Shown piece after piece: positions 1 through 64,000 of a stretch of DNA of 64,000 nucleotides; position 1 is the stretch's first letter; the number at the start of each line of letters is the position of its first letter. The stretch comes from Cellvibrio sp. 79 (GTDB taxonomy: Bacteria > Pseudomonadota > Gammaproteobacteria > Pseudomonadales > Cellvibrionaceae): contig MVDH01000003.1 of the NCBI GenBank assembly GCA_003056245.1, positions 721,957 to 785,956 on the forward strand, in the 5' to 3' direction. Made by a program: the position numbers and the translations under genes. The notes below the pieces were generated by a model. It did no database searches and was not told the origin of the DNA. It was given only the letters and a program-made list of their open reading frames with translations.

Positions 1-451
1 ATCCCTGATAGATATAATCCTCTGCTTTTTCAAAACCCAGATTATTTTCACGCAACTCGGCAATCGAAAACGGTAGCAAATGCAATATGGCTGTACGCCC
101 TGCCAATGATTGGGCTATCGCCTCACGCAATGCCAATTGGTGGGAGCCGGTAAGAACATAACGCCCATTTTCCCGCTGGTTATCCACCGCGACTTGTAGA
201 TAGCTAAGCAACTCCGGCAAACGCTGGATTTCATCAAAAATGACGTTGCCTGGGTACTGCGCTAAAAATGCCTTGGGGTCATCGCGAGCAAAATCCCGCG
301 TTTCCGGGTGTTCAAGGTTTACGTAGGCATATCCAGGTAGAACCTGCCGTGCAAGGGTAGTTTTACCTGCCTGGCGGGGCCCCAGAATGATTACGATAGG
401 ATATTCAGCGAGCAGCTGGATAAATTCGGATTCAATAAGACGTTTAATCAT
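1..451 (-). CDS. AAA_14/DUF4143-type ATPase, N-terminal part (runs off the window)
   Basis: The first 150 residues are visible; the C-terminal part lies beyond base 1. A Walker A motif GPRQAGKTT is at residues 24-32, Walker B VIFDEIQ at 70-76, and a sensor-like YVLTGSHQ follows at about 98-105. This order is typical of AAA+ ATPases that carry a C-terminal DUF4143 domain. The cellular role of that family is poorly defined. The start is the ATG at 449-451, the first in-frame ATG before Walker A. A 41-nt near-perfect palindrome lies 13 bases upstream. The gene lies downstream of, and co-oriented with, the histidine kinase, but the 100-base AT-rich gap and the palindrome suggest separate control. 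The family is fairly certain; the function is not. Confidence 0.85.
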   Translation of the reverse strand, partial: MIKRLIESEFIQLLAEYPIVIILGPRQAGKTTLARQVLPGYAYVNLEHPETRDFARDDPKAFLAQYPGNVIFDEIQRLPELLSYLQVAVDNQRENGRYVLTGSHQLALREAIAQSLAGRTAILHLLPFSIAELRENNLGFEKAEDYIYQG

Positions 452-463
452 GAAAGCAGACTA

Positions 464-504
464 TTCTATGTAATTCCAAAGTTCAACTTTGAAATTACAT
501 AGAA
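464..504. promoter_or_regulatory. 41-nt palindrome upstream of the ATPase gene
   Basis: Two 20-base arms (464-483 and 485-504) are reverse complements with a single mismatch around a one-base centre. It sits 13 bases before the ATPase start codon in AT-rich DNA. It could be an operator, a transcript hairpin or the end of a mobile unit; the sequence does not decide. Confidence 0.7.
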
Positions 505-554
505 AATACAATAATTTATAATAAATACTATATAAACACAGCTTTTAATAGTTT

Positions 555-1868
555 TTATATTGATGTTTTCGGCCACCGCACCCGCGCCCGCGCGCCGCCG
601 AGTTGCTGTGGTTCTACAAATTCCGCCCTGCCCCTGTGCCATTGCATAATGCGTTTGACGATGGCGAGGCCCAAACCGAAACCACCGGTTGCCGAGCCAT
701 TGAATTTTTCATTAGCGGATTCTTCTTCGTGATACAAGCGAACAAATGAATCAAATACACGAATGCGTTTTTCCACCGGAACACCGGGGCCATCATCTTC
801 TACAGCAATAATATATTCATCATCAGTTTGCTGAATTTCGACATAAATTGAAAATTGTGCATAGCGCGCCGCATTATTAATTAAATTCTGCAATACGGTT
901 TCCATCAATTTCCATTCGCAATACACAATCGCGTTATTGCTCAAGTCCTTCACGTTCAGTTGCAAATTGCGTTCATTGTGACGGGAAAAACGCAAACGGA
1001 TTTCATCCAGCAAATCACTCATGTGTCCGGCAGTTTGCTCGAGGCGTTGGGTCTTTTGTTCGAAACCGGCGTACATCAACAATGAACTGATTAGCGATTC
1101 CATTTCTGCGATATCCTGCTCCAGGCTGCGCAATTGGCGCTGGCCTTTATCACCCAGTTTTTTTTCATCAATCATCGCCAGCGCAAATTTCATGCGCGCC
1201 AATGGTGTACGCAATTCGTGGGAAACGGCGTTGGTCATTTCGCGATGGGAGGCAATTAATTCGCGCAGGCGCTGCGCCATATGGTTAAACGCAAGTGCCA
1301 GGGGATAAAGCGTTGAGGTGGGGGAAATATCCAGCGTTTGCGGCACGCCGTCCTTACCCATAGTGCGGGTTTGCACTTCCAGTTTTTTGCTGTCGCGCGA
1401 GAGCGGCCATACCCACAGATAAATCGCCACTGCGATGCCAAGATAAAAAACAATTAACAATAAATCGTACAACGGTGAATCATGGTCATCCGTTTGCGCA
1501 ATGACCAACATCAAAACCTGATCAGTATTAGCGAGGCGTTTGTACCAGATAATGTTGCCATCGCCACTCGCGGCAAGAATTTTCCCTGCACGTAATTCAC
1601 GCATGGCTTCGGATTGGGCGACGTCATCCAGTGCCAGAATTTCCAGGGTAACTTGCAAATCGGCAGAGAGCTGTTGAACCTGCTGTTGATAATCAGCGTT
1701 TGATTGATGAATTAATAAATCGCGTTCAACCAGCTTGAATAACGCCTGCACCTCCGCGCTGGCTTCTTGTTCCGGCGCAAGCGTTTCCCAAAATTGATTG
1801 AGACCCCAGCCAAGTAATACCACCGAGGCGACAATAAAAAAGTACAGGGAAATAAACGCGCGATTCAT
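555..1868 (-). CDS. RstB-like sensor histidine kinase
   Basis: This is an inner-membrane sensor of 437 aa, about the length of E. coli RstB. Transmembrane segments are at about residues 7-24 and 135-156 and flank a periplasmic domain of about 110 residues. A HAMP-like linker follows. The H-box SHELRTPLARMKF carries the phospho-accepting His217, the N-box is around N328-N332, and the ATP-lid glycine motifs are DDGPG (358-362) and GFGLGLAI (396-403). All catalytic motifs are intact. It follows the response regulator gene by 30 bases on the same strand, so the two form a cognate pair. RstB-type sensors respond to envelope or ionic conditions, but the signal here is unknown. Confidence 0.9.
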   Translation of the reverse strand: MNRAFISLYFFIVASVVLLGWGLNQFWETLAPEQEASAEVQALFKLVERDLLIHQSNADYQQQVQQLSADLQVTLEILALDDVAQSEAMRELRAGKILAASGDGNIIWYKRLANTDQVLMLVIAQTDDHDSPLYDLLLIVFYLGIAVAIYLWVWPLSRDSKKLEVQTRTMGKDGVPQTLDISPTSTLYPLALAFNHMAQRLRELIASHREMTNAVSHELRTPLARMKFALAMIDEKKLGDKGQRQLRSLEQDIAEMESLISSLLMYAGFEQKTQRLEQTAGHMSDLLDEIRLRFSRHNERNLQLNVKDLSNNAIVYCEWKLMETVLQNLINNAARYAQFSIYVEIQQTDDEYIIAVEDDGPGVPVEKRIRVFDSFVRLYHEEESANEKFNGSATGGFGLGLAIVKRIMQWHRGRAEFVEPQQLGGARARVRWPKTSI

Positions 1869-1898
1869 ATAATCGATTCTATTCCCGTGAGTAAGAAA

Positions 1899-2600
1899 TT
1901 ACTGCCAGGCATCGGCGATAAAGAGATAACCTTTGCCCCAAATAGTTTTGATTCGGGTGGGGTTTTCCGGATTATCATTTAATTTTTTGCGCAGCTGCGA
2001 AATACGCACATCGATAGTTCTGTCCAGCCCATCATATTCACGGTTGTAAATATGGTTGAATAAAAATTCGCGGCTGAGGATTTGCCCGGCTTGTGCAGCC
2101 AATGCGAGTAATAAATCAAATTCATGGCTGGATAAAACAATTTCCTGCCCGCTCAACGACACTTTACGTGCGCCCGGTTGAATCGCCAGTTCACCAAAAG
2201 CGATGCTCTCCTGCTCGCGCGGATCATTTTGGTAGTAACGGCGCATCAGCGCGCGGATGCGTGCGAGCAGTACACGCGGTTCAGCCGGTTTAATTACATA
2301 ATCATCAGCACCGTATTCCAGACCCAGTACCTGGTCCAGGTCTGAATCGCGCGCGGTGAGCATCAAAATCGGGCCTTTAAAATTCGGGCGCAATTCCTTG
2401 CACAAGGTCAGGCCATCTTTACCCGGCAACATTAAATCCAGCACGATCAACGCCGGATTTAAATTTTGTGCCTGGCGAATAACACGATTGCCGTTGTCTT
2501 CTATCGCAACCTGAAAATCATTGGCTTCCAGAAAATCTTTTACCAATTGCGCCAAACGGCGGTCATCCTCGACCAATAAAATTAAATTGTTTTGCGACAT
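1899..2600 (-). CDS. RstA-like OmpR-family response regulator
   Basis: A 233-aa DNA-binding response regulator. The receiver domain has the acidic pocket E11-D12-D13, phospho-acceptor Asp55 in the strand LIVLDLMLPGKDG, Thr82 and Lys104. The C-terminal winged helix (about 135-230) carries DGLDRTIDVRISQLRKKL and ends in IKTIWGKGYLFIADAWQ. That ending closely resembles the RstA C-terminus and supports the RstA-like label over generic OmpR. It lies in a minus-strand operon mipA-like, DUF3019, regulator, kinase. It probably autoregulates through the inverted repeat at 4065-4111, which is inference. The start ATG at 2598-2600 precedes the receiver domain directly. Confidence 0.92.
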   Translation of the reverse strand: MSQNNLILLVEDDRRLAQLVKDFLEANDFQVAIEDNGNRVIRQAQNLNPALIVLDLMLPGKDGLTLCKELRPNFKGPILMLTARDSDLDQVLGLEYGADDYVIKPAEPRVLLARIRALMRRYYQNDPREQESIAFGELAIQPGARKVSLSGQEIVLSSHEFDLLLALAAQAGQILSREFLFNHIYNREYDGLDRTIDVRISQLRKKLNDNPENPTRIKTIWGKGYLFIADAWQ

Positions 2601-2650
2601 GGTTGTAATATTCCTGCTGATTTTAAAGAATTTGATACGCGCTTCAGGTG

Positions 2651-3118
2651 TTAAAAAAAGCTCCAGGGATTGCGGCGTGCTTTGCGAAACTTCTTGTCAT
2701 TGTAGACGACCTGGAAGCGTTGATCGCTTAATGGTTTATCGCTGATTTTTTCGCGCAACTGAAAATCAGTACTGACGCTGGCCGTCAACTCAAACTGGTA
2801 TTCGCCGCGCGCTTCATTTTCCCAACAGCGAAGGGGTTCGGATTTACCCGATTGGAATAGACACAAGGATCTTAACACTGGCGATTCCCATTTCACCTGC
2901 AATTCATCGTGACAAACTTCTTCACCAGCGTTGAGCACACATAAGCGCGGTTTAATGGAAAACTGGATCAGCGGAAAGGAAGAATTTTGCACGGAGGAAT
3001 CGCTAGCCAATGCACGCACTGCCGGTAAACAAGTCACCAGCAAAATAAGGGCTGTCAACGTTAAAAAAGCGCGAGCGCTCAGCAGGTTTCCATCAGAAAT
3101 GGTACACCCCCCCAACAA
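2651..3118 (-). CDS. DUF3019 periplasmic protein
   Basis: A 155-aa protein with a hydrophobic leader (about residues 13-38, ending ALA) and four cysteines in the mature part that could form disulfides, so it is probably periplasmic. The pattern of strands and cysteines fits DUF3019, a family of unknown function found beside RstA-like regulators and MipA proteins in marine gammaproteobacteria. No ATG lies before the leader. The reading frame opens at a TTG (3116-3118) inside the last 26 bases of the mipA-like gene, which implies translational coupling, and the exact start is uncertain. The regulator gene starts 50 bases downstream. Confidence 0.7.
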   Translation of the reverse strand: MLGGCTISDGNLLSARAFLTLTALILLVTCLPAVRALASDSSVQNSSFPLIQFSIKPRLCVLNAGEEVCHDELQVKWESPVLRSLCLFQSGKSEPLRCWENEARGEYQFELTASVSTDFQLREKISDKPLSDQRFQVVYNDKKFRKARRNPWSFF

Positions 3119-3995
3119 ACACCGTGATCACTTTATTATCGTTTATTAAAGGACTCTCTGCGATTTCGTCGGGTAACTGGCGGTAACTCGTCAAAAAACG
3201 CAAATCCCAGCGTTCAGTCAGTTCATAATTCCAATCCAGGCGGGCGATACCACTAATTGCCGCATCCGCCGTGTAGGTACCACGCGCGTCTGCTTCCGGT
3301 AGTGTCACACCATAATAATAATTCACCACTTCCGCGCTTTGCCATACAGCGCCCAGCGAACCAATAACATGGTGTTTACCGGCAGTCCAATGCCGCGCAA
3401 TCGACACGCGTGCTTCATTTCCATCGTGCAAACCGGTAAATTCACCCAGGTATTGAAATTGGATATCAACAGGCCCACTGGAAAATTGATACTCAATACC
3501 TGCAAGGCCAGCAGTGCGACGGTTGCGCAATTCGCGATGGCCCACATCTTTAAAACCGGGGCTAACAAATTCGGTACCATTATCAATTTCCGGGACAAAG
3601 CTGCCGCCATTGCCACTTTTATCGGTGCCTGCCGCAATCAACGCATTGGATTCAGTAAAAAAATTGGATGGACTCCAGCGATCAAAAAAAACCTGATCGT
3701 AGCTCGGCGTCATAAACAGGTTGAGTTGTTGGGTTTCGTTTTCCCACACAATCACACCCACATCCAGGTTCTGGATAAAAAAATGCTCGCCGTTGTAATT
3801 AATCTGGGGAATCAGAACCAACGGAATATCATCGCCATCTTCAACCGGATTGGTACGCACACCTGCGCCAATTCCTACACTGATGTCCCACTTACCCACC
3901 TCCACACAATCCGCCTTGGTGGAATCACAGGCATAGCTCGCCACGGCGAATAACGCAGAAGCACAAATGGCGAATAGTTTGGTGGTGAAGCTCAT
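3093..3995 (-). CDS. MipA/OmpV-family outer-membrane protein
   Basis: A 300-aa protein with a Sec signal peptide (about residues 1-22, ending ASYA). Many alternating hydrophobic strands follow and it ends in the aromatic VYHF typical of outer-membrane beta-barrels. The N-terminal part (WDISVGIGAGVRTNPV) and length fit the MipA/OmpV family, members of which are scaffold or permeability proteins of the envelope. It is the first gene of a four-gene operon with DUF3019, the response regulator and the kinase, so it is probably a target of that system. The start ATG is at 3993-3995; the ribosome site before it is weak. Confidence 0.85.
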   Translation of the reverse strand: MSFTTKLFAICASALFAVASYACDSTKADCVEVGKWDISVGIGAGVRTNPVEDGDDIPLVLIPQINYNGEHFFIQNLDVGVIVWENETQQLNLFMTPSYDQVFFDRWSPSNFFTESNALIAAGTDKSGNGGSFVPEIDNGTEFVSPGFKDVGHRELRNRRTAGLAGIEYQFSSGPVDIQFQYLGEFTGLHDGNEARVSIARHWTAGKHHVIGSLGAVWQSAEVVNYYYGVTLPEADARGTYTADAAISGIARLDWNYELTERWDLRFLTSYRQLPDEIAESPLINDNKVITVFVGGVYHF

Positions 3996-4342
3996 AGAAA
4001 ATTCGGGGGTTGTTACGTGTTCGGAATGTATCAGGCTATTTATAAATGGCTTTCTTCATTGGCGTTGTAATGATTTGTAGTAGTCGCAGTTGCTATTACA
4101 AATTATTACAAATGCAGTTGGATCTATTACAGATCCCACCATGTACGCCCGCTTAGGATAGCAGCATCTGCTCAAGGCGCACATACGGATGATGCTGTAA
4201 CTGCACCATCGTGGCTCATTAGGCGGTTACATTTTTTTACGTCCTTCTACACTTCGTAAACAGATTAGCAATAGGTAACCAGCGAATATAAACCCGATAA
4301 AAACCTACAGCTGATTTGACCCGCTTCCCCTGGAGTTGCACC
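3996..4342. other. Divergent intergenic region
   Basis: This 347-base stretch separates the minus-strand mipA operon from the plus-strand lipoprotein gene. Apart from the inverted repeat at 4065-4111 and a nearby extra ATTACA half-site (about 4135) I see no gene or RNA in it. It must hold both divergent promoters. Confidence 0.5.
4065..4111. promoter_or_regulatory. Candidate response-regulator operator upstream of the mipA-like gene
   Basis: The 15-mers TTGTAATGATTTGTA (4065-4079) and TACAAATTATTACAA (4097-4111) form an inverted repeat with one mismatch and a 17-base spacer. They lie 70-116 bases upstream of the start of the four-gene two-component operon. Each arm itself contains two ATTACAA-like half-sites, as expected for an OmpR-family dimer. 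The assignment to the RstA-like regulator is inference. Confidence 0.5.
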
Positions 4343-5089
4343 ATGCCCAAGTTACCCCTGATCAAAACACTATTACTGATACTACCAATGGTTGGCTTGC
4401 TGACAGCCTGCGGTAGCGATAACGATGACTTTCCCGACGTCGACCGCAATACCAAAATGCTCTACATCGATTTCAACGATGGAGCTACCGGTTGGAAACC
4501 CGGCTTTGCCGATTACCCTGCAGGCCAGGAAACCTTTTACGAACTGGCTTCCGGGTTGGAAACATTACCAGCGCCATTAGGTACGAATCGCAAAGGTTTT
4601 AAACTCAGTGGCAATAACCACAGTGACGATCTCTACATGTTTGTCACCAAACAAGTTGATGGTTTGGAACCAAACACCCGTTACGATTTTCGCTTTAAAG
4701 TTACCTTCGGCACGAACGCGCAAAAAAATTGTATTGGTGTTGGCGGCGCACCTGGTGAAAGTGTGTGGATAAAAGCAGGTGCAATAAAAACCGAACCAAA
4801 AGCAGTCAATGATGGCGCCGGTCATTTGCTCATGAATATTGATAAAGGCCAGCAAGGCGCCGGTGGGACTGACGCAATTTTGCTAGGTGATTTTGCCAAT
4901 ACCCGCGAATGCGGCGATAGCAATATCAACTACATGAGAAAGTCCCTGATTAGTGATAAAGGTGCATTTTCCGCTAGCACCGACGATAAGGGAAATATCT
5001 GGATCCTGTTATCAACCGATTCCGGTTTTGAAGCTACTACCACTATTTATTTTATGGAATTGGAAGTAGCTGCAACCAAAAAGATTTAA
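4343..5089 (+). CDS. Hypothetical lipoprotein
   Basis: A 248-aa protein with a lipoprotein signal peptide: basic start, hydrophobic core and lipobox LLTAC with Cys23. The ATG at 4343 is preferred over an upstream in-frame start at 4316 because TGGAG lies 8 bases before it and the signal peptide then begins properly. The mature part is rich in Gly, Asn, Asp and aromatic residues with predicted beta strands (YIDFNDGATGWKPGF, NTRYDFRFKVTF) and has two cysteines that may pair. It resembles secreted beta-sandwich domains, but I do not recognise a family. It is monocistronic, followed by a strong bidirectional terminator. Confidence 0.75.
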   Translation: MPKLPLIKTLLLILPMVGLLTACGSDNDDFPDVDRNTKMLYIDFNDGATGWKPGFADYPAGQETFYELASGLETLPAPLGTNRKGFKLSGNNHSDDLYMFVTKQVDGLEPNTRYDFRFKVTFGTNAQKNCIGVGGAPGESVWIKAGAIKTEPKAVNDGAGHLLMNIDKGQQGAGGTDAILLGDFANTRECGDSNINYMRKSLISDKGAFSASTDDKGNIWILLSTDSGFEATTTIYFMELEVAATKKI

Positions 5090-5105
5090 TTGTTAATTAG
5101 CTACA

Positions 5106-5139
5106 AAAGAGAAGAGCCGCATTTGCGGCTCTTCTCTTT
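5106..5139. terminator. Bidirectional intrinsic terminator
   Basis: A perfect 15-bp stem (5106-5120 with 5125-5139) closes a 4-base loop, with T-rich DNA on either strand. It sits between the convergent lipoprotein gene (ends 5089) and the SIMPL gene (ends 5162) and serves both. Confidence 0.85.
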
Positions 5140-5161
5140 GTGTCTGAATTTATTTTCGCAG

Positions 5162-5941
5162 TTAATTCGCTTTATTGATAATTTTATAATCTACCGATAA
5201 CTCTGCCTGGTAAACCACTTCATCGAATGAGGGCTCCGCTTTCTCTTCCTCATAATCTTTAGAGCTACCCAAGCTGGCTCGCATGCCGGTCACAATAATC
5301 TCTTCAACGCCTTCCACTGCCATGGCTCCCTGGGTAGCTCTCTCCCTGACTTTCGCATCACGAAATCCAATAGGTTGTAATTGCACACCCAATGATTTTT
5401 CATAAAATGTTTTTTGTTGAATAACCTTTTTTAAAACATCTTCTTTCACTTGTTGCTCAAAAGCTTCCTTTTTGGTGTGTTCAAACGTTGTTTTGGACAA
5501 ATCGACTTCTTCATATTGATCAGCCACTTGCGCAACCGCACGTAAACTGGATTCTTCAAAAATAGTTACACTGATACGGTTTACCACTTTATAGGTGGAC
5601 GGCTTTTTTCCAAAAAATCCGTATTGGGGAGTGGACGTAAATTGTGCGTTTTTAATATCATCACGCTGAATACCTTTGGCGATAAGATCACTCCCCACTT
5701 TTTCCCGAATAGTGTTATTTAATGATAGGGATTCCGAAAGGGTTTTTGCTTCCGTAGTTACAACCAAATGAATTATTGCTTTATCAGAGTAAGCTGTTTT
5801 CTCAGCTTGCTCTAAAATAGTAACGACTTGCTCTTTGGGATGAAGAAAACTACGTAAATCGTCAGGATTACCTTTAAGTTCAGTTTGGCCATGGCTGGCA
5901 CAGGCAATACTCGTTAACAACAAGGGAATTATTCTTTTCAT
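5162..5941 (-). CDS. SIMPL-domain (DUF541) periplasmic protein
   Basis: A 259-aa protein with a signal peptide (residues 1-19, ending CASHG). The conserved SIMPL core includes a repeated phrasing of the type NNTIREKVGSDLIAKGIQRDDIKNAQF and a C-terminal stretch of conserved basic residues before a variable acidic tail. SIMPL proteins are exported oligomers of uncertain role. The ATG at 5939-5941 is preceded by AAGGAGCGAGTA, a strong ribosome site, so the longer upstream frame (to 6019) is rejected. It is the last gene of the ABC export operon, 78 bases behind the membrane-fusion gene, which suggests it assists that exporter at the periplasmic side. Confidence 0.8.
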   Translation of the reverse strand: MKRIIPLLLTSIACASHGQTELKGNPDDLRSFLHPKEQVVTILEQAEKTAYSDKAIIHLVVTTEAKTLSESLSLNNTIREKVGSDLIAKGIQRDDIKNAQFTSTPQYGFFGKKPSTYKVVNRISVTIFEESSLRAVAQVADQYEEVDLSKTTFEHTKKEAFEQQVKEDVLKKVIQQKTFYEKSLGVQLQPIGFRDAKVRERATQGAMAVEGVEEIIVTGMRASLGSSKDYEEEKAEPSFDEVVYQAELSVDYKIINKAN

Positions 5942-6019
5942 TACTCGCTCCTTTAAAAATGACTGCGGGTTGCATCTATTAGATAGCAACCCGCACAGAA
6001 TAATACAACCAGAAAACAA

Positions 6020-7093
6020 TTAGCGATGTTTAACTTTCTCGCCTTCTTTCAAGCCTTTAACAATTTCAATATTAATTCCATCGGAAATACCGGTTTTAAC
6101 TTCGCGCTTTTCAAATTTCTGCGGGCCGGTTTCTACTTCTACAAATTGGGCTTTTTCTTCTACGATCAAATTACCTTCATTGATGGCAATTACATTTTCT
6201 TTCTTGGCCAGAACGATATCCGCGTTAGCACTGTAGTTGGAGCGCAAAAATAATTTCTCGCTTAATTTAACGGCAGCACGGATTTGGAATTTAATTGTGC
6301 CTTGATCAGTTACACCTTTGGGAGAAATGTATTCAAGGGTTGCGGTGAAGGGCTCACCTTCCAAGGCACCAACATCCAATACCAGTTCCATACCTTCGCG
6401 GATTTTACCCACCTCAGATTCATCCACCATACCTTCAAAAATCATGTCATTCATATCGGCGAGGGTCGCGATAGTGGTACCGGCACCGAAGGAGCTGGTC
6501 TCAACAATAAAGGCACCTTCTTTAAACGGCAGGTCCAGGATCATGCCAGTAACCGTCGCCGGAATCATGTTGGATACTTTGTCGGATTTTTTAGTCGCAC
6601 CGGATTTCATTAGCAACAAATTGTTTTCCGCCGAGGTCACCGCTTCGCGCTGCAAATCATAATTCAGCAAGAATTTATTGTATTCAGACGCAGAAATTAA
6701 TTTATCCGCAAAAAGTTTTTTCTGGCGATCAAACTCTACCGTTGCGTTCTGCAAATTCAACTTCGCAGTTTCCAGTTGTGACTCTGCCTGGTTGAGCATC
6801 ACCATGTTAGGAGCGAGGGTAATCTTGGCAATGATATCGCCCTTCTTCACATTCTGGCCCGCAACCACATAAAGCTTTTCTACTACCCCGGAGACCTGGG
6901 ATTTAATTTCCACTTCGCGACGCGGAATTACTTTACCCACCGCAACGGTCTTTTTAACGATAGTAGTTTTAAACACGGCGTCCGAGGTATAGGTGACCGG
7001 CTTCTCCTGGGATTTGTTATACAAAAACACCGCGGTGCCAATAAACACAATCGCGATCAAACCCAACACTGCGTACCAGATAAACTTTTTCAT
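6020..7093 (-). CDS. MacA-like periplasmic membrane-fusion protein
   Basis: A 357-aa HlyD/MacA-type adaptor. It has an N-terminal membrane anchor (about residues 4-24), a split biotinyl-lipoyl half motif (VEIKSQVSGVVEKLYVVAGQ, about 60-80), a helical hairpin of about 100-165 (LNQAESQLETAKLNLQNATV), then beta-barrel and membrane-proximal domains. Such adaptors couple an inner-membrane ABC permease to an outer-membrane channel. No TolC-like gene is nearby, so the outer component must come from elsewhere. It follows the four permeases and the ATPase in one minus-strand array. The substrate is unknown. Confidence 0.88.
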   Translation of the reverse strand: MKKFIWYAVLGLIAIVFIGTAVFLYNKSQEKPVTYTSDAVFKTTIVKKTVAVGKVIPRREVEIKSQVSGVVEKLYVVAGQNVKKGDIIAKITLAPNMVMLNQAESQLETAKLNLQNATVEFDRQKKLFADKLISASEYNKFLLNYDLQREAVTSAENNLLLMKSGATKKSDKVSNMIPATVTGMILDLPFKEGAFIVETSSFGAGTTIATLADMNDMIFEGMVDESEVGKIREGMELVLDVGALEGEPFTATLEYISPKGVTDQGTIKFQIRAAVKLSEKLFLRSNYSANADIVLAKKENVIAINEGNLIVEEKAQFVEVETGPQKFEKREVKTGISDGINIEIVKGLKEGEKVKHR

Positions 7094-7162
7094 GGTGTCC
7101 TTCTTACGTTGCTAAAATTATTTAAAAAGATCTAACGCTAATCATTAATTACAAAAATTTAA

Positions 7163-8428
7163 TTACTCATCCTGCAGTGCCACAATGGGATTTACACTCG
7201 CTGCTTTCGCTGCTGGCATTAACGATGCAAGCAATCCGGAAATTACCAATATTGCCAATGCAATAAATGCCGTTGCAAAATCCACTTCCGGTTTTCCAAA
7301 GAATCCTGCTTTACCGCCACCGGCTTCTAACAGTTTTGCAATACCTTCCAATATCAGTACCCCCATAACCAAACCAAAATAGCCGGCAATAGTCGTGATA
7401 AAAACGGATTCCTGTACGATCATGCCGATAATGGAATTGGGTGTTGCACCAAGCGCTTTGCGTAAACCGATTTCGCGCGTGCGCTCTTTCACCACAATTA
7501 ACATGATATTTCCAACACCAATCGCACCGGCCATAATTGTCCCTATAGCAACGACCCAACTGAACACTTTTATACCCGTAAATAGCCCTTCAATTTTGTC
7601 GAACTCGTTTTGCAAATTAAAACTGCCAAATACGCCGGTATCTTTTGGATCGACTTTTTTCAGTTCAGCCAGGTATTTTTTTACATCCTCTTCGGCAACA
7701 CGCGCATGCAAACCCGGTTTGGGCTGGATTACAAAACTTCCGATCCAACCCACTTGGTTAAATGCATAACGCAGGGTGTCATTGGGAATATAAATTTTTT
7801 CTTCTTCCTGCTGCTGGTTGCCATTGGCGAGTGATTTAAAAACGCCAACCACTTTAAAACTAATGCCATTGATCGTGATATTTGCACCAACAGGATTCTC
7901 ACCTTCAGCAAATAACTGGGTGCGCACGCGCGTTCCGATAATGACGGTTTTACGTTTTTCGCGATCATCAAACTCATTAATACTGCGACCTTCAATCATC
8001 GCCAACGAATTAATGTTTTCCATTTTTGCGTGTATGCCTTCCACAAAGAAAGTACCGTTTTTATTCTTGTGTACCGCGTAGGGTGGAGTACCGCTCCAGA
8101 TACCCACCGAATTTTGCCCACGGACAAAACCAACACTGGGAACATTTTTTTCAATGGCGGCAACATCTTCAGGTTTAAACGCAATTTGTCTTCCAATAGG
8201 CATTCCCTGATAAGGGAGCTGTGTGTTTCCCTGTATCCAGACCCACACAATATTCGGCACGCGTGGAAAACCTTCATTCACACCATTTTCCAAACCCTTG
8301 CCCGCGCCGAGTAGCAGGGTGAGCATAAAGATGCCCCAGAACACACCGAATGCTGTTAATGCCGTGCGCAATTTATGCTGGCCGAACGTTTTAAAAATTT
8401 CTCGCCACTTTTCCGTATCGATAATCAT
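7163..8428 (-). CDS. MacB-like ABC transporter permease (D)
   Basis: A 421-aa permease with the MacB plan: N-terminal transmembrane helix (HKLRTALTAFGVFWGIFMLTLLLGAG), a large periplasmic domain of about 220 residues, then three C-terminal helices with the FtsX-like core. The cytoplasmic coupling motif KERTREIGLRKALGATP, which contacts the ATPase, is present. Unlike MacB it has no fused ATPase domain. It resembles permease B (10620-11879) more than its neighbour C, so permeases occur as two related pairs. It is 12 bases downstream of permease C. The ATG at 8426-8428 is chosen. Confidence 0.9.
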   Translation of the reverse strand: MIIDTEKWREIFKTFGQHKLRTALTAFGVFWGIFMLTLLLGAGKGLENGVNEGFPRVPNIVWVWIQGNTQLPYQGMPIGRQIAFKPEDVAAIEKNVPSVGFVRGQNSVGIWSGTPPYAVHKNKNGTFFVEGIHAKMENINSLAMIEGRSINEFDDREKRKTVIIGTRVRTQLFAEGENPVGANITINGISFKVVGVFKSLANGNQQQEEEKIYIPNDTLRYAFNQVGWIGSFVIQPKPGLHARVAEEDVKKYLAELKKVDPKDTGVFGSFNLQNEFDKIEGLFTGIKVFSWVVAIGTIMAGAIGVGNIMLIVVKERTREIGLRKALGATPNSIIGMIVQESVFITTIAGYFGLVMGVLILEGIAKLLEAGGGKAGFFGKPEVDFATAFIALAILVISGLLASLMPAAKAASVNPIVALQDE

Positions 8429-8440
8429 CAGTGGCTCCCG

Positions 8441-9676
8441 TTATTCCGCACGCATGGCTTCAATCGGCATAATCTTCGCCGCACGCAATGCGGGCACTAA
8501 TCCTGCCAACGCGCCAACCACAATTAATAACACAATTGCAGTTATCGCTACCTGGAAATCAATTTCCGGGTTTTTAAAAAACGGCAATTGCGCGCCCACC
8601 GAATTTAACCCGAATGAAATCAATTCAATTAAACCCACGCCCATCACCAGACCTGCGTAACCAGCAATACTGGTTACCAGGATGGATTCGAATAATAACG
8701 TTCCAACAATACTAAACGGCGTTGCACCCAATGCTTTGCGAATACCAATTTCGCGCGTGCGCTCCTTCACGGTAATAATCATGATGTTACTCACACCCAC
8801 AATACCCGCCATCAATGTACCCAGACCAACAAACCAGATAAGCGTATTAATACCCAAAAACAATCCATTCACCATTTTTGCCGGTTCGGCCATATTAAAT
8901 GACTGGATTGCACGCCTGTCATCCGGCGCCACTGAGTGACGGCGCTTCAATAACTCAATAACTTTTTTCTCTAATGCAAACCCATCCAATCCCAATTTTG
9001 GCCGCAACCAGATGGAGCCAATACGATTACTGGTACCAAACATTTTTTGAAAAGTGGAAATTGGGATATAAATACATTCGGAATCCCGTCCGCGATTACC
9101 CTTGTCATAAAAGACACCTACAACTTTCATCACTACGCCATTAACGCGGATATCTTTATTTATCGGATCAACATCCTTACCGAATAAACGCTCCGCAACT
9201 ACCGTTCCCACCACTACAATTTTGCGCAACTCTTTTTCATCAAACGGGTTTAGTTTGCGGCCAAGATTAAATGGAATACTTTCTTTCACATCAAAATATT
9301 CATCCGGCACACCGTAGGTATTGAAACTGGCATTTTTGTTTGTGTAGGTAATTGATACCCCTGATTGTTGGATTTCTGATGCAATGAAACGTACTTCCGG
9401 AATTTGTTTTTTGATCGCGTCTACATCTTCTTGCGTTAAGTAAATCTGTCGCCCCAGCCCCATACCTTTGTATGCCACCGAGGTGGTACCCGTATACGCA
9501 ACAATAAAATCGAGCACATCGGAACCAAAATCTTCATAGATACCGTTTTGCATACCGCGTCCGGCACCGAGCAGCAATATCAACATGAAAATGCCCCAGA
9601 ACACGCCAAACGCTGTGAGCGCAGTACGCAACTTATTCATGCGCAATGTGTAGAGGATTTCCTGCAAGCCATCCAT
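8441..9676 (-). CDS. MacB-like ABC transporter permease (C)
   Basis: A 411-aa permease of the same FtsX/MacB type, with NKLRTALTAFGVFWGIFML near the N-terminus, a periplasmic domain, the coupling motif KERTREIGIRKALGATPFS and three C-terminal helices ending in the short motif PIEAMRAE. The ATG at 9674-9676 is preferred over the TTG at 9689-9691 because the resulting MDGLQEIL start matches the MDSLQEIL start of permease A, and an AGG lies at a suitable distance upstream. Its closest relative in the window is permease A. It directly follows the ATPase gene (stop at 9692). Confidence 0.9.
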   Translation of the reverse strand: MDGLQEILYTLRMNKLRTALTAFGVFWGIFMLILLLGAGRGMQNGIYEDFGSDVLDFIVAYTGTTSVAYKGMGLGRQIYLTQEDVDAIKKQIPEVRFIASEIQQSGVSITYTNKNASFNTYGVPDEYFDVKESIPFNLGRKLNPFDEKELRKIVVVGTVVAERLFGKDVDPINKDIRVNGVVMKVVGVFYDKGNRGRDSECIYIPISTFQKMFGTSNRIGSIWLRPKLGLDGFALEKKVIELLKRRHSVAPDDRRAIQSFNMAEPAKMVNGLFLGINTLIWFVGLGTLMAGIVGVSNIMIITVKERTREIGIRKALGATPFSIVGTLLFESILVTSIAGYAGLVMGVGLIELISFGLNSVGAQLPFFKNPEIDFQVAITAIVLLIVVGALAGLVPALRAAKIMPIEAMRAE

Positions 9677-9691
9677 AAAATTTACCTGCAA

Positions 9692-10420
9692 TCAACCGAG
9701 GATTTCTTCTTCATCCTGATCGGCAATTTCGTCAGCATGATGGGAATGGTGATGATGGCCGGCAACAATTAATCCATCTTTCAAAACAATCTGGCGTTGT
9801 GTTTGGTCAGCGATATCCTGCTCGTGGGTCACGATAACGATGGTGTTGCCCAGTTGATGAATATCTTTCATCAGCGACATCACTTCCTGGGTTGTCTGGC
9901 TATCCAATGCACCGGTGGGTTCATCGGCGAGAATAACTTTGGGTTGGGTAACCAATGCGCGTGCAATTGCCACCCGCTGTTTTTGTCCACCCGACATTTC
10001 ATTGGGCATGTGTTTGGCGCGATGCGAAAGGCCCACCATTTCCAGATATTTATCAGCGCGATAATTGCGCTCTTTACGACTCACGCCCTGGTAATACAAC
10101 GGCAAGGCAACATTCTCGGTAGCATTTTTAAAAGGCAATAAGTTGAACGATTGGAATACAAAACCCAATAATTCATTGCGCATTTTCGCCGCCGTTTTTT
10201 CTTTCAGGTTTTTTATTTCGCGACCAGCGAGAAAATAATCGCCTTGATCGTGGGTATCCAGAATACCGAGAATATTTAATAAAGTAGATTTGCCCGAGCC
10301 CGATGAACCCATGATCGATACCAACTCGCCTTCGCGAATATGCAAATCAATTCCCTTGAGCACGTGCAAGGGCTGCTCACCAGAGTGGTAGTATTTATGG
10401 ATGTTATGCAACTTGATCAT
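9692..10420 (-). CDS. LolD/MacB-type ABC transporter ATP-binding protein with His-rich tail
   Basis: A 242-aa ATPase. Walker [10 protein letters not shown] is at 38-46, the Q-loop Gln90 at FVFQ, signature SGGQKQR at 143-149, Walker B VILADE at 162-167 and the switch His at 199. It is the only ATPase for the four permeases of the locus, so it probably serves both pairs. The C-terminus is unusual: GHHHHSHH at 221-228 followed by an acidic stretch, which looks like a metal-binding tail rather than a normal ending. It starts a transcription unit with permeases C and D; about 200 bases separate it from permease B. Confidence 0.93.
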
Positions 10421-10619
10421 GCTGGCTTCCTGTTATGAATTCTGCTGTCGAGCCGGGATTTGTATCTCCCACAGCTTAAAGGCTTTTGCACAAATGTCCG
10501 GTTCATTTACGCTGGCTTAACATTGTCGTGACAAGTGTCAGCAAAACCGGCTGGTCTATTTTGCCTTTGTTATTTCATTGGATGTGTATCCAATTGTTTT
10601 GGATTCACCCGGTAAAAAA
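10421..10619. other. Gap between the two halves of the export locus
   Basis: Two hundred bases separate the permease B stop from the ATPase start, far more than the other joints of the locus. It holds no open frame I trust and probably contains the promoter of the ATPase-led half. No clear terminator is visible behind permease B. Confidence 0.4.
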
Positions 10620-11879
10620 TTATTCGTCCTGCAAGGCGGTAATGGGATTTACCGATGCCGCTTTGGCTGCAGGTAAGAGTGCAGCGAGTACTCCGGTTAA
10701 TATCAGAACACTTAAGGCCATGATGGCGATCTTGATATCAATGTAGGGTGACGCAAATATTCCATCGCCCTGCCCCAGCTTGACTAACAGCGTGCGAATT
10801 CCTTCCAGCAATAGCACTCCCGCTGCAAGCCCGGCGTAACCGGCAATAAATGTAATAACCAGCGATTCATGGATAATCATTAAACTGATATTCGTTGGCG
10901 TTGCGCCCATGGCTTTGCGCAAACCAATTTCGCGTGTGCGCTCTTTCACCACTACCAACATAATATTACCGACACCGATAACCCCGGCGATGATTGTGCC
11001 GATAGCGACCATCCAGCTAAAACCCAACACACCGTCAACTAAACCGCGATTCATTTGGTAGGCTTGTTCCATATTAAACCCGCCGATCACACCCGTATCA
11101 TCCGGATGAATCTTTTTACGCTCGTATAACAATTTTTTTACGTCGCGTTCCATATCAAACGCGTTGAAGCCGGGCTTGGGTGAAAAGAATAATACCTGAA
11201 AGGAATCCATTTGATTAAACGCCTGGCGCAAGGTTTCATTGGGTAAAAAAATCTTGCCATTGGCTTCTTGTGCGCCATCCGGTTCAGTGGATTTATAAAT
11301 GCCGACTACTTTAAATTTTACGCCGCCAATATTGATCGATTCACCAATCGGATTAACGCCGTTTTTAAATAACACTTCTTTTACACGCGGACCTATCACT
11401 GCAATTTTGCGTTTTTCTTTTTCGTCGAGTGGATTAATAAAACGCCCTTCAAGCATTTTGATAAATTCAAATGGTTCCCAACCGGGATGGGTGCCCGATA
11501 CGGAAAATGAACCGCTTTCCTTGCCGTAAACAATATATTGCGCTGCGCCGAAATTGCCGAGGTTGTTTTTGCCATCAACCAGATTCACGGCGGGGATAGA
11601 TTGGCGAATTGCATCCACATCTTCCTGGGTAAATTTTATTGTGCGGCCTTTACTCAAACCTTCAAAGCTGAGTTGGGTCGTATTGGAAGGCCAAAAAATT
11701 ACAACACTTTTGGCATCGCCAAAAATAGTTTCTATTTTGGTTCCAAAGCCAGTGCCAAAACCAAGCAATATCACCAGCATAAAAATGCCCCAGAAAACGC
11801 CGAACGCTGTTAAGCCGGTGCGCAATTTTTGTTTGCTCAAACTATTAATTATTTCTTGCCATTTATCCCAATCAAACAT
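10620..11879 (-). CDS. MacB-like ABC transporter permease (B)
   Basis: A 419-aa permease with KLRTGLTAFGVFWGIFML in the first helix, a periplasmic domain and the coupling motif KERTREIGLRKAMGATPTN, ending PITALQDE. The ending and the central region are shared with permease D (PIVALQDE), which marks them as paralogues. It lies 13 bases behind permease A, with the ATG at 11877-11879. It carries no nucleotide-binding domain and depends on the separate ATPase at 9692-10420, which is inference from the locus. Confidence 0.9.
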   Translation of the reverse strand: MFDWDKWQEIINSLSKQKLRTGLTAFGVFWGIFMLVILLGFGTGFGTKIETIFGDAKSVVIFWPSNTTQLSFEGLSKGRTIKFTQEDVDAIRQSIPAVNLVDGKNNLGNFGAAQYIVYGKESGSFSVSGTHPGWEPFEFIKMLEGRFINPLDEKEKRKIAVIGPRVKEVLFKNGVNPIGESINIGGVKFKVVGIYKSTEPDGAQEANGKIFLPNETLRQAFNQMDSFQVLFFSPKPGFNAFDMERDVKKLLYERKKIHPDDTGVIGGFNMEQAYQMNRGLVDGVLGFSWMVAIGTIIAGVIGVGNIMLVVVKERTREIGLRKAMGATPTNISLMIIHESLVITFIAGYAGLAAGVLLLEGIRTLLVKLGQGDGIFASPYIDIKIAIMALSVLILTGVLAALLPAAKAASVNPITALQDE

Positions 11880-11892
11880 GTTGCACGTCCTG

Positions 11893-13143
11893 TTATTCTG
11901 CTTTCATAGCTTCAATAGGCGTAATGCGCGCTGCGCGCAAAGCAGGCATTAAACCTGCAATAACACCCGCAATAATGAGCAGCATTAACGCGCTCACCGC
12001 TACACCCATATCAATATCCGGTTGACGAAAGAAGGGTAATTCTATTTTCATTTTTGTCAGCAAGGCTGAAACTCCTTCCAGAATTCCCACACCTAAAACC
12101 AAACCGGTATAACCGGCAATGCTGGTTACCAATACCGATTCAAATAATAAGCTGCCAACAATTGATGACGGGTTTGCACCAAGCGCTTTGCGAATACCAA
12201 TTTCGCGCGTGCGCTCTTTTACAGTGATAATCATGATATTACTCACGCCTACAATTCCCGCGAGCAAGGTGCCGATACCGACCATCCAGATAAACATATT
12301 CAAACCGGTAAACATTGCATTGAGCTCAGCGGCTTCACGCGCTTTGTTACTGACTTCTATTGCACGCACATCGTCAGGTGCAATTTTGTGACGCTGCTTG
12401 AGCAGCGTGAGAATTTCTTCTTCCAGTTTTATGCCATCAACACCGGGTTTCGGGCGCACGGTAATCAAAGAAACTTCCTGCCCGCCACCAAACGCTTTTT
12501 TGAACGCAGTGACCGGCAAATAAACACGTTCCGACATGCGGCCCTGATTACCTTTATCAAAAAATAAGCCAATGACTTTAAATGAAATGCCATTTATTTG
12601 AATTTCCCTACCAATCGCTTCAGCGTGAGTAGTAAACAATCGTTCGCTGACGCGCGTGCCGATGACCACTACTTTGCGATTGTCATCCTCATCCAATAAA
12701 TTCAAACGACGCCCATCGTCAAAGCGCACTTTTTCTTTGATATTGAAATATTGGTCTGCAACGCCCAGCACTCCGAAACTGCCGGATTTGGGACCATAGG
12801 TAATGGACACATCGGAATTGATAAATGAACCGAGCGGGTTCTCACTGGAAATAAAACGTACCCCGGGAATTTGTTGGCGCACCGCCGCCATATCCGCTTC
12901 AGTTAATGCGATTTTGCGACCAACAGGTAGGCCCATGTAGGGCACAGAGGTGGTGCTGGGAAAAATCCAGATGGAATCGGCCACATCGTTACTCCAGCCA
13001 TCAGCCAGGGCTTTTTCCATGCCGCGCCCGGCGCCGAGTAACAAGATCAACATCAAAATTCCCCAGAACACACCAAAGGCGGTGAGCCCGGTGCGCAGCT
13101 TGTTCTGGCGCAGGGTGAAAAGGATTTCTTGCAAACTATCCAT
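11893..13143 (-). CDS. MacB-like ABC transporter permease (A)
   Basis: A 416-aa permease starting MDSLQEILFTLRQNKLRTGL. The motif KERTREIGIRKALGANPSS and the ending PIEAMKAE match permease C. The reading frame stays open to 13206, but the ATG at 13141-13143 is chosen because the N-terminus then aligns with permease C and GGGA lies upstream. It is the first gene of the minus-strand locus A-B-(ATPase)-C-D-adaptor-SIMPL. Confidence 0.9.
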   Translation of the reverse strand: MDSLQEILFTLRQNKLRTGLTAFGVFWGILMLILLLGAGRGMEKALADGWSNDVADSIWIFPSTTSVPYMGLPVGRKIALTEADMAAVRQQIPGVRFISSENPLGSFINSDVSITYGPKSGSFGVLGVADQYFNIKEKVRFDDGRRLNLLDEDDNRKVVVIGTRVSERLFTTHAEAIGREIQINGISFKVIGLFFDKGNQGRMSERVYLPVTAFKKAFGGGQEVSLITVRPKPGVDGIKLEEEILTLLKQRHKIAPDDVRAIEVSNKAREAAELNAMFTGLNMFIWMVGIGTLLAGIVGVSNIMIITVKERTREIGIRKALGANPSSIVGSLLFESVLVTSIAGYTGLVLGVGILEGVSALLTKMKIELPFFRQPDIDMGVAVSALMLLIIAGVIAGLMPALRAARITPIEAMKAE

Positions 13144-13604
13144 GACGATTTCCCAATCGAAAGTAGTGGTAACGCGGAAGCTTATGGGATATGACGCATC
13201 CATCACCCGATTGGATTCATTTCCCGTATTTTTATATGTTGTGTTGTCCGATGGGTGTGCACGTCAAATTAGCACATGGTTCAACCTGCGGGTAATTTAG
13301 GCCATAAAAGGCGCATAACAATTATCAACGGCAAAAATCCCCGGCGATGACCTGCCGGGGCCAAACTGCCTTCCAATACCAGAGCGTCGTATGACAGGCA
13401 GACTACACGGAGAGTAAGCCGAATTCCCAAGTTGGGGTTGGCGGGAATTTACTAACTCGAATGATAAGACGCTAATGGCTTAAAAATGGATTCAGTATTT
13501 TTTGGACAACACACTAGTAATCCGCTGTAATTCAAATCAGCAACTACCAGTGGGATAGTTTTAGTTTCCCAATCCATCATTCTGCATTTAAAGGAGTGTC
13601 AACA
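13144..13604. other. Structured intergenic region with an orphan terminator-like hairpin
   Basis: This 461-base gap lies between divergent genes. A 7-bp GC-rich hairpin (CCCCGGC 13339-13345 with GCCGGGG 13354-13360) is followed, reading leftwards, by a T-run, which is terminator-like for a minus-strand transcript. A second inverted repeat (AATTCCC 13422-13428 with GGGAATT 13443-13449) lies to its right. No gene on the minus strand ends here, so a small RNA is possible. No convincing open frame is seen. Confidence 0.4.
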
Positions 13605-14138
13605 ATGCCCAGAGCACCCAAATATACTTTCGGAAGAGCAAAAAGCGACCTCAGCAACCAGCAATGGATGCGTTCCGGTATGTCTACCCATGGAAGTGCA
13701 TATTTAATTAATAGTGCCAATGAAGATGGAGTGTCATTGGGAATCATGAAGAACAATAAATCCAAACGACATGGCTGTGAGCATGCCGAAGACGTATTTA
13801 TTCGTACGGTGAAAGATAAAGTGGGCTTACTTAGGACATCGCCAGCTGTTAACACCCTCATCCTCAGCGTGTCCAAATCCCCTTGCTCGTCAACATACGG
13901 TACCAGTAATAAAAAAGTCGGCTGCGCTGAAGAATTAATTAAATTTCAAAATAATCCGTATATATGCCCTATAACCGGTAATGAATATATTTTTAGAATT
14001 ATTGTGATTTCCCGTTCACTTTACAAACAAAGTATGGGCTCCCGCCACGCATTAAGGATGATGGTACGTAATGGAATCCAGGTAACAACGGATGTTCATC
14101 GGAAAAAAGATGGTTCACCAATGGCAAAGGAATTTTAA
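13605..14138 (+). CDS. Stand-alone cytidine-deaminase-fold protein
   Basis: A 177-aa soluble protein whose key residues fit the zinc-dependent nucleoside/nucleic-acid deaminase fold. HAE at residues 60-62 supplies the zinc His and catalytic Glu, and SPC at 92-94 followed by Cys107 supplies two cysteine ligands. The strand TLILSVSKSPC and helix CAEELIKF flank them as in APOBEC-like and bacterial toxin deaminases. Unusually, 12 residues separate the two cysteines instead of 2-4. There is no signal peptide and no transmembrane segment. AAGGAG 8 bases before the ATG at 13605 fixes the start. It is monocistronic between divergent and convergent neighbours. Substrate unknown; identification rests on motifs only. 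Confidence 0.65.
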   Translation: MPRAPKYTFGRAKSDLSNQQWMRSGMSTHGSAYLINSANEDGVSLGIMKNNKSKRHGCEHAEDVFIRTVKDKVGLLRTSPAVNTLILSVSKSPCSSTYGTSNKKVGCAEELIKFQNNPYICPITGNEYIFRIIVISRSLYKQSMGSRHALRMMVRNGIQVTTDVHRKKDGSPMAKEF

Positions 14139-14146
14139 TAATCCAT

Positions 14147-14178
14147 AAAAAACGCAGCTCTTCAGGGCTGCGTTTTTT
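14147..14178. terminator. Bidirectional intrinsic terminator
   Basis: A 12-bp stem (14147-14158 with 14167-14178) with an 8-base loop, flanked by A- and T-runs. It ends the deaminase-like gene on the plus strand and leuA on the minus strand. Confidence 0.85.
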
Positions 14179-14212
14179 TAACACGGATTGCTTGTTATTT
14201 AGTTGCTTATCG

Positions 14213-15880
14213 TTAACTAATCGCACCACTGCGATTTACACCATTAATCAGCGCTTTCACTGCTGAAGTAATAATGTTGCGATCCTGCCCCACACCGTAA
14301 ACCGGTTTACCATTTTTCACTTTGATTTCAACGTAAGTCACCGCCACAACATCGGAACCTTCACCGACAGAATGTTCGTGGTAATCGATCACGTTAACAT
14401 CGGCATCGATAAACTGGCTGATAGCGTGCGCTGCTGCATCGATTGGGCCGTTGCCGCTACCACTGATTTGCACGGTTTTGTTTTGGTGTTGAGCATGAAT
14501 TGTAATATCAACTTGATGACTATCATCTTGTTCAGTGAACTTGCTGGATTGATAAGTAATCGGCGCATTCACTGCAAAATATTCATCGTTGAAAATTTTA
14601 ACGATATCGCTCGCTTTCACTTCCTTGCCGGTAGTATCACTGACTTTTTGCACCACGGAGCTGAATTCAATTTGCAAACGACGCGGCAACTGCAAACCGG
14701 CTTCCTGTTGCAACAAAAAGCTCACACCACCTTTACCGGATTGCGCATTTACACGTACAACGGCATCGTAACTACGGCTTAAATCGGCCGGGTCGATGGG
14801 CAGATAAGGAACTTCCCACAACGTATGTTTTTTCTGGACTGCAAAACCTTTTTTGATCGCATCCTGGTGCGAACCGGAGAACGCAGTAAATACCAATTCG
14901 CCCGCATAAGGATGACGCGGATGTACCGGCAGTTGCGTGCACTCTTCATGTAACTTGCGCACTTTATCAATATCGGAAAAATCCAGATTGGGATGTACAC
15001 CTTGCGAATATAAATTCAATGCAAGTGTCACCAGATCCACGTTGCCAGTACGTTCGCCGTTTCCAAACAAACAACCTTCAACACGATCTGCCCCCGCCAT
15101 CACAGCCAACTCTGCCGCTGCAACTGCAGTGCCGCGATCATTGTGCGGATGTACGCTGATAATGATGGAATCGCGGCGATTAATATTGCGATGAATCCAT
15201 TCAATTTGATCGGCATAGGTATTCGGAGTATTCATTTCCACCGTTGCCGGCAAATTCAAAATAATTTTCTTTTCCGGTGATGGATTCCAGATCTCTACCA
15301 CTGCATCGCACACTTCTTTTACGAAGTCGATTTCAGTCGATGAAAATACTTCCGGTGAATATTGGAAAGTCCAATCCACTTCCGGTGCTTGCGCGGTTAA
15401 TTCTTTACACCATTGGGTGCCTTGCAAGGCGATTTTTTTCACGCCTTCTTTATCCGTGTTGTACACAATTTTACGGAATGCCGGTGCGAGCGGATTGTAC
15501 ATGTGCAAAATCGCACGCTTGGCGCCGCGCACGCTCTGCACGGTTTTTTCGATCAAGTCGTAACGCGCTTGCACCAACACTTCAATGGTGACGTCATCGG
15601 GGATTAAATTTTCCTCGATCAACAAGCGTGTGAAGTTGAAATCAATTTCGCTCGCGGAGGGGAAACCGATTTCGATTTCTTTAAAACCAATCGCGACCAG
15701 TTCTTTGAACATGCGCAATTTGGTTTGCACGGACATGGGGTCGATTAGCGCCTGGTTACCATCACGCAGGTCAGTGCTCATCCAAATAGGCGGTTTTTCA
15801 ATGTGATTGTTCGGCCATTGGCGGTCGGGCAAGGAAACACCGACAAAACGCTGATACTTGGTGGATGGATTGGCAAGCAT
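14213..15880 (-). CDS. leuA: 2-isopropylmalate synthase (long form)
   Basis: LeuA condenses acetyl-CoA with 2-ketoisovalerate, the first committed step of leucine synthesis. The 555-aa length and sequence match the long form found in pseudomonads. The catalytic signature [11 protein letters not shown] is at 35-45 and the metal-binding HPHND is at 244-248 (His244, His246). A C-terminal regulatory domain follows from about 430, including [13 protein letters not shown], and is expected to mediate leucine feedback. The ATG at 15878-15880 with TCAGGAG upstream is preferred over the longer frame. It stands alone, without leuBCD. Confidence 0.95.
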
Positions 15881-16299
15881 GATCAACTCCTGAGGTTTTT
15901 GCCGACCGGCAGCTATGAAGAGTCCGGCTATTAAAAGATTCGGTTGTAATCTGGAGTCCTCTGAAAACAAGTTATTAACACACCTGTTCCAGAGGCTCCG
16001 AGCTGTATAGTTCTTTTGTATTGCTGTAGTAGTGGTCTTGCGGTTTTTGGCCGATATAAACGAATCTGGTCAGGTACCTGTGGGTAGCAGGCGCCGGTTT
16101 CCGGTGATGCGATCACATCGGTGGAAACCCCAAAACCGCGCGGATAGCGCCAGGGTTTTTATCAGCATGGTTGCCAGTATATAGCCATCAAGTGGGCAGA
16201 TGATTGCGGAGATTGTGTTAGTATCAATTTATAAACAATATTATTGCTTTAAATTTATATTTATTGATATTTAATGCTTAATTAGTGAGATTTACCGCT
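15881..16299. other. Divergent region between leuA and the Lrp-type gene
   Basis: About 420 bases. The leuA side is long enough for a transcribed leader, but I see no leucine-rich leader peptide or clear attenuator there. The lrp side (about 16200-16290) is strongly AT-rich and probably holds the promoter. The open frame at 15931-16116 has no family features and is not called. Confidence 0.4.
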
Positions 16300-16761
16300 A
16301 TGGAACTCGATAAGTATGACCGTTTGATATTGGAAGCATTACAACAGAATGGCCGCATTTCTAACCAGGAATTGGCTGATAGCATCAGCCTTTCTCCTTC
16401 GCCCTGCCTGCGCCGGGTGCGGGCGCTGGAGGAATCCGGGCTGATCGATGGTTACGTTGCCCTACTCAATGCCCGGAAGCTCGGATTGACGCTGGTGTCG
16501 TTTATCCAGATAAGTATGGATAAACATACTCCTGACCGTTTTGATGCCTTTGAGACAACGGTGGAAGCTTATCCCGAAGTGCTCGAATGCCATTTGATTA
16601 CCGGACAATCCGCCGATTACCTATTGAAGGTCATCGTGAAAGATATGGATGCTTACCAGCAATTCTTGCTGCAAAAACTCACGCGTATCGAAGGTGTGAG
16701 TGGGGTTCATTCATCGTTTGTATTGAAATCGCCGGTGGATAAAACCGCACTACCGGTTTGA
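16300..16761 (+). CDS. Lrp/AsnC-family transcriptional regulator
   Basis: A 153-aa regulator with an N-terminal helix-turn-helix (ISNQELADSISLSPSPCLRRVRALE, about residues 20-45) and a C-terminal RAM ligand-binding domain (SADYLLKVIVKDMDAYQQF). These proteins bind DNA as octamers and sense amino acids. It is divergent from leuA, so it could regulate that gene, though divergence alone is weak evidence. The ATG at 16300 gives the canonical start MELDKYDRLILEALQ; the GTG at 16285 is rejected. Confidence 0.9.
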   Translation: MELDKYDRLILEALQQNGRISNQELADSISLSPSPCLRRVRALEESGLIDGYVALLNARKLGLTLVSFIQISMDKHTPDRFDAFETTVEAYPEVLECHLITGQSADYLLKVIVKDMDAYQQFLLQKLTRIEGVSGVHSSFVLKSPVDKTALPV

Positions 16762-16814
16762 TACCGGCTGCCTTGCGCAATGAAAAGGCGTATTATGTAA
16801 GCACTTGCATCAAC

Positions 16815-16829
16815 TAGACGACCGGTCTA
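16815..16829. promoter_or_regulatory. TetR-type operator, copy 1
   Basis: TAGACGACCGGTCTA has 5-bp inverted ends TAGAC/GTCTA and lies two bases before the tetR-family start codon at 16832. A near-identical copy lies before the SDR gene. Together they suggest autoregulation and control of the neighbour. Confidence 0.75.
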
Positions 16830-16831
16830 AT

Positions 16832-17413
16832 ATGGCGGACAACACTCGAGACAGACTGATAGAAACCAGTACAGCACTGATTGCTATTAAAGGATTTAAC
16901 AATACCGGCATCGCTGAGATCCTGGCTGCTGTTGGTATTCCCAAAGGTTCTTTTTATCATTACTTCAAAAGTAAGGATGATTTGGGGTTGGCGGCAATTG
17001 ACCACTACGGCTATCAATTACGTGAAGGTTTGGCTAATGCTTTGCAGCCATCACCAGCAAGTCCGCTCACTCGTTTACGTGCGTACTTTGATATGGCATT
17101 AGCTTATTTTGAGCAACATCGTGGTAACTGTAATTGTCTGTTAGGCAACCTTGGTCAGGAATTGGCATTGCAATCCGAACCTATGCGCGAAGCGATTTTT
17201 CGCCATTACCTCGCAATTGAACATCAGATAGCAGAATGTTTGGTTGCAGCAAAAGAAGCGGGAGAATTAACAAGTACGGCGGATGAGGCGTTACTTGCAC
17301 GTACTTTATTTGCTGCTTGGGAAGGAAGCATGACACGCGCCAAATTGGAACAGAGTATTCAACCACTACGCGATTTACTGGATCTTTATTTTGAAAAGCT
17401 GTTAAAACCCTGA
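16832..17413 (+). CDS. TetR/AcrR-family transcriptional regulator
   Basis: A 193-aa repressor with an N-terminal helix-turn-helix (ATALIAIKGFNNTGIAEILAAVGIPKGSFYHYFKSKDDL region, about residues 10-48) and an all-helical ligand domain. Cys residues in the pattern NCNCLLGN (about 105-112) recall thiol- or electrophile-sensing members such as NemR/AcuR-like regulators; that is inference. The ATG at 16832 is chosen over the TTG at 16805, because the operator palindrome would otherwise lie inside the gene. It probably controls itself and the downstream SDR through the twin TAGAC-GTCTA sites. Confidence 0.9.
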   Translation: MADNTRDRLIETSTALIAIKGFNNTGIAEILAAVGIPKGSFYHYFKSKDDLGLAAIDHYGYQLREGLANALQPSPASPLTRLRAYFDMALAYFEQHRGNCNCLLGNLGQELALQSEPMREAIFRHYLAIEHQIAECLVAAKEAGELTSTADEALLARTLFAAWEGSMTRAKLEQSIQPLRDLLDLYFEKLLKP

Positions 17414-17422
17414 TCAAACCAG

Positions 17423-17443
17423 GAGCCGAAAGGCTCTTTTTTT
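17423..17443 (+). terminator. Intrinsic terminator after the tetR-family gene
   Basis: GAGCC-GAAA-GGCTC followed by seven T residues. It lies between the regulator and the second operator, so the SDR gene has its own promoter. Confidence 0.75.
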
Positions 17444-17455
17444 AACAACACAAAC

Positions 17456-17470
17456 TAGACGACTGGTCTA
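17456..17470. promoter_or_regulatory. TetR-type operator, copy 2
   Basis: TAGACGACTGGTCTA differs from copy 1 (16815-16829) in one base. It lies 18 bases before the SDR start codon, just upstream of its ribosome site TAAGGAG. Confidence 0.75.
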
Positions 17471-17488
17471 CTATAAGGAGTTTTTATA

Positions 17489-18235
17489 ATGACTGACTGG
17501 CAACATCAAATAGCAATGGTGACTGGTGCGAACCGCGGAATAGGCCTTGCACTCACAGAAGCATTAATCGCTCGCCAATTAAAACGTGTGTATCTAGCTG
17601 GGCGGGATTTACAAGCGATCAAGGACACTGCCCGCCATTTGGAAAATCCCTATACCCAATTGGTGCCATTGAAAATAGATATCACTTCAGGCTTGGATAT
17701 CACCGCTGCCAGCCAGCAAATTCCGCAACTGGATCTATTAATTAATAACGCCGGTATCGCCACCGGTTCCGGTTTTGTGCAAAGTACTAGCAGCGATATT
17801 GCGTTATTGGAGATGGCGACTAATTATTTCGGACCCGTAAACCTCACACGCGCATTGCTACCTGCGCTGCGCCAGTCATCTTCTGCTGCGATTGTGAATA
17901 TCGGCTCAATTGCCGGTATTACCAATATGCCATTGCTAGGCCCTTATTCCGCATCCAAAGCAGCGCTCCATTCATTCACCCAGGGTTTGCGTGCAGAACT
18001 GGCAAAAGACAATATTTTTGTACAAGGCGTTTATCCCGGGCCCATTGCCACCCGTCTATCAGACGGCTATGAATTCCCCAAGGCAACGCCGGCTGATGTA
18101 GCAGAAATAATTCTTAATGCACTTGGTCAGCGAGAAGAAGATGTTTTTCCAGATGTTATGTCCGCTAACTGGTATGAAACATTTAAAGCCAATCCCAAGC
18201 AACTGGAAAAAGAATATGCCACCTGGTTAGGTTGA
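17489..18235 (+). CDS. Short-chain dehydrogenase/reductase
   Basis: A 248-aa classical SDR. The cofactor motif TGANRGIG is at 12-19, NNAG at 86-89, and the catalytic Ser140, Tyr153 and Lys157 lie in VNIGS and YSASK. Arg17 in the cofactor motif favours NADP(H), which is inference. The ATG at 17489 has TAAGGAG 8 bases upstream. Its operator matches that of the TetR gene, so it is probably induced by a reactive carbonyl or other small ligand sensed by that regulator. The substrate cannot be told from sequence. Confidence 0.92.
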   Translation: MTDWQHQIAMVTGANRGIGLALTEALIARQLKRVYLAGRDLQAIKDTARHLENPYTQLVPLKIDITSGLDITAASQQIPQLDLLINNAGIATGSGFVQSTSSDIALLEMATNYFGPVNLTRALLPALRQSSSAAIVNIGSIAGITNMPLLGPYSASKAALHSFTQGLRAELAKDNIFVQGVYPGPIATRLSDGYEFPKATPADVAEIILNALGQREEDVFPDVMSANWYETFKANPKQLEKEYATWLG

Positions 18236-18299
18236 GCATATACGGTTTAGAAAATAATGTCAGGGATGTTATTTTTTCTAAGGAGCTCTAACACGGATG

Positions 18300-18461
18300 T
18301 TATCTCCCTTCATGATCATAACCGTTGCTTGCATCACAACGGGACAGATAAGAATACCAAGCCACGCCATTTGCAACATCATCCGCTACTAATGTAGCTT
18401 CAGCACCGCGCAATATCACGATATAAATATCCACTGCTGTAAATGTGTGGCTGGTAAACAT
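18300..18461 (-). pseudogene. Possible fragment of a degraded gene
   Basis: A 53-aa open frame begins MFTSHTFTAVDIYIV and contains GVAWYSYLSRCD. The protein-like reading continues upstream of the ATG (LDVGNGSIATG), which suggests a piece of a longer lost gene. No ribosome site is evident. I do not recognise a family, and it may be noncoding. Confidence 0.25.
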
Positions 18462-18631
18462 TCCGGTCGCTATAGAACCATTACCGACATCCAGCTAAAG
18501 CTGTAGGCAAGTATAGATTTACTCGCATGATTCCAATTGTATTAAATAACCATGACATCATACGTGCTACTTGTTGATCAGGTTTTATTGAAAAGAGAAT
18601 TCTCTCTTACCCTTCCTCGGAAAATTGATAT

Positions 18632-18662
18632 AAAAACGGCAGTCGCACTACGGCTGCCGTTA
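18632..18662 (-). terminator. Intrinsic terminator of cynS
   Basis: An 8-bp stem (AACGGCAG 18635-18642 with CTGCCGTT 18654-18661) followed on the minus strand by a T-run, about 20 bases after the cynS stop. Confidence 0.7.
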
Positions 18663-18680
18663 AATTTACCAACCCTGTAT

Positions 18681-19121
18681 TTACCAGGCTTTGTAAGGTA
18701 GAAATTTGCCGTTCAAATTAATAATCACCCGATCACCCTTAGGATTTTCTTCTTTACCAATTTCCATAGAAAAATCAATTGCACTCATGATTCCATCGCC
18801 AAATTTTTCATGGATGATTTCTTTAATGGTCGGACCGTATACACCAATCATTTCATATAGCCGATAAATCAAGGGGTCTTGCGGAATGGCCTGTTCCCAA
18901 CTTTTACTCGGACACTGCATTAGCGCCAATTTGGCTGTTTCCGGTAAATCAAATACTTTGCACAAAGCTTCCGCCTTATCAGCTGGTGCGCTGTTCATAC
19001 TTAAACAGACCGATGTTGTCCACACAGGCGACATACCAATGCCGGTAACAATGCCTTCCCAAGTCAGGTTCATTTTTTGTTTCGCCAAAATAATCGCTTC
19101 AACAACGTCTTGTTTTTTCAT
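18681..19121 (-). CDS. cynS: Cyanate hydratase (cyanase)
   Basis: Cyanase converts cyanate and bicarbonate to ammonia and CO2, for detoxification or nitrogen supply. The 146-aa length is near that of the E. coli enzyme. The catalytic triad is intact: Arg87 and Glu90 in YRLYEMIGVYG and Ser113 in GIMSAIDF. The N-terminal helical domain and C-terminal dimer arm (VIINLNGKFLPYKAW) are complete. The ATG at 19119-19121 has AGAGGA upstream; the longer frame to 19160 is rejected. No cynT carbonic anhydrase or cynX is nearby. Next to it, on the other strand, lies the remnant of a sigma-54 activator. Confidence 0.95.
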   Translation of the reverse strand: MKKQDVVEAIILAKQKMNLTWEGIVTGIGMSPVWTTSVCLSMNSAPADKAEALCKVFDLPETAKLALMQCPSKSWEQAIPQDPLIYRLYEMIGVYGPTIKEIIHEKFGDGIMSAIDFSMEIGKEENPKGDRVIINLNGKFLPYKAW

Positions 19122-19289
19122 TGAAATTTTCCTCTTGGTTATTGCCAGTTTGCTGTGCATAAAATTTTCGAATGATCATGAATAAGGCAAAAAAATTATC
19201 TGTTCGCAGCATGATTTCTGCACTGCATAACAAGGTCCGCCTTGTGATGTGCTTTTGCGATTGCCGTGCCATTTTTCTCTGAATAACTT

Positions 19290-19621
19290 AAGTGGCTGAT
19301 GGAGGCACTTTATTTCCGGATTAGGTCGATGAACTTCCGCTAGTGCTGCAAGGAAATTTATTGCGCATATTGCAAGATGGTGAGTTTGAGCGCGTGAGTG
19401 AATCAATAACTCACAACATTGATCTATGGGCTATTTATTGCAGCAACCAATCGCGATTTAAAGCAATTGGCAAAGCAAGGTTTAGTCCGCAATTGTGGAT
19501 GTTTTGCGCCAATGCGGGTGGAAAATTTATGGCGATGATGGCGCTGCAGTTTCTTGGCGTAAAACCTACTACCCTTACCTCATGCTTGATGAAATGGGGA
19601 TTGAATAAATCAGGAATTTAA
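19290..19621 (+). pseudogene. Remnant of a sigma-54-dependent activator (NorR/NtrC type)
   Basis: In one frame the DNA reads ADGGTLF, then an in-frame TAG, then VDELPLVLQGNLLRILQDGEFERV, which is the AAA+ core of a sigma-54 activator. About 19430 the frame shifts: the expected AATNRDLKQLAKQG appears in another frame. The middle of the gene is missing. The stretch from about 19535 reads ALQFLGVKPTTLTSCLMKWGL, a Fis-type DNA-binding C-terminus. So stop codon, frameshift and internal deletion are all visible. The N-terminal sensor domain is lost. Coordinates of the left edge are approximate. Confidence 0.8.
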
Positions 19622-19906
19622 TAAGCAGTTAAAGCAAAGCTGCATAACCATTTCCGTATTAACCCTCGTAAATAAGGGGGAACGCCAGAATAAATTTATA
19701 GATGATTTGCTTTCCTAAAGTAGCTACGTAGTCAACATTACTAGTAATACAATAAGGTTTGCTGTGGGGAGTTATTTGGTAGGAATTTACTTACTGAATT
19801 TATGTATTGAATAGACGGGGGTAGATTGGAACCTTGTGCTTTAACCTCAGGGCTGGTGCAATAAAAAGGGGGGTATATAGCCCCCTTTTATTTGAATAAC
19901 AGTTGA
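19622..19906. other. Intergenic region
   Basis: 285 bases without a recognisable gene. It contains the terminator at 19863-19892. Nothing else stands out. Confidence 0.4.
19863..19892 (-). terminator. Intrinsic terminator of the small basic-protein gene
   Basis: A G-run (19868-19873) pairs with a C-run (19881-19885), extended by A/T pairs, with a 7-base loop and a T-run on the minus strand. It lies about 15 bases after the stop of the 53-aa gene. Confidence 0.7.
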
Positions 19907-20068
19907 TTATTTACGCGCTGATTTTGATCGACGATCAGTCTTGCGGCGCTCAACAGGAACATCCTGCGGAATGCCCTGGTGGCGTTCCCGACGATCTGAT
20001 TTTTGACGCTCTTCCAACGCATCCTCGATTTGGGTTAACAACACTTTGGTTACTTTTTTCTCACTCAT
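19907..20068 (-). CDS. Small highly charged protein (53 aa)
   Basis: A 53-codon frame starting MSEKKVTKVLLTQIEDALEE and ending RRKTDRRSKSARK, very rich in Arg, Lys, Glu and Asp. The sequence is protein-like throughout and the frame is closed by its own terminator, so a real gene is likely. An in-frame ATG 12 bases further upstream (20078-20080) is an alternative start; neither has a strong ribosome site. The repeated ERRKTDRR / SDRRERHQ pattern suggests a nucleic-acid-binding or regulatory helix, which is inference. I do not recognise a named family. Confidence 0.65.
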   Translation of the reverse strand: MSEKKVTKVLLTQIEDALEERQKSDRRERHQGIPQDVPVERRKTDRRSKSARK

Positions 20069-20410
20069 CGCTAAGTCCATCTCACAAGTTGATCACGACT
20101 AAAAACACACCACGGCTTGAGTATAGTCCAGCAAAAAGCCGTTATTTGTGAAATTGGTGCCATTTTTAATTTCAATTTCTAATAAAAGCGCCTTTTAGAC
20201 TTTAATCAACGGGAACTTCAAAAGCAATTTAATATTAAGAGCATTTTTTTGCTTCATCATCAATTTCATTATTAGTAATAGTTAAAATTTAATGAAGCAG
20301 ATACTCATATAAAGAAAGCAATAGCTATTTATATGATATTTAAATTATCAGTAAAAAAAATCCAGAGTATTGCTCTGGATTTTTATACCAAAATGGATAA
20401 ATGGAATGAG
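20069..20410. other. Intergenic region
   Basis: AT-rich, 342 bases. It contains the gyrB terminator at its right edge and probably the promoter of the small basic-protein gene at its left edge. No other signal is seen. Confidence 0.4.
20356..20384. terminator. Intrinsic terminator of the dnaA-gyrB operon
   Basis: A 12-bp stem (20356-20367 with 20373-20384) closes a 5-base loop, with A and T runs on both sides. It lies about 27 bases after the gyrB stop. Confidence 0.85.
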
Positions 20411-22852
<2,442 letters not shown>

Positions 22853-22892
22853 TCAGTAGCAACCAGCATAAGCCATGTTGCGCATAATCTCG

Positions 22893-24011
22893 TTAGGCAA
22901 TAACTGGAGGAAGTTGACTTACTTCAGTCACCCGGCCTTGTTCCACGTGGAACATTTTTGGGGTTATTTTTGTTTTCTCGCGCCAGCTAGAGAGCAAAGT
23001 TTCGCTTTCTACCCCGGTAATAAACACTTGAGTGTTCATGGTATTAAGCCAATGAACTAAGAGCGCGCGGTGCTTTTCATCCAACTCTGCTGGCAGATCG
23101 TCAACTAAGTAGATTGATTTTCTACCGGTAATTCTACTAAATACATAACCTTGGGCAATTTTCAACGCGCAAACTAACAGCTTTTGTTGACCACGAGAAA
23201 GTATTTCAGCGGCATCCAAACCATTCACTGTTATTCTTAAATCTGCTCGATGACTCCCGGAATGGGTATAACCTTGGCGTTTATCGCGCTCGAAGCTATC
23301 AGTAAGAACCTCACTATAAGATCTATCCTTATCCCAGCCTCGATAATATCCCAACGTGACACCATCAATATTGATAAACTCCTGAAGTAATCCAGAAAAT
23401 GTTTCATTAAACTGCGTCATGCATTGAGAGCGATACTCATGAATCTTATACGTTAAATCAACAAGCTCCCTATCCCAAGGCGCCAGCTCAAAGGGATCTA
23501 TTCTATCATGTCGCAACAGGCTATTGCGGTGTTTAAGACAGCGCTGGATAGCTTTCCATGCGGGGAAAAAATTAGGTTCCACGTGAAACACTAGCCAATC
23601 AATAAACTGTCGTCTGACTTTGGGACTTCCTTCTAATAATAGAAACGTATCAGAATTAATCACTTGCACAGGAAGATAAGAAGCTAGATCAGCAGCAGAA
23701 GGAACCAATACTCCATTAGCTTTAAAGCTGGCTTCTCCATCCAGATGCCGACTTATCCCAATTGGCACATCCGATTCATCATCTATATAGACACGACCAA
23801 AAACAGTAAAGGACTTCTGTTCATGATTTATAAGTGGCTTGTGCTTATGGCTACGAAAAGACCGACCTAGCGCAAGCAAATTAATGGCTTCCAGCAAACT
23901 GGTTTTACCAGAACCATTCTCACCATAGATAAGGTTCACCTGCAAAGAAGGAGTGATATCCACTGCTTCTAGATTGCGCAGATTCTGAATAAAAAGACGC
24001 TTTAAGGTCAT
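22893..24011 (-). CDS. recF: DNA replication and repair protein RecF
   Basis: RecF is an SMC-like ATPase that helps load RecA at single-strand gaps. It is 372 aa. Walker A GENGSGKT is at 30-37, the ABC-type signature region LSRGQQKLLVCALKIAQ at about 270-285, and Walker B IYLVDDLPAELD follows. The N-terminus MTLKRLFIQNLRNLE is canonical. The gene lies 31 bases after dnaN. Its coding sequence contains two parS-type palindromes, read as FHVE in the protein at both places. Confidence 0.97.
   Translation of the reverse strand: MTLKRLFIQNLRNLEAVDITPSLQVNLIYGENGSGKTSLLEAINLLALGRSFRSHKHKPLINHEQKSFTVFGRVYIDDESDVPIGISRHLDGEASFKANGVLVPSAADLASYLPVQVINSDTFLLLEGSPKVRRQFIDWLVFHVEPNFFPAWKAIQRCLKHRNSLLRHDRIDPFELAPWDRELVDLTYKIHEYRSQCMTQFNETFSGLLQEFINIDGVTLGYYRGWDKDRSYSEVLTDSFERDKRQGYTHSGSHRADLRITVNGLDAAEILSRGQQKLLVCALKIAQGYVFSRITGRKSIYLVDDLPAELDEKHRALLVHWLNTMNTQVFITGVESETLLSSWREKTKITPKMFHVEQGRVTEVSQLPPVIA
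22939..22954. promoter_or_regulatory. parS centromere site 1 (in recF)
   Basis: TGTTCCACGTGGAACA is a perfect 16-bp palindrome matching the ParB-binding site of pseudomonads. It lies in the 3' part of recF. A complete parAB pair is 12.5 kb to the right. Confidence 0.9.
23575..23590. promoter_or_regulatory. parS centromere site 2 (in recF)
   Basis: GGTTCCACGTGAAACA matches the parS consensus except for the first base. It lies 636 bases from site 1, also in recF. Bound ParB would cover this region next to the origin. Confidence 0.75.
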
Positions 24012-24042
24012 GTGACCAACAGACAGTTTTATCGACGCAGCT

Positions 24043-25146
24043 TTACAGGCGCATCGGCATAACTACATAGAGGGAATCACTGTTTTCAGGTTCTTCCAAT
24101 AATGCGCTTGAGTTTGCATCAGATAAGGTAATTTTCACATTCTCATTGCTGATAACGTTGGTTACATCTTGTAAATAACTCACATTGAAACCCACCTCCA
24201 GTGAATCACCTGAATAATCAACGGTGACTTGTTCCTCTGCTTCTTCCTGTTCCGGGTTATTAGCGACGATAGTTAACGTACCATCAGACAGGAGCAGTCT
24301 AACTCCGCGGTATTTCTCATTTGATAAAATTGCAGTCCGGGCAAAGGCTTGCTTCAACTCCAGACGTGAACCAATCACCACTTTATTACCACCGCGCGGC
24401 AATACCCGCTCATATTCAGGGAATTTGCCATCCACCAATTTCGAGGTAAAAGTGTAATCAATCGAGGTCACACGAATATGGTTTGAACTCAATACCACTT
24501 CAACCTGTGCGGTTGAATCATCTAATAAACGGGATAACTCCAATACGCCTTTGCGTGGCAAAATTGCCTGGATAACATCGCTGGAATTTACAGCTATAGC
24601 GCGGGTGCACATCGCCATACGGTGTCCGTCAGTAGCTACCACTCGCAATTGATCTTGCCTCACTTCCCACAACATGCCATTAAGGTAATAACGAACATCC
24701 TGCTGGGCCATTGCAAACGCAGTGCGCTCAATCAAGCGCTTAACTTCCTGCTGGGCGCAACTAAAACGCAGATTCCCGGGAGTGTCTTCCACATTAGGAA
24801 AATCTGACGCAGGAAGAGTTGATAATGTGAAACGGCTACGACCGGATTTCACCAAAATCCGATTTTCCTCAAGCGTAAATTCGATGGTGCTGCTATCAGG
24901 TAAAGATCTGCAGATATCAACCAACTTACGTGCAGGAACGGTAATTTCACCAGACTGGCCTGGTTGCTCTAATGTCAGGCGACCAATAATCTCCACCTCA
25001 AGGTCAGTACCTGTCAACGATAACTGGTCACCCTGAAGCTGAATCAATACATTCGACAACACTGGCAACGTCTGGCGACGCTCCACCACACCAGCTACCA
25101 GTTGTAAGGGCTTAATGAGGGCTTCGCGGGAAACGGCAAATTTCAT
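24043..25146 (-). CDS. dnaN: DNA polymerase III beta clamp
   Basis: The sliding clamp that tethers DNA polymerase III to DNA. It is 367 aa, the usual length, starting MKFAVSREALIKPLQLV and ending in the conserved YVVMPMRL, which forms part of the partner-binding pocket. Three similar clamp domains of about 120 residues are evident. It lies about 100 bases after dnaA with no terminator between, so it is probably in the same operon. The ATG at 25144-25146 is clear. Confidence 0.98.
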   Translation of the reverse strand: MKFAVSREALIKPLQLVAGVVERRQTLPVLSNVLIQLQGDQLSLTGTDLEVEIIGRLTLEQPGQSGEITVPARKLVDICRSLPDSSTIEFTLEENRILVKSGRSRFTLSTLPASDFPNVEDTPGNLRFSCAQQEVKRLIERTAFAMAQQDVRYYLNGMLWEVRQDQLRVVATDGHRMAMCTRAIAVNSSDVIQAILPRKGVLELSRLLDDSTAQVEVVLSSNHIRVTSIDYTFTSKLVDGKFPEYERVLPRGGNKVVIGSRLELKQAFARTAILSNEKYRGVRLLLSDGTLTIVANNPEQEEAEEQVTVDYSGDSLEVGFNVSYLQDVTNVISNENVKITLSDANSSALLEEPENSDSLYVVMPMRL

Positions 25147-25245
25147 GTGATGGTCTCTTAAGTAATCTTCCGGGACTTATTGGATTGTTTCTCAGGGCAA
25201 CTCAACTCTACTTACCTGCGTAAAAAACTAACCCGCTTTTATAAA

Positions 25246-26763
25246 TCAAGTTGTTAGCGAACGCAGCAAATTTTTCATATCTTCGCGAATATCTGCAGTT
25301 TCTTCCTGCAATTCCTTAATTTTCCGGCAAGCATGGAGTACTGTCGTATGATCCCGACCACCAAACGCTTCGCCAATTTCGGGCAAACTATGATTGGTCA
25401 ATTCCTTGGCCAGAGCCATCGCCACCTGACGCGGACGAGCTACCGAACGGCTACGGCGTTTCGAAATCATGTCGTTCATTTTTATCTTGTAGTATTCACA
25501 AACCACCCGCTGGATGTTATCGATTCCGACCTGCTTCTCCTGCAGCGCCAATAAATCTTTTAACGCCTCCCGTACCAGCTCAACATCTATCGGGCGCCCG
25601 GTAAAATTAGCGCTGGCAATAACCCTCTTAAGGGCTCCTTCCAGATCACGCACATTTGCACGAATACGTTGGGCGATAAAAAAAGCCGCGTCATGGGGAA
25701 GGTCAATATTCACCTGCTCCGCTTTTTTCATGAGGATTGCAACACGGGTTTCCAGTTCAGGAGGTTCTACAGCGACCGTTAAACCCCAACCAAACCGGGA
25801 CTTTAATCTTTCCTCTAACCCGTTGATTTCCTTAGGAAATCTATCGCAAGTTAAGATAATCTGCCGACCGCCCTCAAGAAGCGAATTGAACGTATGGAAA
25901 AACTCTTCCTGGGATCGCTCTTTACCTGCAAAGAATTGAATATCGTCAATTAACAATGCATCCATAGAACGATAATAACGTTTGAAATCATTGATAGCAT
26001 TAAGCTGGAGTGCCTTTACCATATCAGCAACAAACCGCTCCGAATGCAAATACACGACTTTTGCATTGGGATTACGCGCGACCATGGCATTGCCAACTGC
26101 TTGCATTAAATGGGTTTTACCCAAGCCAACCCCACCGTAAATAAATAGCGGGTTGTAGGCACCTCCGGGATTTTCCGCAACCTGACGCGCAGCCGCCAAA
26201 CCCAACTGGTTTGACTTACCTTCGACAAACGTAGCAAAGGTGGAGGATACATTTAAGTAGTTGCTGTGTTTAAGGGCCCCTTCTACTTCGGGCTCAGGTG
26301 TGGACCGGGTGTTTGAATCGATCAATAATTCCTCAGTGTTATTAAGCGATTTCGCTTCAAAATCCCCGGAATTCTGCGCAGTATTAGTGATTAACTCAAC
26401 CTCTGGTGCACGCGTCAGGGGTAGATTGGTTGGCACAGGTAGATCAATAACAGAAGAATATGGAACTGGCTCCGATGCAGCAACTACAGGCCGGGTCTGA
26501 AAACCGGAGGCTGAGCGTGTAATTACGCCTACAGCCACATTTATATTTTTGTCCTGGTGATAATGAAGCGCTAACTCACGAATACGATTCAGAAATTTAT
26601 CATTCACCCAATCACAAATGAAACGATTAGGCGCTAACAATTTCAATTCCAGCGGAGCCGCCGACTCATCAATTTGCAAAGGCCGTATCCAGGTATTGAA
26701 TTGCTGCGATGGCAATTCATCCTGCAAACTGGCGGCGCATAATTTCCAAATTGATTGCAACAA
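25246..26763 (-). CDS. dnaA: Chromosomal replication initiator DnaA
   Basis: DnaA binds DnaA boxes and melts the origin. Domain I ([21 protein letters not shown]) is followed by a long variable linker, then the AAA+ core with Walker [13 protein letters not shown] and Walker [10 protein letters not shown], and domain IV with the signature [15 protein letters not shown]. No ATG lies before domain I. Three in-frame TTG codons (26767-26769, 26761-26763, 26758-26760) compete; the middle one is chosen because GGGAG lies 7 bases upstream, giving 505 aa. A weak start is common for dnaA and may limit its synthesis. It is the first gene of dnaA-dnaN-recF-gyrB. Confidence 0.97.
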
Positions 26764-26834
26764 AACCAAACTCCCAACGCTCCCGCGTTCTATTGTTCAC
26801 AAGGGGGGAGCAAGTCTACTCTCGCGTTAAAAAG

Positions 26835-26843
26835 TTATCCACA
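26835..26843 (+). promoter_or_regulatory. DnaA box, perfect
   Basis: TTATCCACA, the consensus DnaA-binding 9-mer, 72 bases upstream of the dnaA start. It may serve both origin function and dnaA autoregulation. Confidence 0.85.
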
Positions 26844-26958
26844 GTAAATATCAAAATTTAATTCAATGGATTAAAACTTAGCCATTAAAATTCAAGGTGT
26901 TACGAACAATAAAGCGGCCGCTGTAACATTGCTGCGCAAATGATTTAAATGTCAAACC

Positions 26959-26967
26959 TGTGGATAA
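26959..26967 (-). promoter_or_regulatory. DnaA box, perfect (reverse orientation)
   Basis: TGTGGATAA, the reverse complement of the consensus, between dnaA and rpmH. Confidence 0.85.
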
Positions 26968-27147
26968 ACCTGTTAACAACTTATGAATTAACTGGGGGAA
27001 AGCTGACATAAGCTGTGATTTGGGAGTTTTTCTTATTTTTGTAGATAATTTGTTCAAAATAATTTGCTTTAGGATGAACCCTTCATTAGAATTCCGCCTC
27101 TTTTCGCACACCGTGTGAATTAACTCAGGATTTTTAACAGGTTTATC

Positions 27148-27285
27148 ATGAAAAGAACATTCCAACCCAGCAATCTGAAGCGCGTTCGCAACCACGGTTT
27201 CCGTGCTCGTATGGCTACTAAAGGTGGTCGTTTGGTTTTGGCTCGTCGTCGTGCCAAAGGCCGCAAAGCGCTGACCCAAGTTTAA
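27148..27285 (+). CDS. rpmH: 50S ribosomal protein L34
   Basis: A 45-residue, very basic protein of the large ribosomal subunit, starting [20 protein letters not shown] and containing [15 protein letters not shown]. The match to L34 is unmistakable, and the location beside rnpA is universal. The ATG at 27148 follows AACAGG at normal spacing. It was found by reading the sequence directly because it is short. Confidence 0.98.
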
Positions 27286-27392
27286 TTGGCTCTCCGCTTC
27301 TTGGTTCACTAGCAGTTTGTTGACATTCGTTATTGGCCTGGTAAATAAAAGTAGTCGATGACGGTTCACCCAAGACTATTTTTTGTGTGCTT

Positions 27393-27884
27393 ATGTCAAC
27401 CAAAATAGAATCTCAACAGCCTGCTAGTTCGAATCAATCTTCTGATTCCCGCTTTGCATCTTCTTTATCTTTTTCCAAATCCTTACGTTTATTAGAATCC
27501 GATGATTTTCAGCGGGTTTTTGATGATGCTCCGTTTCGTGCCTCACACCAGCATTTTCTGATCCTAGCCCGCGTCAATGACTTGCAACATCCTCGCCTCG
27601 GATTAGTTATTGCCAAAAAACATTTGCGTCTTGCAGTACAACGCAATCGTTTCAAACGCTTGATCCGCGAAAACTTTCGTATCAATCAACATTTATTTAA
27701 CGGGATTGATGTGATCGTCCTGTCACGTAAAGGTTTGGAAAATCTCGATAACCACGCATTCACCCAGCAACTTAATCAACAATGGCAGCGAATTTTAAAA
27801 AAAGCGCGCCAGCATGGGTTAAGATCGCAACCCCAAGTAACAACCCCGGTAGAAAATAATAATGTTCAAGCAACTGATCATTAG
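27393..27884 (+). CDS. rnpA: Ribonuclease P protein component
   Basis: The protein cofactor of RNase P, which matures tRNA 5' ends. The family core begins at FSKSLRLLESDDFQRVF and includes the RNA-binding motif QRNRFKRLIRENFR. At 163 aa it is longer than E. coli RnpA (119): about 25 extra residues, Ser/Gln-rich, at the N-terminus and a polar tail at the C-terminus. The ATG at 27393 is used; a GTG two codons earlier (27387) is possible, and a later start would remove the serine-rich extension. It overlaps yidD by 23 bases. Confidence 0.95.
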   Translation: MSTKIESQQPASSNQSSDSRFASSLSFSKSLRLLESDDFQRVFDDAPFRASHQHFLILARVNDLQHPRLGLVIAKKHLRLAVQRNRFKRLIRENFRINQHLFNGIDVIVLSRKGLENLDNHAFTQQLNQQWQRILKKARQHGLRSQPQVTTPVENNNVQATDH

Positions 27885-28164
27885 GATTCACCAATACCTG
27901 GTTTGGGTAACCATTAAATTTATTCATGGTTATCGCTATTTGCTCAGCCCCTGGATCGGCAACCAATGTCGGTTTTATCCGACTTGTTCCCACTATTCAG
28001 AAGAATCGCTGCAGCGTTATGGATTTTTTTTCGGATCTTATCTAACCCTGCGCCGCCTTATAAAATGCCACCCCTGGCATGAAGGCGGGTTAGATCCAGT
28101 CCCGGAAATGAAAAAAAATTGTTGTTCACACTTTCATTCACACCCTACAGATGGCAGTCATTAA
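27862..28164 (+). CDS. yidD: Membrane protein insertion efficiency factor
   Basis: A 100-aa YidD protein, an inner-face membrane-associated helper of YidC-dependent insertion. Conserved motifs IHGYRYLLSPWIGNQCRFYPTCS, YGFFFGS and CHPWHEGGLDPVP are all present, with the paired cysteines. The C-terminal tail is rich in Cys and His (KKNCCSHFHSHP). The ATG at 27862 lies inside the rnpA end, suggesting translational coupling; the next gene starts one base after its stop. Confidence 0.95.
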   Translation: MFKQLIIRIHQYLVWVTIKFIHGYRYLLSPWIGNQCRFYPTCSHYSEESLQRYGFFFGSYLTLRRLIKCHPWHEGGLDPVPEMKKNCCSHFHSHPTDGSH

Positions 28165-28165
28165 G

Positions 28166-29836
28166 ATGGATTGGCAAAAAAACCTGTTAGTTGCAGCAAT
28201 TCTCGCAACCTTATTACTGTTAGTTATTCGCTGGCATGAATACCAGGAAAAACTACCTACCCAACCGGCCGTTGCTGCCCAAACAACGAATACCGCTAAC
28301 GCGAGCAGTGATACACCGGTTTCGGCAACAACCAACGGAGAAATCCCTGCAGCGACCAATAGCGTTCCTGAAACCGCAGCCGCTGTTCCAGTGGCCGTTC
28401 CGCAACTTATCACTGTAAAAACCGATAGTCTTGATGTGGTGATTAATGCACAAGGCGGCGATATCGTCAAAGTCGCACTGCCACGCCACTACGCCAAACT
28501 GGACACTCCCGATCAGCCATTTTTGCTGCTCGATAGCCATGATAACCACGTATATGTCGCACAAAGTGGCTTGGTTGGTGCCAACGGTACAGACACTGCC
28601 CAAGGCCGTCCGGTATTTAGCAGCGAACAGCCCGCATATCAATTGGCTGATGGGCAAGATCAATTACAAGTTGATTTGGTGTTGCAACAAGGCGACGTAA
28701 AAATCACCAAGCGTTTCAGTTTCAAACGCGGCGAATATCTGGTGAAAGTTGAGTACCTAGTTGATAACCAAAGCAGCTCTCCATGGTCGGCGCAACTTTA
28801 TGGCCAGATCAAACGCGATAGCCAAAACTTCATAAAAGTCAGTGCATTGGAAATGAACCCTTTCCTCGGGGCTGCGATTACTACAAACGAAGAGAATTAC
28901 AAAAAATTCACTTTTGCAAATATCGCCGAATCCGAATTTAAAACCACTCGCCAAGGTGGTTGGGTTGCGATGGTCCAGCATTATTTTATTAGCGCCTGGA
29001 TTCCCGATGCTAATAGCGATAACACCTACACTTTACGTAAATTGGGCGGAAACGATCTCTATTTGCTGGGGTTTACCGGGAAAGTAAATGAAGTAGCTCC
29101 AGGAACACAAGGTAGTTTCGGTGCCAGCTTTTATGCGGGGCCTAAAGATACCGAACGCCTGGAGGAAATCTCCCCGCATCTTGATCTGACTGTGGACTAC
29201 GGTTGGTTGTGGTGGTTATCCAAACCTTTGTTCTGGGTTATGAAAGCCATCCACGACATAGTAGGTAACTGGGGTCTGGCCATTATCGGTTTGATCATCA
29301 TCATCAAAGCCTTATTCTTCAAACTTTCCGCAACCAGCTATAAATCCATGGCGAAAATGCGAAAGTTAGCACCGAAAATGGCTGAAATGAAAGAGCGTTA
29401 TGGCGATGATCGCCAGAAGTTCTCGCAGGAAATGATGAAGCTCTATAAAAATGAGCAGGTAAATCCATTTGGTGGCTGCTTGCCGTTGTTGATCCAGATG
29501 CCGGTCTTCCTCGCCTTCTACTATGTGTTAATGGAATCAGTAGAACTGCGTCATTCACCATTCTTTGGCTGGATTACTGACCTGTCGGTAAAAGACCCTT
29601 ATTTTGTATTGCCGATTATTTACGGTATCACTATGTGGTTTATGCAGAAGCTGAACCCGCAACCAACTGACCCAATGCAAGCACGAATTATGCAAATGCT
29701 GCCAATTGTGTTCACTGTGATGTTCCTGTGGTTCCCGGCCGGTATGGTGTTGTACTGGGTAACTAACAACCTGTTATCCATTGCCCAGCAGTATGTGATC
29801 ACCAAACAAATCGATAACGCCGATACCAGTAAGTAA
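28166..29836 (+). CDS. yidC: Membrane protein insertase YidC
   Basis: YidC inserts proteins into the inner membrane, alone or with SecYEG. The N-terminal helix ([18 protein letters not shown]) is followed by a large periplasmic beta-domain (about residues 60-340) and the conserved five-helix core, with [25 protein letters not shown] and [21 protein letters not shown]. The ATG at 28166 gives the canonical MDWQKN start; an ATG at 28151 is possible but overlaps yidD. At 556 aa it has normal gammaproteobacterial length. Confidence 0.97.
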
Positions 29837-29840
29837 TTTT

Positions 29841-31202
29841 ATGATAGTTACCGACACCATAGCCGCCATAGCCACCGCCACTGGCCGCGGTGGTGTCGGT
29901 ATAGTCCGCATCTCCGGTCCAAAAGCCAAACAGGTTGCCGAAAGTCTCCTTTCTATTAATTTGCAGCCACGTCATGCCCACTATTGTGATTTCTCAACCA
30001 CAGACGGCGAAGTTCTCGACCAGGGTATCGCCCTGTTTTTCCCCGGCCCCCATTCCTTTACCGGCGAAGATGTACTTGAATTACAAGGTCACGGCGGCCC
30101 GGTCATTCTGGATTTATTGTTGCGTGAAATCACTCGCTTGGGAGTTCGCCTTGCACGGCCCGGTGAATTTTCCGAACGTGCATTTCTCAATGACAAACTG
30201 GACCTCGCCCAAGCTGAAGCGATTGCTGATTTAATCGATGCCACCAGCCAACAAGCAGCTCGTAATGCCTTGCACTCATTACAAGGCGCTTTTTCCAAAC
30301 GAATCCATGAATTAGTAGAAGCACTGATCCATTTGCGTATTTATGTAGAAGCATCGATCGACTTTCCCGAAGAAGAAATTGATTTCCTCAGTGACGGCAA
30401 AGTCGCTGGCGATCTGGATGACATCACGTGTAAGTTGGAAAAAGTCTTTAAAGAAGCACGCCAGGGTGCATTGGTGCGCGATGGTATGCGCGTGGTTATT
30501 GCCGGCCGACCCAATGCTGGAAAATCCAGTTTACTCAATGCATTAAGCGGTCGCGAATCTGCCATCGTTACCAGTATTGAAGGAACAACGCGCGATGTAT
30601 TACGCGAACATATCCATATCGACGGTATGCCTTTGCATATTATTGATACCGCTGGCCTGCGCGAAAGCCCGGATGAAGTTGAGCAAATCGGCATCCAACG
30701 CGCTTGGCAGGAAATCCAGCAGGCGGATCGCGTTTTATTGCTGGTAGATAGTCGCCAAACTACCAATACCGATCCGCAACAGATTTGGCCGGAATTTATC
30801 GCGCAATTGGAAAATCCGGAAAAAATCACACTAATCCGCAATAAGATCGATTTAACGGGTGAAGCGCCCGGGATTTTTGAACAAGATGGCAATAGTTATA
30901 TCAATATCAGCGCAGCAGCCGGCAATGGTATTGAAGCACTAAAAGATCATCTCAAGGCGATTATGGGTTTTAGCGAAACCGGCGAAAGCGGTTTTACTGC
31001 TCGTCGTCGCCACCTGGATGCGCTCGAACGCGCCCAATCCTTCCTCTATTCCGGAAAAGCCCAATTGCAAGGTTACGCCGCCGGCGAATTACTGGCGGAA
31101 GATTTGCGACAAGCCCAGAACGCACTGGGTGAAATTACCGGTGAATTCACTCCGGATGATTTGTTGGGACGGATTTTCAGCAGCTTCTGTATTGGCAAAT
31201 AG
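29841..31202 (+). CDS. mnmE: tRNA modification GTPase MnmE
   Basis: MnmE and MnmG together install the cmnm5 group at wobble uridine-34 of several tRNAs. It is 453 aa with an N-terminal tetrahydrofolate-binding domain ([22 protein letters not shown]), then a GTPase domain with G1 [15 protein letters not shown]3 DTAGL and G4 NKID, and the C-terminal CIGK with the catalytic Cys450. It follows yidC by 4 bases and is probably co-transcribed. Its partner mnmG lies about 1.6 kb downstream. Confidence 0.98.
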
Positions 31203-31317
31203 TTATTGATATCCGTCGTTTTAATCAACCTGGATATATCCGTGTGAACCCCTTCCAAAATTAAATACGTAGCTGTGTCTATACTGCTTATAAATTAAGC
31301 AATGTAGACGCAGCTTC

Positions 31318-32091
31318 GTGAATACCTCTCCTCCACTGCAAAAAGCCGAACCCATGGTAGCGATACAATTGTTATGGGCCTGCCGGATTCTGGTTATCAA
31401 TGGCAAAGGTGGATCAGGCAAAACAACTGTCAGTACCAATCTCGCGTCCTGGCTGGCAAAACGTGGGGAAACTACGGTGCTTGTCGATACAGATCCACAA
31501 GCATCAGCCAGTTACTGGCTAAAATCCCGGTCAGAAAACTTACCTAAAATCTTTGGTGTGAAGATCGAGCCTAACAGCCGGATTACCCGCAGCTTCCAAT
31601 GGCGCGCACCAAAATCTACTCGTTGGCTTATCACTGATAGCGCACCCGGCCTTGCCGATAATGCCCTGAACGATATGGTGCAAAACCATGATTTGATCAT
31701 CGTCCCGGTTTTACCTTCAGATATTGATATTCGCGCCAGTGCGCGATTTATTGGGGAATTGCTCCTGACCCAAACCATGCGCCAAAAGCGCCGACCTATA
31801 GCAGTGGTAGCAAATCGCGTTAAACAACAAACCAATGCCTGGGACCGGCTGCAAAAATTTTTGCTCAGCTTGAACATTCCCTATCCTGCAACCTTGAGGG
31901 ATACACAGTTTTACGTGAAAGCTTACGGTGAGGGGCGCGGCATTGCCGATTACCACCAACAAAGCCATGAGCGGGATCGCAACGATTGGGATCTGATTTT
32001 GCGCTGGCTGGATGCGCAAGTGGAAAAATCCTCCTGGCATGAACTTGAAAATCCGAATATTGATGGACTGGAATCCTCAAACGCGTCTTGA
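31318..32091 (+). CDS. Orphan ParA/MinD-like ATPase
   Basis: A ParA-superfamily ATPase of up to 257 aa with the deviant Walker A KGGSGKTT (residues 30-37, signature Lys at 30) and switch motif LVDTDPQAS (55-63). Unlike the parA at 35473, it has no ParB partner next to it and diverges after the switch, resembling the VirC1/plasmid-ParA branch. The GTG at 31318 opens the frame; the ATG at 31354 would also keep all motifs. It sits between mnmE and the DnaA-box-rich region upstream of mnmG. Its cargo is unknown. Confidence 0.85.
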   Translation: MNTSPPLQKAEPMVAIQLLWACRILVINGKGGSGKTTVSTNLASWLAKRGETTVLVDTDPQASASYWLKSRSENLPKIFGVKIEPNSRITRSFQWRAPKSTRWLITDSAPGLADNALNDMVQNHDLIIVPVLPSDIDIRASARFIGELLLTQTMRQKRRPIAVVANRVKQQTNAWDRLQKFLLSLNIPYPATLRDTQFYVKAYGEGRGIADYHQQSHERDRNDWDLILRWLDAQVEKSSWHELENPNIDGLESSNAS

Positions 32092-32212
32092 AAAACCTGA
32101 AAACCCAATCGCAGTAAATCGCTCTTCAAATACTTTCTAAAAACGATAACCTTCCCCTTTCAGCAACCCTAATACCGGCTTATCTCCAACTTTTTCCACA
32201 CAGTTACACAGG

Positions 32213-32221
32213 TTATCCACA
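32213..32221 (+). promoter_or_regulatory. DnaA box, perfect
   Basis: TTATCCACA, with the near-match TTTTCCACA 21 bases to its left in the same orientation. Confidence 0.85.
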
Positions 32222-32477
32222 GTTAAATCGAGTTTTCCCTCATAAATACCTGTTTTAACAAGAATTTTTATTGTTTGATATTCCTTGTGTGTACAAATCT
32301 GTGAATTTGGATAACAAAAACTGGGAAGGATTTTGGGGATAAGTCAGCTTTACCCGGTTTCCTGTATAACTCCACCTTTTACAACCAGCTTTCGAGCAGC
32401 TTAAACCCAGCTTACCGAGTCGTTTTCCGTGTACTTATAAATTCAATAAATTAATAAAAATCATATACTTAATTAAC

Positions 32478-32486
32478 TTATCCACA
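32478..32486 (+). promoter_or_regulatory. DnaA box, perfect
   Basis: TTATCCACA inside the most AT-rich part of the region upstream of mnmG. Confidence 0.85.
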
Positions 32487-32762
32487 AAAATATTGTTCTC
32501 TATATATAACAACATCATTAAAAACCCTAAATAACAAAAATATATATTTCATAATTTAAAAATTTCTTCTTTGTTGTAACGCGAACACTTTTTTTAGATA
32601 AGTTTTTAGGATTGAACAAGAATCTGGGATTAAGGAAAAAAATGATTGATTAATCCCTGTACAAGTTTTGTGCAAAACCGAGACTCGCTCTATAATGTCG
32701 CCCCTTTTGACCGACGGGTCATTTTTCGGCTAAGTACGCAGCCAGGCTGCAAGGTGTAAGCG

Positions 32763-34673
32763 ATGATTTTTCCGGATCGTTTTGATGTGATCGTAATTGG
32801 TGGCGGCCATGCCGGAACCGAGGCTTGTCTGGCGGCGGCACGTATGGGCTGTAAGACATTATTGCTCTCCCACAACATCGAAACCCTTGGCCAAATGTCC
32901 TGTAACCCGGCGATTGGCGGTATTGGCAAAAGCCATCTGGTAAAAGAAATCGATGCCCTTGGCGGCGCTATGGCGTTGGCCACGGATAAAGGCGGAATCC
33001 AATTTCGTGTCCTGAATGCCCGCAAAGGTCCGGCGGTACGCGCGACTCGTGCCCAGGCTGACCGGATTCTCTATAAAGCAGCAATCCGTGAAACCCTGGA
33101 AAACCAGGAAAATCTGTGGATCTTCCAACAAGCCGCTGATGACCTGATCGTAGAAAATGACGAGGTGCGTGGCGTAGTCACCCAGATGGGCCTGAAATTT
33201 ATGGCCAACCAGGTGGTGCTGACTGCCGGTACTTTTTTGGGTGGATTGATCCATATCGGTTTGCAAAATTATTCCGGCGGTCGTGCTGGTGATCCTCCAT
33301 CGAATGCATTATCGAAACGCTTACGCGAATTGCCCTTGCGCGTTGATCGTTTGAAAACCGGAACGCCACCGCGTATCGATGCGCGCACGGTAAATTTCGA
33401 TGTACTGGAAAAACAATGGGGCGATGAACCGCGCCCTGTAATGTCAGTGCGCGGTAACCGCGCGATGCAGCCGCGCCAGATTTGTTGCTACATCACCCAT
33501 ACCAATGAAAAAACCCACGATGTGATTCGCCGCAACCTCGATCGCTCGCCAATGTACTCCGGGGTGATCGAAGGTATCGGCCCGCGTTATTGCCCATCGA
33601 TTGAAGATAAAATTCACCGCTTCGCGGATAAGGACTCGCACCAGATTTTTATCGAGCCCGAAGGTTTAACCACGCACGAGCTCTACCCCAATGGAATTTC
33701 CACCAGTTTGCCATTTGATGTGCAACTAGAAATCGTGCGTTCGATGAAAGGTTTCGAGAACGCGCACATCTTGCGTCCCGGTTATGCAATTGAATACGAT
33801 TTTTTCAATCCGCAGGATTTGCAACACAGTCTGGAAACCAAAGTGATCGGCGGATTATTTTTTGCCGGCCAGATCAACGGCACCACCGGTTACGAAGAAG
33901 CGGGTGCGCAAGGGTTGCTCGCGGGAATAAACGCCGCACTGCGCGCGCAGGAAAAAGAAGCCTGGTGTCCAACGCGCGATCAGGCTTATGTCGGTGTGTT
34001 GGTGGATGATTTAATTACGCTCGGCACTAAAGAACCCTACCGCATGTTTACCAGCCGCGCTGAATATCGCTTATTGTTGCGCGAAGACAATGCCGATTTG
34101 CGCCTAACTGAAAAAGGTCGCGAACTTGGTTTGATTGGCGATGAGCAATGGAAATTATTTTGCGACAAGCGTGAACAAATCGAATTGGAACAACAGCGTT
34201 TGCGTTCTACCTGGATTCAAGCAGGTTCAGCCGAAGCGGAAATTATCGAGCAAAAAGTACAGACCAAACTTGCGCGTGAATACAGTTTGATGGATTTGTT
34301 AAAACGCCCGGAACTAACCTACGCTGATATCGCGCATTTGAAAGGCGAAGCCATCGCTAATGAAGCGGCGGCGGAGCAAGTGGAAATCGAAGCAAAATAT
34401 TCCGGCTATATTGAACGCCAGCAAGAAGATGTGAATCGTTTGCGCGCGTATGAAAATACGATTATCCCGGATGACTTTGATTATTCGCAGGTTGACGGTT
34501 TATCGAATGAAGTAAAACAAAAATTAATAGCGGCGCGCCCGCAAACCCTGGCACGTGCTTCGCGAATTTCCGGTATTACACCGGCGGCGATTTCGCTAGT
34601 GCTGGTGTATTTGAAAAAACGCGGCGTGCTCAAACGTTTAAAAGACGATGCACCCGAACAACAAGCTAGCTAA
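32763..34673 (+). CDS. mnmG: tRNA uridine-5-carboxymethylaminomethyl modification enzyme MnmG
   Basis: The FAD-binding partner of MnmE in wobble-uridine modification. It is 636 aa. The dinucleotide-binding motif GGGHAGTEA is at 13-21, and the family signatures [13 protein letters not shown] and [25 protein letters not shown] are present, followed by a helical C-terminal domain that binds MnmE. The ATG at 32763 gives the canonical start. It heads the run mnmG-rsmG-parA-parB on the plus strand. Confidence 0.99.
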
Positions 34674-34704
34674 TCGATTTTAGTTAGTGAGCTAAAAATT
34701 TTTT

Positions 34705-34717
34705 TCCGCTACGCGGA
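34705..34717. repeat. Small palindromic repeat, copy 1 (intergenic)
   Basis: TCCGC-TAC-GCGGA preceded by an A/T tract. A copy with a one-base longer loop lies inside rsmG (35007-35020). The shared block including the flanking A/T tract is about 24 bases. Confidence 0.6.
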
Positions 34718-34755
34718 TACTTTTTTACATTGCACGGATATTGTGAGTACCCAGA

Positions 34756-35436
34756 GTGATTGACGTAGATTTACAAGACCGCTTGCATCAACAGTTAATA
34801 CGCGGCGCCGCCGAAATGTCGGTAACGCTTACAGCTGTGCAGATTGAAAAATTACTGGCGTATATCCGCGAATTTGAAAAATGGAACAAAGCCTATAATC
34901 TTTCTGCGGTGCGTGATATCCAGCAAATGGTTGCCCGTCATTTGCTGGACAGTCTGAGTGTGGTGCCTTGGCTTGCGTTACAAAAATCCGGCGCGCAAAA
35001 AAATTTTCCGCTAACGCGGATGATTGATGTCGGCACCGGCGGCGGCTTGCCAGGAATTCCACTGGCAATTATGTTTCCGGAAAAGCAGTTTACCCTGCTC
35101 GATAGCAACGGAAAAAAAACGCGGTTTTTGTTCCATGTAAAAACCTTGCTGGGATTAACCAACGTAACCGTGGAAAATCGCCGCGTGGAAGAATTTACCC
35201 CGACAGAAAAATTCCAGGGTGTAATCAGCCGCGCTTTTGCCAGTTTGCAGGATATGACAGAAGGTTGTGCAAACCTTATCGAATCGGATGGAATTTTTAT
35301 CGCCATGAAAGGCCTGTTCCCTGAAGATGAATTAGCGCCGATCAACGATAAAATTGAATTGCTCGAAACCATTAAATTAGTTGTCGCAGAAACCGATGGC
35401 GAACGCCATTTGTTAATTATGCGGACCAAACAATAA
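34756..35436 (+). CDS. rsmG: 16S rRNA (guanine-527-N7) methyltransferase
   Basis: RsmG methylates G527 of 16S rRNA using S-adenosylmethionine. It is 226 aa. The SAM motif MIDVGTGGGLPGIPLA and the flanking NLSAVRDIQQMVARHLLDSL are canonical. It opens with a GTG at 34756; no good ATG is available. Between VVPWL and MIDVG it carries about ten residues more than the E. coli enzyme (GAQKNFPLTR region), and the DNA for that insert contains the palindromic repeat at 35007-35020, so the insert probably arose from repeat insertion. Confidence 0.95.
   Translation: MIDVDLQDRLHQQLIRGAAEMSVTLTAVQIEKLLAYIREFEKWNKAYNLSAVRDIQQMVARHLLDSLSVVPWLALQKSGAQKNFPLTRMIDVGTGGGLPGIPLAIMFPEKQFTLLDSNGKKTRFLFHVKTLLGLTNVTVENRRVEEFTPTEKFQGVISRAFASLQDMTEGCANLIESDGIFIAMKGLFPEDELAPINDKIELLETIKLVVAETDGERHLLIMRTKQ
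35007..35020. repeat. Small palindromic repeat, copy 2 (inside rsmG)
   Basis: TCCGC-TAAC-GCGGA inside the coding sequence of rsmG, translated as part of NFPLTR. It matches the intergenic copy at 34705-34717 including the A/T-rich left flank. Confidence 0.6.
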
Positions 35437-35472
35437 AATTTTTCAACCACGCGGTGGTTATAGGATTGTCAC

Positions 35473-36276
35473 TTGACCAAGATCTATGCGATTGCAAATC
35501 AGAAAGGCGGTGTGGGCAAAACAACAACCTGCGTAAACCTGGCGGCGTCTTTGGTGGCGACCAAAAAACGTGTGCTATTGGTTGATCTGGATCCGCAAGG
35601 CAACGCCACCATGGGCAGTGGCGTTAACAAAAGCGAAGTAGAAAAATCCATTTACGATGTACTTACCGAGCGCGAATCCATCAACGATTGTTTGGTGTTA
35701 TCGGAAAGCGGGAAATATCAGGTACTGCCAGCGAATGGCGATTTAACCGCAGCCGAAGTGGAAATGCTCGCGTTGGAGAATAAGGAGCGCCGTTTACAAA
35801 ATGCACTTAACCAGGTGCGCGATAATTTTGATTACATCCTGATTGATTGCCCTCCGTCATTGAACATGCTTACCCTGAACGCGTTAACGGCATGTGACGG
35901 TGTCATTATTGCGATGCAATGTGAGTATTACGCACTGGAAGGTTTGTCGGCATTGGTTGGCACCATCAACCAGATTCAAAAAGTATTGAATCCGAATTTA
36001 AAAATCGAAGGTCTCTTGCGCACCATGTATGATCCGCGCAACAGTTTGACTAACGATGTATCGGCGCAACTGCAACAACATTTCGGCGACCGTTTGTATC
36101 GCACCTGCATTCCGCGCAATGTTCGTCTCGCGGAAGCGCCAAGTTTTGGTATGCCGGTGTTGGCGTTTGATCGCCAATCCAAAGGGGCAATTGCGTACCT
36201 CGCATTGGCCGGTGAAATTTTGCGACGCAATGAACCGAGTAATAAATCCGCTGCAGAAATTGCAGTTGCCAATTAA
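35473..36276 (+). CDS. parA: Chromosome-partitioning ATPase ParA (Soj)
   Basis: ParA drives origin segregation by ATP-dependent DNA binding and release, stimulated by ParB. It is 267 aa with the deviant Walker A KGGVGKTT (11-18), VDLDPQGNATMGSG, and DCPPSLNMLTLNAL. It begins with TTG at 35473, preceded by AGGA at 8 bases; MTKIYAIANQKGG aligns with Pseudomonas ParA, so no residues are missing. It directly precedes parB, and two parS sites lie in recF. Confidence 0.96.
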   Translation: MTKIYAIANQKGGVGKTTTCVNLAASLVATKKRVLLVDLDPQGNATMGSGVNKSEVEKSIYDVLTERESINDCLVLSESGKYQVLPANGDLTAAEVEMLALENKERRLQNALNQVRDNFDYILIDCPPSLNMLTLNALTACDGVIIAMQCEYYALEGLSALVGTINQIQKVLNPNLKIEGLLRTMYDPRNSLTNDVSAQLQQHFGDRLYRTCIPRNVRLAEAPSFGMPVLAFDRQSKGAIAYLALAGEILRRNEPSNKSAAEIAVAN

Positions 36277-36311
36277 GTTTTCGTTTTTGAATTGATATAA
36301 GGCCAACAAGA

Positions 36312-37223
36312 ATGTCGAGTAAACGCAAAGGTTTGGGTAAAGGCTTGGATGCACTCTTGAGTGCCGGTTTGGGAGTCACTGCGCCCGCGCCGGAAATGCC
36401 CGTTAACCCGAGCGAAGCCGATCAAAAAATCGAATACAAAGATGGCAAGCTTGCGCACTTACCGGTTGAATTAATCCAGCGCGGAAAATATCAACCGCGC
36501 CGCGATATGCACCCGGAAGCGCTGGAAGAATTGGCGGAATCGATCAAAGTCCAGGGCGTAATGCAGCCCATTGTGGTGCGCGGAATCGGTGAAGGTCGCT
36601 ATGAAATTATCGCCGGTGAACGCCGCTGGCGCGCAACGCAATTAGCCGGTCTGGATAAAATTCCCGCTGTAATTCGCGATGTACCGGATGAAGCGGCTAT
36701 CGCCATGGCGCTGATTGAAAACATCCAGCGTGAAAATTTAAATCCAATCGAAGAAGCGGTGGCGTTAAAGCGCCTGCAAGACGAGTTTGAATTAACGCAC
36801 GCGGAAGTTGCGCAAGCGGTGGGTAAATCGCGCACAACAATTACCAACTTGTTGCGTTTGATTGCACTCACTGATGAAGTTAAAACATTGCTCGAACATG
36901 GTGATCTTGAAATGGGTCACGCGCGCGCGCTGTTAACCCTGGAAGCGCAGCAACAAAAAGAAATCGCCCGTCAAATCGTGGCCAAGGGATTATCGGTTCG
37001 CCAGACCGAAGCACTGGTGCGTTTGTATCAGGAAAATCAGGGGCAGGAAAAGCTGAAGCCGGAAGTGCAGGTTTCTGCTGATATTCGTCGTTTGCAAAAT
37101 CAGTTATCGGAAACCCTTGGTGCGGGTGTGGAAATCCAGCATGGCGCCAAAGGTAAGGGGAAATTAGTGATTAGTTACAATTCCCTCGATGAACTGGATG
37201 GAATTCTGGGACACATCAAATAA
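36312..37223 (+). CDS. parB: Chromosome-partitioning protein ParB (Spo0J)
   Basis: ParB binds parS, spreads on DNA using CTP and activates ParA. It is 303 aa. The N-terminal MSSKRKGLGKGLDALL is typical, and the CTP-binding core includes QPRRDMHPEALEELAESI and the arginine-rich GERRWRATQLAGL. A helix-turn-helix region follows (LTHAEVAQAVGKSRTTITNLLRL), then a dimerisation tail. It starts 35 bases after parA and is followed by a terminator. Confidence 0.97.
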   Translation: MSSKRKGLGKGLDALLSAGLGVTAPAPEMPVNPSEADQKIEYKDGKLAHLPVELIQRGKYQPRRDMHPEALEELAESIKVQGVMQPIVVRGIGEGRYEIIAGERRWRATQLAGLDKIPAVIRDVPDEAAIAMALIENIQRENLNPIEEAVALKRLQDEFELTHAEVAQAVGKSRTTITNLLRLIALTDEVKTLLEHGDLEMGHARALLTLEAQQQKEIARQIVAKGLSVRQTEALVRLYQENQGQEKLKPEVQVSADIRRLQNQLSETLGAGVEIQHGAKGKGKLVISYNSLDELDGILGHIK

Positions 37224-37241
37224 ATTTTTCGTTTACCGATC

Positions 37242-37273
37242 AAAAAGGTACTGACCTCAAAAGTGCCTTTTTC
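37242..37273 (+). terminator. Intrinsic terminator after parB
   Basis: AAAAAGGTAC (37242-37251) pairs with GTGCCTTTTT (37263-37272), with one wobble pair, and ends in a T-run. Confidence 0.75.
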
Positions 37274-37518
37274 CCTACATATAGTTGTGTACCTTCACTC
37301 CAAACACTACTTACAGTTAGCAATAAAATGACTATTAAATTTACAACAAATTTACTAGTCAGTTTTTCCCTTTGGTGCTAGTCCGATGGTTGCTGCTGTA
37401 GGGCTTAATCTCTATAATGCGCCGCATTTGGGCACGTCGAGCATAAGCATGTTACCAATGGTAATAAGCTGTCATTTGTGACAGAATGCCGCCGCGAAAA
37501 AATGGGGGTCTCAAGCAC
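37274..37518. other. atp operon upstream region
   Basis: This 245-base gap precedes atpI and must hold the atp operon promoter. The segment around 37330-37430 is AT-rich, but no single promoter match stands out. Nothing else is seen. Confidence 0.4.
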
Positions 37519-37905
37519 ATGTCTCGTTATCTCAAGGGGCGTGGTTTTGCTCTCCAAACAGTAGCCGCCCAGTTGGTTTTGACTCTGGTCGCTGCCGCTA
37601 CTGCTCTGGCAATCAGCTATCCGATTGCAGTTTCAATATTTATTGGTGGAATTATTGGTGTGACAGCCAACTTATGGCTGGCGCTAGTGGCGTTTCGTCC
37701 CCAGTTGGGAGTGCCACCCCAAAAGATGCTCGCCGCGTTTTATACCGGTGAGCTTGGAAAATTTGTAATCACAGCCTTGATGTTTTTGCTGGCTTTTAAG
37801 CACATTGGGTTTCTGAAAGAAGCCGCTTACGCCGCAACTATGATTTTGGCTTATGTGATGGTTCAGGTTGTTGCCTGGATTAACCCGCTGGTGCGTCGCC
37901 ATTAG
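37519..37905 (+). CDS. atpI: ATP synthase subunit I
   Basis: AtpI is a small four-helix membrane protein thought to aid assembly of the c-ring. It is 128 aa with four hydrophobic segments (for example LVLTLVAAATALAISYPIAV and FVITALMFLLAF). The ATG at 37519, 10 bases after a G-run, is chosen over the frame opening at 37486. It is the first gene of the atp operon. Confidence 0.9.
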   Translation: MSRYLKGRGFALQTVAAQLVLTLVAAATALAISYPIAVSIFIGGIIGVTANLWLALVAFRPQLGVPPQKMLAAFYTGELGKFVITALMFLLAFKHIGFLKEAAYAATMILAYVMVQVVAWINPLVRRH

Positions 37906-37966
37906 CTATCGAGTTAGAAATAACCTGACGATAGTGCGGCCCGGCCGGAAGTTTTTTCAACTTTAA

Positions 37967-38884
<918 letters not shown>

Positions 38885-38908
38885 TCGTTCTGTAATCCAG
38901 TTTTGTAA

Positions 38909-39205
<297 letters not shown>

Positions 39206-39257
39206 TTTTTTAGCGGTCTTGTTGCGATTTACATCCCTTTAACAAAGGCATTTAATC

Positions 39258-39728
39258 GTGAATCTTAATGCAACTCTTATCGGTCAGATGGTGGCGTTCG
39301 TCATCTTCATTTATCTGACATACCGCTTTGTGTGGCCACCCATTGTTGCGGCAATGGCAGAGCGCACCAAGCGTATCGCTGATGGTCTTCAGGCTGCCGA
39401 TAAAGCTGAAAAAGATCTCGAACTGGCTAAACAAAAAGTGGTTGAGCAACTTACTTCTGCGAAGAAAGAAGCTGCTGCAATCATTGATCAGGCAAACAAG
39501 CGCGCTATCGAAATTGTTGAAGAAGCAAAAGAGAAAGCACGTGTTGAGGCAGATCGTGTGAAAGCCGCTGCACAAGCTGAAATTGATCAGGCTACCAGCC
39601 GTGCGCGTGAAGAACTGCGTGCGAAAGTGGTTACCCTGGCATTGGCGGGTGCAGAAAAGATTCTGGAATCTTCTATCGATCAAAACGCTCACAACGAGTT
39701 GGTAAACAAACTCGCTGCGCAGTTGTAA
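39258..39728 (+). CDS. atpF: ATP synthase F0 subunit b
   Basis: The peripheral-stalk subunit: one N-terminal membrane helix ([20 protein letters not shown]) followed by a long charged helix that dimerises and binds delta. It is 156 aa. The GTG at 39258 gives [10 protein letters not shown], the same start as in pseudomonads. Confidence 0.97.
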
Positions 39729-39739
39729 GAGAGGTAGAT

Positions 39740-40276
39740 ATGGCCGAACTCACTACCCTGGCTAGACCTTACGCCAAAGCAGCATTCGAGTTCGCCCTGG
39801 CTGCCAACAAATTGCAGTCATGGTTTGAAGCTCTGGAAGTTTCAGCCGCTGTTGCCGAACAAGATCAGGTGAAAAAAGCGTTAAGCACATCTGGTTTGTC
39901 GGCGCAGCAGAAAGCTTCCGTTTTTGTACAGGTTTGTGGTGAACAACTGGATGAAGCGCAAAAGAATTTCATCCAGACCCTTGCAAGCAATAAACGTCTG
40001 GCTCTTCTTCCCTATGTGAAAGAGATTTTTGCCCGACTAAAAGCGCAGCAAGAAAAAACTATTGATGTCGAGGTAACAGCAGCTTACGAGTTGCCCGTTG
40101 ACTTGATTAACAAATTGGCTCAGGCCCTGAGCGCCAAACTGGATCGTAAAGTCAGTGTGCAAGGTTCGGTAGATAAGAACCTGCTTGGTGGGATTGTTAT
40201 CTCCACTGGCGATATGGTTATCGACGGTTCAGTCCGTGGTCGCTTGGCGAAGCTCGCCGAAGCAATGAAATCCTAA
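39740..40276 (+). CDS. atpH: ATP synthase F1 subunit delta
   Basis: Links F1 to the peripheral stalk. It is 178 aa, starting [19 protein letters not shown], with the conserved C-terminal [24 protein letters not shown]. The ATG at 39740 has GAGAGGTAG upstream, 11 bases after the atpF stop. Confidence 0.97.
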
Positions 40277-40298
40277 TTTTAGGGTTGAGGAACAGAGC

Positions 40299-41843
40299 AT
40301 GCAGCAACTGAATCCTTCTGAAATCAGTGAAATCATCAAGCAGCGCATCGCTGGCCTTGAGTTTTCAACAGAAGCACAAAACGAAGGTACTGTGGTTTCC
40401 GTAACCGACGGTATTATTCGTATTCACGGTCTCGCCGATGTTATGTACGGTGAGATGATTGAATTTGAAGGCGGTATCTACGGTATGGCACTGAACCTGG
40501 AGCGCGACTCCGTTGGTGCTGTAATCCTGGGTGATTACCGCGGTGTGGCCGAAGGCCAAAAATGTAAGTGTACTGGCCGTATCCTTGAAGTACCTGTTGG
40601 TCCGGAATTGCTGGGTCGCGTTGTTGACGCACTCGGTAACCCAATCGACGGTAAAGGTCCGCTGAACACCAAACAAACCGATGCAGTTGAAAAAATTGCT
40701 CCCGGCGTAATTTGGCGTAAGTCAGTAGACCAGCCAGTACAAATCGGTTTGAAAGCAATCGACGCGATGGTACCAATTGGCCGTGGCCAGCGTGAGCTGA
40801 TCATCGGCGACCGTCAAATCGGTAAAACTGCTATCGCCGTTGATGCCATCATCAATCAGAAAGGTTCTGGCATTAAGTGTATTTATGTAGCGATCGGTCA
40901 AAAAGCATCTTCTGTGGCGAGCGTTGTGCGCAAGCTGGAAGAGCACGGCGCGATGGATCACACTGTTGTGATCGCAGCGACCGCGTCTGATCCTGCAGCG
41001 ATGCAATTCCTGGCAGCATTCACCGGTTGTACCATGGGTGAATACTTCCGCGATCGCGGTCAAGATGCCCTGATTATTTATGACGACCTGACCAAGCAAG
41101 CTTGGGCTTACCGTCAAATCTCCCTGTTGTTGCGTCGTCCACCAGGTCGCGAAGCGTATCCTGGCGACGTGTTCTATCTGCACTCCCGTCTGCTTGAGCG
41201 TGCTTCTCGCGTGAGCGAAGAATACGTAGAAAAATTCACCAATGGTGAAGTGAAAGGCAAAACCGGTTCTTTGACCGCATTGCCAATCATCGAAACTCAG
41301 GCGGGTGACGTTTCTGCGTTCGTTCCAACCAACGTGATCTCTATTACCGACGGACAGATCTTCCTTGAATCGTCCATGTTCAACTCAGGCATTCGTCCTG
41401 CGATGAACGCCGGTATTTCGGTTTCGCGCGTAGGTGGTGCTGCACAGACCAAAGTTATCAAGAAACTCTCCGGTGGTATCCGTACCGCATTGGCGCAATA
41501 CCGTGAGTTGGCGGCCTTCTCCCAGTTCGCATCTGACCTGGATGAAGCAACCAAATCTCAATTGGAACACGGTCAACGTGTTACCGAGCTGATGAAGCAA
41601 AAACAATTTGCTCCATTGAGCGTTGCGCAAATGGCATTGGTACTGTTCGCTGCGAACGAAGGTCACCTGAAAGATATCGAAGTCAGCAAAGTGCTGGACT
41701 TCGAAGCGGCTCTGCTGTCTTTCGCCAAATCCGAATACGCTGACACTATGGCTCACATCGATGCCACCGGTGACTGGAATGGCGAATTGGAAGGCAAGTT
41801 CAAAGAGCTGGTGACCAAGCTGAAAGCGAGCCGCACCTGGTAA
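40299..41843 (+). CDS. atpA: ATP synthase F1 subunit alpha
   Basis: The regulatory nucleotide-binding subunit of F1. It is 514 aa. Walker A GDRQIGKT is at 170-177, the Walker B region is [18 protein letters not shown], and the signature [17 protein letters not shown] is intact. It lies 22 bases after atpH and has GAGGAACAGAGC before the ATG. Confidence 0.99.
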
Positions 41844-41917
41844 TCTGGCGATCGCTGCGTTAACTCGCAGCGGTCTCTAACCTTTTAGGTCGCAAGGCCT
41901 TAACCGGGGTTCGAGAG

Positions 41918-42781
41918 ATGGCAAGCACAAAAGAAATTCGGACGCAGATAGCGAGCGTCAAAAGCACGCAGAAAATTACCAGCGCGATGGAAATGGTCGC
42001 CGCGAGTAAAATGCGCCGTGCACAAGAGCGGATGCAATTGGGTAAACCTTATGCCCAACGTATCCGTGAAGTAGTCGGGCACCTGGCCAACTCCAGCCCC
42101 GAGTACAAACACCGTTTTATGAAAGAGCGCGATGTTAAGCGCGTTGGCTACATCATTGTTTCCAGTGACCGCGGCCTGTGCGGTGGCTTGAACACTAACC
42201 TGTTCAAAGCCGCTATCCGGGATATGAAGGTTTGGGCTGACAAAGGTGTAGCGATTGATTTGGGTTTGATTGGTGCCAAAGCTGGCCAGTTTTTCAAAAG
42301 CTTTGGTGGCAATGTTGTTGCCTCAACTCGTGATATCGGTGAAGCCCCGCAAGTGGCTGACCTGATCGGCAGCGTGAAGGTAATGCTGGATGCGTTTGAA
42401 GCCGGCACTATCGACAAGCTGTTCCTGGTGAGCAACGATTTTGTTAACACCATGACCCAGACTCCAAAAGTTCGCCAATTGCTGCCTTTGGTTGCCGAAG
42501 AAAATACCAAGTTGAAACATCACTGGGATTATATCTACGAGCCGGATGCAGAGTTCCTGTTGAAAGGGTTGCTGACTCGCTTTATCGAATCACAAGTCTA
42601 TCAAGCGGTAGTTGAAAACGCGGCCTCTGAACAAGCGGCGCGGATGATTGCGATGAAGAGCGCAACCGACAACGCCGGTGAATTGATTGATAGCTTGAAG
42701 TTGATTTACAACAAAGCGCGTCAAGCAGCGATTACCCAGGAACTGTCTGAAATTGTGGGTGGTGCGGCAGCGATCCAATAA
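41918..42781 (+). CDS. atpG: ATP synthase F1 subunit gamma
   Basis: The rotating central stalk. It is 287 aa. The N-terminal helix [20 protein letters not shown] and the C-terminal helix [27 protein letters not shown] form the coiled coil that turns inside F1. The conserved [15 protein letters not shown] is present. Confidence 0.98.
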
Positions 42782-42849
42782 GCTGCCCTGCCCTCTGAAT
42801 AAGCAGGCTAACGATTTTTCTATTTAATCCTTCAGACCCTGAGTATTAA

Positions 42850-44265
<1,416 letters not shown>

Positions 44266-44359
44266 TTGAGTTGGCCTCGCCAACGCGGGGCCATTGCTGA
44301 TTTGCTTTTCGATTTCTCCTATTGAAATGTAACGAACGCTAGATAACCGAGAGACAAAA

Positions 44360-44785
44360 ATGGCCATGACAGTTCAATGCGATATCGTCAGCGCTGAGCG
44401 TGAGATTTTCTCCGGCCTGGTAGAGATGGTAATCACTACCGGTAGCCTGGGTGAAGTAGGTATTGCCTACGGTCACGCCCCATTGCTGACAGGTATCAAG
44501 CCTGGTCCTGTGCGTCTTATCAAACAAGGTGGTGCTGAGGAAATTTTCTTCGTTTCCGGTGGCTATCTTGAAGTTCAGCCTTACCATGTGACCGTGTTGG
44601 CGGATACCGCTTTGCGCGCTGACGATATGGATGAAGCTGCAGCTTTGGAAGCACAGCAATTAGCGCAACAACAACTGGCAGATCAATCCAGCGAGATCGA
44701 TTTCCAGCGCGCCGCCGCGCAACTGGCAGAAGCTGCTGCCCAATTGCGTACCTTGCAAGCAATCAAAAGAAAAGCGGGCAAGTAA
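44360..44785 (+). CDS. atpC: ATP synthase F1 subunit epsilon
   Basis: The rotor foot and intrinsic inhibitor of F1. It is 141 aa, with an N-terminal beta-sandwich ([33 protein letters not shown]-like) and a C-terminal two-helix regulatory part. The ATG at 44360 is used; a second ATG two codons later is possible. A strong terminator follows, so the atp operon ends here. Confidence 0.97.
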
Positions 44786-44801
44786 GCGTTTGTTGTTGGA
44801 C

Positions 44802-44831
44802 AAAAAAGGCGACTTTCGAGTCGCCTTTTTT
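44802..44831. terminator. atp operon terminator
   Basis: A perfect 13-bp stem (44802-44814 with 44819-44831) capped by a TTCG tetraloop and ending in T residues. It may also stop the convergent GH43 gene, which ends at 44879. Confidence 0.92.
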
Positions 44832-44878
44832 ATTGTCTAAAATTTCTTATTCATTAAAAATTAAATTCTGTTTTTGTA

Positions 44879-45937
44879 TTATTTTAATTTCGTCACCGGA
44901 GCAATTCCCTCGTTAGTCATCACAACAGGTTTGATGGTGCCATCGGCATTAAAATACAAATGATCTATGGCGAGTTCGCGATGATTACCGTCATCGATAT
45001 TGAGTGGCCGGCGGTGATAAACGATATACCAATTATCAGTACCCGGAATATTAACCACTGAATTGTGCCCTGCTCCTTTGGCGATGGTTAAATCCTGCTG
45101 CAAAATTTTTCCGATGCGTTTGAATGGGCCGAGTGGCGATTTCGCCATTGCATAGGCAACACTGTAATCCGATGCGGTCCATTCACCTTCGGACCACATC
45201 AAATAATAAATACCCTTCCGTTTCACCATAAACGAACCTTCGACATATTCTTTTGATGGTGTGATTTCTTTAAAAAATTCACCGTTGTCGAAAGGTTCAA
45301 GGCTGAGTAAATCCTTGCTCAATTTTGCGACGTTACAATGCTTCCAGCCGCCGTAATAAATATAGAACTGGCCATCGTCATCGCGGAACACCATTTGGTC
45401 GATGGGTTGCGCACCGTTATGGATTTTATCGATCAAGGGTTTACCCAGTGCATCGCGGAATGGACCACCAGGTTTATCGCTAACAGCAACACCAATACCG
45501 CCGACCTGTTTATCGTTGAGAATATTGTTGGCGCTGAAGAACAAATAATATTTGCCGTTGGCAGATATCGCCGATGGCGCCCAGACGGCGTAAGCCGCCC
45601 AGCTCACATGTTTGATATCCAGTACCCGCTCATGTTTGGTCCAGTTCACCAGGTCTGTGGATGAGAACGCATCAAGGAAAGTTTGTTTTAAAAATGGTGA
45701 CCAGATATTCGGCTGTGCACGCTGGATCTTTTGGGATTCCGTTAACGTGACTGGTAAATCAGGTGTGGTTACCCCTGCTGAATAGGTAGGGTAAATCCAG
45801 AACTGATTATCAAAAATACGGATCTCCGGATCGGCGTACCAACCGGGAACTATGGGATTTGCCGCAGATATGGCTGCGGATTGAAAAATGCCGCCTGTGC
45901 ATAACACTATAAAGCAGGCATTAATAACTTTTTTCAT
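44879..45937 (-). CDS. Secreted glycoside hydrolase family 43 enzyme
   Basis: A 352-aa GH43-type five-bladed beta-propeller enzyme, expected to act on arabinan or xylan side chains. A Sec signal peptide (about residues 1-26, ending AISAA) predicts export. The three catalytic acids are visible: Asp36 in GWYADPEI (base), Asp180 in PIDQMVF (pKa modulator) and Glu233 in YVEGSFMVK (acid). It lies on the opposite strand between atpC and glmU, which are adjacent in pseudomonads, so it was probably inserted there. The exact substrate cannot be told from sequence. Confidence 0.88.
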   Translation of the reverse strand: MKKVINACFIVLCTGGIFQSAAISAANPIVPGWYADPEIRIFDNQFWIYPTYSAGVTTPDLPVTLTESQKIQRAQPNIWSPFLKQTFLDAFSSTDLVNWTKHERVLDIKHVSWAAYAVWAPSAISANGKYYLFFSANNILNDKQVGGIGVAVSDKPGGPFRDALGKPLIDKIHNGAQPIDQMVFRDDDGQFYIYYGGWKHCNVAKLSKDLLSLEPFDNGEFFKEITPSKEYVEGSFMVKRKGIYYLMWSEGEWTASDYSVAYAMAKSPLGPFKRIGKILQQDLTIAKGAGHNSVVNIPGTDNWYIVYHRRPLNIDDGNHRELAIDHLYFNADGTIKPVVMTNEGIAPVTKLK

Positions 45938-46136
45938 AAACAGGGCCCAGAATAATCACCATCGATATGGCAATTTTGTCTTAATACGACGTTAGTGTTT
46001 ATCAAGTAAGGATTAGGCAGGGTAAAATTCCGTTAATCGCGGCGGGGACGATTTATCTCCTGATCGCAGCAACAATGCCCGCAAATCGCTAGAATGGGCA
46101 ATCGTTTTTACAGCACTCAATGCAAAAGGACCCACT

Positions 46137-47495
46137 ATGCTCGATATTCTCGTACTGGCTGCCGGCAAAGGCACCCGCATGCGCTCTGACTTACCAAAAG
46201 TGTTGCACCCTGTTGGGGGCAAAGCACTGGTGCAACATGTGGTGGATACTGCGCGCACAGTTGGCGGTGAACAAATTTTAATTATCGTTGGTCACGGCGC
46301 TGAAAAAGTGCAGGAAAAAATGGCCGCACCCGATGTGAAATTTGTACTGCAAGCAGAACAATTGGGAACTGGTCACGCAGTGCAACAAGCCCTGCCGCAA
46401 TTGCGTAACGACGCTACCGTATTAATTCTGTACGGCGATGTACCACTGACTCGCGCGGAAACCCTGCAAAAATTAATCGCCGGTGTGAACGAAAAACAAA
46501 TGGGGTTACTCACTGTTGATTTACCTGATCCAACCGGTTACGGCCGCATAGTACGCGACGAAAAAAATGCAGTGGTTGCAATTGTCGAACACAAAGATGC
46601 CAATGATGAGCAGAAAAAAATCCGCGAAATCAACACCGGTATCATGGCTGTGAAAGCGGTGCATCTGCAAAAGTGGTTGCCACAATTAAAAAATAATAAT
46701 GCACAGGGTGAATACTATCTCACCGATATTATCGCGATGGCCAAGGCCGATAATATTGCCATCCATGTTGAGCAACCCAACGCTATTGAAGAAGTTGAAG
46801 GAATTAACAATCGCCAACAACAAGCGGCATTGGAGCGTTTTTATCAAAAACAAAAGGCCAATGAATTGATGGTTGCCGGTGTCACCTTGCTTGATCCATC
46901 GCGCATTGATATTCGCGGCAATTTAACCGCTGGACGCGATGTGGTTATCGATGTGAATTGTGTATTTGAAGGCGATGTTGTGTTGGGTGATGGTGTAACC
47001 ATCGAACCGAATTGCATCATCATCAATAGTAAGATTGGCAATAACTCGCACATCAAAGCCTATAGCCATATCGAAGAATCGCAGATGGCAGCTGATTGTG
47101 ACATCGGTCCTTACGCACGTTTACGCCCTGGAACGGATTTGGCTGACGAAGTAAAAATTGGCAATTTTGTGGAAACCAAAAAAGCAGTTATCGCTAAAGG
47201 CAGCAAAGTAAATCACCTGAGTTATGTGGGCGACGCCAAAGTGGGCAGCAAGGTCAATGTGGGTGCAGGTACTATCACCTGTAATTACGATGGTATAAAT
47301 AAATTTAAAACTGAAATTGGCGATAATGCATTTATCGGTTCCAATTCCGCATTGATTGCTCCGGTAAAAATTGGTGCGGGTGCAACGGTGGGAGCGGGCT
47401 CTGTAATCACCAAAGATGTAGAAGATGCAGAGCTCGCCGTTGCGCGCGGCAAGCAGCGTAATGTGCAAGGTTGGGAGCGGCCGAAAAAACTCTGA
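46137..47495 (+). CDS. glmU: Bifunctional UDP-GlcNAc pyrophosphorylase / GlcN-1-P acetyltransferase
   Basis: GlmU makes UDP-N-acetylglucosamine in two steps for peptidoglycan and lipopolysaccharide. It is 452 aa. The N-terminal uridylyltransferase has LAAGKGTRMRSDLPKVLHPV (7-26) and YGDVPL. The C-terminal left-handed beta-helix acetyltransferase has hexapeptide repeats and LSYVGDAKVGSKVNVGAGTI. Both active sites look intact. Start ATG at 46137 after AAAAGGA. Confidence 0.98.
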   Translation: MLDILVLAAGKGTRMRSDLPKVLHPVGGKALVQHVVDTARTVGGEQILIIVGHGAEKVQEKMAAPDVKFVLQAEQLGTGHAVQQALPQLRNDATVLILYGDVPLTRAETLQKLIAGVNEKQMGLLTVDLPDPTGYGRIVRDEKNAVVAIVEHKDANDEQKKIREINTGIMAVKAVHLQKWLPQLKNNNAQGEYYLTDIIAMAKADNIAIHVEQPNAIEEVEGINNRQQQAALERFYQKQKANELMVAGVTLLDPSRIDIRGNLTAGRDVVIDVNCVFEGDVVLGDGVTIEPNCIIINSKIGNNSHIKAYSHIEESQMAADCDIGPYARLRPGTDLADEVKIGNFVETKKAVIAKGSKVNHLSYVGDAKVGSKVNVGAGTITCNYDGINKFKTEIGDNAFIGSNSALIAPVKIGAGATVGAGSVITKDVEDAELAVARGKQRNVQGWERPKKL

Positions 47496-47541
47496 GATAT
47501 TGATTACTGCGAAAGAAATGGTATTGCGACAGCAACTATAG

Positions 47542-47563
47542 AAAGGAACCGTAAGGTTCCTTT
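47542..47563 (+). terminator. Intrinsic terminator after glmU
   Basis: AAAGGAACC-GTAA-GGTTCCTTT followed by further T residues. The remaining 225 bases up to the next gene show no other gene. Confidence 0.85.
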
Positions 47564-47788
47564 TTTTATGCGGATATATTGTCGGTAATTTTCAGACAGG
47601 TTGTATTTCCGGGTTCGACTTTTAGTAAAAAGCCGGATTGGTAAAAAGTGGGATGATTCATGAATTCAAAACGATAATGATCAGCGCAAAAATAATTACA
47701 TCGTTCCACTACACATTGATCGCTCTGGATATCCGCCAAGCACAGTAACAAGTTGCTGTGAGTTCTAATAAAAACCGGAGTTAACACC

Positions 47789-49252
47789 ATGAGCAAAAAT
47801 TTGATAAGTGCCCTCGCATTGGGTGCGAGTTCATTGCTGGCAAGTGCGGCTGGTAATGCATACGAGTGTGGCAACCTTACCCAATACCAAAACGGCCAAA
47901 GCTACGCGACTGGCCAAATCGTAAAAAATGTTAATCGCGCATTTTCCTGCACCGTCGGTGGTTGGTGTACGGTGGGCGGACCTTATAAGCCGGGGGTGGG
48001 TTGGGCCTGGGCTAATGCCTGGACTGATTTGGGTGCATGTGGAACAACAACTGCCAGTTCATCAATAGCGTCTTCCGGTAAATCGTCTTCAATCGTGTCG
48101 TCGAGTATCGTTCCGTCTTCATCCAGCAAGAGTTCATCCAGTCTTGCGTCTTCAAGTAAATCATCATCACTCGTCGCAACAAGTAGTTCGCGCTCCTCAT
48201 CGAGTAATTCATTGAGCAGTTCTTCTGTTAACAATACACCTGCCATTTACAACAATAATTTCCAGCAACACACGGCCGGGGCTTATACCGCAGCAAGATT
48301 CAGTGCCGACTGGGGTTTTGCACCGGGTGCATCGGCGGGTGTGGCGGATAATCGCCTGGCGATAGTAGTCGATCCGCTGGATGCAAATAACCGTGCACTG
48401 CGTGTGACCTACAAAGCCAACCAGATTGGAGGCAGCTCGGCCTCTGTATTTACCTACTCCATTCCAGGTGGCCCGCGTTCACAACTTTGGTTGCAATACA
48501 AGGTCATGTTCGACAGTAATTTCACTTGGGTAAAAGGTGGCAAGTTGCCCGGTCTCGCCGGTTACAACGGCACCAAACCGACGGGCTGTGTGAACAACAG
48601 TTTGCTGGATGGTTTTAGCGCGCGCTTTATGTGGCGTGAAAACGGCAACGGATTTTTGTATCTCTACAACCCGGTCAAACAGGATGAGTGCGGAGATTAT
48701 GCGCCGCTTGCCAGTTTTTTTACCAAAGGCCGCTGGTACACCGTCACCAGTTTTGTTGAGCTGGGAACGGCTAACCAATATAACGGTGCAGTCGCTACCT
48801 ACATTGATGGCAAAGAAGTCGCGCGCGTATCCGGATTGATGCTGCGCAATTCCACTTCCGTCAGCATCGATAAATTCCTGTTTGAAACCTTCTTCGGCGG
48901 CAGTACCACAGACTGGGCACCACCCAGCGACCAATATTCCTATTTTGACGACATCACTATCAGCACCACCAGCCGTTTAAGCGAAGTGACTACCGGTGGA
49001 AATAATGGTGGAGGCAATGTCAGCCATCCCATTAATGGTTACAACCTTTGGCAAGCTACCGGCTCTTACAGCCAAAACGCCAAGGTTCATTTGCAAGATG
49101 GTACCGGGGTTTATCACTACTACCAGGCACGCTGGGGTGTTTCCGCGAATAAAAGCCCATTGCAAAACTCTGTGCCGGAAAACTACGTCGGGGTTTACAG
49201 CCCGGTTCGTTTGGATAATGGCCAACCCTGGGTGGAATTGATTAATCCTTAA
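47789..49252 (+). CDS. Secreted modular PL14-type polysaccharide lyase with carbohydrate-binding modules
   Basis: A 487-aa secreted protein. In order: signal peptide (1-24), a Cys/Trp-rich N-terminal module (25-85, with WCTVGG and GWAWANAW), a serine-rich linker (88-148), a catalytic-type domain (150-395) and a C-terminal CBM5/12-like module (415-480, NGYNLWQATGSYSQNAKV). The middle domain carries WVKGGKLPGLAG (247-258), the hallmark of PL14/PL20-like alginate or glucuronan lyases. The substrate (alginate or another uronic polymer) is inferred. The ATG at 47789 has CGGAG 8 bases upstream. It lies between glmU and the glmS regulator, an unusual place for a CAZyme. Confidence 0.8.
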   Translation: MSKNLISALALGASSLLASAAGNAYECGNLTQYQNGQSYATGQIVKNVNRAFSCTVGGWCTVGGPYKPGVGWAWANAWTDLGACGTTTASSSIASSGKSSSIVSSSIVPSSSSKSSSSLASSSKSSSLVATSSSRSSSSNSLSSSSVNNTPAIYNNNFQQHTAGAYTAARFSADWGFAPGASAGVADNRLAIVVDPLDANNRALRVTYKANQIGGSSASVFTYSIPGGPRSQLWLQYKVMFDSNFTWVKGGKLPGLAGYNGTKPTGCVNNSLLDGFSARFMWRENGNGFLYLYNPVKQDECGDYAPLASFFTKGRWYTVTSFVELGTANQYNGAVATYIDGKEVARVSGLMLRNSTSVSIDKFLFETFFGGSTTDWAPPSDQYSYFDDITISTTSRLSEVTTGGNNGGGNVSHPINGYNLWQATGSYSQNAKVHLQDGTGVYHYYQARWGVSANKSPLQNSVPENYVGVYSPVRLDNGQPWVELINP

Positions 49253-49423
49253 TAAAAGCCAATCCGGCGCATAAATTGTTCACTTGTGCGCCGGATTTTG
49301 CCGGTACACCTGATCAGTATCAAATTTGAAAAGGACGGTAAATACACCAAAAATCGCTTAAATCTTTATTATGAAACCGTTATCATCTGGCAATTAAATC
49401 AGATAATTAATAAAGAGCGATTT

Positions 49424-51535
49424 ATGAGCCAACCTAATTTCCCCCTGTCCAAACTATTTATCGGCATAGCATTCACCGGGTTAATCACTGCCTGTGGCGG
49501 TGGTGGTGGCGGATCGAGCAACGTAAAACCCAGTTCAACACCCGTCACAAGTAGCAGCACTGCACCGTCAACTTCATCGGCAACACCCTCTTCGTCATCT
49601 TTGGCGCAAACATCTTCTGCAGCGCCGGCATCGTCTTCAGCGCCGGTGGCAAGTTCTTCAACAGCTGCGGTATCCAGCATCGGTGTGGCGAGTATCAGTA
49701 ACTTTATTGTGGTAGACCAATTTGGTTATCTCCCCGCTGCACAAAAAGTCGCGATTCTGCGTGATCCGCAAGACGGTTATGACAAAAACCAGAGCTACAC
49801 TCCCGGCGCCACCCTTTCGCTGGTAGATATGAATACCGGGCAAGCTGTGTTAACTGCAGAAGTGAAAGTGTGGAACGAGGGTAAAATGCACAGCACGTCG
49901 GGTGATAAGGTATGGCGCTTTGATTTTTCCTCGATAACCACACCGGGTTCTTACGCCGTGGTGGATAGCAGCCAAAACCTGCGTTCACCAACGTTTAAAA
50001 TTGCTGCCGATATTTACAAGCCCGTGCTGAAACACGCATTCCGCACCTTCTTCTACCAACGTGCGGGCTTTGCGAAAAAGCTGCCCTACGCAGAAACCAG
50101 TTGGACTGACGAGGCCAGCCATCTCAAACCTGGCCAGGATACTGAAACGCGTTTGTTTGACATCGCCAATAAAGATGACGGTAAAGCCGGCACGGAAAAA
50201 GATCTGTCCGGTGGTTGGTTTGATGCTGGCGATTTCAATAAATACACCAACTGGCATGCGGACTACCTGATTAACCTGCTGCATGCTTACCTGGAAAACC
50301 CCGCTGCCTGGGGCGACGACTTTAATATTCCTGAATCCGGCAATGGCGTGCCCGATATTATCGACGAAATCAAATGGGGTTTTGATTGGCTGAAGAAAAT
50401 GCAAAACAGCGATGGATCGGTGTTATCGATTCAGGGGCTGAGTCACGCCAGCCCGCCGTCGTCAGCGTCGGGTCGCAGTTTCTACGGTCCCGCGAGTACC
50501 TCGGCATCGTTAAGCACTGCTGCTGCATTTGCGTTGGGGGGCAAAGTGCTGGGTGATTTGGGCATCAATGATTACGCTGCCGACCTGAAAACCCGCGCCG
50601 CCAGCGCCTGGACTTGGGCAAACGCTAATCCGGCCGTTATCGTCCATAACAATACGGGTATTTATGCTGGCCTTGGTGCGGGCGATCAGGAAGTAAATTC
50701 CGATCCGGCAAAACAAACTGAAGAGTTATTGCGCAAAAAAACACGCGCTGCGATTTATCTTTTTGCTGCAACGGACAACGCTACCTATCAAACGCAAGTT
50801 ACCGGCAATTACGGTAACCGCGCTCAATGGGTGGATCATTGGAATGAAAATGAATTGATGTCCTGGCTCTACTACGCCAACCTGAGCGGTGCGGATATAA
50901 CTCTGGCCGCTAACATCAAAAACCAATATGCCAGTGCGATGAACAGCAATATCAACCTGGGCGCAATTTCCGCTGATAGTGATGCTTACCGCGTAAGCCT
51001 CGGTGGCGACAGTAATTTCACCTGGGGCAGCAACCGCTCCATGTCGCGCAAGGGCACCAGTTTTTACAATCTGATCAGTTATTCCGCCGGCAATACCAAC
51101 AGCGATACCGTTAAGAATGCGGCGCTGGGTTATTTGAATTACCTGCATGGTACTAACCCGCAAGGTATGGTTTACCTGTCGAACATGTACAGCCTCGGTG
51201 TGCACAGTTCGGTGAATGAGTTCTACCACACCTGGTTTACCAACGGCAGCCCACTTTGGGATAGGGTCGGAACATCCACCTATGGCCCGGCGCCGGGTTT
51301 CCTGGTTGGCGGCCCCAACCCTTACTACGATTGGGATGGCAACTGTACCTCCAGTAGCCCGAATTCGGGCTGCGGTTCTGCGGCGCCTAATCCGCCCAAA
51401 GGCCAACCGGCGATGAAAGCCTATTTGGATTTCAACACCAGTTGGCCGCTTAACTCCTGGCAAATTACCGAAAACCACAACGACTATCAGGTTGCTTATC
51501 TGCGTCTGTTATCCAAGTTTGTGAATAATCAGTAA
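49424..51535 (+). CDS. Lipoprotein glycoside hydrolase family 9 (endoglucanase-type)
   Basis: A 703-aa surface or periplasmic lipoprotein. The lipobox is LITAC with Cys24, followed by a Gly run, a Ser/Thr/Ala linker (31-88), an immunoglobulin-like N-terminal domain (about 92-190, QFGYLP) and a GH9 catalytic domain. The catalytic base pair lies in GGWFDAGDFNKY (Asp267, Asp270) and the proton donor is Glu683 in ITENHNDYQ. The ATG at 49424 gives a proper lipoprotein signal; the earlier frame start at 49286 does not. GH9 enzymes cut beta-1,4-glucans. It probably shares a transcript with no neighbour, since a terminator follows. Confidence 0.93.
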   Translation: MSQPNFPLSKLFIGIAFTGLITACGGGGGGSSNVKPSSTPVTSSSTAPSTSSATPSSSSLAQTSSAAPASSSAPVASSSTAAVSSIGVASISNFIVVDQFGYLPAAQKVAILRDPQDGYDKNQSYTPGATLSLVDMNTGQAVLTAEVKVWNEGKMHSTSGDKVWRFDFSSITTPGSYAVVDSSQNLRSPTFKIAADIYKPVLKHAFRTFFYQRAGFAKKLPYAETSWTDEASHLKPGQDTETRLFDIANKDDGKAGTEKDLSGGWFDAGDFNKYTNWHADYLINLLHAYLENPAAWGDDFNIPESGNGVPDIIDEIKWGFDWLKKMQNSDGSVLSIQGLSHASPPSSASGRSFYGPASTSASLSTAAAFALGGKVLGDLGINDYAADLKTRAASAWTWANANPAVIVHNNTGIYAGLGAGDQEVNSDPAKQTEELLRKKTRAAIYLFAATDNATYQTQVTGNYGNRAQWVDHWNENELMSWLYYANLSGADITLAANIKNQYASAMNSNINLGAISADSDAYRVSLGGDSNFTWGSNRSMSRKGTSFYNLISYSAGNTNSDTVKNAALGYLNYLHGTNPQGMVYLSNMYSLGVHSSVNEFYHTWFTNGSPLWDRVGTSTYGPAPGFLVGGPNPYYDWDGNCTSSSPNSGCGSAAPNPPKGQPAMKAYLDFNTSWPLNSWQITENHNDYQVAYLRLLSKFVNNQ

Positions 51536-51552
51536 GCCAAAATAGCGGATCT

Positions 51553-51586
51553 CAAAAGGCATTTGTCTCACGACAAATGCCTTTTG
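51553..51586. terminator. Intrinsic terminator after the GH9 gene
   Basis: A perfect 15-bp stem (51553-51567 with 51572-51586) with a 4-base loop and T residues after it. Confidence 0.88.
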
Positions 51587-51623
51587 TCGTTTTAGTAAAC
51601 AATTTCGTTCGAAAACCTTGCTT

Positions 51624-51666
51624 AAAAGTTTCGAAAAGCTAAAATAACTTTCAAATCGAAACTTTT
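51624..51666. promoter_or_regulatory. Candidate DeoR-type operator
   Basis: AAAAGTTTCG (51624-51633) and CGAAACTTTT (51657-51666) form a perfect 10-bp inverted repeat with a 23-base spacer, so the centres are about three helical turns apart. It lies 12 bases before the deoR-family start codon. Autoregulation is inferred. Confidence 0.6.
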
Positions 51667-51677
51667 GGCAAACTAAC

Positions 51678-52439
51678 ATGACTAAACGCAATACCCAGCA
51701 ACGTCGTCGCGCCATCATCGATCTGTTAAATGAGAGCGGTGAAGTGAGTGTAGAAGCCTTGGCAGAGCAGTTTTCTACCTCAGAAGTCACTATTCGCAAG
51801 GATCTGGCGGCATTGGAATCCAACGGTTTATTGTTGCGCCGCTACGGTGGTGCCGTTCCTGTACCCCAGGAATTGATGAGCGATCCGGTAGAAAAAGTTT
51901 CGATTCGTAAGCAAACAATTGCCAAAGCGGCAGCGCAGCTCATCCGCGACCACAATCGCATCATCCTCGACAGCGGGAGTTCTACCACCGCCGCGTTATT
52001 GCCGGAGCTTTCCAGCAAGCAAGGTTTGGTCGTAATGACCAACTCCCTCAGTATCGCTAACGCCCTGCGCGAGCTGGAAAACGAGCCCACCATTTTGATG
52101 ACTGGCGGCACCTGGGACCCAAAATCCGAAGGTTTCCAGGGGCAACTCGCCGAGCAAATCCTGCGCTCCTACAACTTCGATCAATTTTTTATCGGCGCCG
52201 ATGGTTTGGATTTGGAACGCGGCACAACGACTTTCAATGAACTCTATAGTTTGAGCCGTGTGATGGCTGAGGTCGCGCGCGAAGTTATTGTCATGGCCGA
52301 ATCCGACAAAATCGGCCGCAAAATTCACAATCTCGAATTGCCCTGGTCGGCCATCAAAGTGTTGGTCACCGATAACGGTCTCGATGAAAAAGATAAACAA
52401 AAAATAGAACAACAAGGTGTGCGTGTAATACAGGGTTAA
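51678..52439 (+). CDS. DeoR/GlpR-family regulator preceding glmS
   Basis: A 253-aa regulator with an N-terminal DeoR helix-turn-helix (RRAIIDLLNESGEVSVEALAEQFSTSEVTIRKDL, about residues 10-45) and a C-terminal sugar-phosphate-binding domain (IILDSGSSTTAALLPEL, MTGGTWDPKSEGFQG). Such a gene lies between glmU and glmS in pseudomonads, where it is thought to control amino-sugar synthesis. Here it keeps its link with glmS, though a 165-base repeat-rich gap separates them. The start ATG at 51678 is clear. Confidence 0.92.
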   Translation: MTKRNTQQRRRAIIDLLNESGEVSVEALAEQFSTSEVTIRKDLAALESNGLLLRRYGGAVPVPQELMSDPVEKVSIRKQTIAKAAAQLIRDHNRIILDSGSSTTAALLPELSSKQGLVVMTNSLSIANALRELENEPTILMTGGTWDPKSEGFQGQLAEQILRSYNFDQFFIGADGLDLERGTTTFNELYSLSRVMAEVAREVIVMAESDKIGRKIHNLELPWSAIKVLVTDNGLDEKDKQKIEQQGVRVIQG

Positions 52440-52453
52440 ACACCCCCTCCCAG

Positions 52454-52553
52454 CCTCCCCCTTTGCAAGGGGGAGGGGTTTTGATTCCCCCTCTGAATAA
52501 ATAATGAGGGAGCCAAGTCCCCTCCCTTTTTCAAGGGGAGGGTTAGGGAGGGG
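52454..52553. repeat. G/C-run hairpin repeats and G-quadruplex-type motif before glmS
   Basis: Two related units: a 10-bp hairpin (CCTCCCCCTT 52454-52463 with AAGGGGGAGG 52467-52476), and a second with C-runs (52518-52525) pairing G-runs. The right end, GGGGAGGGTTAGGGAGGGG (52535-52553), meets the four-G-run criterion for a G-quadruplex. The units share their core and look like copies of one dispersed intergenic repeat. Confidence 0.65.
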
Positions 52554-52604
52554 TTACAAAAACAAAATATTTTTACTACTACTAAACAGCTCAAGGAGTT
52601 AATC

Positions 52605-54434
52605 ATGTGTGGAATTGTTGGCGCAGTAGCGCAACGCGATGTAGCAGATATTCTGGTGGAGGGATTGCGCCGTCTGGAATACCGCGGTTATGACTCAGCC
52701 GGTGTGGCCGTGGTTAGCAATGGTCAATTGCAACGCGTGCGTCGCCTGGGAAAAGTAAAAGAATTATCGGATGCTGTTCACGCGGAACCTATTCCCGGCG
52801 GTACCGGTATTGCTCACACCCGTTGGGCTACTCACGGTGAACCGAGCGAGCGCAATGCGCATCCGCATATTTCCAAAGAACATATTGCAGTGGTGCACAA
52901 CGGTATTATCGAAAACCACGCAAACCTGCGTCGTTTATTACAAGAAGAAGGTTATGTATTTACCTCGGATACTGATACCGAAGTAATCGCGCACCTGGTG
53001 CAAAAAGAATTAAAAAATACCGACAGTTTGTTAATTGCGGTGCAGAAATCAGTAAAACAATTACACGGCGCTTACGGCACAGTGTTGATGGACAAAAACG
53101 ACGCAAGTCGTTTGGTCGTTGCACGTTCCGGTTCACCATTGGTTATCGGTTTGGGAATTGGTGAAAATTTTATCGCTTCCGATCAACTCGCACTGTTGCC
53201 GGTAACTCGTCGCTTTATCTTTTTGGAAGAAGGCGATGTGGCGGAAATTACCCGTCAAACCATCAAAATTTTTGATAAAGATGGTGTTGCTGTCGAGCGC
53301 CAAATCCATGAATCTACGGCGAGTTACGACGCGGGCGATAAAGGCAAATTCCGTCACTTTATGCTGAAGGAAATTTACGAGCAACCAAACGCCGTATTGA
53401 ACACTTTGGAAGGTCGCTTAAGTAGTGAATCTGTATTGGATGAAACATTCGGTAACGGCGCTGCAGAATTATTTAAAAAAGTAAAACACATCCAGATCGT
53501 TGCTTGTGGTACCAGCTATCACTCCGGTTTGGTTGCGCGTTACTGGATTGAATCGCTCGGCGGAATTTCTTGCAATGTGGAAATCGCCAGCGAATTTCGT
53601 TATCGCAAATCCTTTGTGCAACCTGACAGTCTGTTAGTTTCAATCAGCCAATCCGGTGAAACAGCAGATACTTTAGCCGCATTGCGGCTCGCAAAAGAAT
53701 TGGGATATTTGGGTAGCCTCACAATTTGTAATGTTGCCGGTTCGTCGCTGGTACGTGAATCCGATCTCGCATTTATGACACGCGCTGGTGCTGAAATTGG
53801 TGTTGCTTCTACCAAAGCATTTACCACGCAACTTGTTGGTTTGGCGATGTTGGTTTTAGCGGTGGGTAAATACAACGGCCTGACGGCTGAACAACAAAAA
53901 GACATGGTGACGGCGCTGAAAAACCTTCCTGCAAAATTGGAAGAATCATTAGCACTCGCACCAAAAATCGAAGCCCTTGCCGAAGAGTTTGCGGATAAAC
54001 ATCACTCACTGTTTTTGGGCCGTGGCGATCAATATCCTATTGCAATGGAAGGCGCACTGAAATTAAAAGAAATTTCCTACATCCACGCTGAAGCCTACGC
54101 TGCCGGTGAATTAAAACACGGCCCGCTGGCATTGATAGACGCACACATGCCAATCATCGTTGTTGCACCAAACAATGATTTGTTGGAAAAATTAAAATCC
54201 AACGTCGAAGAGGTGCGCGCGCGCGGTGGTATTCTGTATGTATTCGCTGATGAAGATGCGCATTTTGAATCCGACGAAACCATGCGCGTAATCAACGTCC
54301 CGCACATCCATACCTGGTTAGCTCCAATCCTTTATACATTGCCACTGCAACTGCTGAGTTACTATGTGGCGATTATTAAAGGGACTGATGTGGACCAACC
54401 GCGCAACCTGGCCAAGTCGGTTACTGTGGAATAG
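52605..54434 (+). CDS. glmS: Glutamine-fructose-6-phosphate aminotransferase
   Basis: GlmS makes glucosamine-6-phosphate from fructose-6-phosphate and glutamine, the first step toward UDP-GlcNAc. It is 609 aa. The N-terminal glutaminase starts MCGIVGAV with nucleophile Cys2 (after Met removal, Cys1) and HTRWATHG. Two SIS sugar-isomerase domains follow ([33 protein letters not shown]), with the C-terminal [11 protein letters not shown]. No glmS ribozyme is seen upstream. It completes the GlmU/GlmS pathway pair of this window. Confidence 0.98.
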
Positions 54435-54784
54435 TTTTCTGTTTTTATTCCGCAATAGCAGCAGCCAGCTGCCGCGGCCGTTTAAAATAAAACATCCAGT
54501 TAATAATAAAATTACGGATGCTAAAAAATAGTCTCATACCGACTGCCTGAATTGGGTGTATCTAAAACAGGCAGCCGGCATGAGAACTAGCAATACATTT
54601 CAAATATACCCTCCAATTCTGAACATTTGCCTTTTTATCATCACCATTTCCTTGTGATCCATTTTTGCGAGCTCATATCCTCCTTAAGCTCGACTAAAAA
54701 ATTTTACGCTTACTTAACTATATTTGAAAAAACATATATATTAAATTTCGTATGTATACATAACCCTCCCTAAAAGGTTCCTCT
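54435..54784. other. glmS-arsR intergenic region
   Basis: 350 bases without a gene. It has a 17-bp inverted repeat (54533-54549 with 54568-54584) and, near its right end, AT-rich DNA (54715-54765) with ATATATTAAATTTCG and GTATGTATAC that probably holds the arsR promoter and operator. Confidence 0.45.
54533..54584. repeat. 17-bp inverted repeat (hairpin)
   Basis: Arms 54533-54549 and 54568-54584 pair at 15 of 17 positions around an 18-base loop. On the minus-strand RNA both mismatches would be G-U pairs. It may be a terminator-like structure, an RNA element or a small inverted-repeat element. Confidence 0.6.
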
Positions 54785-55132
54785 GTGATTGATCCCCTCC
54801 AATTTTTCAAATGCTTGGCTGATGAAACCCGCCTTAAGTCATTGATTCTCATGCACACTGAAGGTGAGCTGTGTGTATGCGAGCTGATGGAGGCTCTGGA
54901 TGAAATCCAACCCAAGATTTCCCGGCATCTAGCACTGCTAAGGGAACATAAAATTGTTTTGGATAGACGTCAGGGGCAATGGATCCACTACCGGTTGAAC
55001 CCTGATTTGCCCGATTGGGCTAAGGCAATTCTCGCTGCGACGACTCAATCTAATTCGTCGTACATTAAAGCCAATCTCAAAAAATTGTGTTGCATGATTG
55101 ATCGTCCGGAGCGTTCCAAGGCTTGTTGCTGA
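54785..55132 (+). CDS. arsR: ArsR-family arsenic-responsive repressor
   Basis: A 115-aa metalloregulator with a winged helix-turn-helix. The metal-binding motif ELCVCEL (28-34, Cys30 and Cys32) is the classic As(III) site of ArsR, and the recognition helix is IQPKISRHLALLREH. A Cys-Cys pair at the C-terminus (KACC) could add ligands. It starts with GTG at 54785 after AAAGG. It heads an operon with GAPDH and arsJ, which it is expected to repress until arsenite binds. Confidence 0.9.
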   Translation: MIDPLQFFKCLADETRLKSLILMHTEGELCVCELMEALDEIQPKISRHLALLREHKIVLDRRQGQWIHYRLNPDLPDWAKAILAATTQSNSSYIKANLKKLCCMIDRPERSKACC

Positions 55133-55157
55133 TTGAAAAAATAATTGAGTATGTGAC

Positions 55158-56165
55158 ATGAAAAAAATTAAAGTGGGCATCAATGGTTTTGGTCGAATTG
55201 GCCGTTTAGTGCTGCGTGCATCCTGGCATTGGCCAGAGTTTGAGTTTGTGCAAATCAATGATCCGGGCGCAGATGCAGAAACCTATGCCCACCTTCTTAA
55301 ATTCGATTCGGTACAGGGAATTTGGCCGGAGGATGTCACTGCCGAAGGTGACACGCTCGTCATCAATGGCAAAGCGATTAACGTTACAACCAACAAAACA
55401 ATTGCAGATACCAATTGGTCGGGCTGTGACCTGGTGATTGAAGCCAGTGGCAGAATGAAATCGGTCGCCATACTGCAAAATTATTTGGACCAAGGTGTAA
55501 AGCGTGTGGTGGTCAGCGCTCCCGTAAAAGAAACGGGGGCGTTGAATATCGTTATGGGGGTTAACCATCACTGGTTTAAACCCACAGAACATCGCATTGT
55601 GACTGCTGCATCTTGCACCACTAATTGCCTCGCTCCGGTTGTAAAAGTGATCCATGAAAAATTAGGAATTCGCCATGGCTCAATCACCACCATTCACAAT
55701 TTGACCAATACCCAATCCATTCTGGATCAGCCCCACAAAGATTTACGACGCGCACGATCTTCGGGCTCCAACTTAATTCCTACTACGACAGGTTCCGCTA
55801 CCGCTATTGCTGAAATCTTTCCGGAGTTACGTGGCCGCCTGAATGGGCATGCTGTCCGTGTTCCACTCGCTAACGCATCGTTAACTGACTGTGTGTTTGA
55901 AGTTGAACGCGCTACATCGGTTGAAGAAGTGAATCAGCTTTTGAAAGCTGCCAGCGAAAACGAATTAAAAAATATTCTCGGTTATGAAGAACGGCCATTG
56001 GTTTCCAGGGATTATTGCGGTGATCCGCGCTCATCGATTGTAGATGCGCTATCGACGATGGTGGTAAATGGTACGCAGGTAAAAATCTACGCTTGGTATG
56101 ACAACGAATGGGGTTACTCAAACCGTACTGCTGAACTCGCCCGCTTTGTAGGCCTGGCTGATTAA
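55158..56165 (+). CDS. ArsJ-associated glyceraldehyde-3-phosphate dehydrogenase
   Basis: A 335-aa type I GAPDH. The NAD-binding start [13 protein letters not shown] is at 8-20, the catalytic Cys153 lies in [10 protein letters not shown], and His180 lies in [10 protein letters not shown]. In operons with arsJ, this enzyme uses arsenate in place of phosphate to form 1-arseno-3-phosphoglycerate, which ArsJ exports and which then falls apart outside. The link is established for arsJ operons elsewhere; here it is inferred from the order arsR-gapdh-arsJ, with 25 and 2 bases between genes. It is unlikely to be the main glycolytic GAPDH. Confidence 0.9.
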
Positions 56166-56167
56166 AC

Positions 56168-57382
56168 ATGGCAAACCTGTCCAGCCCTTATAAACAATAC
56201 GCGATTGTCACCGGCAATTACTGGGCATTTACCCTGACTGATGGTGCCCTGCGTATGTTAGTGGTACTGCACTTTTATCAGTTGGGATTTAATCCCTTAC
56301 AAATTGCCAGCCTGTTTTTGTTCTATGAAATTTTTGGTGTAGTGACCAATTTGGCAGGCGGTTATCTGGGATCACGGATTGGCTTGAATAAAACCATGAA
56401 TATCGGTTTGGCATTACAAGTAGTCGCGTTGATGATGTTAGTGGTTCCCACAACGCTGTTAACTGTTCCCTGGGTAATGGGAGCACAGGCGTTGTCGGGT
56501 ATTGCTAAAGACCTCAATAAAATGAGCGCAAAAAGTACAATCAAATTACTGGTACCTGCTGATGAGCAGGGACAATTATTTAAATGGGTTGCACTGCTTA
56601 CCGGTTCTAAAAACGCATTGAAAGGTGTTGGTTTTTTTCTCGGTGCAGTGTTGCTCACAGGGTTGGGATTTAACGGCGCTGTTCTCAGTATGGCAGTTGC
56701 GTTGGCCATGGTTTGGTTAGCAAGCTTGTTGCTGTTAAGGCAAGATTTAGGTAAAGCCAAAAACAAACCGAAATTCCATGAGCTATTTTCCAAAAGCAAA
56801 GCAGTAAATGTTTTATCCTCTGCCCGATTATTCTTATTTGGTGCGCGTGATGTTTGGTTCGTGGTTGCGCTGCCTGTGTTTCTCGCCAGTCAATTGCAAT
56901 GGGATTTTTGGTGGGTAGGTGGCTTTCTCGCACTCTGGGTAATTGGGTACGGAATAGTTCAATCTGTGGTTCCGAAATTGCTACCACGTACCAAAACTAA
57001 AACGCCGGATGGTCGTTCGGCATTCTACTGGGCACTTATGCTTGCTTTTATAACAAGCATTCTTGCTGCGGCACTTGGTTCTGAATTACCACTGGCTCCT
57101 GTGTTAATAACAGGCTTGGTTCTTTTCGGAATTTTCTTTGCAATTAATTCATCGATCCATAGTTATTTGATTGTGAGTTACGCGAAAGAAGATGGAGTGT
57201 CCCTGGATGTGGGATTTTATTACATGGCTAATGCGGTTGGTCGATTGATAGGTACTATGCTTTCTGGTTGGGCCTATCAGGTTGCCGGATTAACGATGTG
57301 CCTGTGGATTTCTGCGGGTTTTATTGTTGCAGCAGCTTTACTTTCACTTGCACTTCCAAAGCATGTAAAAGAGGCTCAATGA
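56168..57382 (+). CDS. arsJ: Organoarsenical (1-arseno-3-phosphoglycerate) efflux permease
   Basis: A 404-aa major-facilitator permease with about 10-12 hydrophobic segments. The start SSPYKQYAIVTGNYWAFTLTDGALRMLVVLHF and the conserved GIAKDLNKMSAKSTIKLLVP identify it as ArsJ rather than a generic transporter. It starts 2 bases after the GAPDH stop, consistent with a joint pathway. The pair expels arsenate without first reducing it. Confidence 0.92.
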   Translation: MANLSSPYKQYAIVTGNYWAFTLTDGALRMLVVLHFYQLGFNPLQIASLFLFYEIFGVVTNLAGGYLGSRIGLNKTMNIGLALQVVALMMLVVPTTLLTVPWVMGAQALSGIAKDLNKMSAKSTIKLLVPADEQGQLFKWVALLTGSKNALKGVGFFLGAVLLTGLGFNGAVLSMAVALAMVWLASLLLLRQDLGKAKNKPKFHELFSKSKAVNVLSSARLFLFGARDVWFVVALPVFLASQLQWDFWWVGGFLALWVIGYGIVQSVVPKLLPRTKTKTPDGRSAFYWALMLAFITSILAAALGSELPLAPVLITGLVLFGIFFAINSSIHSYLIVSYAKEDGVSLDVGFYYMANAVGRLIGTMLSGWAYQVAGLTMCLWISAGFIVAAALLSLALPKHVKEAQ

Positions 57383-57703
57383 TGGAATCAAAAAACGCAA
57401 GTTGTTCAACTTCGGCATGCAATGACAATATCAGTGCAGTTGCAGAGGTATTAAATCTATAACCGTTTAACTGATTTTTCATTAAGTGAAAAAACCAATC
57501 AGCCTCTGAACCTGGCTTATCAAGCTGGTTCCGTTGTAGTGACTTCCAATCCCTATCTTCATGCGCTATTTGCAAATAAGAACAATCTTACAGTGCTTAG
57601 TGACAGCGATTCATTGCAGCGATATGGCATCAATGAAGCTGATAGGCATACGCTCAATACAAGCGTGCCTTCTACATGTAAGGTAACGCCTGGAAATGAA
57701 TAA
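57379..57703 (+). pseudogene. Frameshifted small gene coupled to arsJ
   Basis: An ATG overlaps the arsJ stop (ATGA, 57379-57382) and opens MMESKNASCSTSACNDN, then ends at a TAA after 27 codons. From about 57450 another frame continues as a protein-like sequence (NRLTDFSLSEKTNQPLNLAYQAG) to a TAA at 57701-57703. The total of 325 bases is one more than a multiple of three, so a single-base shift splits one gene of about 108 codons. The cysteine-rich start suggests a thiol role. I do not recognise the family. It may be real decay or a sequencing error. Confidence 0.55.
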
Positions 57704-57900
57704 AACGAGCGGATGAGCAAACCCAACCCATTGCTTATTAGCATGAGTTCCCGGAAATTATTTTGTTGATGCGAAAAATCAGTAAGCTACATCGCGTTGC
57801 TGTGCACAGTTATTGCCAGATAAAAAAACAATTGGCAAAACCAGTACGCACAAGTCTGAAACCTGTGTGTGCAAGCGATAAAAAAATTAATTACTGAAAA

Positions 57901-58275
57901 TCAGGCGATTATTACTGGTGGAGCGCGCAGTGGCGGGCGGAAATCAGGGAGAAATTTTGCGAGATGCAGGGACGTGTAAAAACAAACCCCGAGGGATCTG
58001 GTGTATAAAAAAATTATTATAACAATCGTCGCCAGCAGCAAGGACGATGAATAAAATTTTAAGAGCTTGACCAGTGCTGATTGGGAAATATCAATATCCT
58101 GGTGTTCATCTTCTTCTGCGTGTACTTCGTGGCCTTCCACAATATCAACATGGAAAGATACGGCCGGCTCCTTACCGTCAAAGCAAAAATGACTGTGCAC
58201 ACCCATCCAACTGGTCATTAGCCATAACAGCAATGCCAGAAACGCTACAGCGCGATGGATTATACGAATCTTCAC
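57901..58275 (-). CDS. Small His-rich membrane protein
   Basis: A 124-aa protein with a signal-anchor (residues 7-24), then a periplasmic His/Glu/Asp-rich segment (HSHFCFDG, VEGHEVHAEEDEHQD, about 27-62), a second transmembrane helix (about 78-92) and a C-terminal FRPPLRAPPVIIA. Such small proteins with an RAPP ending precede heavy-metal efflux genes in other gammaproteobacteria, which suggests metal binding; that is inference. The start is GTG at 58273-58275. Nothing else of a metal efflux operon lies next to it. Confidence 0.65.
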   Translation of the reverse strand: MKIRIIHRAVAFLALLLWLMTSWMGVHSHFCFDGKEPAVSFHVDIVEGHEVHAEEDEHQDIDISQSALVKLLKFYSSSLLLATIVIIIFLYTRSLGVCFYTSLHLAKFLPDFRPPLRAPPVIIA

Positions 58276-58619
58276 GATAAAGGGGTCCGAAAAAAAAGGT
58301 TGCAGGATATAGCAATCAAAATATTGCTGCCACTGCCGCTTCTCAATTCAAGAAAAAAACTGATTTTGTTTGTAGTGAAAAACTACTAACGAAAAAAATT
58401 CGTCTATGAAATCAATTGTGTCGCTTAAATTTTCTAAAGTAGATATTCACGTATTAATTGTGAAAAATTACCCAAAAAATTCTTGCAATAAAATATTAAC
58501 TTTGAAGGTTAATCTGATTAAGAATAAAAAAGATGAAGGAAACGTTACTGCTGGATTAGCAGAAAAATTTGAAGTATGGCTACCACACGAGTGGCGCTGA
58601 GAATATCGAAGGACAGAAA
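58276..58619. other. Divergent AT-rich region before the acyl/sulfur cluster
   Basis: 344 bases, very AT-rich, with probable divergent promoters. An open frame at 58406-58600 could encode a 64-aa Lys-rich peptide starting MKSIVSLKFSKV; it has no good ribosome site and I do not call it a gene with confidence. Confidence 0.4.
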
Positions 58620-59279
58620 ATGGGTGTTATTGAGCAGCTGATGGAAACGAAAAATCGTATCATCAAGCAAAAACTGGAGTTACAGGAATACCTCTCTCTC
58701 CAGTTTAAAAATTACCGGTCTATTTTGGTGCAAGATCCCAAAAATGGCTTTGATCGTTTGGGTCAGAATAACGATAACGAAGATGCAAACGATGTTTGTA
58801 GTGATCCTATCAATTTTTTCGAAAGAGCAGAGCCGCACGAATTAATTTCGAGCGATGAATACGTTTATACCAGTGATTGGGTGTTTGTCAGTCAGGATAT
58901 GATTGATGCGTTTGCGATTGTGACGCTGGATGACCAATGGATTCATACCGATATCTATCGCGCCCAAAAAGAATCACCGTTTAAAAGTACCATCGCCCAT
59001 GGTTTTTTGATTCTTTCGCTTATCCCTCATTTGACATCAACACGTGATTTACACGCGGTAGTTGGGCAATCGCCCCGGATGATTTTTAATTTGGGTTTGA
59101 AAAATGTCCATTTTTTACATCCACTGAAATCGAATTTGGCTATTCGTGCCAGGATTAAAACGCTGGAAATCCAACCTCAAAAAAGAGGCGTCCAGCTAAC
59201 AGAAGAAATCAGCATTGAAAGCAAATCCGGAAAAACGATTTGCAGGGCCGATACGATTTATCGCGTTGTTTTTCACTAG
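58620..59279 (+). CDS. NodN/MaoC-like hotdog-fold protein
   Basis: A 219-aa protein. Residues 1-80 form a charged, partly helical extension; residues 85-219 are a MaoC-like hotdog domain. The motif TLDDQWIHTD (102-111) corresponds to the hydratase motif, with Asp104 and His109 as the likely catalytic pair, and is closest to NodN-type proteins. Such enzymes hydrate or dehydrate acyl thioesters. The ATG at 58620 with GAAGGA upstream is preferred over 58569. It heads the plus-strand cluster with LuxE-like, IscU-like, NifS-like and FAAL genes. Confidence 0.82.
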   Translation: MGVIEQLMETKNRIIKQKLELQEYLSLQFKNYRSILVQDPKNGFDRLGQNNDNEDANDVCSDPINFFERAEPHELISSDEYVYTSDWVFVSQDMIDAFAIVTLDDQWIHTDIYRAQKESPFKSTIAHGFLILSLIPHLTSTRDLHAVVGQSPRMIFNLGLKNVHFLHPLKSNLAIRARIKTLEIQPQKRGVQLTEEISIESKSGKTICRADTIYRVVFH

Positions 59280-59328
59280 TTTTATGTTCCCCCCCGTTAA
59301 CACTCTAAACTTTTTTAAAGGAGTAACC

Positions 59329-60510
59329 ATGCACGCTTCACCATCCATTATGTCCCTGAAGGATCTGGGCATTGATCCACTGAAAGCCGTTGTGTCTTCA
59401 GTGTCCGAACTTTACAAGCTTCCGCAAGATACGCTGAACACAATAAAAGCGGATTTGATTATTGATAGCTTTCGCTTTCACTATGAAAATAACAAATATT
59501 ATCGCGATGCCTGCAATGAGAAAGGAATTAATCCTGCGCACATCCAGGGTTATGATGACCTTATTAAAATTCCATTAATTCCAATCGCAAAATTTAAATC
59601 AGCTTCCAACCATGAATTGCTGTCAAAGCCATTGACTGCGATTGAGCATGAGATGCGCAGTACAGGTACCAGCGGTATTCCAAGTATTTCCCGTCGCTGC
59701 AGCGGTACTATCGATCTGGCGGTTTCTGCAATTTACGCGATGTATCGCGAATTCCTGGGTATTTCAAAAGGCGCGGGTTTGTATGTGTGCCCGTCTACGG
59801 AAGAAATTCCCGAGATGGGTATGATCAAAGCATTAAATATGCTGGCTGGCCTTTTGGATACTCATCGCTTTATGGTCAAGCAGGAACGTTTTGTACCCGA
59901 AGATGCAATTGCACAATTAAAAACCTGGGACAAACAATTCACCCGTCACATCATTGGCCCACCATTTTTAATTCATCGCTTGTTGCAATTCCTGAAACAA
60001 ACCGGGCAAACCCTGAAGCTGGATAAAGGCAGCATGGTAATCACACTCGGTGGTTGGAAACGTTTTACTGGCCAAATGATTTCACGCCGTGAATTCAGTT
60101 TGATGTGCGAGGAATATTTAGGCATTCCCGCCAACGGCATTCGCGATATTTATGCGCTGGTTGAATCCAACGTAGTTGCAATTGATGATGAACATCAAGT
60201 CAAACACGTATCGCCTTATGTGCATTTCAGTGTGCGTGATATTAATGATTTAAGTAAGGAAGTGCCTGCAGGTGAGCGCGGAATTCTGGCAATCCTTGAT
60301 CCACTGGCGCTTGCAACACCGGGCATGATTCTTACTGAAGATATTGTGTCCCTTGTTCCTGGTGAAAGCCCTTCAGGGCGAAGCGGCCAGCGCATGGAAT
60401 ACATTATGCGCGCACCAACGTCGCTGGAATTTGGCTGTTGTGCAGTAAATCTGGAGCGGAAAATGGATGAAGACGAAGCGACAGAAAATGCGTGCCCTGT
60501 TACCGCGTAA
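59329..60510 (+). CDS. LuxE-family acyl-protein synthetase
   Basis: A 393-aa member of the LuxE/PaaK adenylating family. LuxE activates fatty acids as acyl-AMP and passes them to a reductase partner (LuxC). The nucleotide-binding phrase STGTSGIPS is at 111-119 and the acceptor region LGGWKRFTGQMISRREF is present. The ATG at 59329 follows AAAGGAG; the frame upstream of it is rejected. The C-terminal tail is acidic and carries Cys residues. No lux luciferase genes are visible, so a different use of the activated acyl group is likely. Confidence 0.85.
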   Translation: MHASPSIMSLKDLGIDPLKAVVSSVSELYKLPQDTLNTIKADLIIDSFRFHYENNKYYRDACNEKGINPAHIQGYDDLIKIPLIPIAKFKSASNHELLSKPLTAIEHEMRSTGTSGIPSISRRCSGTIDLAVSAIYAMYREFLGISKGAGLYVCPSTEEIPEMGMIKALNMLAGLLDTHRFMVKQERFVPEDAIAQLKTWDKQFTRHIIGPPFLIHRLLQFLKQTGQTLKLDKGSMVITLGGWKRFTGQMISRREFSLMCEEYLGIPANGIRDIYALVESNVVAIDDEHQVKHVSPYVHFSVRDINDLSKEVPAGERGILAILDPLALATPGMILTEDIVSLVPGESPSGRSGQRMEYIMRAPTSLEFGCCAVNLERKMDEDEATENACPVTA

Positions 60511-60583
60511 CGAGTAATTAATGGACGTGAATCCATGCCGGATTCACGTTTGTCCTTGAGCGTATAAACGTAAAGGAATTCTT

Positions 60584-60946
60584 ATGTTTAACGATATTAT
60601 TGTAAAAAATTTTTCCAATCCTGAATTTGCTGCCGAGATTGACAACGCCACCAATACCATTGAGCTGGGCAATCCTGTGTGTGGCGATCGCATTAAAGTG
60701 CAGTTGCACATTGAAGACGGCGTTATTAAAAAAGCCAATTATGCCGCCTGGGGTTGCGCAACTTCTCTTGCTACCGGCAATGTATTTTGCTCACACATCC
60801 ATGGTGCAGCTTGTAGTGATATCCAATCCATGGACAAAGCAAATATTGAAAACATGCTGGGCGAATTGGATCCCTCGCAACACCATTGTTTGGAAATGTT
60901 GCACAAGCTGTTTGAAAAACTCCAACACACTATCGCTGTGCAGTAA
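60584..60946 (+). CDS. IscU/NifU-like iron-sulfur scaffold
   Basis: A 120-aa protein with all scaffold ligands of IscU: Cys33 and Asp35 in GNPVCGDRIKV, Cys58 in AWGCATS and the His101-Cys102 pair. It is therefore likely to assemble or hand over Fe-S clusters or persulfide sulfur. An extra Cys69/Cys77 region (VFCSHIHGAACSD) departs from housekeeping IscU. It lies 15 bases before a NifS-like gene, so the two work as a donor-acceptor pair. It sits in a lipid-activation cluster instead of the isc operon. Confidence 0.88.
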   Translation: MFNDIIVKNFSNPEFAAEIDNATNTIELGNPVCGDRIKVQLHIEDGVIKKANYAAWGCATSLATGNVFCSHIHGAACSDIQSMDKANIENMLGELDPSQHHCLEMLHKLFEKLQHTIAVQ

Positions 60947-60960
60947 GCAGGTACGCCATC

Positions 60961-62193
60961 ATGACCACACAAGGCTATTTTGATTACAACGCAACGACAC
61001 CGGTTTGCTCCGAAGCGGTTAATGCATTTATCAATGCAGTAACCCAGTACGCGAATCCATCGAGTAAATACGGTTTATCCAAAACATCCAACGAAATAAT
61101 TAATGATGCGCGCGCGCAAGTAGCAACATTAATTGGTGCGGATACCGGCGAAGTATTTTTTACCTCCGGCGGTACCGAATCCAATAATTGGGCGATCAAA
61201 GGTGCTTTTTTCCAGCAACTGAAAATTTCCAGCACGCGCAATCATTTAATTGTGTCAGAAATGGAACATTCGTCGGTGTTGGAAGTGTGCGCATTCCTGG
61301 AGCGGGAATTTGATTGCACGGTGACGCGCCTCAAGCCGGACAGTGAAGGTATTGTTTCGGTGGCGGCGGTGGCTAATGCCCTGCGGCCGGAGACGCTGCT
61401 GGTATCGGTCATGATGGTGAACAATGAAGTCGGATCACTGCAACCCATCCGGGATATTGCGGCGTTATTGGATGATAGAGCGTCACAACAAAAAAATTTG
61501 CACGATCAAAAAATTCATTTCCATGTCGATGCCGTCCAGGCCGTTGGAAAAATCCCGGTCGATGTGCGCGACCTGGGTGTGGATACCATGTCATTTTCCG
61601 GCCATAAATTTTATGCCCCGAAAGGGATTGGCGGTTTGTATATTCGCCAGGGTATCAAGATCACTCCCCTACTCCATGGCGGTGGCCAGGAACGCGGATT
61701 GCGTGGCGGTACAGAAGCAATTGCGTCGGTAGCGGCAATGGGTGCAGCAGCGCAAGTTACTGTTAATACCTTGAATGACCAGGTTGTTTATCTGGCGAAA
61801 TATCGCGAGTTATTAAGGTCCGAATTATTAAGCGTTGTGCCGGGTGTGTATTTCCACGGGCCTGCCAACAAAGCGCTCCAGGCACCCAACACATTGAGTG
61901 TTTGTATACCGGGAATTCGCGCAGAAGCATTGGCTGCATTGCTGGATAACATGCACGGCATTCAGGTATCGCTGGGTGCTGCCTGCAGTAATAACAAAAG
62001 TGTGGCGTTGTCCCATGTGCTGCTGTCCATGGGCCTTGACGAGGATGCGGTCAAAGCAACGCTCCGCGTCAGTATTGGCCAATACACCACAGAGAGCGAT
62101 ATCCACCGGTTCGTCCAGGCCGTAGTAACCGGCGTGACCACTTTGTTTCGTATTAGCAAGCCAGCGAGTCAATCCTATGTCACTACCGCTTGA
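60961..62193 (+). CDS. NifS/IscS-type cysteine desulfurase
   Basis: A 410-aa PLP enzyme that takes sulfur from cysteine as a persulfide. Motifs in order: FDYNATTPV (7-15), TSGGTESNNWA (68-78), EHSSVLE (102-108), HVDAVQAVGKIPVD (188-201), SGHK with the PLP lysine 216, RGGTE (248-252) and the mobile-loop Cys342 in GAACSNNKSVALSHVL. All catalytic residues are present. It overlaps the following FAAL gene by 17 bases, which argues for tight co-expression. Confidence 0.93.
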   Translation: MTTQGYFDYNATTPVCSEAVNAFINAVTQYANPSSKYGLSKTSNEIINDARAQVATLIGADTGEVFFTSGGTESNNWAIKGAFFQQLKISSTRNHLIVSEMEHSSVLEVCAFLEREFDCTVTRLKPDSEGIVSVAAVANALRPETLLVSVMMVNNEVGSLQPIRDIAALLDDRASQQKNLHDQKIHFHVDAVQAVGKIPVDVRDLGVDTMSFSGHKFYAPKGIGGLYIRQGIKITPLLHGGGQERGLRGGTEAIASVAAMGAAAQVTVNTLNDQVVYLAKYRELLRSELLSVVPGVYFHGPANKALQAPNTLSVCIPGIRAEALAALLDNMHGIQVSLGAACSNNKSVALSHVLLSMGLDEDAVKATLRVSIGQYTTESDIHRFVQAVVTGVTTLFRISKPASQSYVTTA

Positions 62194-63964
62194 TTCCGCC
62201 GGCAGCATCCTCGCGTGCCTGGAACATTACGCCGCCGCACGCGCAAACGAAAATGCTTACGTGTTCCTGACCGACGGTGAAATTCATGAGCAAGCATTAA
62301 CGTACAACGAGCTGCGTTCGCGCGCCCAGGCTATGGCCGGCGAATTAACGCAACGCGGATTGCAAGATCAGGCGGTGTTGTTGTTATTTCCAGCAGGGCT
62401 GGATTTTGTGATCGCATTTTTTGCGTGCTTGTATGCGGGGACTATTGCCGTTCCTGCCAACCTCGCACGCAATAGTCATCACTATGCGCGCCTGAAACAA
62501 ATTATCCAGGATTCAAATACGCAGGCCGTATTAACAATCCCTGCCCTTAAAGCAGCGACAGAAAAAGGATTGACCACTGCCGGTGTTGATGTTGCACACA
62601 TTGGTATTTTGTGTGAGGTCGATATTGTCAACGCCGCCAGCCGCGCGCATTTTCAACCGGTAGCGCGTACGCATCAGCCTGCGTTTATCCAATATACGTC
62701 GGGGTCAACGGGAAATCCGAAAGGCGTTATCGTGACGCACGCGCAATTGGTTGCAAACGAGCGCGCGATCCAGCGTTGTTCAAACTTGCCTGAATTTGCC
62801 AACGTGGGCGGATGGTTGCCGCAATTCCATGATATGGGTTTGATAGGCACCATGCTGCAACCGGCCGCATTAGGTGGCTGTTATTACTTCATGTCGCCGT
62901 TGCATTTTATCCAAAGCCCGATGCGCTGGATAAAGTTACTAAGCCGTTGCAAGGCTGTCGCTACCGCCGCGCCCAATTTTGCGTTGGATATGTGCGTTAA
63001 AGCTATGCGTAACGGTTTTGATGGCGATCTGGATTTGTCATCACTGAATACTATTTTTTGCGGCGCGGAACCGGTTAACCAAAATACCGTAAGCCAATTT
63101 AATTCCTGTTTTGAACCTTATGGATTACATCCCGATGCACTCAAGCCGTGTTATGGAATGGCGGAAACCACGCTGATTATTTCCGGGGGAATTGCAACCG
63201 GTGTTGCCAAATATCTCACCGTCAATCGCGAAGCATTAAAAACCGGCGTTGTTTCCGTTGTGACTGAACAGGACCCCGAATCGCAACACATTGTTTGTTG
63301 CGGCGCGCCGGTTGATGGCCACGTGATTAAAATTGTTAACCCCGAAACGTTTGCCGTATTGGATGAAAATGCCGTTGGCGAAATCTGGTGCGCAGGCCCC
63401 AGCATCGCGGCCGGTTATTGGAAAAACGAACGCGCAACGCTCGACACTTTCGGTGCAAAAACCGCGTGCGGGCAAGGCCCCTTTTTGCGCACCGGCGATT
63501 TGGGTTTTATTAATCGCGATGGCATTTTTGTAACAGGCCGCATCAAGGAATTAATGATTATTCGCGGTAAAAATCATTATCCGCACGATATCGAAACAAC
63601 CATCGCCGGTGTATTTGCAGAAAAAAGCATGGACGTGCAAGTCGCGGTCTTTGCAAATGATGAAGCGGCCAAAGTCCCCGGTATTGTGGCTTACGTTGAA
63701 TTGCCGCGCCGTGGCACTGCGTTGGATGCAGAAACATTCAAGCAATTCGTAAGCACTTTGCGCCAGGCGGTCAATGCTGTGCACGACGTGCAATTGAAAG
63801 ATGTTGTTGCATTCAAATTTGGCAGTATTCCACGCACCTCCAGCGGTAAAACCCAGCGGCTTGCCTGCGCGCGCTTATACACCAGCGGCGGTATTGATAC
63901 TGACGAACGTGTGTTGTTATCGACACGGCGCACAACAACCGAAACGGAAGCTGTTGCTTCCTGA
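62177..63964 (+). CDS. Fatty acyl-AMP ligase (FAAL)
   Basis: A 595-aa adenylating enzyme that forms fatty acyl-AMP and loads it on a carrier protein. The ATP motif TSGSTGNPKG is at 174-183, the FAAL-typical GWLPQFHDMGLIG is at 212-224, the family motif YGMAETT follows, and SSGKTQR near the C-terminus holds the last catalytic Lys. The insertion-bearing stretch between YGMAETT and VGEIWCAGPSIAAGYW marks FAAL rather than acyl-CoA ligase. Product and carrier are unknown; the next gene, which just starts at the window edge, may be that carrier. Confidence 0.93.
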   Translation: MSLPLDSAGSILACLEHYAAARANENAYVFLTDGEIHEQALTYNELRSRAQAMAGELTQRGLQDQAVLLLFPAGLDFVIAFFACLYAGTIAVPANLARNSHHYARLKQIIQDSNTQAVLTIPALKAATEKGLTTAGVDVAHIGILCEVDIVNAASRAHFQPVARTHQPAFIQYTSGSTGNPKGVIVTHAQLVANERAIQRCSNLPEFANVGGWLPQFHDMGLIGTMLQPAALGGCYYFMSPLHFIQSPMRWIKLLSRCKAVATAAPNFALDMCVKAMRNGFDGDLDLSSLNTIFCGAEPVNQNTVSQFNSCFEPYGLHPDALKPCYGMAETTLIISGGIATGVAKYLTVNREALKTGVVSVVTEQDPESQHIVCCGAPVDGHVIKIVNPETFAVLDENAVGEIWCAGPSIAAGYWKNERATLDTFGAKTACGQGPFLRTGDLGFINRDGIFVTGRIKELMIIRGKNHYPHDIETTIAGVFAEKSMDVQVAVFANDEAAKVPGIVAYVELPRRGTALDAETFKQFVSTLRQAVNAVHDVQLKDVVAFKFGSIPRTSSGKTQRLACARLYTSGGIDTDERVLLSTRRTTTETEAVAS

Positions 63965-63995
63965 CAATCAATTTACTGACGGAAGGAAACTATTT

Positions 63996-64000
63996 ATGTC
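63996..64000 (+). CDS. Start of next gene (truncated by window edge)
   Basis: An ATG at 63996 is preceded by GGAAGGAAAC, a strong ribosome site. Only the first codon is visible. In FAAL clusters the next gene is often an acyl carrier protein or a multidomain synthase, but nothing here proves it. Confidence 0.5.

Follow-up and report, generated by a model that had tools for sequence, protein, structure and literature searches.

In the biosynthesis of sulfenicin, a flavin enzyme S-oxidises a thiocarboxylic acid and so generates an acyl-sulfenic acid, although the skeleton is of Streptomyces PKS-NRPS type and the sulfur donors are other than those of the cluster presented here. Thiocarboxylic and S-oxidised acyl compounds are called extremely rare in a 2024 paper, which counts nine fully characterised examples (PMC10915793). 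In the PtmA3/PtmU4 thioacid cassette of thioplatensimycin, present also in the qbs, pdt and ytk clusters, a carboxylate is activated and its oxygen replaced by sulfur to yield a thiocarboxylic acid; the cassette pairs an acyl-CoA synthetase with a type III CoA-transferase, draws on sulfur-carrier proteins and is scattered across bacterial genomes (PMC6006322). The Cellvibrio cluster resembles this cassette in its scattered distribution and in the predicted conversion of a carboxylate to a thiocarboxylic acid, but it is built instead from a LuxE-like enzyme, an IscU-like protein and NifS, together with a fatty acyl-AMP ligase (FAAL) and an acyl carrier protein (ACP). No CoA-transferase, two-domain type III included, was among the recurring neighbour families scanned with Pfam, a scan that took in few of the singleton neighbours and few of the genes that the ORF rule misses where loci are rich in GC. 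With the LuxC-LuxD-LuxE fatty acid reductase the cluster shares a LuxE-type enzyme bearing an acyl-cysteine near its C-terminus (Cys364 is the acyl site of LuxE; PMC8301110), but it has an extra vicinal cysteine and its partners are NifS, the IscU-like protein, FAAL, ACP and a flavin monooxygenase (FMO); LuxC, a gene type for which the earlier note advised looking beyond 64 kb, has no match in the genome. Similarly, the sulfur pair belongs to the same families as NifS-NifU, IscS-IscU and SufS-SufU and keeps the catalytic cysteine and the scaffold ligands, but falls below the listed NCBIfam cut-offs, lacks the LPPVK motif and sits with LuxE at 37 of the 39 loci. As in FAAL-ACP lipid starter modules, a FAAL would load a fatty acid onto a stand-alone carrier protein, but a ketosynthase (KS) is found only in the Bacillota locus L087 and, by eye, in L084, and no NRPS is among the families scanned. 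No description of this gene set was found among the matches listed in open-licence PMC papers (most subscription papers and all preprints lie outside), and within that scope a route of this kind to a sulfur-containing fatty molecule seems to be without a published precedent.

The window, i.e. the whole stretch of 64,000 nucleotides that was analysed, ends in five genes on the plus strand. All five families named in the earlier note were borne out as co-oriented ORFs with matches exceeding the Pfam cut-off: a MaoC/NodN-like hot-dog protein (58620..59279, in an ORF that opens at 58569; MaoC_dehydratas, 2.1e-13), a LuxE-like acyl-protein synthetase with a C-terminal Cys-Cys pair, C370 and C371 (59329..60510; LuxE, 4.3e-37), an IscU/NifU_N-like protein (60584..60946; NifU_N, 3.4e-18), a NifS/IscS-type cysteine desulfurase with catalytic Cys342 (60961..62193; Aminotran_5, 8.9e-69) and, overlapping the latter by 17 bp, the FAAL (62177..63964; AMP-binding, 1.7e-63). 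The top NCBIfam matches of the first four were PaaZ (weak, to its MaoC part), LuxE, SufU and NifS, while the FAAL gene matched first the N-terminus of the multidomain synthase PRK05691 and then PRK05850 (fatty-acid--AMP ligase, 3e-119) and other FAAL models. Since none of the matches listed (for the FAAL gene, the best 25 of 104) reached a curated cut-off, the five proteins are divergent members of their families. PRK05850 and the other FAAL models, all under their cut-offs, place the last gene in the FAAL subfamily, and this putative fatty acyl-AMP ligase would be expected to transfer the acyl group to ACP and not to CoA. The MaoC/NodN-like gene is an optional member that recurs in a few lineages; a MaoC gene likewise accompanies the core in L052, L064, L066, L067 and genome G375.

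These five genes make up the left-hand half of an operon that extends past the window. The ACP, which the earlier note had guessed to lie just beyond 64 kb, starts at position 63,996 on the plus strand (63996..64000 in the window), and the whole gene, with an LDS phosphopantetheine site, occupies 6953-7288 of locus L002 (G000:C9:779000-793000). Beyond the window, the same locus carries the FMO (7290-8381), an MMPL/RND exporter fused to a LolA-like domain (8378-11524), an outer-membrane-like ORF (11530-12729) and a transglutaminase-like ORF (12753-13508). The cluster lies with ars genes in a segment of about 17 kb located 3' of glmS (54434..64000 in the window and on to G000:C9:793380, no strand assigned), which is missing from the same-genus relative G305; a loss in G305 instead of a gain in this genome is possible. 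The site 3' of glmS would fit a Tn7-type insertion, but we do not propose one, as neither an inverted repeat common to both segment edges nor a Tn7-end word was found there.

A single search of species genomes with two short peptide patterns yielded 39 close LuxE loci from four phyla, a number that is a lower bound and, as in all counts of 39, leaves out the distant-LuxE loci L091-L093; L061, L052 and L086 were taken as the same genomes as G465:C116, G771:C3 and G582:C363, respectively, and counted once. LuxE, the IscU-like protein and NifS occurred together in 37 of the 39 (L084, where IscU and NifS are in pieces, being counted as having both), and this recurrence puts the gene set far from chance. 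FAAL was present in 36 loci, the FMO in 35 and the ACP also in 35 (33 by tblastn and two read directly); thus the joint occurrence of FAAL, LuxE, IscU and NifS in other genomes, on which the earlier note had made its proposal depend, was observed. Moreover, the six genes co-diverge, with Mantel r values of 0.86-0.97 and none of 500 permutations as high in any of the 15 pairs (distance matrices without L085, L086 and L091-L093, that of NifS also without L084). Cultivated genera carrying the cluster include Shewanella, Xenorhabdus, Cellvibrio and Priestia, the last with the six-gene core on plasmids, p-LAD1 among them. In Bizionia (L083), LuxE, the IscU-like protein, NifS and a divergent FMO are kept and no FAAL or ACP lies within 10 kb, which points to the four as a sulfur-installing core; the smallest versions (Priestia, Bizionia) hold activation, sulfur and flavin enzymes plus an export or CMD protein. 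The exporters vary by lineage (MMPL+LolA, HlyD+MFS, AcrB+HlyD+TolC type, ABC+HlyD), Paenibacillus L087 has a KS fused to a carrier protein, and a KS start is visible by eye after the ACP of L084.

In the LuxE-like enzyme, the acyl-cysteine of LuxE is conserved and a second cysteine stands directly beside it: C371 is present in 40 of 40 rows and C370 in 39, the sole exception (L086) having a broken C-terminus, whereas canonical LuxE has a single cysteine at this site. Homology to LuxE extends over the full length and includes the C-terminal acyl-cysteine, as judged from 7xc6_E (E 1.7e-53) and from the alignment with canonical LuxE, between which the register of this cysteine shifts by one residue. 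The score was 135 bits against an NCBIfam LuxE equivalog cut-off of 550, and the best 50 Foldseek matches of the LuxE model were PaaK-type and other adenylating enzymes, 7xc6 not among them. The IscU-like protein keeps C33, D35, C58, H101 and C102, i.e. the Cys/Asp/Cys/His-Cys ligands of IscU, invariant in 22 rows (alignments A3, A4 and A5 hold 30, 22 and 20 representative rows). The LPPVK motif, which is where HscA binds, is missing from all 37 sequences, of which one is incomplete in this region, whereas it was found in 18 of the 19 housekeeping ORFs correctly picked from 28 control loci, the picks having been a neighbouring IscA in seven and nothing in two. NifS has the catalytic cysteine loop and PLP lysine of a group I desulfurase, with Cys342 in 37 of 38 rows (the other is a gap) and H215-K216 in at least 95% of rows. 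In a quick tree omitting L059, L084, L085 and L086, the 37 cluster NifS rows needed two label changes, since two long branches, the SUF IscS and a DndA-like row, grouped among them. As to the FMO, its nearest solved chains are small monooxygenases, a homology that does not point to any one substrate; in the pathway put forward below it may act as an S-monooxygenase on a thioacid.

On the basis of the gene set, its linkage, the conserved catalytic residues, a separate SUF operon and the lineage-specific exporters, the following pathway can be put forward. The FAAL would adenylate a fatty acid and load it onto the carrier protein, and the acyl group would then be bound in thioester linkage to the C-terminal cysteine of the LuxE-like enzyme. 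NifS would draw sulfur from cysteine, the persulfide passing via the IscU-like protein either to the neighbouring LuxE cysteine or straight to the thioester itself. What is released would be a thiocarboxylic acid or an acyl persulfide, whose sulfur the FMO might oxidise, giving an acyl-sulfenic group or one akin to it, before the exporter removes the product. From the recurrence of the block in unrelated bacteria we infer that the product is probably an exported, sulfur-containing fatty molecule. As a whole, the explanation we favour, namely a horizontally spread biosynthetic cluster for an exported, sulfur-containing acyl compound with product and every chemical step predicted, has in our judgement about an even chance. 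The earlier note had proposed a dedicated pathway joining acyl activation and sulfur; the gene set and linkage uphold it and a sulfur-containing lipid is the better fit, while the chemistry is still a prediction. More tentative, and in our judgement somewhat short of an even chance, is the specific mechanism of a ThiS-free acyl-sulfur route in at least four phyla, with a LuxE thioester meeting a NifS-to-IscU persulfide relay at vicinal cysteines, followed by flavin S-oxygenation. Against the sulfur-acyl reading, FAAL and LuxE look redundant, no recurring thioesterase connects the carrier protein to LuxE, and the long locus L063 has no FMO. If the ThiS-free route is true, its products would form a new class of reactive lipid metabolites (thiocarboxylates, acyl persulfides or acyl-sulfenic compounds), with an IscU-family protein used biosynthetically as a sulfur carrier and not as an Fe-S scaffold, a dedicated role that the cluster in any case raises as a question. 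Should the relay end on the acyl group, thiocarboxylic or S-oxidised acyl compounds would be accessible to bacteria by two unrelated routes; the compact cluster, the cultivated genera and the adjoining exporters make product and sulfur chemistry directly testable.

A less probable but serious explanation is that the pair assembles Fe-S clusters for a pathway enzyme, be it the LuxE-like protein or a client elsewhere, the product being made without this sulfur. The IscU ligands, Asp included, would equally suit a scaffold, and the LuxE-like proteins have further conserved cysteines (of 40 rows, C62 in 38, C124 in 34, C154 in 32, C260 in 29 and C389 in 35). In four Xenorhabdus loci the flanks encode FeoABC and an NfuA-type protein (NifU plus Fe-S_biosyn domains), but among the neighbour families found these occur only in Xenorhabdus, in a setting resembling the bioH-gntX-nfuA and feoABC order that we take to be ordinary in enterobacteria (BioH and GntX were named by eye; Pfam gives Abhydrolase and Pribosyltran). 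The IscU-like gene neighbours LuxE and NifS, not an isc operon with HscA, HscB and Fdx, and none of these three is among the recurring neighbour families scanned with Pfam, which left out c18 (truncated at locus ends) and c26, c27, c29 and c31 (opposite-strand frames over core genes). The universal replacement of LPPVK also argues against this reading, as does another Fe-S system or scaffold in this genome and in G375. When selected ORFs of at least 90 aa were scanned for motifs, one of 39 loci gave a match; in GC-rich loci such as L053, L058, L060 and L081, however, choosing the longest ORF selects antisense frames. Scanned in six frames, the 39 loci gave 10 for the radical-SAM pattern, 7 for 2Fe-2S, 2 for Rieske and 0 for 4Fe-4S, in a crude scan whose three control loci gave no match and that had no proper positive control. 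Only two homologous families occurred in more than one locus (three Shewanella and three Xenorhabdus loci), both being frames on the minus strand that lie over other ORFs in the list. In L066, an ORF at a distance of about 9 kb from LuxE looks by eye like a genuine radical-SAM protein, and clients might be encoded elsewhere or lack the four motifs. The idea of clusters supplied to a downstream Fe-S enzyme thus loses ground, this crude scan having shown no such enzyme in the flanks of more than one genus, and a sulfur-containing acyl product fits better.

It is rather improbable that the sulfur serves another position (alkyl thiolation, thiazole/dithiole or thioamide) while LuxE and FAAL make an ordinary acyl chain. 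Two acyl-activating enzymes, the KS of L087 (and, by eye, L084) and the hot-dog proteins recurring in some lineages would permit more complex skeletons, but no cyclase, methylase or NRPS is among the recurring families scanned, and the Priestia and Bizionia versions hold just the genes named above.

Finally, that the pair is the cell's own Fe-S system lying beside lipid genes has next to no probability, even though the IscU-like protein is the only NifU_N protein in the genome, which means that there is no isc operon: contrary to the refutation envisaged in the earlier note, the pair is not housekeeping, because a SUF operon elsewhere in the genome (IscR-IscS-SufB-C-D-S-IscA-SufT-SufE; SufB/D and the two desulfurases assigned by Pfam, the others by eye) has its own IscS and SufS and, provided that it is active, rules this reading out. 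In addition, nothing in G305 matches the IscU-like protein, the LuxE gene is limited to two of 21 genomes of the genus, and the pair travels with LuxE across phyla.

The five co-oriented genes that the earlier note described at the right end of the window (58620-63964; the window is C9:721957-785956 of a 5.7 Mb genome) all matched the proposed families, namely MaoC, LuxE, NifU_N, class V aminotransferase (NifS) and AMP-binding/FAAL, and the run continues beyond position 64,000. Reading the contig past the window edge confirmed the acyl carrier protein (ACP) gene sought there, which starts at window base 63,996. Behind it come, in order, genes for a flavin monooxygenase (FMO), an MMPL exporter with a fused LolA-like domain, a protein resembling outer-membrane proteins and one resembling transglutaminases. 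G375, a genome from the same family, carries the single run LuxE-IscU-NifS-FAAL-ACP-FMO-RND-LolA-OMP-PPTase-MaoC, with the PPTase assigned by Pfam, and G465, of the same class and a different order, keeps the core up to the RND gene.

The co-occurrence of LuxE, IscU, NifS and FAAL outside this genome was borne out by a scan of genome contigs with four LuxE proteins as queries, which yielded 42 loci, 39 of them close. IscU-like and NifS genes lay behind LuxE in 37/39 close loci, FAAL was present in 36, FMO in 35 and ACP in 33 by tblastn, plus two more read by eye. The gaps comprise a 3.5 kb Chloroflexi MAG contig with only LuxE (L085), a shortened LuxE followed by an ORF that by eye resembles a transposase (L086), a contig end without ACP and FMO (L059), a Bizionia MAG locus without FAAL and ACP (L083) and a locus without FMO (L063). 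Going by record titles, hosts were alpha-, beta- and gammaproteobacteria, two cyanobacteria, the Bizionia MAG and four Bacillota. Fifteen plasmid records also matched LuxE, one being a canonical lux reporter and 14 coming from Priestia (49-50% identity; LuxE coverage 95% in 13 and 74% in one). The one Priestia record inspected, Priestia aryabhattai p-LAD1, is annotated at 8420-14733 with a carboxymuconolactone-decarboxylase (CMD) family protein, a fatty acyl-AMP ligase, an NAD(P)/FAD oxidoreductase, a phosphopantetheine protein, LuxE, scaffold and desulfurase, in that order. Among the listings read from searches of open-licence PMC papers, none dealt with the LuxE-IscU-NifS-FAAL set, and as far as searched the cluster is undescribed.

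The LuxE-like protein matched the solved LuxE 7xc6_E by profile (1.7e-53), and its predicted model (mean pLDDT 86.9) has a PaaK-type adenylating fold (2y4o_B, TM 0.68). The adenylation motif STGTSG is retained in the family, with 5/6 residues invariant. The C-terminus reads GCCA(V/I)NL, whereas canonical LuxE has GCALSL; C371 was found in 40/40 rows and C370 in 39/40, the L086 region being out of frame or altered. The acyl-cysteine of LuxE, Cys364 in Photobacterium according to PMC8301110, aligned to C371 by MAFFT and to C370 by profile alignment, and under either alignment the cluster family has one cysteine more. IscU-like proteins retain C33, D35, C58, H101 and C102, all five unvarying across 22 rows, while the LPPVK stretch, which is HscA-binding, is replaced by P-(S/A/E/N)-Q, with PPVK missing from 37/37 rows and L084 incomplete there. 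The catalytic cysteine of NifS was present in 37/38 rows (L084 is broken). The solved chains closest to the FMO were 4usr, 4a9w, 4c5o and 4usq, and such enzymes act on sulfides.

As to product and mechanism, which we infer, the simplest reading is that sulfur would be transferred onto the activated acyl group, NifS and the IscU-like protein passing persulfide sulfur to the LuxE-bound acyl. The smallest versions, such as Bizionia L083 (LuxE, IscU-like and NifS with AcrB-type efflux genes and an FMO that has diverged to 26% identity with that of the window genome, and no FAAL or ACP within 10 kb), suggest that the likely core consists of activation, a means of mobilising sulfur and a flavin oxygenase; FAAL/ACP, the KS seen in Paenibacillus and the hot-dog proteins would shape the acyl portion. 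Exporters are unrelated across lineages: besides the MMPL+LolA form, Xenorhabdus has HlyD+MFS, Bizionia an AcrB+HlyD+TolC-type set and Calothrix ABC with HlyD. This diversity favours a small molecule that is exported. Its nearest chemistry is presumably that of sulfenicin. The known thioacid cassette consists of PtmA3, PtmU4 and sulfur-carrier proteins (PMC6006322); if the reading is right, the cluster studied here would do a comparable job by unrelated parts.

The rival reading, in which NifS and the IscU-like protein form a dedicated Fe-S assembly system, was set against the flanks of the 39 loci: in a crude six-frame scan with four motifs, and in Pfam scans of recurring neighbour families, these held no Fe-S enzymes recurring across genera. 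The exceptions are that four Xenorhabdus loci encode a protein of NfuA type and that L066 has an ORF resembling radical-SAM proteins. That the pair is simply the housekeeping system, although its NifU_N protein is the only one in the genome, was rejected, since a separate operon at C1:925401-933341 is read as encoding IscR, IscS, SufB, SufC, SufD, SufS and IscA-like, SufT-like and SufE-like proteins (desulfurases and SufB/D by Pfam, the others by eye). Two further class V aminotransferases occur at C8:88158-89333 and C1:735415-737337; by eye, one is DndA-like and the other (640 aa), which is considerably extended at its N-terminus, resembles an encapsulin-cargo desulfurase.

The cluster is real and conserved, and is distributed patchily in the manner of mobile clusters. 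The six core genes were correlated in their pairwise distances (r 0.86-0.97; for each of the 15 gene pairs, 0/500 permutations reached the observed value), a result that shows co-inheritance rather than function, as shared descent alone would also produce it. The LuxE subfamily occurred in 5/144 genomes of the family, 2/21 of the genus and 3/369 of the class sample, window genome included. In the NifS tree, cyanobacterial rows were placed among the gammaproteobacterial ones, and those of betaproteobacteria grouped with Cellvibrio and Pseudomonas. In G305, whose GlmS is 99% identical to that of the window genome, about 0.6 kb separates glmS from the next conserved block, versus about 17 kb in the window genome; the segment absent from G305 lies directly downstream of glmS (window 54434 onward, C9:776390-793380). 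The glmS 3' end is the Tn7 target, and a simple search found no Tn7 ends at the segment edges. Inside the segment, consecutive genes at window 54785-57382 encode an ArsR-family regulator, glyceraldehyde-3-phosphate dehydrogenase and an MFS protein, which we take to resemble an arsR-gapdh-arsJ arsenate-resistance set.

Flanks are otherwise ordinary genes that vary by host: glmS in the window genome, fatty-acid oxidation genes (thiolase, 3HCDH) and a PepQ-type gene in Shewanella (e.g. L068, L069, L082), and FeoABC and alpha/beta hydrolase-NfuA sets in Xenorhabdus (e.g. L074, L076-L078). A regulator homologue, AraC family by Pfam in L063, adjoins the cluster in 17 loci (L063, L065, L068-L080, L082, L083). 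An OsmC-like protein lies near it in six Xenorhabdus loci (e.g. L072:19869-20309; one Pfam-scanned), and this and the CMD/AhpD-like proteins of Bacillota may give thiol-peroxide protection against a reactive product. In Xenorhabdus anantnagensis, genes for another class V aminotransferase and for an MFS protein come straight after the core (L080:10444-13604). One of the five family genomes, G838, has its LuxE-subfamily gene in two pieces in two frames (C1:1726062-1727236), so that the cluster has possibly decayed there.
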